A stretch of DNA of 28,295 bases from a virus. The stretch is taken from the IMG/VR virus record IMGVR_UViG_3300008110_004821, positions 1 through 28,295 of that record. One strand, given 5' to 3'. A program made the position numbers and the translations under genes. The notes under the pieces were generated by a model. That model ran no database searches. It was not told the origin of the DNA and saw only the letters and a program-made list of their open reading frames with translations. Numbering within the stretch: the first letter of the stretch is position 1; the number at the start of each line of letters is the position of its first letter. This document shows positions 1-28,295 of this stretch, piece by piece.

Positions 1-1
1 A

Positions 2-133
2 GTCCTAGTTGACAACGCAAAATATATACTTAATTACTGGCCTAATACGGTAATAAGTAATACACTAAAAGATTTTAAAGTAGTAGACCGTTTAGATATT
101 AAAAAAATAAAAGACAAAATAGGTAAAATATGA
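2..133 (+). CDS. C-terminal end of an unidentified protein (partial)
   Basis: A reading frame open to the left edge ends at a TGA that overlaps the nrdA start (ATGA), the translational-coupling arrangement used by many genes here. About 43 residues are visible, ending in a basic stretch (LDIKKIKDKIGKI). No recognisable domain is present in the fragment. The overlap and absence of other stops support a real gene end, but the function cannot be assigned. Confidence 0.6.
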   Translation, partial: VLVDNAKYILNYWPNTVISNTLKDFKVVDRLDIKKIKDKIGKI

Positions 134-2448
134 AGATACACGTAACGAAACGTTCCGGGGCAAAAGAGCCACTAAATTTAGAAAAATGGCAAGCACAAGT
201 AGCAAAGGTATGTAAGGGTATAGCAGATGTTAGCCCAAGCATGATAGAGATTAAATCCCAACTACATTTTTACGATGGTATCACAACTACGCAAATTGAT
301 GGAATCACATTACGTGCTATTGTTGATTTAATTGACGTAGAGAATAATAGTGATGTGGGACACACTAACTATCAATATGTAGCGGGCAAGCAACGTGTAT
401 CTATGTTACGCAAAGATGTGTATGGCTCATATGAGGTTCCTCACCTATATGAAATTATTAAAAAGAATGTAGCTACAGGTTTATACACTAGTGAACTATT
501 AGAGTGGTATAGTGAAGAAGATTGGAACAAGATGAATGATATGTTGGATCATTCTAAAGACGAACAATACAGTTATGCCGCCATTGAACAACTGATTGAA
601 AAGTATCTAGTAAAAAATCGTTCAACAAAAGAAATCTACGAAACACCTCAAATTAGATATATGGTTGCAGCCGCGACTGTTTTCCATAAAGAAGAACCTA
701 ACAGCGCACGTATGCGCTATATAAAGGAATATTATAATGCGGCATCTGATGGATTATTTACTCTTGCTACCCCTGTCCTTGCTGGTCTCGGTACCCCTAC
801 TAAGCAATTCAGTTCGTGCGTACTTATTAGGAGTGATGATGACTTGGATAGTATTTTCGCTTCTGGTGAAATGATGGCCAAGTATGCTAGCAAACGTGCT
901 GGCATTGGTTTAGAGATCGGACGCTTACGTCCATTGGGCAGTCCCATCCGTGGTGGTGAGATTATGCACACAGGTATGATACCATTCTTGAAGAAGTGGT
1001 TTGGTGATCTACGCTCATGCAGTCAAGGAGGTATTCGTAATGCAAGTGCTACTGTATTTTATCCCATTTGGCATCATCAGTTTGATGATCTTATTGTACT
1101 TAAAAACAACCAAGGAACAGAAGAAACCCGAGTCCGTCATATGGATTATGGGGTTGTGCTTAGTGCTTTCTTCTGGAGACGATTTAAAAACAAAGAACAA
1201 ATAACATTCTTTGATCCTAATGAAGTACCTGACTTATATGAAGCATTTTATCAAAATACAAATTTGTTTGAAGAACTTTACATTAAATATGAAAAGACGC
1301 CCGGCCTCCGTAAGAAAACGATGGCTGCGGAGGAAGTTTTCAAAAGTGGTATTCTCAAGGAACGAACCGATACTGGACGTATCTATCTAGTATTCATTGA
1401 CAATGTAATGAATCAGGGTCCATTCGATCCTGATTATCATACAATTTATCAGAGTAATCTTTGCTGTGAAATCCTATTACCTACTAAGTCTTTTAAACGT
1501 CTTGATGATCCCGATGGTCGTATCGCTTTATGTACACTTGGTAGCATCAACTGGGGAGCTTTCAGAAATCCAGAAGACATGCGTAGAGCTTGCCGTATTC
1601 TTCACCGCAGCCTTAACAACATTCTTGATTATCAAGACTTCTTAAGTATTCAAAGTAAATTAAGCAATGACGAAATTCGCCCACTAGGCATTGGCATAAC
1701 AAACTTAGCGTACTGGCATGCCAAACGCAGTCTCAAGTATGGCGATAAAGATGCACTACAAGATGTTAAATCTTGGATGGAACACCAAGCATTTTATCTA
1801 ACTGAAGCCAGTGTAGAGCTAGCTAAGGAACGCGGTCGTTGTGAAGGCAGCGACAAGACACGTTATGGACAGGGTGTATTTCCCTGGGAACTACGTGCTA
1901 AAGGTGTTAATGAATTGGCAAACTTTACTCCTGAACTTAACTGGGAAGGTCTTCGTGCTATGATGCGTAGTTATGGTGTCCGTAATGCTACACAAATGGC
2001 TGTTGCTCCTGTAGAATCTAGCAGTGTAGTTATTAATTCTACAAATGGTATTGAAATGCCAATGAGTTTAATTAGTGTTAAAGAAAGTAAAGCAGGAAGT
2101 TTTGTTCAAGTTGTTCCCGAATATCACAAGTTGAAAAACAAATATCAAATGATGTGGGAACAAAAAGATTGCGATGGTTACTTAAAGACAGCGGCAGTTA
2201 TTGCGGCTTATGTTGACCAAAGTATTAGTACTAACACATTCTACAACCCTGCTCACTTTGCTGATAGAAAAGTACCAACAACATTGATTGCTAAGAACTT
2301 GATGCAATCACACTATTGGGGACTAAAGACATTCTACTACAGTTTGATTAACAAAGCTGGTAGTAAGAGCCAAGATGAAACAGTGTTAGACTTGCCAAGT
2401 GGTTTTAATGATTTAGCCGAAGAAGATTGCGAAAGCTGTAAGTTATAA
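130..2448 (+). CDS. nrdA: Ribonucleoside-diphosphate reductase, class Ia large (alpha) subunit
   Basis: This is the catalytic subunit that reduces ribonucleoside diphosphates to deoxy forms for phage DNA synthesis, working with NrdB. The 772 residues match the usual NrdA length. An ATP-cone domain occupies roughly the first 95 residues. Visible active-site residues are C230 (FSSC), N443-C445-E447 (SNLCCE), C468 (LCTLGS), the Y736-Y737 radical-transfer pair and a C-terminal C767-x-x-C770 redox pair, to be re-reduced by a glutaredoxin or thioredoxin. The glutaredoxin gene lies two genes downstream. The start is the ATG overlapping the upstream TGA, with AGGT just upstream. The intact ATP cone suggests dATP feedback control. 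nrdB is separated from it by an unrelated SGNH-like gene. Confidence 0.97.
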   Translation: MKIHVTKRSGAKEPLNLEKWQAQVAKVCKGIADVSPSMIEIKSQLHFYDGITTTQIDGITLRAIVDLIDVENNSDVGHTNYQYVAGKQRVSMLRKDVYGSYEVPHLYEIIKKNVATGLYTSELLEWYSEEDWNKMNDMLDHSKDEQYSYAAIEQLIEKYLVKNRSTKEIYETPQIRYMVAAATVFHKEEPNSARMRYIKEYYNAASDGLFTLATPVLAGLGTPTKQFSSCVLIRSDDDLDSIFASGEMMAKYASKRAGIGLEIGRLRPLGSPIRGGEIMHTGMIPFLKKWFGDLRSCSQGGIRNASATVFYPIWHHQFDDLIVLKNNQGTEETRVRHMDYGVVLSAFFWRRFKNKEQITFFDPNEVPDLYEAFYQNTNLFEELYIKYEKTPGLRKKTMAAEEVFKSGILKERTDTGRIYLVFIDNVMNQGPFDPDYHTIYQSNLCCEILLPTKSFKRLDDPDGRIALCTLGSINWGAFRNPEDMRRACRILHRSLNNILDYQDFLSIQSKLSNDEIRPLGIGITNLAYWHAKRSLKYGDKDALQDVKSWMEHQAFYLTEASVELAKERGRCEGSDKTRYGQGVFPWELRAKGVNELANFTPELNWEGLRAMMRSYGVRNATQMAVAPVESSSVVINSTNGIEMPMSLISVKESKAGSFVQVVPEYHKLKNKYQMMWEQKDCDGYLKTAAVIAAYVDQSISTNTFYNPAHFADRKVPTTLIAKNLMQSHYWGLKTFYYSLINKAGSKSQDETVLDLPSGFNDLAEEDCESCKL

Positions 2449-2450
2449 TA

Positions 2451-3281
2451 ATGGAAGATTGTACTTTTATTAGTAGAACGGGAGGGTCTTATCCTAACGG
2501 CAAATATCATGTGCATCTGTCAGATACTAATACCCTACGCATGGCTATATATGGTGATAGTTTTGGCGACTCCGGGTTTATAAAATTAGAAAAAGGCGTA
2601 AGAAACATTGAAAGGTGGTGGACTACTATATTAGCTAGAAAAATGCAAGCAAAGATAGTTGATAATTATTCTGCAAGTGGCACTCCTTTTATATTTTCTT
2701 ATAAAAATTTTTTGCAAAATTATAAAAATTATGACATTAATATTGTGCTGGTTACGCAACCAAATAGATACACTAAACCAATTAAGCTAAGTATTGACTA
2801 TTTTATAGATGAACTCCAGTATCGGGCACCTAATGTTCCTACATTAGAATCTATTAAAAAAGATAAGAGATTGTCAAAAGATGATATCACACATATTGAT
2901 AATCTACTTAATTGGTATATAGTAAATGATGCAGACTTTATGAAAACTGCACAAAATTTGATGTTAACAGACATTCTGCGATTAGCACCTAATACAATTC
3001 TTGTCCCTTGTTTTTCAGATTCTATGAACGATTTGTTAAATTCTACTAAATGTTTAACTGAATTATTTGTGTACCAATATAAGTTATTTGGTATCAATAT
3101 GGATGATATTAAAAAATATACCGAGAGGTATGATGTAATTGCTTGTCACTTCACTCCTGAAATGAATATAGCAATAGCAGACTTGATATATGAGAGAATA
3201 ACGACAGGAAAATGGAATTGGGATTTTCCTAAAGTAAAGCATGAGCACCCAATTGAATATTATTATACACTAGAAAATTAA
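2451..3281 (+). CDS. SGNH/GDSL-hydrolase-like protein
   Basis: The 276-residue protein has a GDS nucleophile motif at residues 35-37 after a beta-strand (MAIYGDSFGDSG), a glycine block near 75-78 (SASGTP), an asparagine in VTQPNR near 105 and a late histidine at 233 (CHFTPEMN). These are in the order of SGNH blocks I, II, III and V, although the last block has D-x4-H rather than the usual DxxH. The family hydrolyses esters such as O-acetyl groups on polysaccharides or lipids. No signal peptide is visible. It starts 2 nt after nrdA and ends 5 nt before nrdB, so it is embedded in the reductase operon although it has no obvious part in nucleotide metabolism. Confidence in the fold is moderate; the substrate is unknown. 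Confidence 0.6.
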   Translation: MEDCTFISRTGGSYPNGKYHVHLSDTNTLRMAIYGDSFGDSGFIKLEKGVRNIERWWTTILARKMQAKIVDNYSASGTPFIFSYKNFLQNYKNYDINIVLVTQPNRYTKPIKLSIDYFIDELQYRAPNVPTLESIKKDKRLSKDDITHIDNLLNWYIVNDADFMKTAQNLMLTDILRLAPNTILVPCFSDSMNDLLNSTKCLTELFVYQYKLFGINMDDIKKYTERYDVIACHFTPEMNIAIADLIYERITTGKWNWDFPKVKHEHPIEYYYTLEN

Positions 3282-3286
3282 AAAAA

Positions 3287-4387
3287 ATGAGCAAACAACA
3301 ATACAACTTAAACACTAAAACAGATTATTTGAATAGAAAAATGTTTTTGGACCCGGAAGGTCCCGTAACCATTCAAAGATTTGAAGAAGTAAAATATAAA
3401 AAGATTGCAGACTTTGAAACTACAGCACGTGGTTTCTTTTGGGTCCCAGAAGAAGTTAGTCTAACCAAAGATGCCAACGATTTCAAAGAAGCAAGCGATG
3501 CAGTAAGACACATCTTTACTAGCAACTTACTACGCCAAACAGCATTAGATAGTTTGCAAGGACGTGCACCTAGTCAAGTATTCACTCCAGTTGTGTCGTT
3601 GCCTGAACTAGAAGCATTGATTTATAATTGGTCATTCTTTGAAACAAACATTCATAGTCGCAGTTATAGTCACATCATTCGTAACATTTACAATGTACCT
3701 AAGGATGTATTCAATACTATCCACGATACAAAAGAGATTGTTGATATGGCAAGTAGTGTAGGTAGATACTATGATGAACTACACAGAGTTAATTGCCGCA
3801 AAGAGTTAGGTGAAGATGTGAATGAAAAAGAACACATCCGAGCAATATATATGGCATTACATGCTAGTTACGCATTGGAAGCATTCCGCTTTATGGTATC
3901 ATTTGCTACAAGTTTAGCAATGGTTGAGAACAAAATCTTTATTGGTAATGGCAATATTATCAGTTTAATTCTCCAAGATGAACTTCTCCATAAAGGCTGG
4001 ACTGCTTATCTTATCAACCAAGTAGTCAAAGAAGATAGTCGTTTCGCACAAGTTAAATCAGAATGCGAAGCTGAAGTCTATCAATTGTACATGGATGTTA
4101 TTAAAGAAGAAAAAGATTGGGCTGACTATTTGTTTAAGATGGGTCCTGTTATTGGACTAAATGCAACTGTGTTAAAAGACTTTGTTGATTATACAGCACA
4201 TGATGCATTGAAAGCAATTGGAATACGATACAATAATCCTGCACCAAAATCAACTCCTATCCCTTGGTTCAATAAACACAGTGATACAAGTAAAAAGCAA
4301 ACAGCATTACAAGAAAACGAATCAACTAACTATGTCATTGGTGTGATGACTGATAGTATTGATTACGAAGAATTACCAAATATTTAA
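3287..4387 (+). CDS. nrdB: Ribonucleoside-diphosphate reductase, class Ia small (beta) subunit
   Basis: The diiron/tyrosyl-radical subunit that generates the radical used by NrdA. The 366 residues fit the family. Candidate metal ligands are D88 (LDSLQG), E119, H123, E198 (LEAFRF), E232 and H235 (DELLH), with the radical tyrosine at Y127 (HSRSY) and a C-terminal tyrosine in NYVIG like E. coli Y356. The acidic tail (DSIDYEELPNI) resembles the tail that docks on NrdA. One oddity: the first helix reads E119-T-N-I-H123, one residue longer than the standard ExxH. It follows the SGNH-like gene by 5 nt and precedes glutaredoxin by 12 nt, so it is co-transcribed with both. Confidence 0.96.
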   Translation: MSKQQYNLNTKTDYLNRKMFLDPEGPVTIQRFEEVKYKKIADFETTARGFFWVPEEVSLTKDANDFKEASDAVRHIFTSNLLRQTALDSLQGRAPSQVFTPVVSLPELEALIYNWSFFETNIHSRSYSHIIRNIYNVPKDVFNTIHDTKEIVDMASSVGRYYDELHRVNCRKELGEDVNEKEHIRAIYMALHASYALEAFRFMVSFATSLAMVENKIFIGNGNIISLILQDELLHKGWTAYLINQVVKEDSRFAQVKSECEAEVYQLYMDVIKEEKDWADYLFKMGPVIGLNATVLKDFVDYTAHDALKAIGIRYNNPAPKSTPIPWFNKHSDTSKKQTALQENESTNYVIGVMTDSIDYEELPNI

Positions 4388-4399
4388 AAAGGAAATAAA

Positions 4400-4630
4400 A
4401 TGACAGCAATCGTATGGAGTAAGTATCATTGTCCTTATTGCGATCAAGCAAAGGCACTATTAACACAAAAAGGTATTGCGTTTGAAGAACGTAAGATCGG
4501 AGATGGATATACTAGAGAAGAATTGCTTGAAGCAATCCCAACAGCAAGAACAGTACCGCAAATCATTTTAGATGGCGTACTGATCGGTGGATTCACCGAA
4601 CTTAAACAAAAATTAACAGAAAGTAATTAA
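4400..4630 (+). CDS. Glutaredoxin
   Basis: A 76-residue dithiol glutaredoxin with active site C11-P-Y-C14, the cis-proline TVP at 51-53 and the GGF glutathione-binding turn at 63-65. It probably delivers electrons to the C-terminal cysteine pair of NrdA, a role known for T4-type phage NrdC and for bacterial glutaredoxins. It has a good ribosome-binding site (AAGGAAAT) and directly follows nrdB. Its stop TAA shares the A with the next gene's ATG (TAATG). Confidence 0.95.
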   Translation: MTAIVWSKYHCPYCDQAKALLTQKGIAFEERKIGDGYTREELLEAIPTARTVPQIILDGVLIGGFTELKQKLTESN

Positions 4631-4935
4631 TGCAAATCGCACTAGAACCAAACAAAGTATTCACATTCAAACTTAACTCAGGTGAAGAACTAATCGCTAA
4701 AGTTATACAAGCAGGTGGAGACTTCATTGTTATCGAAGAACCAGTCTCTATTGCACCTACACAACAGGGTATGCAAATGATCCCTAGCGTATTTACTGCA
4801 AATCCGAAGGCTGAATTCAAGCTAAATACTAGTAGTATTGCTCTTTATGCTGAAACTGACGATAGTGTCAGAATGAAGTATTTAGAAGCAACAACTGGTA
4901 TTAAAGTGCCAGATAAAAAAATAGTATTAGGATAA
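4630..4935 (+). CDS. Small Sm-like (LSm-type barrel) phage protein
   Basis: A 101-residue protein. Residues 9-42 (FTFKLNSGEELIAKV, then DFIVIEEPVSI) alternate hydrophobic and polar residues around a 'G-E-E/D-L-I-A-K-V' turn, the look of an Sm/LSm beta-barrel. Sm-fold proteins (Hfq, LSm) bind RNA, but here the assignment rests on pattern alone and no Hfq signature is present. It overlaps the glutaredoxin stop by one base and sits 3 nt before the PAAR gene, so it could equally be a small virion component. Confidence 0.5.
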   Translation: MQIALEPNKVFTFKLNSGEELIAKVIQAGGDFIVIEEPVSIAPTQQGMQMIPSVFTANPKAEFKLNTSSIALYAETDDSVRMKYLEATTGIKVPDKKIVLG

Positions 4936-4938
4936 TTA

Positions 4939-5211
4939 ATGCCACAAATATGCCGTATAGGTGATACAAATGAGATGAAGGGCGCAATCGTTGCAGGAGC
5001 CAGGTCAGTCTTTGCTAATGGAATATTAGTAGGACAGCAAGGCAGCAAGATCAGCCCACATGCCCCTTTTAAAGGACCTCATAATAGTGCTACTGTAACT
5101 GAAGGTAGTCCTACTGTATTCGCTGACGGCATAGCAGTAGCTAGAGTAGGGTCAGGTAATAGCTGTGGTCATCATATGGCACAGGGAAGTCCTGATGTGT
5201 TTGTACCATGA
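4939..5211 (+). CDS. PAAR-repeat tail-spike tip protein
   Basis: A 90-residue protein with the PAAR pattern: repeated G-D/G-S-P-x-V-F-x-D-G units, glycine-rich turns, and candidate metal ligands H41, H48, C76, H78 and H79 (CGHH). PAAR proteins form the sharp, metal-containing cone capping the central spike of contractile tails (T4 gp5.4 and type VI secretion). Its place directly before two large virion-type genes supports a baseplate or tail-tip role. Its stop overlaps the next start (ATGA). Confidence 0.9.
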   Translation: MPQICRIGDTNEMKGAIVAGARSVFANGILVGQQGSKISPHAPFKGPHNSATVTEGSPTVFADGIAVARVGSGNSCGHHMAQGSPDVFVP

Positions 5212-6806
5212 GCGATACAGGAAAACAAAGTCCATTAGGTGTTAATAGTCTTAATGCACTATTAAACATACAGGGTTTACAAATTAACTCTAAGTTTGTT
5301 TCGTGGGCAGGAACATCACGCACCTTTCCTAGTTATACTTTTGGTAGATTAGTACAAGAAACAGTGTTGCGTGTTATAACACATGCTATACATGAAGGAT
5401 ATGGTGGAAACCCAGATGGTATACCCTATACGAGTGTATATAACAATTTGATTAGTATAGGTGGAGGCACACGTTCTATACCTATAACAAGCATTACATC
5501 TGGAGTAATTTCAGGCACTGAACAATTTTATTTCGATGTGGTGTATAATCAAACGTTTGCACTTACTCCCGGATCGTATGTAAGAATCGATGGTGCAACT
5601 CCAGGTGGATACAATGGAAATTGGTTAATTGAAAGTGGATCATCTGGTAGATTCAGAGTATACTCAACTGCATCGTATGGCACTGCAACTACCCCGGGCT
5701 CATTTGTAATTGATACACAAGTACCAGGATTAGGTAATGCTAAGTCAATGGTGTATACATGGGAAGAATTGATAGGTAGATTTGGAACTGGTACATTTAA
5801 CTTAGGTGATACTAAAGGATGGGGCGGGTCTACATATAAAAATAACTTAGAAGGACCTGATCCAAATCCTGCAACTCAGTGGGCATATTTAAGATTGTTT
5901 GCTCTACAAGCATGGATGGAGTTTAATTACAATTCTACACTAGAACGAGGTGATAGTCTAAACCCAGCTGGTTATAGAGATTTTGTACAGCAATGGCAAA
6001 GTGCATATGGCTTTATTGGTTATTCTAACAATGCTATTCTTAGTGTAGATAACAGCAAAGACTTCTTAGAAGGTACATACAGTAATATGAATGACCTTAT
6101 TACAGGTGATATCACTAACGTAAGTTTAGCAACAAAAGCATTTGGACAAGATTTAATAGCATTAGGTAAAGCGATTGATTTATCTACTATTGCTACATAT
6201 GGATTGCCATCGAACTTGTTAAAGACATTAGTAAAATACAATGCATTAACTAAGAATCTAAGTTTAGCAATCATATCAGCAGGTATACCAGTAGATGAAT
6301 TGGGTGCGATTATTTCAAATGTATCGCAACCTACAAATGACCAAGAACGAAAATTATATGCCGCATACTATATTACAGTGGGTGACACATTAAATGAAGT
6401 GTTAGTTCCATTGAATTGTAAGACTGCTGGATTAAGCTCATTGGCAGACTTGTTAAACCCTGCAAAGATGTTCCCTACTAGTTATAAGACATTGACAGTT
6501 CAGTTATACAATACTGGAACACAGAATGGAGCACAGAACAGTAAGATAGCATTCCCGATCTATAACTCATCTGGCACAGTGAATTCAGATTTAACAAGTA
6601 CACAAGTACTGAATCAAATTGGCACTCAAACTCCAGTTGGTACTCCGTTAATCAATGATATAGTATCGGCGGCATCAGCGACAACTGACAATTTGACAGA
6701 GTTAAATAATATTACACAGACAACAACAGCTCCGGGTAGAAGTACTGCTACTAATCAAGATGGTAGTGGTAGAGTGTATGATACTTTTAATAATCAGGTA
6801 AGATAA
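5208..6806 (+). CDS. Probable virion structural (tail/baseplate) protein
   Basis: This 532-residue protein is rich in Gly, Ser, Thr and Asn, has almost no cysteine (one near the middle) and contains long beta-type stretches (residues about 80-190), typical of phage structural proteins. A segment near 415-440 (SLADLLNPAKMFPTSYKTL) looks like a conserved block seen in marine T4-like structural proteins, though I recall this only loosely. It is coupled to the PAAR gene by a 4-nt overlap and followed after one base by another large structural gene, suggesting a tail or baseplate module. No enzymatic motif is visible. The exact T4 equivalent cannot be named. Confidence 0.6.
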   Translation: MSDTGKQSPLGVNSLNALLNIQGLQINSKFVSWAGTSRTFPSYTFGRLVQETVLRVITHAIHEGYGGNPDGIPYTSVYNNLISIGGGTRSIPITSITSGVISGTEQFYFDVVYNQTFALTPGSYVRIDGATPGGYNGNWLIESGSSGRFRVYSTASYGTATTPGSFVIDTQVPGLGNAKSMVYTWEELIGRFGTGTFNLGDTKGWGGSTYKNNLEGPDPNPATQWAYLRLFALQAWMEFNYNSTLERGDSLNPAGYRDFVQQWQSAYGFIGYSNNAILSVDNSKDFLEGTYSNMNDLITGDITNVSLATKAFGQDLIALGKAIDLSTIATYGLPSNLLKTLVKYNALTKNLSLAIISAGIPVDELGAIISNVSQPTNDQERKLYAAYYITVGDTLNEVLVPLNCKTAGLSSLADLLNPAKMFPTSYKTLTVQLYNTGTQNGAQNSKIAFPIYNSSGTVNSDLTSTQVLNQIGTQTPVGTPLINDIVSAASATTDNLTELNNITQTTTAPGRSTATNQDGSGRVYDTFNNQVR

Positions 6807-6807
6807 T

Positions 6808-8769
6808 ATGGCAGAAATACAACAACCGTCAAAAGGATATGGGTCATATTTAACAGGAATAATCCCATCTGATATAGCTGTAGCTGCCGGCGCATTCAGT
6901 GCGGCAATGCAACAGATACAAAATATACAAGAAGTGCAAATTGAAAAGTTTGCCCAAGTTGTAACTACTATGGAAACCATGGTAGGATTGAATACTAACG
7001 CTAATAGTAATAACTTAGTTCCTACTAATTTACCACTACGTACTGCTGGTAGACCTAAAATTGCTTTAGGCAGTGGTCCCCAAGGTTCTTATACAATGAG
7101 TGACTTCTTTGGTTGTATGAGTGGATTGCCTTATAATGGTCGTTCATACTTGGGACCACTATTACCTGAATGCGGGTTTGAAGGTATATATAATAAACTA
7201 AAACAATTAGCAACACGCAAATTGTTTAACATATACCATGAAACATACCTTGCAGTAACAGAACAACGTGCTAAGTTCAGCATTCAACAACCATATTGGT
7301 ATGTAATTACTAAACCATATGTGCCACCTACAGCGGCCGCGAATCCACCTAATCCTAATTATAATCCTACCCCGCCGGATCCGGAGCCGGATCCACCTGT
7401 ACCTTATGATGATACACCATACTCATTTCCTCCGACTGACTCGCCGGTATATTGGTCACATCCGGGTTCTGCTGAAGAATATGATTGGTACTATAGAATT
7501 ACATTTAATTTAGCTGTCTCTGGTGGAGGCTATGGTCGGGGCACCGCACCAAACCCGATTGTTACTATAGCACCAAATAATGTAGGTGCATCAAGTGTGT
7601 CAAGTGTGGGCAGAGATGATAATGATATCCCCGGTATGTTTGGTAGAGTATCGACTTCTGATAACTTTGGCGGCTCTTATTTATGGGCGCACACTGTACA
7701 AGATAATTGGGCACCTACTATATATCCAAATACAACACCTCCATTTTATCCACCTAAGGATGATGCATGGGTTCGTGCTAATATGCCAGAAGAAATTATC
7801 ACAATTGAAGCACCACCTATTCAAATGTTACCCGTACAACCCAATGGTGACTTTTCTACTGACGGGCAAAATACTCCTGGATTTGCTATATCATACAAAG
7901 GTACAAAGTCTGAAGGTACTTGGTACTGGCCAGCCGGCGGATCTAGTCCGGGCATGAACACACCTATCACAGGTTATATTGGTCAAGCAAATGCAGAGAT
8001 CGATAGTATCAATACTAATAACAGAGCAAGTTGCCAAAAGTTAAATGACTATTGGAACTCAACTGGTACACAGTTAACAATTGAACAACGAGCTAGACAA
8101 GAAGGATTAAGACCACCATTATCTAATCCTAGAGAAAATTTCTTATCGCTTTACCCAACTACAATTTACACATTTGTTGATTCTATTCCACAATATGGTA
8201 AAGACACAGAACCACATATGTATGCCCAAACTTTGGAAAATATTTCAAATTGGGACACAATAGGTGGGCAGAGTATTGTGGGTATGATGAGAGAGAATCG
8301 TAACCAAAGTCGCTTGACAGCACTAGGCGTTTCGTTAGATAATAACATAATTGATAGACTACCCTACGAACAACAAAAAGTGTTAATAGCAAACGGAACG
8401 TTGCCAACTGGGACCGCTAACCCAAATATACCTAGTGGTTCTACTACTGCAAATCCAACAACACCTTTTGTTCCAGTAACAACTACTCCATCTACCCCTA
8501 TCGTTATTCGTGATGGTGCAGATATAGTACCTCAACCACCTGGAAATGTCAATGTGGGTACTGGAGAATATGTCATAGATGGTGTCCCGATCGACACTGG
8601 AATTCCAAACACGCCGGGATCATTTGCCGGATCCCCTTACTCAGACTTGATACCACCGAACTTAAATTCATGGTATACATCAGCAACTTTAATGCCTAGC
8701 ACATACACAGTTAATGAAGCAATTGACGAAGTTATTCGTTGTAACTGTGACTGCTGGAATCTCGCATAA
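6808..8769 (+). CDS. Large virion structural protein with proline-rich linker
   Basis: This 653-residue protein has a helical N-terminus (about 20-60, AAMQQIQNIQEVQIEKF), a proline/asparagine/aspartate-rich linker at about 173-205 (PPNPNYNPTPPDPEPDPP), a long Gly/Thr/Pro-rich middle and a Thr/Pro/Ser-rich segment near 540-575. The C-terminus has a cysteine cluster, CNCDCW. Composition and the position after the PAAR and preceding structural gene suggest a tail, baseplate or fibre component. The linker DNA is locally GC-rich, with a GGATCCGG-AG-CCGGATCC palindrome. No enzymatic motif was recognised. Confidence 0.55.
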   Translation: MAEIQQPSKGYGSYLTGIIPSDIAVAAGAFSAAMQQIQNIQEVQIEKFAQVVTTMETMVGLNTNANSNNLVPTNLPLRTAGRPKIALGSGPQGSYTMSDFFGCMSGLPYNGRSYLGPLLPECGFEGIYNKLKQLATRKLFNIYHETYLAVTEQRAKFSIQQPYWYVITKPYVPPTAAANPPNPNYNPTPPDPEPDPPVPYDDTPYSFPPTDSPVYWSHPGSAEEYDWYYRITFNLAVSGGGYGRGTAPNPIVTIAPNNVGASSVSSVGRDDNDIPGMFGRVSTSDNFGGSYLWAHTVQDNWAPTIYPNTTPPFYPPKDDAWVRANMPEEIITIEAPPIQMLPVQPNGDFSTDGQNTPGFAISYKGTKSEGTWYWPAGGSSPGMNTPITGYIGQANAEIDSINTNNRASCQKLNDYWNSTGTQLTIEQRARQEGLRPPLSNPRENFLSLYPTTIYTFVDSIPQYGKDTEPHMYAQTLENISNWDTIGGQSIVGMMRENRNQSRLTALGVSLDNNIIDRLPYEQQKVLIANGTLPTGTANPNIPSGSTTANPTTPFVPVTTTPSTPIVIRDGADIVPQPPGNVNVGTGEYVIDGVPIDTGIPNTPGSFAGSPYSDLIPPNLNSWYTSATLMPSTYTVNEAIDEVIRCNCDCWNLA

Positions 8770-8786
8770 ACGAAAGGATTTTTCCT

Positions 8787-9398
8787 ATGAGCGATAAAAT
8801 TAAATTTTTAAGGATAGTCGCCGGCTTACTAGTTCTAGTAGTTGGCTTATATCTTACTAATACAGAAGAAAGATATTTCTTATTCGATAGCACACCTGAA
8901 CCTGTTGCTGAAGTTGCTAAAGTAGCAAAAGCAGTAGATCCAAAACAACTTGCCTGCATGGCAAAGAATATATACTATGAAGCAAAAGGTGAACCGTTTA
9001 ACGGACAAGCCGCAGTAGCAAGAGTAGTAATGAATCGTGTTAGTCATGGCTTTGGCTCTAATCCATGTAATGTTATCTATCAAGCAACTTATGTTGACAA
9101 AGAAAATGAATACGGCGATTCATATAAAGCCAAACTATGCCAGTTCAGTTGGGTGTGTGCAAACAAAGGTGAACCAAACAAAAACAGTCCAAGTTATCTA
9201 CAAGCAAAAGAAATAGCATATGATGTTATGGCATACAACGCTTATGAAGATGTTGTGCCAAAGTCTACACTATTCTTTCATAATCTAGCAGTTCAGCCTT
9301 CGTGGCCTTATCAACAGGTAAAGAAGATCGGTAATCATATCTTTTATTCTAAAGAAAAAAAGAAACAAAAAGTTAAACCTAAGTTAGAAGATGCTTGA
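8787..9398 (+). CDS. SleB-type cell-wall hydrolase with N-terminal membrane anchor (lysis protein candidate)
   Basis: The 203-residue protein has a hydrophobic segment at residues 9-24, likely a signal anchor, then a Hydrolase_2/SleB-type domain beginning CMAKNIYYEAKGEP. E65 in YYEAKGE is the expected catalytic glutamate and is followed by the characteristic AAVARVVMNRV helix. The family cleaves peptidoglycan glycan strands. The C-terminus is lysine-rich. The anchor suggests export by host Sec machinery, as in signal-arrest-release endolysins, although a separate holin was not identified here. Its ribosome-binding AAAGGA lies in a small AGGA/TCCT hairpin. It overlaps the next gene by 8 nt. 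Confidence 0.85.
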   Translation: MSDKIKFLRIVAGLLVLVVGLYLTNTEERYFLFDSTPEPVAEVAKVAKAVDPKQLACMAKNIYYEAKGEPFNGQAAVARVVMNRVSHGFGSNPCNVIYQATYVDKENEYGDSYKAKLCQFSWVCANKGEPNKNSPSYLQAKEIAYDVMAYNAYEDVVPKSTLFFHNLAVQPSWPYQQVKKIGNHIFYSKEKKKQKVKPKLEDA

Positions 9399-9870
9399 TA
9401 AACCAAATTCAGCAAATGGTGTAAGTAGTTATGATTCTACTAGCACTGGTTCAATCATTACTTTTTTCAATAGAAATGTTACACCATACGCAACTGAAAG
9501 TAGCGGCCCTAAGTTTGATTTAGTGCCTGTTACTAAACAAAAAGATTTGATGATTAATCATGCTAGGATGTATGCCCAGCAAGAATATGATAGGATCATG
9601 GAGTTAGTGTCAGTATTAGAAAAGCAAGCACAGCAGATCAAACGAAGATTAGAAATAACTGATGCAGTGCATGCGGCAGAATTTCAATTTCAATTAGTTA
9701 TGGGCAATTGTTATTGGTTAGTATGGGAAAAAAGAAAAGAAAAAATGTTGTTAGTACTAACTGGCCCACTAGATTGGAACACCGGTGTGCCGTTAGATTA
9801 TACATATATCTCCCAAGTAAAGTATATGGGCGATCATACATGGTTAGAGGTAGAAGATGATAAGCAGTAG
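9391..9870 (+). CDS. DUF2452-type conserved phage protein
   Basis: A 159-residue protein with the order expected for DUF2452 (C1orf50-like): an N-terminal FxNRNVTPYATESSGPKF block, an FDLVPV segment, a long helix (about 48-100) that may form a coiled coil, and a C-terminal block GNCYWLVWEKR followed by LTGPLDWNTG. The family occurs in T4-like phages and eukaryotes and has no established function to my knowledge. Overlaps on both sides place it in one transcript with the hydrolase and the next gene. Confidence 0.65.
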   Translation: MLDKPNSANGVSSYDSTSTGSIITFFNRNVTPYATESSGPKFDLVPVTKQKDLMINHARMYAQQEYDRIMELVSVLEKQAQQIKRRLEITDAVHAAEFQFQLVMGNCYWLVWEKRKEKMLLVLTGPLDWNTGVPLDYTYISQVKYMGDHTWLEVEDDKQ

Positions 9871-10423
9871 TCCAGAACGTCATACTTTTCAAGCAGAGGC
9901 GTATATCAAACGATGTGAAGAAGAAGGTAAAGAACCTAGTGAAGATTACTTGAATCTTTACAAATCCTATCAACAACAAGATAAAGAAAAGCTAGTAGAC
10001 CCTGAATGGCAAAAAGATAACATGGAGTACGACTTACGCAGTACTCAATGGATTATTGACAAAGTAAAAGCAAGTGATGTGTATGCACAAAACTTATATG
10101 CCGCAATGTGTAATAATGACTTCACTAAGAACGATGTTATCCCTATACTAACTGAGAAACGTTGGCATTGTAGTTGGAGACACGCAGGTGGTATCATTGC
10201 AGACATGCAAGAGAAGGGCGATTACATTGATTGGTACTGTACTGGTATTAGAGATGCCAAGATACTAGATGATGATGAATTCCAAGCACTAACTAAAGAA
10301 CAACAAGAACACTATATACAAGGTAAAAAGTTTGTATCTGAGGGTGTTGTAACTGATGAGATACGAGAAGATTTATTGAAATTAGGTTGGATAGTAATAG
10401 ATCAAGAACCTGAAGCATACTAA
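9857..10423 (+). CDS. Conserved phage protein of unknown function
   Basis: The 188-residue acidic protein has a tryptophan-rich central motif RWHCSWRHAGGIIADMQ at 102-118 followed by YIDWYC, preceded by helical, Glu/Lys/Gln-rich sequence. The dense W/H/C motif suggests a conserved core, possibly metal- or ligand-binding, but I do not recognise a characterised family. It overlaps the DUF2452 gene by 14 nt and is the last gene before the intergenic promoter-like motif in front of iscU. Confidence 0.55.
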   Translation: MISSSPERHTFQAEAYIKRCEEEGKEPSEDYLNLYKSYQQQDKEKLVDPEWQKDNMEYDLRSTQWIIDKVKASDVYAQNLYAAMCNNDFTKNDVIPILTEKRWHCSWRHAGGIIADMQEKGDYIDWYCTGIRDAKILDDDEFQALTKEQQEHYIQGKKFVSEGVVTDEIREDLLKLGWIVIDQEPEAY

Positions 10424-10426
10424 ATA
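10420..10426 (+). promoter_or_regulatory. T4-like late promoter motif (CTAAATA) before iscU
   Basis: CTAAATA lies in the short gap before iscU. If transcription starts 6 nt after the last A, as at T4 late promoters, the leader is 14 nt and begins just before the AGGAGA ribosome-binding site. This is the same spacing as at the TATAAATA before the gene at 22946. Confidence 0.45.
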
Positions 10427-10445
10427 CAATACAGGAGACTAACAC

Positions 10446-10835
10446 ATGGCTTATAGCGCACAAGTAGTAGACCACTATGAAAACCCACGAAACGTTGGGA
10501 GTTTTGCAAAAGACGATGACGATGTAGGTACAGGTATGGTTGGAGCCCCGGCATGCGGGGACGTAATGAAACTACAAATTAAAGTAGACAAACTAACAGG
10601 GGTAATCACAGATGCCAAATTTAAAACATATGGGTGCGGGTCGGCTATTGCTAGCTCAAGTCTTGTCACTGAATGGGTCAAGGGGAAAACACTTGACCAA
10701 GCTGCCGAGCTCCGAAACTCTCAAATCGCAGAGGAACTTGCACTCCCCCCAGTCAAAATCCATTGCTCAATCCTTGCGGAAGACGCCATCAAAGCCGCAG
10801 TAAACGATTATAAACAGCGACATGTTGCCCAATGA
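10446..10835 (+). CDS. iscU: IscU-type Fe-S cluster assembly scaffold
   Basis: A full-length (129 aa) IscU on which [2Fe-2S] clusters are assembled with cysteine desulfurase IscS. All key residues are present: C37 and D39 (PACGD), C64 (YGCGS), H106-C107 (IHCSIL) and the LPPVK motif at 100-104 that binds the chaperone HscA. Overall it closely resembles E. coli-type and betaproteobacterial IscU. No iscS, iscA or hscA is nearby, so it would have to use host partners. The nucleotide sequence is clearly more GC-rich than its neighbours (for example the hairpin CCCCG-GCATG-CGGGG at the C37 codons), suggesting recent acquisition from a host. The 5' gap holds a CTAAATA motif and AGGAGA. It overlaps the next gene by 14 nt. 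Confidence 0.95.
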   Translation: MAYSAQVVDHYENPRNVGSFAKDDDDVGTGMVGAPACGDVMKLQIKVDKLTGVITDAKFKTYGCGSAIASSSLVTEWVKGKTLDQAAELRNSQIAEELALPPVKIHCSILAEDAIKAAVNDYKQRHVAQ

Positions 10836-11484
10836 AGATATTATACCAATAGCATATTTTGGAGGCACAGGGGGATATTTTTTATGTCACCTTATAGTAA
10901 GTGCTAAAACAAATAGCAACAGTCTCCTCCGTTTAAGCAAATATGGAAATGCCCATAACGGCTTATTAGACCTTCCTGAAGATTCACTTGAATTAGACAA
11001 AATACTTGATATTCCTGAACTTGATAAAATAAAGATGATTTCGGAGTTATCAATAGCTGAGGGAGCAATAAAGCCATATTATTACCCTGTGCATATATTT
11101 GATTTAGCACTGATAAGTAATTATTTTGCTAAAGCAATAACTATTACTTTTGATACAGATGACATAGATGAGTTAAGTTGCGTGTATTTAGGTAAATGGT
11201 ATGTAGACGCTAGTAGGCAATATACAGATGCATCGAACCTTTCAGAAAATAAATCAATTTTTAAATCTTGGTTTTACAAACAATTACGTGAATATCCAAA
11301 CAAACAATCATTTCAGAACATCCTCTGCGTTTCTTGGAAAGAACTTTTTAAAGGAAATATAGATGAGTTGATTACTAAGCTAAGTATATTTACAAATATT
11401 GATTCTCAACAATTTTCAAAAGAAACTATGATTAATTGGAGAGACAAAACACAATATTGTATTGATACTTTTATTGAGAAATAA
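10822..11484 (+). CDS. Uncharacterised protein, possibly P-loop/sulfotransferase-like
   Basis: A 220-residue protein with an early beta-strand followed by a glycine-rich turn (AYFGGTGGYFLCHLI, residues 11-25) and a late WKELFKGNIDELITKL segment. The layout recalls sulfotransferase-like phosphate-binding proteins, in which a glycine-rich loop follows the first strand and a late helix carries a 'F-x-G-x-x-D-E-L' pattern, but the canonical PRSGST-type loop is absent. Compare the clearer sulfotransferase at 18763. It overlaps iscU by 14 nt yet is AT-rich like the rest of the phage. Function unknown. Confidence 0.4.
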   Translation: MLPNEDIIPIAYFGGTGGYFLCHLIVSAKTNSNSLLRLSKYGNAHNGLLDLPEDSLELDKILDIPELDKIKMISELSIAEGAIKPYYYPVHIFDLALISNYFAKAITITFDTDDIDELSCVYLGKWYVDASRQYTDASNLSENKSIFKSWFYKQLREYPNKQSFQNILCVSWKELFKGNIDELITKLSIFTNIDSQQFSKETMINWRDKTQYCIDTFIEK

Positions 11485-11488
11485 TAAT

Positions 11489-11791
11489 ATGAGCAACGAA
11501 ACCGCAAAATTTTTAAATAGCCGCCGCCGTCATAAAAACGATGTAGCAATCGCACGACAAGTTAAAATTGCAAAAGCACATGGACTTACTAACAAAGATA
11601 AAGCAATCAAAGAACCGCACCGTTTAGCAAAACACCATGTCATGGATTGTGGCAACCCTGATTGCTATCTGTGCGGTAACCCTCGCAAAACTCATAAAGA
11701 CAAACTGACAGCACAAGAGAAACGTTTGTTCCAAGATACTGAAAAGATTACTGATAAACACAGTAACGGTATTAGACCTTCTGAGGATTAA
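11489..11791 (+). CDS. Conserved small protein with C-x4-C-x2-C motif
   Basis: The chosen ATG follows the previous stop by 4 nt and gives a 100-residue protein; an upstream in-frame ATG at 11462 would overlap the previous gene and add nine residues of unlikely sequence. The product is basic, with RRRH at 12-15 and a central block HHVMDCGNPDCYLCGNPRK (49-67) containing C54, C59 and C62, plausibly a metal-binding knuckle. Closely similar blocks occur in other phage and bacterial hypothetical proteins, as far as I recall. Function unknown. It precedes a promoter and the TctC-type gene. Confidence 0.65.
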   Translation: MSNETAKFLNSRRRHKNDVAIARQVKIAKAHGLTNKDKAIKEPHRLAKHHVMDCGNPDCYLCGNPRKTHKDKLTAQEKRLFQDTEKITDKHSNGIRPSED

Positions 11792-11804
11792 TTTACCTTT
11801 TTTG

Positions 11805-11834
11805 TTGCATAAATAATAGTGCGTATGTTATAAT
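11805..11834 (+). promoter_or_regulatory. Overlapping sigma70-type and late-type promoter
   Basis: TTGCAT (11805-11810), an 18-bp spacer and TATAAT (11829-11834) resemble a sigma70 promoter. A CATAAATA late-type motif (11808-11815) overlaps it. Both would drive the TctC-type gene at 11860, which has AAGGAAAA upstream. This lies in a 68-nt gap, long for this genome. Confidence 0.5.
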
Positions 11835-11859
11835 CACACACAATACACACAAGGAAAAC

Positions 11860-12795
11860 ATGAAAAAACTTTTAGCTGCCATTATAATGGCATTTTACGC
11901 CTTAACTAGTTACGCTAATGATATAGTAACATTAGTAGTTCCGGTAGCACCGGGCGGCGGAACCGATGTATTAGCCCGTGCAATTGTCGAAAATATGACA
12001 AGGCAAGGTATCCCTATGATTATCTCTAACAGGCCAGGAGCTGAACGTAGTATTGGTGCAAACTTCGTAGCTACAGCTAACCCAGACGGAAAAACTTTAT
12101 TCTTGGGCGCAATTAGTGACACTGTATTGCTTCCCTTATTCAAATTCCCTGGTCTACAATTCAATGAAGATACATTTGTTCCAGTCGCATTCTTAGCAAC
12201 ATTGCCCCCAGTCATTACTGCTAGTAACAATGTTCCTGCAAATAACTTTAAAGAGTTAGTAGAGTTAATCAAAAAAGATCCTAACAAATATCAAATCGGT
12301 AGCTTTGGTAAACTAAGTGTTATGCAAGCTAATGCTATCTTTGCATTCGCAGGTGCAACACCCACTATCGTTAATTATAAAGGTGATGTGCCATTAGCAG
12401 TTGATTTGGTCGGTGGACATATACCACTAGGTCTTAACTCATTACCTCCTGTCAAAGAATTAGCTAAAGACGGTAAACTTAAAATCATTACTATGCTTAC
12501 AGATGAGCGTAACAAAGATTTTCCCAACGTAGGAACTATACATGAAGTAAACAAGTGGAGTAGTTATTACTGGTTTGGAATCTTTGCGCCACCAGGCACT
12601 AATCCAGAATTAGTCAAAAAATATCATACTGCATTTAACAATGCATTGAATGATGAGGATGTAAAAACTAAACTAGCATCACAATCATACAAAGAACGTA
12701 TTATGACTCAGCAACAATTTGCTAAGTTTTATAAAGATCAATTAAAATTTTATAAGCCATTAGTAGACCAACTAGTAGCAAAAGAAAACAAATAA
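11860..12795 (+). CDS. TctC/Bug-family periplasmic solute-binding protein
   Basis: A 311-residue exported protein: Sec signal peptide at 1-19 (KK, hydrophobic core, SYA|N cleavage), then the family's first strand and ligand loop VPVAPGGGTDVLAR (27-40) and NRPGAERSIGANFVA. The length and the NYKGDVPLAVDLVGG segment match the tripartite tricarboxylate transporter receptor (Bug) family, which binds carboxylates such as citrate, aspartate or aromatic acids. The family is expanded in Burkholderiales. No TctA/TctB membrane genes are present, so it would have to feed host transporters or act by itself. A divergent second copy lies at 22028. It has its own promoter and is followed after 27 nt by ahpC. 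Confidence 0.92.
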   Translation: MKKLLAAIIMAFYALTSYANDIVTLVVPVAPGGGTDVLARAIVENMTRQGIPMIISNRPGAERSIGANFVATANPDGKTLFLGAISDTVLLPLFKFPGLQFNEDTFVPVAFLATLPPVITASNNVPANNFKELVELIKKDPNKYQIGSFGKLSVMQANAIFAFAGATPTIVNYKGDVPLAVDLVGGHIPLGLNSLPPVKELAKDGKLKIITMLTDERNKDFPNVGTIHEVNKWSSYYWFGIFAPPGTNPELVKKYHTAFNNALNDEDVKTKLASQSYKERIMTQQQFAKFYKDQLKFYKPLVDQLVAKENK

Positions 12796-12822
12796 AAATT
12801 TCATTTAACATAGGAGAAAAAT

Positions 12823-13362
12823 ATGAAAACAGTTGGCGATAAGTTAGAAAAATTTGCAGTAACAGGTGTTAAGCCAGGACAGCCAGAAGATGCATTCTTC
12901 CCAATTACAGAAGAAAGCTTTGCTGGTAAATGGAAAATTATCGTTTACTATCCAAAAGACTTTACATTCGTTTGCCCTACAGAAATCGTAGCATACGACA
13001 AACTAGCAAGTGATTTTGCTGACCGTGATGCAGTATTGCTCACTGGTAGCACAGACAATGAGTTCTGTAAAGTAGCTTGGCAAAAAGCACATCCAGACTT
13101 AGCCAAGATTAATCATAATCAATTTGCTGATACAGCACGTGATGAGCGTAGTTTGATTAATCAATTAGGTGTATTCTATGCTCCCGCAGGTGCGGCATTA
13201 CGTGCAACATTTATTGTTGACCCGCAAAATGTTATTCAACACATTACTGTTAACAACTTAGATGTTGGTCGTAGTCCAGAAGAAACATTGCGTGTATTGG
13301 ACGCATTACAAACTGGTGAACTATGCCCATGTAATCGTGCTATCGGTGGTGCAACACTATGA
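12823..13362 (+). CDS. ahpC: Alkyl hydroperoxide reductase AhpC (2-Cys peroxiredoxin)
   Basis: The 179-residue peroxiredoxin reduces H2O2, organic peroxides and peroxynitrite. The peroxidatic cysteine is C51 in DFTFVCPTE, and resolving cysteines C168 and C170 lie in GELCPCNRA near the C-terminus. No AhpF gene is nearby; instead the stop overlaps the AhpD start by ATGA, so the reducing partner is probably AhpD, as in mycobacterial AhpC/AhpD. It has a strong AGGAGA ribosome-binding site. The cytoplasmic protein would protect the infected host from peroxide. Confidence 0.95.
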   Translation: MKTVGDKLEKFAVTGVKPGQPEDAFFPITEESFAGKWKIIVYYPKDFTFVCPTEIVAYDKLASDFADRDAVLLTGSTDNEFCKVAWQKAHPDLAKINHNQFADTARDERSLINQLGVFYAPAGAALRATFIVDPQNVIQHITVNNLDVGRSPEETLRVLDALQTGELCPCNRAIGGATL

Positions 13363-13904
13363 ACGAAATCAATCCAATCACAATCGGTGGCGACTGGGTT
13401 GCAAACATCAAAGAATCTATCCCGGATCATTCTAAAGACATTAAGTTGAATATAGATGCGGTTATTAATCGCAGTGGTTTAGATTTAGTTGATGCACATG
13501 CATGTGCATTAGCAGCCGCTATTGCCGCAGGTAACGGAGAACTAGCGTTTGAAATTCAAATGAACGGCCCGTTAATGGGCGCAGAAGAACGTGAAGCCGC
13601 AAAGACTGCCGCTAGCTTGATGGGTCAAAACAATGTCTGGTACCCATTTGTTGAAATGGCAGGCGATGAATCAATGAAGGGTTTACCTGCAGGATTGCGT
13701 ATGAATGCATATGCTACTCATGGTGGTGTATCAAAGAAGAAATTCGAAATGTATTCATTAGCCGCAAGTATTGTTGGTAAATGTCATTTTTGCGTCAAAG
13801 CACATTATGATACACTAAAGAAAGAAGGCATGACTACGCAAGAGTTAATGTCTGTTGGTCGTATTGCCGCAGTTGTTACTGCAATAGGTAAAATAGCACC
13901 CTAA
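13359..13904 (+). CDS. ahpD: AhpD-type alkylhydroperoxidase / AhpC-reducing protein
   Basis: A 181-residue AhpD/carboxymuconolactone-decarboxylase-family protein. The proton-relay and thiol residues are visible as E130, C142-x-x-C145 and H149 (KCHFCVKAHY), with the same E-to-C spacing (12) as mycobacterial AhpD. It should pass electrons from a lipoyl or thioredoxin system to AhpC and have weak peroxidase activity itself. It is coupled to ahpC by a 4-nt overlap and to the next gene by TAATG. An 18-bp perfect palindrome lies in its coding sequence at 13492-13509. Confidence 0.92.
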   Translation: MNEINPITIGGDWVANIKESIPDHSKDIKLNIDAVINRSGLDLVDAHACALAAAIAAGNGELAFEIQMNGPLMGAEEREAAKTAASLMGQNNVWYPFVEMAGDESMKGLPAGLRMNAYATHGGVSKKKFEMYSLAASIVGKCHFCVKAHYDTLKKEGMTTQELMSVGRIAAVVTAIGKIAP

Positions 13905-14773
13905 TGTTATTATACGATAACTACCTAAAAACTAGTGGTAATGGACCTACTTGGAAAGTTGAAATATCTAATCCAAGTAGGTCCATTAAATCTTATTATG
14001 AAGAAACAGTTAATGTAGCAGAAATAGTATGGTCACGGAAACAAGGTAACTTGTTTTTGTGTTATAGTGGTGGTCTTGATAGTGAATATGTACTATCCGT
14101 GTTTAAATCATTGGGTATGCCGATCACGCCTGTGATAATGCGTACACAATATAATCACCATGAAATTCAATATGCATATAAATACTGTGATGAAAATAGT
14201 ATTACACCTGTAATTATTGATTTAGATTATGACAAATTTGTTGAATCAGGTGAATTTTTAAAAATTGCAACAGAATATAAAATAGCCGCATATCAACTTC
14301 CTAGTAATTTGTGGCTTACTACTCAGATTGACGGTACTGTAATTACAGGTGATTCCGATCCACACCTGTTTCTACATAACGATAACAAATGGTATGTAGA
14401 CGAAATAGAACCAGTCTACGCTCAATTTGAATTTTTTAAAAGAAACAATATATACGGAACTCCTTTCTTTTTAAGTTATACATCTGAACAATATTTTGCA
14501 TTCCTTACAGACCCCACAATGTTGTCATTAGCAAGAAATGAGATACCCGGTAAGACAGGATCATATTCAAGTAAAGTTCATGTATACAATAATCAAAATA
14601 GATTTAAGTTAGAACAACGTGTAAAGAAACATGGATACGAGATAGTAGAACAAAGTCCTATATTCAATCATCCTGACATTCAATTAGTAAATAGTTGGAA
14701 AGATAAATGGTGGGGGTCAAGTAACCATGAATATTTTAAATTAATAGAAAGAACAAATAAGTATGGAATATGA
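13904..14773 (+). CDS. PP-loop ATP-pyrophosphatase-like protein (1 of 4)
   Basis: This 289-residue protein has the PP-loop motif S-G-G-L-D-S at residues 55-60 after a beta-strand (LFLCYSGGLDSEYVLSVF). This motif binds ATP and adenylates a substrate in asparagine synthetase, QueC, TilS, MnmA and PAPS reductase relatives. About 50 residues precede the loop. A later ITGDSDPHLF segment (149-158) fits the family's second nucleotide-side loop. Zinc-finger cysteines (QueC, TtcA type) are absent. It overlaps the radical SAM gene by 11 nt and the ahpD stop by 1 nt. A 17-bp perfect inverted repeat lies at codons 12-29. Substrate unknown; tRNA, sugar, small-molecule and nucleotide modification are all possible. 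Confidence 0.75.
   Translation: MLLYDNYLKTSGNGPTWKVEISNPSRSIKSYYEETVNVAEIVWSRKQGNLFLCYSGGLDSEYVLSVFKSLGMPITPVIMRTQYNHHEIQYAYKYCDENSITPVIIDLDYDKFVESGEFLKIATEYKIAAYQLPSNLWLTTQIDGTVITGDSDPHLFLHNDNKWYVDEIEPVYAQFEFFKRNNIYGTPFFLSYTSEQYFAFLTDPTMLSLARNEIPGKTGSYSSKVHVYNNQNRFKLEQRVKKHGYEIVEQSPIFNHPDIQLVNSWKDKWWGSSNHEYFKLIERTNKYGI
13939..13988 (+). repeat. 17-bp perfect inverted repeat inside a coding region
   Basis: Arms TAATGGACCTACTTGGA (13939-13955) and TCCAAGTAGGTCCATTA (13972-13988) are exact reverse complements around a 16-nt loop. In the mRNA this forms a very stable hairpin beginning 35 nt into the gene. It could affect translation, processing or coupling to ahpD. There is no U-tract, so it is not a classical terminator. 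Confidence 0.9.
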
Positions 14774-16259
14774 TGCAATTTTTATAGGAGGTAATAAACA
14801 ATTACTAGGTGGTAGAATATTAGCCGGCTATAGGTTAAGAACAGAAGGACGAAAACACGGGTATGAAACTTTTGTTATAGATACAGCACCTTCAATGTCT
14901 TGGGAAGAATTAGGAACATTATTAGAAAGTGTAGTAACTGAAAAAACATTAATGTTAGGTTTTAGTATTGCATGGATAGATGCATATAACCTCAGTGATA
15001 TTAATTGGATTAATGATAAGTTTTTCCATGACTTGCGTGTTAAATATCCGCATGTAAAATTTGTATGTGGTGGACCAGGCGGCCCGTGGGTCAAAGGTTC
15101 TCAAATTATATATAGAAATTGTGACTGGGTCCTAGTGGGTTTTAGTGATATATCTTATACTAAACTATTAGACTTATTCAGTGGTAAACCAAATCATGGA
15201 TTAAAATATTTTTTAGATACTGATAATAATAAGAAAATAGTACAGAGTGATATTAATCATAAAATTATGAACCCGGATGAAATTGAAACTGTACTTGAGC
15301 TAGAAGATAATTTCTTATCTTATCAACCAGTGCCATTAGAAGTAGGACGTGGATGTATATTTAGATGTTCATTTTGTAGTCACCCCTTTCAAGGTGCAAA
15401 AGATTATGATAGTTATCAAAGAACACCTGAAAGTTTAGCTAGAGAATTAAGACGCAATTATGAACTGTTTGGTACGACAAGATACGTTTTAATGGATGAC
15501 ACCTTTAATGATAGTATGGAAAAACTAGATAGACTGCACCGAGCAATTGATATAGCAAAGTTACCGGATTTTAAATTTATGTCATATATTAAGCCTGAAC
15601 TGCTGGCAACTAAACCTGAAATGATTGATAAAATGAAGGCGTTAGGTGTGACCGGGGGGTTTTTAGGTATGGAAAGCATGAACAATGAATCTAGAAAAGC
15701 AGTAAAGAAGGGCATGGATTTTGAAAGAGTTGCAGATGCTGTTAGGCTTTTTAGACAACGTACTAATGTAAAATTAGAGGCTAGTTTTATTGTAGGATTA
15801 CCGGGTGACTCTGTTGAGAACCAATACAATACACTATCATATATGATAAAAAATCAAGATGAATTTTGTGTTAGTTGGCACTTCACTGGGCTCGGTATGT
15901 ATGTTGATAAGTATGGTAAAGGTGCTAGTGAAATAGATAATAATCCTGAAAAATTTGGATATGAAATTCAATCTAAAACACAACTGATTCCGGGCGCACC
16001 TGGGTATTTTATTAATTGGAAAAATAAATTCATGGATATGCCAACTGCGTATAAATTGGGACGTACATTAACTAACCTATCTAATATAAAAAGACGACCC
16101 GGCGGCTGGCAGGTACCAACAGCGTGGCATATGGGTATTTCAGACGATGACATAGAAAATAAAACAGTTAATGAATTAAAAATATTTACTAATGGCCATT
16201 CATTTGAAAGAGCTAGAGCAATAGAATTATTAAAGAAACATACTGATTTAAAATTTTAA
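14763..16259 (+). CDS. Radical SAM protein with probable N-terminal cobalamin-binding-type domain
   Basis: The 498-residue protein has an N-terminal alpha/beta region (1-165) with a CGGPGGPW turn near 102-109, the layout of B12-binding-domain radical SAM enzymes, although the classical DxHxxG motif is not seen. The [4Fe-4S] motif C198-x3-C202-x2-C205 lies in VGRGCIFRCSFCSHP. It is followed by a TIM-barrel core (YVLMDDTFN; GGFLGMESMN; ASFIVGLPGD). Members methylate or rearrange inert carbons, or modify tRNA or lipids. An Fe-S enzyme in the same genome gives the phage IscU a possible client. It overlaps the preceding PP-loop gene and is followed 1 nt later by a GNAT gene, suggesting one pathway. 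The reaction is not predictable. Confidence 0.85.
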   Translation: MEYDAIFIGGNKQLLGGRILAGYRLRTEGRKHGYETFVIDTAPSMSWEELGTLLESVVTEKTLMLGFSIAWIDAYNLSDINWINDKFFHDLRVKYPHVKFVCGGPGGPWVKGSQIIYRNCDWVLVGFSDISYTKLLDLFSGKPNHGLKYFLDTDNNKKIVQSDINHKIMNPDEIETVLELEDNFLSYQPVPLEVGRGCIFRCSFCSHPFQGAKDYDSYQRTPESLARELRRNYELFGTTRYVLMDDTFNDSMEKLDRLHRAIDIAKLPDFKFMSYIKPELLATKPEMIDKMKALGVTGGFLGMESMNNESRKAVKKGMDFERVADAVRLFRQRTNVKLEASFIVGLPGDSVENQYNTLSYMIKNQDEFCVSWHFTGLGMYVDKYGKGASEIDNNPEKFGYEIQSKTQLIPGAPGYFINWKNKFMDMPTAYKLGRTLTNLSNIKRRPGGWQVPTAWHMGISDDDIENKTVNELKIFTNGHSFERARAIELLKKHTDLKF

Positions 16260-16260
16260 T

Positions 16261-16791
16261 ATGGATAAAGTAGAAATGCTGGTTCTCACTAAAGAAAATA
16301 AAAGTGAGTTTACTGAAAAATTGAAGTCGGTATTAATTGAAAAATTTGGGGAAAATATACCTGAAAACTATAGCTCCCTGCATCCATGGAGTTTACTAAA
16401 TCTAATAAACAATGATATGCTTGATACATACCAACTTTTATATGTCAATAATAAATTTTGGACAGCAACAGGTGGAATGATTAGAGAGTTTGAAGGTAAC
16501 AAAGTGTATCAAGCAGTATTTCGTGGGTTCTCTAATGCCGACAACAGACATAAAGGATTGGGAGTAAAATCATATACACATATTCATAATACATCATATC
16601 AAATTCAGCGAGCCAAAGAACTTAACTGTCATAGTGTAATTATATCCTTTAACGATTATAACTATAAACTCTTTGAGATAAATCAACGATACTTACTACC
16701 CAGAGCTTTTCCAAATCATACTTTTATAGCGTCCACTGAACCTGTGATGTTTAACGGGGTAAAACAATGGTTGCTAACTATGAAATTGTAA
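16261..16791 (+). CDS. GNAT-like N-acetyltransferase
   Basis: The 176-residue protein has a central strand (KVYQAVFRGFSN) followed by NRHKGLGVKSYTHIH (95-109), the R/Q-x-x-G-x-G/A acetyl-CoA pyrophosphate-binding motif and its helix, then a strand HSVIISFND with an N-Y-x-L segment as in GNAT motif B. The substrate is unknown. It starts 1 nt after the radical SAM gene. A CTAAATA motif begins right at its end, ahead of the desaturase. Confidence 0.65.
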   Translation: MDKVEMLVLTKENKSEFTEKLKSVLIEKFGENIPENYSSLHPWSLLNLINNDMLDTYQLLYVNNKFWTATGGMIREFEGNKVYQAVFRGFSNADNRHKGLGVKSYTHIHNTSYQIQRAKELNCHSVIISFNDYNYKLFEINQRYLLPRAFPNHTFIASTEPVMFNGVKQWLLTMKL

Positions 16792-16798
16792 CTAAATA
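16792..16798 (+). promoter_or_regulatory. T4-like late promoter motif (CTAAATA) before the desaturase
   Basis: CTAAATA is followed by exactly 5 nt and then the ATG of the desaturase, with no ribosome-binding site. T4 late promoters start transcription 6 nt after the last A, so the message would begin at the ATG and be leaderless. Confidence 0.4.
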
Positions 16799-16803
16799 AC
16801 AAT

Positions 16804-17511
16804 ATGACATACAAACAACAACTTCTACTAACTCAGGTATATACCCACTTCTTCTTTGTTTTGGGCGTGATTATGCTTCCATGGTACGTGACGATTCCTG
16901 CAATTGTAATATCGCAGATAGTGTATGTGGGTTTGTGTGGGACAATGCTATTTCATAGAACAATTGCACACAGAAATACAATTCATCCGTTGGCAGAAAC
17001 AGTTTTGATTTTATTGTCATGGTTAGGGGCTACCTCATCTGCACTTGCTTGGGCGGGAGTGCATAGAAAACATCATAGATATAGTGATACTGAAAAAGAC
17101 CCACATAGTCCTAAATGGATAGGTAGATGGAAAGCATATTGGCAACTATCTAACAATGACACTGATATAGTAAAGTATGTTCCTGATCTATTGAGAAAAC
17201 CCTTATACCTATTTCAACATAAGTATTACTTTCATGTGTTATGGCCTATACACCTAGCTGGATTGATATTCTTGTCATGGCAATGGTATTGGATTTTGTT
17301 ACTTGTCCCGGGCGTTCTCATGTGGTTTGGTGGTAGTATGATTAATGTATTCTGTCATAGCAATGAAGGTCCACGTAATGTACCACTACTTGGCTTTTTG
17401 ATTGGCGGAGAAGGATGGCACAAGAATCACCATGAAGAACCAGCTAACCCATCATTTAGACACTGGGGTGATTGGGGCGGTCATTTCCACAAATTATTAA
17501 GTGTAAAATGA
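16804..17511 (+). CDS. Membrane fatty-acid desaturase (acyl-CoA/acyl-lipid delta-9 type)
   Basis: The 235-residue integral membrane protein has hydrophobic spans near 12-45, 62-85 and 143-172 and the full histidine-box set: H51-x4-H56 (HRTIAH), H87-x2-H90-H91 (HRKHHRYSD, with the DPHSP block), H185 and H206-x2-H209-H210 (EGWHKNHH). These bind the diiron centre that introduces a double bond into fatty acyl chains. It is shorter than cellular homologues but no motif is missing. It would alter host membrane lipids or a lipid-linked product of this operon. It overlaps the next gene by ATGA. Confidence 0.93.
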   Translation: MTYKQQLLLTQVYTHFFFVLGVIMLPWYVTIPAIVISQIVYVGLCGTMLFHRTIAHRNTIHPLAETVLILLSWLGATSSALAWAGVHRKHHRYSDTEKDPHSPKWIGRWKAYWQLSNNDTDIVKYVPDLLRKPLYLFQHKYYFHVLWPIHLAGLIFLSWQWYWILLLVPGVLMWFGGSMINVFCHSNEGPRNVPLLGFLIGGEGWHKNHHEEPANPSFRHWGDWGGHFHKLLSVK

Positions 17512-18209
17512 AACTCAAACACCAGTTGCCTACCTATAGTATAATAGACCATTTATCTTTAGATGAAGAATTACTAATGGAATTGCAGAACTGCGTTAGT
17601 GAGTTAAACAGTGAGTTTAAATCAGTACTTGAAGTTAATAAAGGACTGTGTGGGGTACACCATGACTTGTTGAAATCTGTGTACGATAATTTTTTTCAAA
17701 TTAGCTTGACTGATAGCGTAGTAGAAAATAAAAATATTACAATGGATGAGTGTGAGGTTGTTCACGACAACTTGTATAAGAATGGATATAGACATAAACA
17801 ATCATTAGCATTAGATGATACTAGCGTTTTAAATGAATCTACATATACATCTAAAACAGATATCTATAAAAGATATGCACATATTTTTGATAAGGTACTT
17901 GCAAAATTTAAAGGTAGTCCCACAAGAATACGTTTGGTTAAACTTGAATCAGGTAGTAATATTGCACCGCATATAGATTATGATCCTAGTTACGCTGTTA
18001 GAATTATAATACCTATCTTTGCAGACCCAGATTGTGTAAATGTTTTTTGGGTGAAGAACAATATTGAATCAGTCATGTTTAAACCAGGACATGCATATTT
18101 TTTAAACACTGGTTATAAGCATGCGGTAATGAACTTTAGTAAGAACGATAGATATACTTTTATGATTTCTATCAACGGTACTGAGGATATACAACATTTA
18201 ATAAAATGA
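17508..18209 (+). CDS. 2OG-Fe(II) oxygenase-like protein (aspartyl/asparaginyl hydroxylase type)
   Basis: The ATG overlapping the desaturase stop (ATGA) is chosen; an in-frame ATG at 17472 would extend 36 nt into the desaturase. The 233-residue protein has H155-x-D157 (APHIDYD), H205 (YKHAVMNF) and R215 (DRYTFMISING) in a double-stranded beta-helix-like region, the iron- and 2-oxoglutarate-binding pattern of Asp/Asn beta-hydroxylases and relatives. It is one of four such proteins in the window. The target (peptide, lipid or small molecule) is unknown. Confidence 0.72.
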   Translation: MKLKHQLPTYSIIDHLSLDEELLMELQNCVSELNSEFKSVLEVNKGLCGVHHDLLKSVYDNFFQISLTDSVVENKNITMDECEVVHDNLYKNGYRHKQSLALDDTSVLNESTYTSKTDIYKRYAHIFDKVLAKFKGSPTRIRLVKLESGSNIAPHIDYDPSYAVRIIIPIFADPDCVNVFWVKNNIESVMFKPGHAYFLNTGYKHAVMNFSKNDRYTFMISINGTEDIQHLIK

Positions 18210-18778
18210 ACTACATTACTTACAAAAAAATTGAAGTACCTAAGTTAAAAGAAATACAACAAGAACTAACTGAATTCATACTACCATATTGTGAAGGTAA
18301 ACCTACAGGACTATGGAGCGTTGACATGACTAAGTTTTTTACCGAATGTAACCACACGGTTGAATATTTTACTGAAAATAATCTATACAACAACTTAAAA
18401 AAGGTATGTTACATAGTAGTTCATCCCGGTGCAATAGAAACTGACGCACATGTAGATAGAAACATTGAACCACCTGCTAGTGGCGGTGATACTACCGGTT
18501 GTTTAAGTCTTAATGTCGGAATCAAAAACTATTTAGAAACTTCAGTAGTGTTTTACAGATATCTTAATGGTCCTAAACACTATATACCTCTACCTGATCC
18601 AACTGAAGGGTCTTATATATTTTACTCAGAATCAGAGTTAGAAGAAATAGATAGATACGTTCTTGACAGACCGGTGTTAATGAACAACACTGTCCCGCAT
18701 GGAATAAGCAACGCTACTACCGAACCACGCATCACTATCAGTTTTAGATTTTTAAACGATCCATGGCATTTAATTTAG
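18206..18778 (+). CDS. 2OG-Fe(II) oxygenase-like protein
   Basis: A 190-residue protein with H82-x-D84 (DAHVDRN), H165 (VPHGISN) and R175 (PRITISFRF), spaced as the facial triad plus the 2-oxoglutarate-binding arginine of a cupin-fold oxygenase. Between them a glycine-rich segment and LSLNVGI and SYIFYSE strands fit the jelly roll. It is translationally coupled to the preceding oxygenase (ATGA) and overlaps the sulfotransferase by 16 nt. The two adjacent oxygenases share only the motif layout, so they are probably ancient paralogues or independently recruited. Confidence 0.68.
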   Translation: MNYITYKKIEVPKLKEIQQELTEFILPYCEGKPTGLWSVDMTKFFTECNHTVEYFTENNLYNNLKKVCYIVVHPGAIETDAHVDRNIEPPASGGDTTGCLSLNVGIKNYLETSVVFYRYLNGPKHYIPLPDPTEGSYIFYSESELEEIDRYVLDRPVLMNNTVPHGISNATTEPRITISFRFLNDPWHLI

Positions 18779-19431
18779 ATACTAACAAATCAGTAATCAT
18801 ATTGAGTCATCCAAGAAGTGGGAGTACTTGGATACAGGATAGTTTGCCACATTTTAATCTTAGTGAATTGTTTACTATGTACTGTGGTATTAAACAAGTT
18901 GACATGGATACTGGAATAAAATATAACTACTCTAATACTGCAAACAATGATTTAGAATATAGATTTGAATTGTTTGATAAATTTGTAGAGAGGCATAAAG
19001 CTGTTTCGGTAAAAACTCATCTACATTTACTGACTGAACCGTTGTGTAAATTCTTTGAACAACGAGATTTACAGTATGTGTTTTTGGAAAGAAAAAACAA
19101 ACGTGACACCTTTTGGAGTTTGTTAATAGCACTCAATACATTAGAGTTTCACAATACAATAACCAAAAAGAACATAGTCATACCTACTCATTCGATTGAT
19201 GATGCACTGCAAATAATGAAAGAGTATTATAATAAAATGGATATGATTCGTATCAGATTTAACCCAATAGAAATTTACTATGAAGATATGTTAACTTTAC
19301 CTGAAACTAGTTGGTGGAAACCTAGCACTAAATATGTTGTCCAAAATGCAAAAGAGGTAATAACAATTGAGAATATAAATGAAGTTACTGATTATCTAAA
19401 TAAGATTTCAGCACCATCGGAATACATATAA
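18763..19431 (+). CDS. Sulfotransferase-family protein
   Basis: A 222-residue protein starting with the 5'-phosphosulfate-binding loop SHPRSGSTWIQ (15-25) after a hydrophobic strand (VIIL). It has VKTH (83-86), a common sulfotransferase block, and a 3'-phosphate-binding type segment YVFLERKNKRDTFWS (105-119). The family transfers sulfate from PAPS to sugars, lipids or small molecules. PAPS would come from the host. It overlaps the oxygenase upstream and ends 3 bases before the PP-loop/GNAT gene; its last codons contain a TATAAATA motif. Confidence 0.82.
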   Translation: MAFNLDTNKSVIILSHPRSGSTWIQDSLPHFNLSELFTMYCGIKQVDMDTGIKYNYSNTANNDLEYRFELFDKFVERHKAVSVKTHLHLLTEPLCKFFEQRDLQYVFLERKNKRDTFWSLLIALNTLEFHNTITKKNIVIPTHSIDDALQIMKEYYNKMDMIRIRFNPIEIYYEDMLTLPETSWWKPSTKYVVQNAKEVITIENINEVTDYLNKISAPSEYI

Positions 19432-19434
19432 ATA
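19427..19434 (+). promoter_or_regulatory. T4-like late promoter motif (TATAAATA)
   Basis: An exact TATAAATA spans the end of the sulfotransferase gene and the first possible ATG of the next. The second in-frame ATG (19440) lies exactly 5 nt after it, the same spacing as in front of other genes here, and would be the first base of a leaderless message. Confidence 0.45.
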
Positions 19435-20876
19435 TGTCAATGAAACAAGGTTTAGAATACCGATTAGAAGGGCAGAAGTGTATTGTCCGATATCAAGCTC
19501 CGGACAGAAATTTTTCTGATTTCCGCACGGAAGCTAACAATGATGCAGTAACGATTAAAAACACATACGGGCAAGTATATGTGTTATTCAGTTCCGGCGT
19601 TGATAGTCAAGTTATAGCCAGAACGTTCTTAGATATGGGGGTTGATGCAGAATATATTTTTCTAAACTCAGTCGGTCATAGTGATGTTGAATTAGCACAT
19701 GTCCGTGAATGTGAGAAATTCTTTGGATTTAAAGTTAGAGTAGTTGATATTAATTTAGATGAACATAAAGAAGAATGGATTGCACGTAGCAAAACCGAAC
19801 ACCCGTTCTCAATGTTTCATTACCCATTTGAGTGGCTTAGTCAACAACTAGACGGAGATTATCCTATTATTACTCAGGGCGCCAACGATCCAGAAATCAT
19901 AGGCAGCAGTAGTCAAAAAATGTCAATCTACTGTAACTATTTTGAAACAATGCAACAACGTTTTAGAATGATGAGCAAAAGTAGACCGGTTATTGACTTC
20001 CCATACAGTCCGGAAACAATTGCAAGTTATTACACCGATGATATTGTAAAGTCATTTTGCAACTCAATTCAATATTACCACGAAAACAAATTATCGTTCT
20101 CATCTGGTTCTATTTTAAAGCCGGGTAATTATTGGAATTACTACGGCAAAGGAATGATGAAAGCCAAACATTTTAAAAATGATATCATATGGTATGGTAA
20201 ATTAAGTGGATATGAATCATATCCCATATGGTTCAAAGATTCGTGTATGATTAAAGAAACAAAGGTATCAGTTCCTTATTGGGATCTTGTTGACTTTTTA
20301 GAAAATTCTAGATCCACACACAAAGATTACAGCGAGTGGATGTACGGAGAAGATGCTAGATTTGTTTCAATTAACGCTGAATTTAAAGACAACGGAGATA
20401 AAGTAATTGAAGAACCGGGTGTGAATATAGCTACTTCTGAAAAATATTTAGATTATGATTTTGTTATGTATAGTCATTCTACACCTACTTTAATATCTGA
20501 ATACGAAAAAATGTTTCAATTGTATCGGGTAGACACAGGGGATTATTTGAATAGACCGCAGCCATATTCTGTTGACGGTGGAACACTGCTAAAAAAGGGT
20601 AATGAAATCATAGCTGGTATATTCTATCATAGTGCATCTTATGATGACTCATTGTTTATTAGATTGGCTTACGTGCATAATGAACATCGCGGTCACGGAA
20701 TACATAAACAATTGCATAATTGTGTAGACATAATTGCTAAATCACAAAATCGTAAAAAAGTTTATTCTACTATATTGCATAGTAATAAACAAATGACAGA
20801 ACACGCTGGCCCAAAAATAGGCTATAAAATAGCACACGATTATTCATTAATGTATAGAGAAATTTTGGATGCTTAA
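19434..20876 (+). CDS. PP-loop ATP-pyrophosphatase-like domain fused to a GNAT acetyltransferase domain (2 of 4)
   Basis: The 480-residue two-domain protein has an N-terminal part with the PP-loop variant S-S-G-V-D-S at 53-58 (LFSSGVDSQVIARTF) and a second loop ITQGANDPE (146-154). The C-terminal part (about 340-480) is a GNAT fold with RLAYVHNEHRGHGIHKQL (410-427), including the acetyl-CoA-binding RGHGI. The fusion suggests that adenylation/amidation and acetylation act on the same substrate. The start is either this ATG or the one at 19440, which suits the TATAAATA motif better. It overlaps the next PP-loop gene by 8 nt. Confidence 0.75.
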   Translation: MSMKQGLEYRLEGQKCIVRYQAPDRNFSDFRTEANNDAVTIKNTYGQVYVLFSSGVDSQVIARTFLDMGVDAEYIFLNSVGHSDVELAHVRECEKFFGFKVRVVDINLDEHKEEWIARSKTEHPFSMFHYPFEWLSQQLDGDYPIITQGANDPEIIGSSSQKMSIYCNYFETMQQRFRMMSKSRPVIDFPYSPETIASYYTDDIVKSFCNSIQYYHENKLSFSSGSILKPGNYWNYYGKGMMKAKHFKNDIIWYGKLSGYESYPIWFKDSCMIKETKVSVPYWDLVDFLENSRSTHKDYSEWMYGEDARFVSINAEFKDNGDKVIEEPGVNIATSEKYLDYDFVMYSHSTPTLISEYEKMFQLYRVDTGDYLNRPQPYSVDGGTLLKKGNEIIAGIFYHSASYDDSLFIRLAYVHNEHRGHGIHKQLHNCVDIIAKSQNRKKVYSTILHSNKQMTEHAGPKIGYKIAHDYSLMYREILDA

Positions 20877-22035
20877 TAAATATGGGTCATGGGTAGTAGG
20901 AGATAAAATTTTTTATGTTAGCTATGATGCATACAAATTTGCATCTGAAACTAATCAAAAAGTTTATTTTTGGTATCACCCAACAGTGTGGAAAGATTTT
21001 GATAGATCCAAGTTAGGCAAATATAGTCTTCCTTTTTTATATAAATATCGAGCACAACAGTTACGTGACAATTATGATTATCTTATACTCTACTACTCCG
21101 GCGGTGCAGATAGTCACAATATTTTAAGAACATTCATTGATAACAATATTAAACTAGATGAAGTTTGTGTTAAATGGCCAAAGCCATTAATGAATGGTAA
21201 ATTCTATACTCCAAACACAACGGATGTGTCTGCTAATAACTATTGGAGTGAATGGGATTACTGTGTAAAACCTAATTTAGATTGGCTAAAAAACAATAGA
21301 CCTGAAATTAAAATTACTATTAAAGACTTTATAGGAGACCCTGATAAGTTTGATGTTGATGGTATGTTTGAAGAAATTGATAGCAACTCATTTCATGCAG
21401 GGTTGTTATTAAATAGTAAAGTAAGCGATTCAGAAAGACCACTCATTGAGTCTGGAAAAACAGTAGCAAACATATATGGAGCTAATAAACCATTACTAAA
21501 ACTTAATGGTAATACAATTGAAATGTTTTTTACTGACAATGCACTATTGACTTCAGTTAAAAGCAGAATTAATCCATATGGGGCTGAGAATTTTTATTGG
21601 TCATTTGATATGCCATTACTGCCATTTGAAATGGCATATCAAACTGCTATGCACTATAAAGTAAATATAAACGATAGAAAGTTTCTTGTGCTACCTAAAA
21701 AAGATAGAAAACCAGATACACTTTCTGTTGGCATACAAACTGAAACACAAGGAATGATATCTAAAGGTATAATATACGGACACACATGGGACAACAGATT
21801 TCAATCTACTAAGCCCGGTAGTCAAGCCCGATTAGATAAGTTTAATTGGTTCTTTGAACAAAATGAGCTTAGTAGAACTAAGGATATGTTCTTAGATAAC
21901 GTAAATCAACGGTTAGCATTATTAAACGATAGATATATACTCACAGAAGATTATCACGGAACTACTATCAAATCATTAGTCGGGGCAGTATCTCCCGGCT
22001 ATGCAGTAACCACACTAAATGACACACATGTTTAA
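20869..22035 (+). CDS. PP-loop ATP-pyrophosphatase-like protein (3 of 4)
   Basis: The 388-residue protein has the PP-loop S-G-G-A-D-S at 77-82 (LILYYSGGADSHNILRTF), preceded by about 75 residues including a tryptophan/tyrosine-rich stretch. A NIYGANKPLL segment (197-206) lies where family members have the second phosphate-side loop. It overlaps the preceding PP-loop/GNAT gene by 8 nt and the following TctC-type gene, so the three are co-translated. A 14-bp inverted repeat lies at 21604-21643. Function unknown; it could act as a heteromeric partner of its neighbours. Confidence 0.7.
   Translation: MLNKYGSWVVGDKIFYVSYDAYKFASETNQKVYFWYHPTVWKDFDRSKLGKYSLPFLYKYRAQQLRDNYDYLILYYSGGADSHNILRTFIDNNIKLDEVCVKWPKPLMNGKFYTPNTTDVSANNYWSEWDYCVKPNLDWLKNNRPEIKITIKDFIGDPDKFDVDGMFEEIDSNSFHAGLLLNSKVSDSERPLIESGKTVANIYGANKPLLKLNGNTIEMFFTDNALLTSVKSRINPYGAENFYWSFDMPLLPFEMAYQTAMHYKVNINDRKFLVLPKKDRKPDTLSVGIQTETQGMISKGIIYGHTWDNRFQSTKPGSQARLDKFNWFFEQNELSRTKDMFLDNVNQRLALLNDRYILTEDYHGTTIKSLVGAVSPGYAVTTLNDTHV
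21604..21643 (+). repeat. 14-bp perfect inverted repeat inside a coding region
   Basis: Arms TTTGATATGCCATT (21604-21617) and AATGGCATATCAAA (21630-21643) are exact reverse complements around 12 nt. They lie within the third PP-loop gene. No U-tract follows. It is a second, unrelated example of a long mRNA hairpin in this operon. Confidence 0.85.
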
Positions 22036-22918
22036 AAAAATATTACTTACATTATTAACAACACTATCATTATTTTCACATGCAGAACAAAAGACAATTC
22101 AAGCAATTGTTACTATCGCACCCGGTGGAGGATTAGATTTATCTGTACGACATTTTGAAAAATATCTAGCAGAAAAGAAAAATATTAATTTAGCACTACT
22201 ACACAAACCGGGTGCAGAATCATTGATTGGTTCAATAGATATTGCAAACTCGCCAAAAGACGGAAGTGTGATTGGATTCAATACTATTGGATTATTAGCT
22301 TCTGTATTGGAAAAGAACAAAAACTTAGAGTTTGAGCTAATCTCTGCAACACGAAAATATGCGGCTGTAATGGTAGCTAGCCAAAAAACAAATATCACTG
22401 ACTATGATGATTTTGTTAATAAGGCTAGATCCGGAACAGACTTTAAATTTGCACAAGGTAGTGCTAATCAAAAAATTCAAGTTGATTACTTACTATCAGT
22501 TGTTAAACCGAAAATAAACCCAGTTGTTGTTCCTTATAAGGGAGCAGGTCCTGTTATTAATGATTTACTAGGTAGTCACATTGATATCGCTATTGTACCC
22601 TATGCGGTAGTGAAAGACCATATAGCTTCTAAAAAGTTAAAATTAATAGCAACAACTTCTAAATTAGTTGACCATCCAAACATTACGGTATTGACTAAAC
22701 TATACCCGAACTTTGTAGATTATGGAGGATATTGTTTAATCTTGCCAAAGAACTCAGACCCTGCGGTAATATCATTTTGGAGAACAACCGTCGAAGAATA
22801 CTTGACTGATCCTAAAATGAAGGAAGAATTTGTAAAGGAAGCATCGGAGCCATATCCATATGGTGAGAAGTTCCTTAAAGATATAATACGTGAATATCAA
22901 CGCAAGTTTCCTAGTTAG
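22028..22918 (+). CDS. Second TctC/Bug-family periplasmic binding protein
   Basis: Starting here gives a 296-residue protein with a normal signal peptide (MFKKILLTLLTTLSLFSHA|E) and places the IAPGGGLDLS motif (30-39) at the same distance from the N-terminus as in the paralogue at 11860. An ATG at 22019 would add three residues. HKPGAESLIG, VPYKGAGPV and the C-terminal helices match the tripartite tricarboxylate receptor family. The two copies are strongly diverged, suggesting different ligands or separate acquisition. It overlaps the PP-loop gene by 8 nt and so is expressed with the modification operon. Confidence 0.88.
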   Translation: MFKKILLTLLTTLSLFSHAEQKTIQAIVTIAPGGGLDLSVRHFEKYLAEKKNINLALLHKPGAESLIGSIDIANSPKDGSVIGFNTIGLLASVLEKNKNLEFELISATRKYAAVMVASQKTNITDYDDFVNKARSGTDFKFAQGSANQKIQVDYLLSVVKPKINPVVVPYKGAGPVINDLLGSHIDIAIVPYAVVKDHIASKKLKLIATTSKLVDHPNITVLTKLYPNFVDYGGYCLILPKNSDPAVISFWRTTVEEYLTDPKMKEEFVKEASEPYPYGEKFLKDIIREYQRKFPS

Positions 22919-22926
22919 TATAAATA
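22919..22926 (+). promoter_or_regulatory. T4-like late promoter motif (TATAAATA)
   Basis: An exact TATAAATA starts directly after the TctC-type stop. With initiation 6 nt after its last A the leader would be 14 nt and contain AGGAGA, matching the iscU promoter layout. Confidence 0.55.
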
Positions 22927-22945
22927 GTTATAAGGAGACCTACAA

Positions 22946-23242
22946 ATGAGTTATAAGTATAGTAGAATTACATTCAGACCCGAACTAGATTTATCTTTTT
23001 GGGATTGGCCAGAAGAAATCACGCAATATATAGCAGATACATATGATGCTACTGGATTACGGGAATCATGCACGGTAACAGTATCAGATGATGGATTCAT
23101 ACAAACAAGAACGTCCGTTTGGAAAGATAAAGAATCACATGTACAATTTTGTAATGATCCGGTGATGATTACGTGCTTTAGAGACCGTCGTGCTTATAAT
23201 ACCGCTAATGACATTCTTTCTTTTTGGCAAAGAGAATTATAA
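22946..23242 (+). CDS. Small phage protein of unknown function
   Basis: A 98-residue, tryptophan- and aspartate-rich protein (FWDWPEEITQYIADTYDATG near 18-37; CTVTVSDDGF near 42-51; FWQREL at the end) with predicted mixed alpha/beta structure. No family recognised. It has a strong AGGAGA ribosome-binding site and its own TATAAATA motif upstream, so it is probably expressed late and well. Confidence 0.6.
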   Translation: MSYKYSRITFRPELDLSFWDWPEEITQYIADTYDATGLRESCTVTVSDDGFIQTRTSVWKDKESHVQFCNDPVMITCFRDRRAYNTANDILSFWQREL

Positions 23243-23323
23243 AATATTTTTTATCGACCTGGACCTGTTAATAGGCAGACTCTTTAACAAAGAGCGAGGA
23301 TTGCAGAGCATTTTTGGATAAGC
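23243..23323 (+). other. Structured leader before the fourth PP-loop gene
   Basis: The 81-nt gap contains a perfect CTCTTT-AAC-AAAGAG hairpin (23280-23294) and the alternative pairing TGTTAA/TTAACA that uses part of it. No clear ribosome-binding site lies near the ATG at 23324. It may be a translational control leader or processing site, but nothing identifies it. Confidence 0.35.
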
Positions 23324-24247
23324 ATGATATACGGATTTGAAGATTCAAAATTCTACATAGATATTACTAGTTGTAGTAGAGAGATAGGTAACTATAGAGA
23401 AGAATTTGACAGGCGCGCAAGAGAAATTGCATCTGATAAATTGATGCTATGTCTAAGCAGTGGTTTAGATAGTCAATTAGTACTTCATAGTCTGAAGACC
23501 CAGGATATCCCAGTAGAATGCTCATTCTTGCGAGTTGACGGGTATAATGAGACTGAATACGAGAATGTAAAACTTTTAGAAAAAAAGTATGGTTTCAAAA
23601 CCAATGTAATCAATATTAATCCAAATATCCGAAGAGAAGAAATAGAACATATAGCCTACCAAACAGACACTCATCCTAACCATGCATTGCAACAGTTGTT
23701 TGTTAAAGAATTACCAAATGATTATGATATAGTACAATGTATGTCAACACCCTGGTTAATTCTCAGAGAAAAAGTTCACTATGCATACTATGGTTGGTTT
23801 GATCCAGATGTATCTAGACATAGAGCATTGAATGCTATAGAAAACAGAACAGGTAAGATTGTAATATTTGGTGATACTAGCGAGATGTGGTTAAGTTGTA
23901 TTGCAGATCCTTTAGTTGACCAGTTCCTGCATAGTTGGGAGTACTTTGAAGATAACGGGTTGATTATGGAGAAGGCAATCAACCAAGAACACAAAAAAAT
24001 CCCCCATGTGCTAAGATACGAGTATTATGTCAAGCCTTTCTTCTTAGCTAAGTATTGGAGAGATGAATTATTGTACTTTCCAAAATTGACAGGATTTGAA
24101 AAAATTGATTGGATAGAAAACGATGCATTGCTCAATAAAGTTAGATATGACAAACATCATATTATAATACCAATCCAAGACTTGATTACTTTCTATAAGA
24201 ACACTGATGCCAGGGTGCAACGACACATCTCTAAACGATTAGGGTAA
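23324..24247 (+). CDS. PP-loop ATP-pyrophosphatase-like protein (4 of 4)
   Basis: A 307-residue protein with the PP-loop variant S-S-G-L-D-S at 45-50 (LMLCLSSGLDSQLVLHSL), most like the PP-loop/GNAT protein in having SSG rather than SGG, followed by ECSFLRVDGYNETE, the strand and acidic turn typical of these enzymes. A VIFGDTSEMW segment (184-193) fits the second nucleotide-side loop. No zinc ligands or fused domain are seen. It has an 81-nt structured leader and no obvious ribosome-binding site, and is the last protein gene before the RNA-rich region. Confidence 0.72.
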   Translation: MIYGFEDSKFYIDITSCSREIGNYREEFDRRAREIASDKLMLCLSSGLDSQLVLHSLKTQDIPVECSFLRVDGYNETEYENVKLLEKKYGFKTNVININPNIRREEIEHIAYQTDTHPNHALQQLFVKELPNDYDIVQCMSTPWLILREKVHYAYYGWFDPDVSRHRALNAIENRTGKIVIFGDTSEMWLSCIADPLVDQFLHSWEYFEDNGLIMEKAINQEHKKIPHVLRYEYYVKPFFLAKYWRDELLYFPKLTGFEKIDWIENDALLNKVRYDKHHIIIPIQDLITFYKNTDARVQRHISKRLG

Positions 24248-24263
24248 ACGACTTGAAAAAAAG

Positions 24264-24292
24264 TTGACAACAAATCAAAAGGCATGTATACT
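24264..24292 (+). promoter_or_regulatory. Sigma70-type promoter P1
   Basis: TTGACA (24264-24269), a 17-bp spacer and TATACT (24287-24292). The -35 is preceded by TTGAAAAAAAG, repeated in front of the second promoter about 100 bp downstream. It points into the RNA-rich region and is a strong early/host-polymerase promoter candidate. Confidence 0.75.
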
Positions 24293-24362
24293 ACACATAT
24301 GTTTTGAGAAATCAGAGCAAAAAAGAATTTTTGAAGTTTGGGTAGATAGTTGAAAAAAAGTG

Positions 24363-24391
24363 TTGACACTAATTCAATTCTCTGTTATACT
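24363..24391 (+). promoter_or_regulatory. Sigma70-type promoter P2
   Basis: TTGACA (24363-24368), a 17-bp spacer and TATACT (24386-24391), preceded by TTGAAAAAAAGTG as in P1. Its spacer shares AATTCAATT-n-TCTG with the promoter at 27207, suggesting copied promoter modules. Transcription from here would reach the terminator at 24666 after about 300 nt. Confidence 0.8.
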
Positions 24392-24468
24392 TCAGCATGA
24401 ATTGAGAAAAGGCACATAAAAACAGCCTTAAAAGACAATTTTTTTAACCAGGACTAAATAGATTTACT

Positions 24469-24642
24469 ATGAAAAACATTTGCATTCAATCGCTAAAACA
24501 TACGGGTCAGTGGCAGATAGCCTCTTTGACACCAGTGTTAGCCTTTGAGGGTAACATGTCTACACCGAGTATTCGCGGATCACTATTTAATTATGATGCG
24601 AAAATTCCGGGGAGTTTCATAGAAGGAGCAGGTTACACTTAA
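24469..24642 (+). CDS. Possible 57-residue protein
   Basis: An open frame of 57 codons (starting MKNICIQSLKHTGQ) lies between P2 and the terminator. A CTAAATA motif (24454-24460) precedes it by 8 nt, but no ribosome-binding site is close. The product has no recognisable motif, signal or membrane segment. The stop codon lies in the loop of an RNA hairpin (24632-24648) that is part of an antiterminator-like structure, so the region may equally be a non-coding RNA of about 300 nt. Confidence 0.35.
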   Translation: MKNICIQSLKHTGQWQIASLTPVLAFEGNMSTPSIRGSLFNYDAKIPGSFIEGAGYT

Positions 24643-24672
24643 AGTAACACTCTAACAAGTTTATGAAACCCC
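24609..24672 (+). promoter_or_regulatory. Candidate antiterminator competing with the terminator
   Basis: GTTTCATA (24614-24621) is complementary to TATGAAAC (24662-24669), and the flanking GGG/CCC (24610-24612, 24670-24672) extends the pairing past a bulged A. It encloses the hairpin GTTAC-acttaaa-GTAAC. The 3' arm overlaps the 5' arm of the terminator, so the two structures are mutually exclusive. This is the geometry of an attenuator; the signal it would sense is unknown. Confidence 0.45.
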
Positions 24673-24704
24673 TGGGAAACTAAAAAGTCTCAGGGGTTTT
24701 TGTT
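24666..24704 (+). terminator. Rho-independent terminator
   Basis: A 12-bp stem AAACCCCTGGGA / TCTCAGGGGTTT (24666-24677 with 24688-24699, one G-T pair) with a 10-nt loop, followed by a T-rich tract. It is the best terminator in the window and ends the P1/P2 transcript. Confidence 0.9.
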
Positions 24705-24735
24705 TTTGTGTTGTGAAAAAACAACAAAAGGAAAT

Positions 24736-24764
24736 TTGACAATAAATGGATAAAGAGATAGAAT
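24736..24764 (+). promoter_or_regulatory. Sigma70-type promoter P3
   Basis: TTGACA (24736-24741), a 17-bp spacer and TAGAAT (24759-24764) lie just after the terminator. The predicted start near 24771 falls inside the small open frame 24746-24907, so this promoter would make an RNA running into the structured region rather than that frame's message. Confidence 0.6.
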
Positions 24765-24907
24765 ACAAAACTTCTGAAGCAAAGCGTGATTGGTTTAGCA
24801 CTCATGTTCTGACAAAGGAGCAAGTGGCACAGTTGATACAAAACAAAATCGACCGTGCTAGAATCTATCAGCTAAGAGCAGAACACAAGTATTTGCTTGA
24901 AGATTGA
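24746..24907 (+). CDS. Possible 53-residue protein, overlapping the structured RNA
   Basis: A 53-codon frame (MDKEIEYKTSEAKRDWF...) with a protein-like, charged helical composition (LTKEQVAQLI, then KIDRARIYQLRAEHKYLLE). The nearest ribosome-binding-like AAGGA is about 13 nt upstream, rather far. Against it: the -35/-10 of P3 lie across its start, and its DNA forms two good RNA helices, TTTAGCAC/GTGCTAGA and TCTATCA/TGATAGA, the latter pairing with bases at and past the stop. It may be a real small gene, a dual-use sequence, or simply the 5' part of a non-coding RNA. Confidence 0.4.
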   Translation: MDKEIEYKTSEAKRDWFSTHVLTKEQVAQLIQNKIDRARIYQLRAEHKYLLED

Positions 24908-25190
24908 TAGAAAGCGTGAATAGGCAACGAGAGCCGGAATACAGCGTAAAGTGTATCGAATGGGCGGACAGTAGGATGAAATCTATGGCGATAACATAGA
25001 GACTAAAATCACTGGGTAGGGTATCAACCCTATCATGTCGTGTAGAAATACACGGCATTCTAAAACATACTAACGGGGTAACCTAGTCGTAGCGGCGTCA
25101 ACTCAGAGTAAGCAAGCGACAAGATTCTTGAAAAGTAGGTGGTATAACGGGGTCTAGTGTGTTTTAGAATGCTTACTAAAGATGAACATA
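24771..25190 (+). ncRNA. Large structured RNA upstream of the tRNA cluster
   Basis: A region of about 420 nt rich in nested helices: TTTAGCAC/GTGCTAGA (24794/24855), TCTATCA/TGATAGA (24864/24905), ATACA/TGTAT (24939/24952), TCTATG/CATAGA (24982/24995), TAGGGT-atca-ACCCTA (25017-25032), CGTGTA-GAAA-TACACG with a GNRA tetraloop (25039-25054), and directly abutting it an 18-bp helix with one G-U (25055-25072 with 25155-25172). That helix encloses ACCTA/TAGGT, GTCG/CGAC and CAAG/CTTG. No protein frame explains 24908-25168. Size, GNRA loop, phage context and position before tRNAs recall the GOLLD and ROOL large-RNA classes, but I cannot match a consensus. P3 is the probable promoter; the 3' end is uncertain. 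Confidence 0.6.
25169..25188 (+). repeat. 20-bp direct repeat, left copy
   Basis: ATGCTTACTAAAGATGAACA matches the copy at 25757-25776 at 19 of 20 positions, and both are followed by CCC-rich sequence with CTGAC. The two copies bracket the minus-strand gene 25203-25739. The first four bases are also the end of the 18-bp RNA helix. Confidence 0.85.
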
Positions 25191-25202
25191 CCCCTGACAA
25201 GG

Positions 25203-25739
25203 TTAAGTTGTAATACTATTAAACAAATGCAATGCTTCATGCATTGTTACGTGCTTTTTAGTTTGACGATGGAACAATGCCATAGATATACATCTACGTG
25301 TTCCATAGTGATTAATCACATTATGAGGTATCCCTGTTTGAACTAGACTAGGACATCCCACTTTTTGTGAGTGTATCAGTTCTACTTCATTTGGTTTATA
25401 ATGAACATAAGTTCTATCAATTTTATCAGTACTAGATGGTCTGGTAATATTTGATGAATACCAATTCATTGTATGGTTATCTCCGTATACCCAATTAATT
25501 TTAACTATGTCAGATAATGATGTACCGTCAAGGTGAATCGGATGAACACATGATCCTTCTGAATAAAATGTAGCCGCATTAGGAAAATCTAACCCTAAAT
25601 GTAACAAAAAAGTTATTAATTTTGTATTGATGTGCGTTAAAGAAATAGTATTCCAGTAATCTTTGGAAAGGTCATTTATATCAATATCAGCCCGTAAGGG
25701 TGATATATCTAAATTTAAATTAATACAATATGGATTCAT
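25203..25739 (-). CDS. 2OG-Fe(II) oxygenase-like protein
   Basis: The only clear minus-strand gene in the window (178 aa). It has H69-x-D71 (PIHLDG), H139 (GIPHNVINH) and R148/R149 followed by ISMALFH, the pattern of a cupin-fold Fe(II)/2-oxoglutarate oxygenase; INWVYGDNHTMNWY (81-94) fits a jelly-roll strand pair. A TATAAATA lies 4 nt upstream of its ATG and there is no ribosome-binding site. It is bracketed by a 20-bp direct repeat, so it looks like an inserted cassette between the structured RNA and the tRNAs. The substrate is unknown. Confidence 0.7.
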   Translation of the reverse strand: MNPYCINLNLDISPLRADIDINDLSKDYWNTISLTHINTKLITFLLHLGLDFPNAATFYSEGSCVHPIHLDGTSLSDIVKINWVYGDNHTMNWYSSNITRPSSTDKIDRTYVHYKPNEVELIHSQKVGCPSLVQTGIPHNVINHYGTRRCISMALFHRQTKKHVTMHEALHLFNSITT

Positions 25740-25743
25740 TTTG

Positions 25744-25751
25744 TATTTATA
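25744..25751 (-). promoter_or_regulatory. T4-like late promoter motif (TATAAATA), minus strand
   Basis: An exact TATAAATA on the minus strand, 4 nt before the ATG of the oxygenase-like gene. Initiation at the usual distance would give a leaderless message. Confidence 0.5.
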
Positions 25752-25756
25752 TAGTT

Positions 25757-25776
25757 ATGCTTACTACAGATGAACA
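25757..25776 (+). repeat. 20-bp direct repeat, right copy
   Basis: ATGCTTACTACAGATGAACA, 19/20 identical to 25169-25188. In this copy the changed base (C for A) completes the 7-bp helix ACTACAG/CTGTAGT, so this may be the ancestral, intact version of the structure. Confidence 0.85.
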
Positions 25777-25820
25777 GTACATATCCCTCTGACGGGTATG
25801 CTGTAGTGACAGTTTTTTAT
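25763..25820 (+). terminator. Long hairpin with T-tract before the tRNA cluster
   Basis: Stem ACTACAG/CTGTAGT (25763-25769 with 25801-25807) continues into CATATCCC/GGGTATG (25780-25787 with 25794-25800, one bulged T). After GACAG comes TTTTTTATT; alternatively the small hairpin CTGT-AGTG-ACAG abuts the T-tract. It could be the 3' end of the structured RNA upstream or a terminator just before tRNA-Asn. The 5-nt gap makes a classical terminator uncertain. Confidence 0.45.
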
Positions 25821-25896
25821 TCCCCAGTAGCACAGCGGTAGTTGCACTTGACTGTTAATCAAGGTGTCGGTAGTTCGATCCTACCCTGGGGAGCCA
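25821..25896 (+). tRNA. tRNA-Asn(GTT)
   Basis: Complete cloverleaf with acceptor TCCCCAG/CTGGGGA, anticodon loop CTGTTAA (anticodon GTT), T-arm TTCGATC and encoded GCCA end. It is the first tRNA of the cluster. Confidence 0.95.
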
Positions 25897-25904
25897 AATT
25901 TAAT

Positions 25905-25979
25905 GGTGCGTTCATATAATGGTCATTATCTCGGATTGTCTATCCGAAGACGGGAGTTCGATTCTCCCACGCATCGCCA
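25905..25979 (+). tRNA. tRNA-Asp(GTC)
   Basis: Acceptor GGTGCGT/ACGCATC, anticodon stem TCGGA/TCCGA with loop TTGTCTA (anticodon GTC), T-loop TTCGATT and encoded GCCA. It has the G73 expected of tRNA-Asp. Confidence 0.94.
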
Positions 25980-25988
25980 GTATTATGT

Positions 25989-26064
25989 TGGGGTATAGTG
26001 TAATGGCTTATCACACTGGTCTTTGAAATCAGTAATCTTGGTTCGATTCCAAGTACCCCTACCA
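25989..26064 (+). tRNA. tRNA-Gln(TTG)
   Basis: Starts TGGGGTA and ends TACCCCT-ACCA, closely resembling the bacterial tRNA-Gln acceptor (with a T1-T72 mismatch instead of U1-A72). The anticodon loop is CTTTGAA (TTG). Confidence 0.92.
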
Positions 26065-26071
26065 AGTTTAT

Positions 26072-26147
26072 CTCTGTAAAGCGTTATCAGGCAGCGTACT
26101 CGGTTTGGGGCCGAGTGGTCTAGGTTCGAATCCTAGTACGGAGACCA
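26072..26147 (+). tRNA. tRNA-Pro(TGG)
   Basis: Acceptor CTCTGTA/TACGGAG, anticodon stem CTCGG/CCGAG with loop TTTGGGG (anticodon TGG), T-loop TTCGAAT and encoded ACCA. Confidence 0.93.
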
Positions 26148-26155
26148 AACAATAT

Positions 26156-26230
26156 GGGGGCAGTAGCGGGCTACGGGGATTCCTTGCAAGAATCTTGTCT
26201 AGAAGGGTTCAACTCCCTCGGTCTCCACCA
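26156..26230 (+). tRNA. tRNA-Ala(TGC)
   Basis: Starts GGGGGCA and ends TCTCC-ACCA, with anticodon stem GATTC/GAATC and loop CTTGCAA (TGC). The G3-U70 pair, the identity element for alanyl-tRNA synthetase, is present. The base of the acceptor and T stems has mismatches, so it is somewhat degenerate. Confidence 0.85.
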
Positions 26231-26235
26231 GATTT

Positions 26236-26290
26236 AGGATGCTAACAGCAAAGTTAAAAACTTTTCTTTTGGTGAAAACAAACGCATCCT
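26236..26290 (+). ncRNA. Three-arm tRNA-like small RNA, copy 1
   Basis: A 55-nt unit between tRNA-Ala and tRNA-Glu. Stem AGGATGC/GCATCCT (7 bp) closes a TAAC-agcaaa-GTTA hairpin and a TTTTC-ttttggt-GAAAA hairpin with a 7-nt loop. There is no T-arm and no CCA. It matches the unit at 28116 in sequence (AGGATGYTAACAGCAAA and RCATCCTGTTTTAT), with the closing base pair changed C-G to T-A, a compensatory change. T4 also encodes two non-tRNA RNAs in its tRNA cluster, a possible analogue. Function unknown. Confidence 0.65.
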
Positions 26291-26300
26291 GTTTTATTAT

Positions 26301-26375
26301 ACTCAGTTCGTCTATCGGTAAGGACGACAGCCTTTCAAGTTGTAAAGACGGGTTCGATTCCCGTACTGAGTACCA
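26301..26375 (+). tRNA. tRNA-Glu(TTC)
   Basis: Perfect acceptor ACTCAGT/ACTGAGT, anticodon stem ACAGC/GTTGT with loop CTTTCAA (TTC), T-arm ACGGG-TTCGATT-CCCGT and encoded ACCA. Confidence 0.94.
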
Positions 26376-26385
26376 AACAATTTAT

Positions 26386-26463
26386 GTCCGCGTAGCTCAG
26401 TTGGATTAGAGCACTTGTCTACGAAACAAGGGGTCGGAGGTTCGAATCCTTTCGCGGGCACCA
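26386..26463 (+). tRNA. tRNA-Arg(ACG)
   Basis: Acceptor GTCCGCG/CGCGGGC, a canonical D-arm (AGCTCAGTTGGA), anticodon loop CTACGAA (ACG) and encoded ACCA. A34 would need host TadA to become inosine. It is the most host-like tRNA in the cluster. Confidence 0.95.
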
Positions 26464-26473
26464 TATCATCGGA

Positions 26474-26480
26474 TTAAATA
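26474..26480 (+). promoter_or_regulatory. Late-promoter-like motif (TTAAATA)
   Basis: TTAAATA lies 5 nt before the ATG at 26486, with no ribosome-binding site, repeating the leaderless spacing seen before the desaturase. Confidence 0.35.
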
Positions 26481-26485
26481 GTATA

Positions 26486-27196
26486 ATGACATATACTAGA
26501 CTTTTACCTAAAATTATGCAATCTGATTTTTTAAATCAAGATGAAATTAATGACATAAAAAATAAAGTTTTTGATTTGAAATCATCATGGGAAGCTAGAG
26601 CACTTGATACTCCTGATGTACAACCCCAAAGACCGTTTATTATGAAAACAAGAATGTTGTCTAATGGTATGTACTCTAGAGATTATGCCTCATATGTAAA
26701 AGGTGTAGAAAAGATTAAACCTATAATGAGTAAATCTTTTCAAATATACTATGATAAAATTAGATTTTGGTTAGAAGAATATTATAAAAAACCAGTTAGT
26801 TTTTTGGATGGTACTAACTACCCCGGGTTTCATATTTTTTCATTAAGTGAAGAACAAAAATTAGGTAGAGTTACTAAATTTAATTTTCATAAAGACAAAT
26901 TTGGATATCTTAACAAATTCATAATACCCGGTGACATAGTATCAATAATCATACCCATTACTATACCTAAAATAGGCGGTTCATTGCTATACACTGCGGA
27001 AAGCACATTGCCTTCACCGGTAGAAATTGCTACAGGTAAGTACACCAGATTTGAGTATCAAGTTGGTATGATGGCTGCCTGGGGAGGAGACGTATTTCAT
27101 TCAATTGAACCTATGTACCTTGTACAAGGTGAATGTAGGATTACGCTTCAGATGCATTTGAATATTACTGACAATGGCATACACATTTTTTGGTGA
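26486..27196 (+). CDS. 2OG-Fe(II) oxygenase-like protein inside the tRNA cluster
   Basis: The 236-residue protein has H135-x-D137 (FNFHKDKF), H205 (VFHSIEP) and R218 (CRITLQMHL), with strands VSIIIPI and GGSLLYT between, the pattern of a prolyl-hydroxylase-like Fe(II)/2-oxoglutarate oxygenase. It lies between tRNA-Arg and a new promoter that restarts the tRNA cluster, so it appears to be an insertion. It has a TTAAATA motif 5 nt before the ATG and lacks a ribosome-binding site. It is the fourth oxygenase-like protein in the window; the substrate is unknown. Confidence 0.7.
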   Translation: MTYTRLLPKIMQSDFLNQDEINDIKNKVFDLKSSWEARALDTPDVQPQRPFIMKTRMLSNGMYSRDYASYVKGVEKIKPIMSKSFQIYYDKIRFWLEEYYKKPVSFLDGTNYPGFHIFSLSEEQKLGRVTKFNFHKDKFGYLNKFIIPGDIVSIIIPITIPKIGGSLLYTAESTLPSPVEIATGKYTRFEYQVGMMAAWGGDVFHSIEPMYLVQGECRITLQMHLNITDNGIHIFW

Positions 27197-27206
27197 TGAG
27201 AGAAAT

Positions 27207-27235
27207 TTGACAATAATTCAATTGTCTGATACAAT
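27207..27235 (+). promoter_or_regulatory. Sigma70-type promoter P4 for the second tRNA block
   Basis: TTGACA (27207-27212), a 17-bp spacer and TACAAT (27230-27235). The spacer shares AATTCAATT-n-TCTG with P2. Predicted initiation near 27242 gives a leader starting just before a strong ribosome-binding site. Confidence 0.8.
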
Positions 27236-27257
27236 ACATTTTTTAAAGGAGAACGAC

Positions 27258-27281
27258 ATGAAACGTTCAGGTAAACGATAG
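27258..27281 (+). CDS. Seven-residue leader peptide (MKRSGKR)
   Basis: A seven-codon frame encoding MKRSGKR follows an excellent ribosome-binding site (AAAGGAGA, 6-7 nt spacing) at the start of the P4 transcript. Four of six residues after Met are Lys or Arg, and the next genes are two tRNA-Lys. It could be an attenuation-type leader peptide sensing charged tRNA, or fortuitous. Confidence 0.4.
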   Translation: MKRSGKR

Positions 27282-27299
27282 TGTCATTCTTGACCCCCG

Positions 27300-27346
27300 T
27301 ATGGTCAGGGATGGCACGTAAAAGAAAATTTCTTACGATCCATCCC
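27300..27346 (+). promoter_or_regulatory. Leader hairpin overlapping the 5' end of tRNA-Lys(CTT)
   Basis: GGGATGG (27308-27314) pairs with CCATCCC (27340-27346), whose last four bases are the first acceptor bases of tRNA-Lys(CTT), with GTAA/TTAC inside. TATGGTC (27300-27306) also pairs with GACCATA (27414-27420) at the tRNA 3' end. The leader can thus fold in competition with, or around, the tRNA, which may affect processing. Confidence 0.4.
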
Positions 27347-27418
27347 TTCGAGATGTTACGGTAGCATACCGGACTCTTAATCCGAGAAGACTCAGTTCAA
27401 TTCTGAGCGGAGGGACCA
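27343..27418 (+). tRNA. tRNA-Lys(CTT)
   Basis: Acceptor TCCCTTC/GGAGGGA, anticodon loop CTCTTAA (CTT), T-arm CTCAG-TTCAATT-CTGAG and encoded CCA. It is the first tRNA of the P4 transcript. Confidence 0.9.
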
Positions 27419-27421
27419 TAT

Positions 27422-27496
27422 GGGGGTATAACTTAACGGCTAAAGTATCTGGCTTTTAACCAGGTAATCAGAGTTCGATTCTCTGTGCCCCTACCA
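27422..27496 (+). tRNA. tRNA-Lys(TTT)
   Basis: Acceptor GGGGGTA/TGCCCCT, anticodon stem CTGG/CCAG with loop CTTTTAA (TTT), T-arm CAGAG-TTCGATT-CTCTG and encoded ACCA. It is separated by only TAT from the CCA of tRNA-Lys(CTT). Confidence 0.94.
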
Positions 27497-27501
27497 TATG
27501 C

Positions 27502-27570
27502 AAACACATTATCTAACCTGAAGTGCGGTCACAGGACATCGTAAGGTGTGGTAGCCGTGTTAGTGTGTTT
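27502..27570 (+). ncRNA. tRNA-sized hairpin RNA, unit X
   Basis: A 69-nt unit: outer stem AAACACA/TGTGTTT (7 bp), TTAT bulge on the 5' side, then CTAAC/GTTAG contiguous on the 3' side, enclosing about 40 nt with CGG/CCG and CAC/GTG pairs and a GTAAGG motif. There is no T-loop and no CCA. The flanks CTACCATATG/CATATGGTAG can lengthen the stem. Confidence 0.5.
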
Positions 27571-27572
27571 AC

Positions 27573-27650
27573 ATATGGTAGTTTAACTCCGTGGTTAACT
27601 CCACCAGACCGACGCCGCTTCGTGCGGGTTGAAGTAAGGAGCTACCATAT
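27573..27650 (+). ncRNA. tRNA-sized hairpin RNA, unit Y
   Basis: A 78-nt unit: ATATGGTAG/CTACCATAT (9 bp), 5'-side bulge TTTAA, then CTCC/GGAG contiguous on the 3' side, as in unit X. Inside are GTGG-ttaact-CCAC and CGAC-g-CCGC-ttcgt-GCGG-GTTG hairpins. It contains GTAAGG. It is not a tRNA: there is no T-loop and the acceptor register does not fit the CCA. Confidence 0.55.
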
Positions 27651-27652
27651 AC

Positions 27653-27728
27653 GAACACATTCACAGATCCGCCCGAGTAGTAAGGGAGATAGCGACTAAC
27701 CGTTGAAGGACTGTTTAAGAGTGTGTTC
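27653..27728 (+). ncRNA. tRNA-sized hairpin RNA, unit Z
   Basis: A 76-nt unit: GAACACA/TGTGTTC (7 bp), then ACAG/CTGT, with inner CCC/GGG, CGC/GCG and CGAC-taacc-GTTG possibilities and a GTAAGG motif. Its left flank CTACCATAT-n-C and stem resemble those of unit X (GAACACATT versus AAACACATT), so X and Z are probably related copies. Confidence 0.5.
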
Positions 27729-27752
27729 CTATATGGTATCAATAAATACTTG

Positions 27753-27935
27753 ATGGAAATTCAATCTATACAACGAATATCAGACTATGTGCGTAATGAC
27801 ATTGTAGTCCGTCAGTATTCTCAAATATTAGATCCAAAATCACTCAAGACCTACTATGAATGTGTGACATACACATATCAAGGTACACTTGACTCTTATA
27901 AAGATAAGGGTCAGCAAGTTGATACAAAAAGTTAA
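27753..27935 (+). CDS. Small hypothetical protein between RNA genes
   Basis: A 60-residue frame (starting MEIQSIQRISDYVRND) ending 2 nt before tRNA-Ser. A GTG at 27723 would extend it 10 codons but lies in the stem of unit Z, so the ATG is preferred. An ATAAATA motif (27742-27748) precedes it by 4 nt and there is no ribosome-binding site. The product is polar and probably helical, with no recognised motif. Confidence 0.45.
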   Translation: MEIQSIQRISDYVRNDIVVRQYSQILDPKSLKTYYECVTYTYQGTLDSYKDKGQQVDTKS

Positions 27936-27937
27936 AT

Positions 27938-28025
27938 GGAAATGTGGCCGAGTGGTCTATGGCAACAGTCTTGAAAACTGTCGGCTCGAAAGGGTCCGTG
28001 AGTTCGAATCTCACCGTTTCCGCCA
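27938..28025 (+). tRNA. tRNA-Ser(TGA)
   Basis: 88 nt with the long variable arm of class II tRNAs, acceptor GGAAATG/CGTTTCC, anticodon loop CTTGAAA (TGA), T-arm GTGAG-TTCGAAT-CTCAC and encoded GCCA. Confidence 0.95.
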
Positions 28026-28032
28026 ACACAAT

Positions 28033-28110
28033 GCCCTTGTGGACAAATTGGAAAAGTCGCTTCTCTCAAAAGGAAGAGTTTTCTCGGTTCGACTCCGAGC
28101 AAGGGTACCA
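28033..28110 (+). tRNA. tRNA-Leu(CAA), short variable arm
   Basis: Acceptor GCCCTTG/CAAGGGT with the Leu-like ends GCCC...GGGTACCA, anticodon stem CTTCT/GGAAG with loop CTCAAAA (CAA), T-arm CTCGG-TTCGACT-CCGAG. Only about 6 nt (AGTTTT) separate the anticodon and T stems, whereas bacterial tRNA-Leu normally has a long variable arm. Confidence 0.85.
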
Positions 28111-28115
28111 GTTTT

Positions 28116-28175
28116 AGGATGTTAACAGCAAATTTATACACTCAACTTTTAATTGAAAACGTAAAAATACATCCT
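28116..28175 (+). ncRNA. Three-arm tRNA-like small RNA, copy 2
   Basis: A 60-nt unit between tRNA-Leu and tRNA-His, homologous to 26236-26290. Stem AGGATGT/ACATCCT (7 bp), TAA-cagcaaat-TTA arm, and TCAA-cttttaa-TTGA arm whose 7-nt loop equals the anticodon loop of tRNA-Lys(TTT) in this cluster. It is followed by GTTTTAT as in copy 1. No T-arm, no CCA. Confidence 0.65.
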
Positions 28176-28184
28176 GTTTTATAT

Positions 28185-28259
28185 GGTGGCTATAGTGTAG
28201 TGGAAGCACCCGAGTCTGTGAAACTCGTAGTACGGGATCGATACCCGTTAGTTACCCCA
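28185..28259 (+). tRNA. tRNA-His(GTG)
   Basis: Acceptor GTGGCTA/TAGTTAC with the extra G(-1) opposite C73 that marks tRNA-His, anticodon loop CTGTGAA (GTG), T-arm ACGGG-ATCGATA-CCCGT (A instead of T at position 54) and encoded CCA. Confidence 0.93.
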
Positions 28260-28264
28260 ATCAT

Positions 28265-28295
28265 GGTGATATAGCACAGCGGTAGTGCATCTCCT
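28265..28295 (+). tRNA. Truncated tRNA at the window edge (isotype not visible)
   Basis: GGTGATA followed by a D-arm (GCACAGCGGTAGTGC) and the start of an anticodon stem (CTCCT) at the usual distance. The sequence stops before the anticodon. Confidence 0.75.

Follow-up and report, generated by a model that had tools for sequence, protein, structure and literature searches.

Asparagine, beta-lactam and carbapenam synthetases (PF00733) adenylate carboxylates with ATP and release pyrophosphate, and a PP-loop core is likewise present in LarE, TtuA and ThiI. In viruses, fatty acid desaturases have been described as single genes (PMC7300359), and tctA and a 2OG oxygenase have been described on SUP05 viral contigs (PMC4164917). 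We found no earlier report in the open-access literature of a pairing between a PP-loop gene and a solute receptor gene. Here, we analyzed the viral record IMGVR_UViG_3300008110_004821 (28,295 bases, hereafter the window), in which four PP-loop genes share a run with genes for solute-binding proteins and candidate tailoring enzymes. With a probability of roughly 0.45, we read this run as an island through which a large T4-like freshwater phage takes up and modifies a small molecule.

The run is co-directional on the plus strand, from the start of TctC1 (11860) to the end of PP4 (24247), and most of its junctions overlap or span no more than 30 nt. It opens with the solute-binding protein TctC1 (11860..12795), whose N-terminus MKKLLAAIIMAFYALTSYA is signal-like, followed by an AhpC-like peroxiredoxin (12823..13362) and an AhpD-like protein (13359..13904), both named from sequence; ahpD overlaps ahpC through an ATGA and PP1 by 1 nt. 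The virus-restricted PP-loop protein PP1 (13904..14773; spacing from ahpD -1 nt) precedes a radical SAM (rSAM) protein (14763..16259; -11), the GNAT-like GNAT1 (16261..16791; +1), a predicted acyl desaturase (16804..17511; +12), the Asp/Asn beta-hydroxylase-like 2OG-Fe(II) oxygenase ox1 (17508..18209; -4, an ATGA overlap with the ox1 start at ATG 17508), the 2OG-oxygenase-like protein ox2 (18206..18778; -4) and a sulfotransferase-like protein (18763..19431; -16). Downstream lie PP2 (19434..20876; +2), an N-terminal PP-loop domain fused to a C-terminal GNAT-like domain, the virus-restricted PP3 (20869..22035; -8), the solute-binding protein TctC2 (22028..22918; -8), the small protein g22946 (22946..23242; +27) and PP4 (23324..24247; +81), which is related to PP2 and has no GNAT domain. 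An iscU gene is found upstream, both in the window and in relatives, and a tRNA cluster lies downstream of the run in the window.

The original prediction had described a jointly regulated run from 13904 to 24247. Its four PP-loop reading frames at 13904, 19434, 20869 and 23324 are correctly placed and intact, and the checked spacings bear out a co-directional, mostly overlapping operon, but the run begins further upstream, with TctC1-ahpC-ahpD (11860-13904). Genes resembling the enzymes it named are all present, and TctC2 (22028-22918), inside the run, went unmentioned. The TctC/DctP coupling, the virus restriction and the upstream ahpC/ahpD or rubrerythrin genes described below had also been overlooked. 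All nine genes compared give dN/dS ratios between 0.04 and 0.15 where dS is estimable, indicating purifying selection. Replacements are far outnumbered by synonymous changes in each of them, so they are working genes, and these ratios together with the recurrence of the gene order in related contigs argue that the run did not arise by chance.

Relatives of PP1 were found at 12 viral loci at first and then at 26. Among the nearest are 352 kb and 524 kb IMG/VR contigs encoding a T4-type gp23 capsid protein and terminase, and a large T4-like freshwater phage is the best explanation for the genome that hosts the locus. The order PP1-(rSAM)-GNAT1-desaturase-ox1-ox2-sulfotransferase is common to the window, L004/L011, L005, L006-L008 and L009; L010 and L015 have part of it. 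In the window and L004/L011 alone, the rSAM gene occupies the place given here. The co-occurrence that the original prediction proposed to look for in related phage contigs is observed, as a core order that recurs whole or in part. Directly upstream of this core lies ahpC-ahpD or, in some relatives, a rubrerythrin-like gene. Near the more distant PP1 genes lie other genes of desaturase, Rieske, GNAT-like and 2OG-oxygenase-like type. Across 80 non-redundant groups, gathered by PP-loop queries and therefore describing PP-loop loci rather than an unbiased survey of phages, the stretches examined contain a desaturase in 41/80, an ox2-type gene in 36/80 and a TctC in 53/80.

Around this core the composition varies, with rSAM, PP2, PP3, PP4 and TctC coming and going among relatives. 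The desaturase is 95% identical between the window and L006 whereas the neighboring genes are 63-90% identical, which implies recombination. Both features would be expected if these were separate auxiliary metabolic genes that had gathered where the genomes of large phages are hypervariable, with no joint pathway. We consider this improbable, as the core order and its overlaps are conserved and the pairing of PP3 with TctC recurs on the PP3 tree in both orders, far above shuffled expectation (see below). In L005 and L006, which have the core, neither PP3 nor TctC adjoins it, and the two units may thus serve separate pathways.

The relatives also bear on a role in tRNA or DNA base modification, in which the PP-loop enzymes would act on phage tRNAs or nucleotides. 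tRNA is the substrate of many PP-loop enzymes, and the window, L005, L010 and L015 have tRNA clusters beyond the operon. However, such clusters are inconsistent among relatives, and the stretches examined of L004, L006 and L009, all with the core, contain no tRNA, which speaks against the tRNA target that had been suggested. No TilS, MnmA or QueC match exceeds its cut-off, and the linkage observed is to solute-binding proteins rather than to tRNA or DNA enzymes. Because several core-bearing stretches are without tRNA clusters, this is the weakest of the readings, and we judge it highly improbable.

The four PP-loop proteins carry motifs of the SGGxDS type after a strand (YSGGLDS in PP1, SSGVDS in PP2, YSGGADS in PP3 and SSGLDS in PP4), and PP2, PP3 and PP4 are just 19-22% identical to PP1. 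They had been taken for four different kinds of enzyme. Profile comparison instead connects PP1 to PP3 with a probability of 95% (E 4e-8; the PP1 alignment used, A5, included two PP4 sequences) and PP2/PP4 to PP1 with 98% (E 3e-13). As judged from these profiles, the four proteins form one divergent superfamily of common ancestry. They are therefore not unrelated, independently moving families, the profiles joining them and the neighborhood being conserved.

All four proteins score below the Pfam and NCBIfam cut-offs. Against PF00733 (Asn_synthase), PP4 reaches 12.6 bits (cut-off 21) and PP1, PP2 and PP3 have no match; the PP-loop starts at about residue 45-77, which leaves too little room for an N-terminal glutaminase-type (Ntn) domain, and none is present. 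PP2 scores 20.9 bits against the LarE family TIGR00268 (cut-off 150) and 17.8 against the ThiI profile (cut-off 20.5), and PP1 scores 14.1 against QueC (cut-off 22). K241 of PP1 is invariant, and C53 and C95 are invariant in its near relatives. The PP-loop of PP3 is intact in 91/92 sequences, with Gx(D/N)KP (K207-P208) and K315 near-invariant, and PP4 is 93% identical in L004. One match of alignment A7, to RSC8 in the PDB (E 1.6e-4), was dropped as composition: a single chain was hit two times, with 13 bits and away from the PP-loop.

The AlphaFold2 models of PP1 and PP3 are of high confidence, with pLDDT values of 93.2 and 92.5 and pTM values of 0.90 and 0.92, respectively. Foldseek aligned the PP1 core with beta-lactam, carbapenam and asparagine synthetases (AsnB) and with LarE at E ~1e-4, with low TM-scores to solved enzymes (0.2-0.5), whereas PP3 matched nothing in the PDB at E<0.001. 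The structural check proposed with the original prediction thus yielded, for these two proteins, confident folds and a PP1 core of synthetase/LarE-like type. Because the TM-scores are low and PP3 is without a PDB match at that threshold, amide chemistry is an extrapolation. LarE and TtuA are among the best core matches of both PP1 and PP3, which, with the weak LarE match of PP2, the two conserved cysteines of PP1 and the upstream iscU, would suit sulfur insertion, the PP-loop proteins adenylating a substrate for thiolation like LarE/TtuA with a phage IscU nearby. We find this quite unlikely, since every LarE, ThiI or QueC match is below cut-off and no column in the 92 PP3 sequences reaches 30% cysteine, the latter being evidence against a sulfur-donating role of the LarE/TtuA type for PP3.

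The PP-loop superfamily is found almost only in viruses. Among viral contigs, the search with PP3 gave at least 414 matches, the best 80 being retained, and in approximately 85,000 cellular genomes it gave a single match. The latter is on a 3.1 kb contig of a metagenome-assembled genome (MAG), with the gene order PP3-DctP-PP3-PP3, and is probably phage-derived. PP3 is absent from the 368 other genomes of that MAG's class (369 in total), where PP1 gives short matches around the PP-loop and none at full length. Among 50,697 annotated phage records, PP1, PP2, PP3 and TctC2 have no match and the rSAM protein has distant matches only. The nearest structures to PP3 in BFVD are uncharacterised proteins of uncultured Caudovirales. 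A superfamily with hundreds of viral matches and almost no cellular ones has escaped Pfam, NCBIfam and PHROGs.

The tailoring-type content proposed for the run agrees with the class motifs, which are intact in the rSAM protein, desaturase, ox1, ox2 and sulfotransferase-like protein. The rSAM protein matches PF04055 (71.4 bits, cut-off 29.5) with the CxxxCxxC motif CIFRCSFC, and it resembles cobalamin-type rSAM families, although all its NCBIfam matches, including those to B12-type lipid/hopanoid families, are below cut-off. The desaturase matches PF00487 (33.3 bits, cut-off 29.7) with its three histidine boxes intact (HRTIAH, HRKHH and HKNHH); its DesA family match is weak, and the acyl-CoA desaturase 4ymk is found at E 0.001. 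An HxD...H motif is present in ox1 (PF05118, 26.3 bits, cut-off 22.6) as HID with a distal H, and ox2, with no Pfam match, has HVD and a distal H. The sulfotransferase-like protein is below the Pfam cut-offs (PF00685/PF13469; 15.6 against 22 and 17.1 against 27 bits), and its PAPS-loop-like PRSGSTW is invariant in five homologues. GNAT1 is conserved at 63-85% and has neither a Pfam nor a PDB match, so its GNAT label was assigned by eye. Of the two predicted GNATs, it is the C-terminal domain of PP2 that finds a counterpart, in a PHROG acetyltransferase (E 7e-5; Pfam 17.5 bits, below the cut-off of 20.7), and the GNAT1 and sulfotransferase-like assignments are provisional.

Acyl desaturase, GNAT-like and sulfotransferase-like genes, a FabD-like gene near PP3 and the sub-threshold lipid/hopanoid rSAM matches would also be compatible with remodeling of the host envelope. 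The operon would then desaturate, hydroxylate, amidate and sulfate a host lipid or surface glycan, in line with the proposal that viral fatty acid desaturases alter host membranes (PMC7300359). We regard this as unlikely, and grade equally its supposed effect, an altered membrane fluidity or a block to superinfection. No glycosyltransferase or lipid-transfer gene is recognised in the run, and envelope remodeling leaves the coupling between PP3 and solute-binding proteins unexplained.

This coupling is tight and recurrent. TctC2 matches PF03401 (61.6 bits, cut-off 27) and has a signal-like N-terminus, read by eye, and TctC1 clusters with TctC2 and with the TctCs of PP3 phages. In 40/71 non-redundant groups, a TctC gene is on the strand of PP3 and no more than two genes away from it, upstream or downstream, with adjacent gaps mostly between -26 and +28 and 4-nt ATGA overlaps as the commonest arrangement. 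Across 12 records of 151-525 kb, a TctC lies within 250 bases of 11 of the 18 PP3 genes against 0.38 expected, a proximity reached in 0/20,000 shuffles (enrichment >20-fold). On a quick PP3 tree, TctC-downstream requires 13 state changes and TctC-upstream 12, of which at least 10 and at least 9, respectively, are forced by starred, well-supported branches. As both arrangements change state repeatedly, the pairing was not inherited as a single block. In the reciprocal scan, run with profiles built from TctCs near PP3 (the closer alignment set A9, A8 being too diverse), a PP-loop gene is within the locus in 28/34 newly fetched viral TctC loci, many of the scanned loci being near-copies or on the same contigs. 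Five of the other six are on contigs with PP3 elsewhere, and the sixth, L121, has no known PP3. The g22946 cluster is present in 23 groups and operon-linked to PP3 in 13.

In other loci, PP3 adjoins DctP-family receptors that exceed the Pfam cut-off; the two homologues inspected show no obvious signal peptide at their start, a misfit with simple periplasmic capture. At L088, a TctA permease (316.6 bits, cut-off 28.9) is followed by a TctC-like open reading frame with no Pfam match and then by PP3. No gene of this contig matches a capsid protein or terminase, so for its viral origin we rely on IMG/VR. In the 28 kb window, no TctA or TctB was recognised by eye, with a profile scan covering part of its open reading frames, and transport would therefore need a host permease. 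The neighbors of PP3 include genes for FabD-like acyltransferase, P450, PhyH, Rieske, ATP-grasp and NMO proteins, which would point to small-molecule chemistry.

The repeated association of PP-loop and solute-binding proteins suggests that infected cells are driven by the phage to import a small acid and alter it chemically; what we infer here are the catalysis, the direction of transport, the substrate and product, and the benefit to the phage. The phage TctC receptors would be exported to the periplasm, bind an organic acid and pass it on to a TctAB-type permease of the host, with DctP replacing TctC in some relatives and one contig bringing its own TctA. PP3 may then use ATP to adenylate the carboxylate, with release of pyrophosphate, and PP1, PP2 and PP4, being homologous to it, could do the same. 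The activated carboxylate would be joined to an amine acceptor or, less likely, to sulfur. GNAT1 and the GNAT-like domain of PP2 would add acyl groups, and the desaturase, the two 2OG oxygenases, the rSAM enzyme and the sulfotransferase may tailor the product, while AhpC/AhpD or rubrerythrin would shield the iron- and O2-dependent enzymes from peroxide. The overlapping receptor, ligase and tailoring genes fit such a sequence of carboxylate capture, adenylation and conjugation, followed by oxidation, acylation and sulfation. Once found, the ligand of TctC2 should indicate what PP3 acts on.

A stronger form of this proposal, in which T4-like jumbo phages own essentially virus-confined carboxylate-activating PP-loop ligases and substrate-importing receptors and run an uptake-coupled, natural-product-like pathway during infection, is tentative, with the odds against it. 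The product could then be a signal, an antimicrobial, a siderophore-like compound or an envelope conjugate, and phages would run multi-step small-molecule pathways of their own, beyond the usual single auxiliary metabolic genes.

Taken together, the locus resembles several known systems in part. PP1 is like the PF00733 synthetases in its PP-loop core, and the same adenylation is expected here by analogy only; unlike them, the phage proteins are without the N-terminal glutaminase-type domain, fall below the Pfam cut-off, differ in their C-terminal part and are virus-restricted. With LarE, TtuA and ThiI they have the core and weak profile and fold matches in common, but their scores are below the family cut-offs and PP3 is without a conserved cysteine. 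TctC2 and the PP3-adjacent DctP homologues exceed the Pfam cut-offs of the TctC/Bug and TRAP (DctP) receptor families, from which they differ in being phage-encoded, usually without a recognised permease, and coupled to PP3. Compared with single viral auxiliary metabolic genes, the run is a conserved operon of many genes and includes a PP-loop superfamily restricted to viruses.

Analysis of the genes beside PP3, the virus-restricted PP-loop family, revealed a possible complete transporter-PP3 operon in one locus (L088:5888-9993), where a 168-aa ORF in the TctB position, without a Pfam match, is followed by a TctA permease gene, a TctC-like ORF and PP3, all overlapping. The protein encoded immediately 5' of PP3 in a second locus (L060:7410-8759), a membrane protein with several hydrophobic segments and likewise no Pfam match, may represent another transporter type. 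In a third (L087:15792-17434), PP3-TctC lies immediately 5' of FabD-like acyltransferase and PhyH oxygenase genes. The 98-aa protein of the window (22946-23242) belongs to a cluster present in 23 groups and operon-linked to PP3 in 13. Among about 85,000 cellular genomes searched, the sole PP3 match was a 3,156-b contig of a Methylococcaceae MAG containing a PP3 remnant, DctP without an obvious signal peptide, PP3 and a PP3 start; it is probably phage DNA binned with this MAG.

Twelve tRNA genes form three blocks in the window (25821-28259). L005, L010 and L015 have comparable blocks after the module; none follow it within the stretches examined of L004, L006 and L009. The window encodes a second ox2-family protein on the opposite strand (25203-25739, minus), its L005 counterpart being 75% identical. 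The desaturases of the window (16804-17511) and L006 (11398-12102) share 95% identity, compared to 63-90% for the adjoining proteins, and this contrast points to recent recombination between phages.
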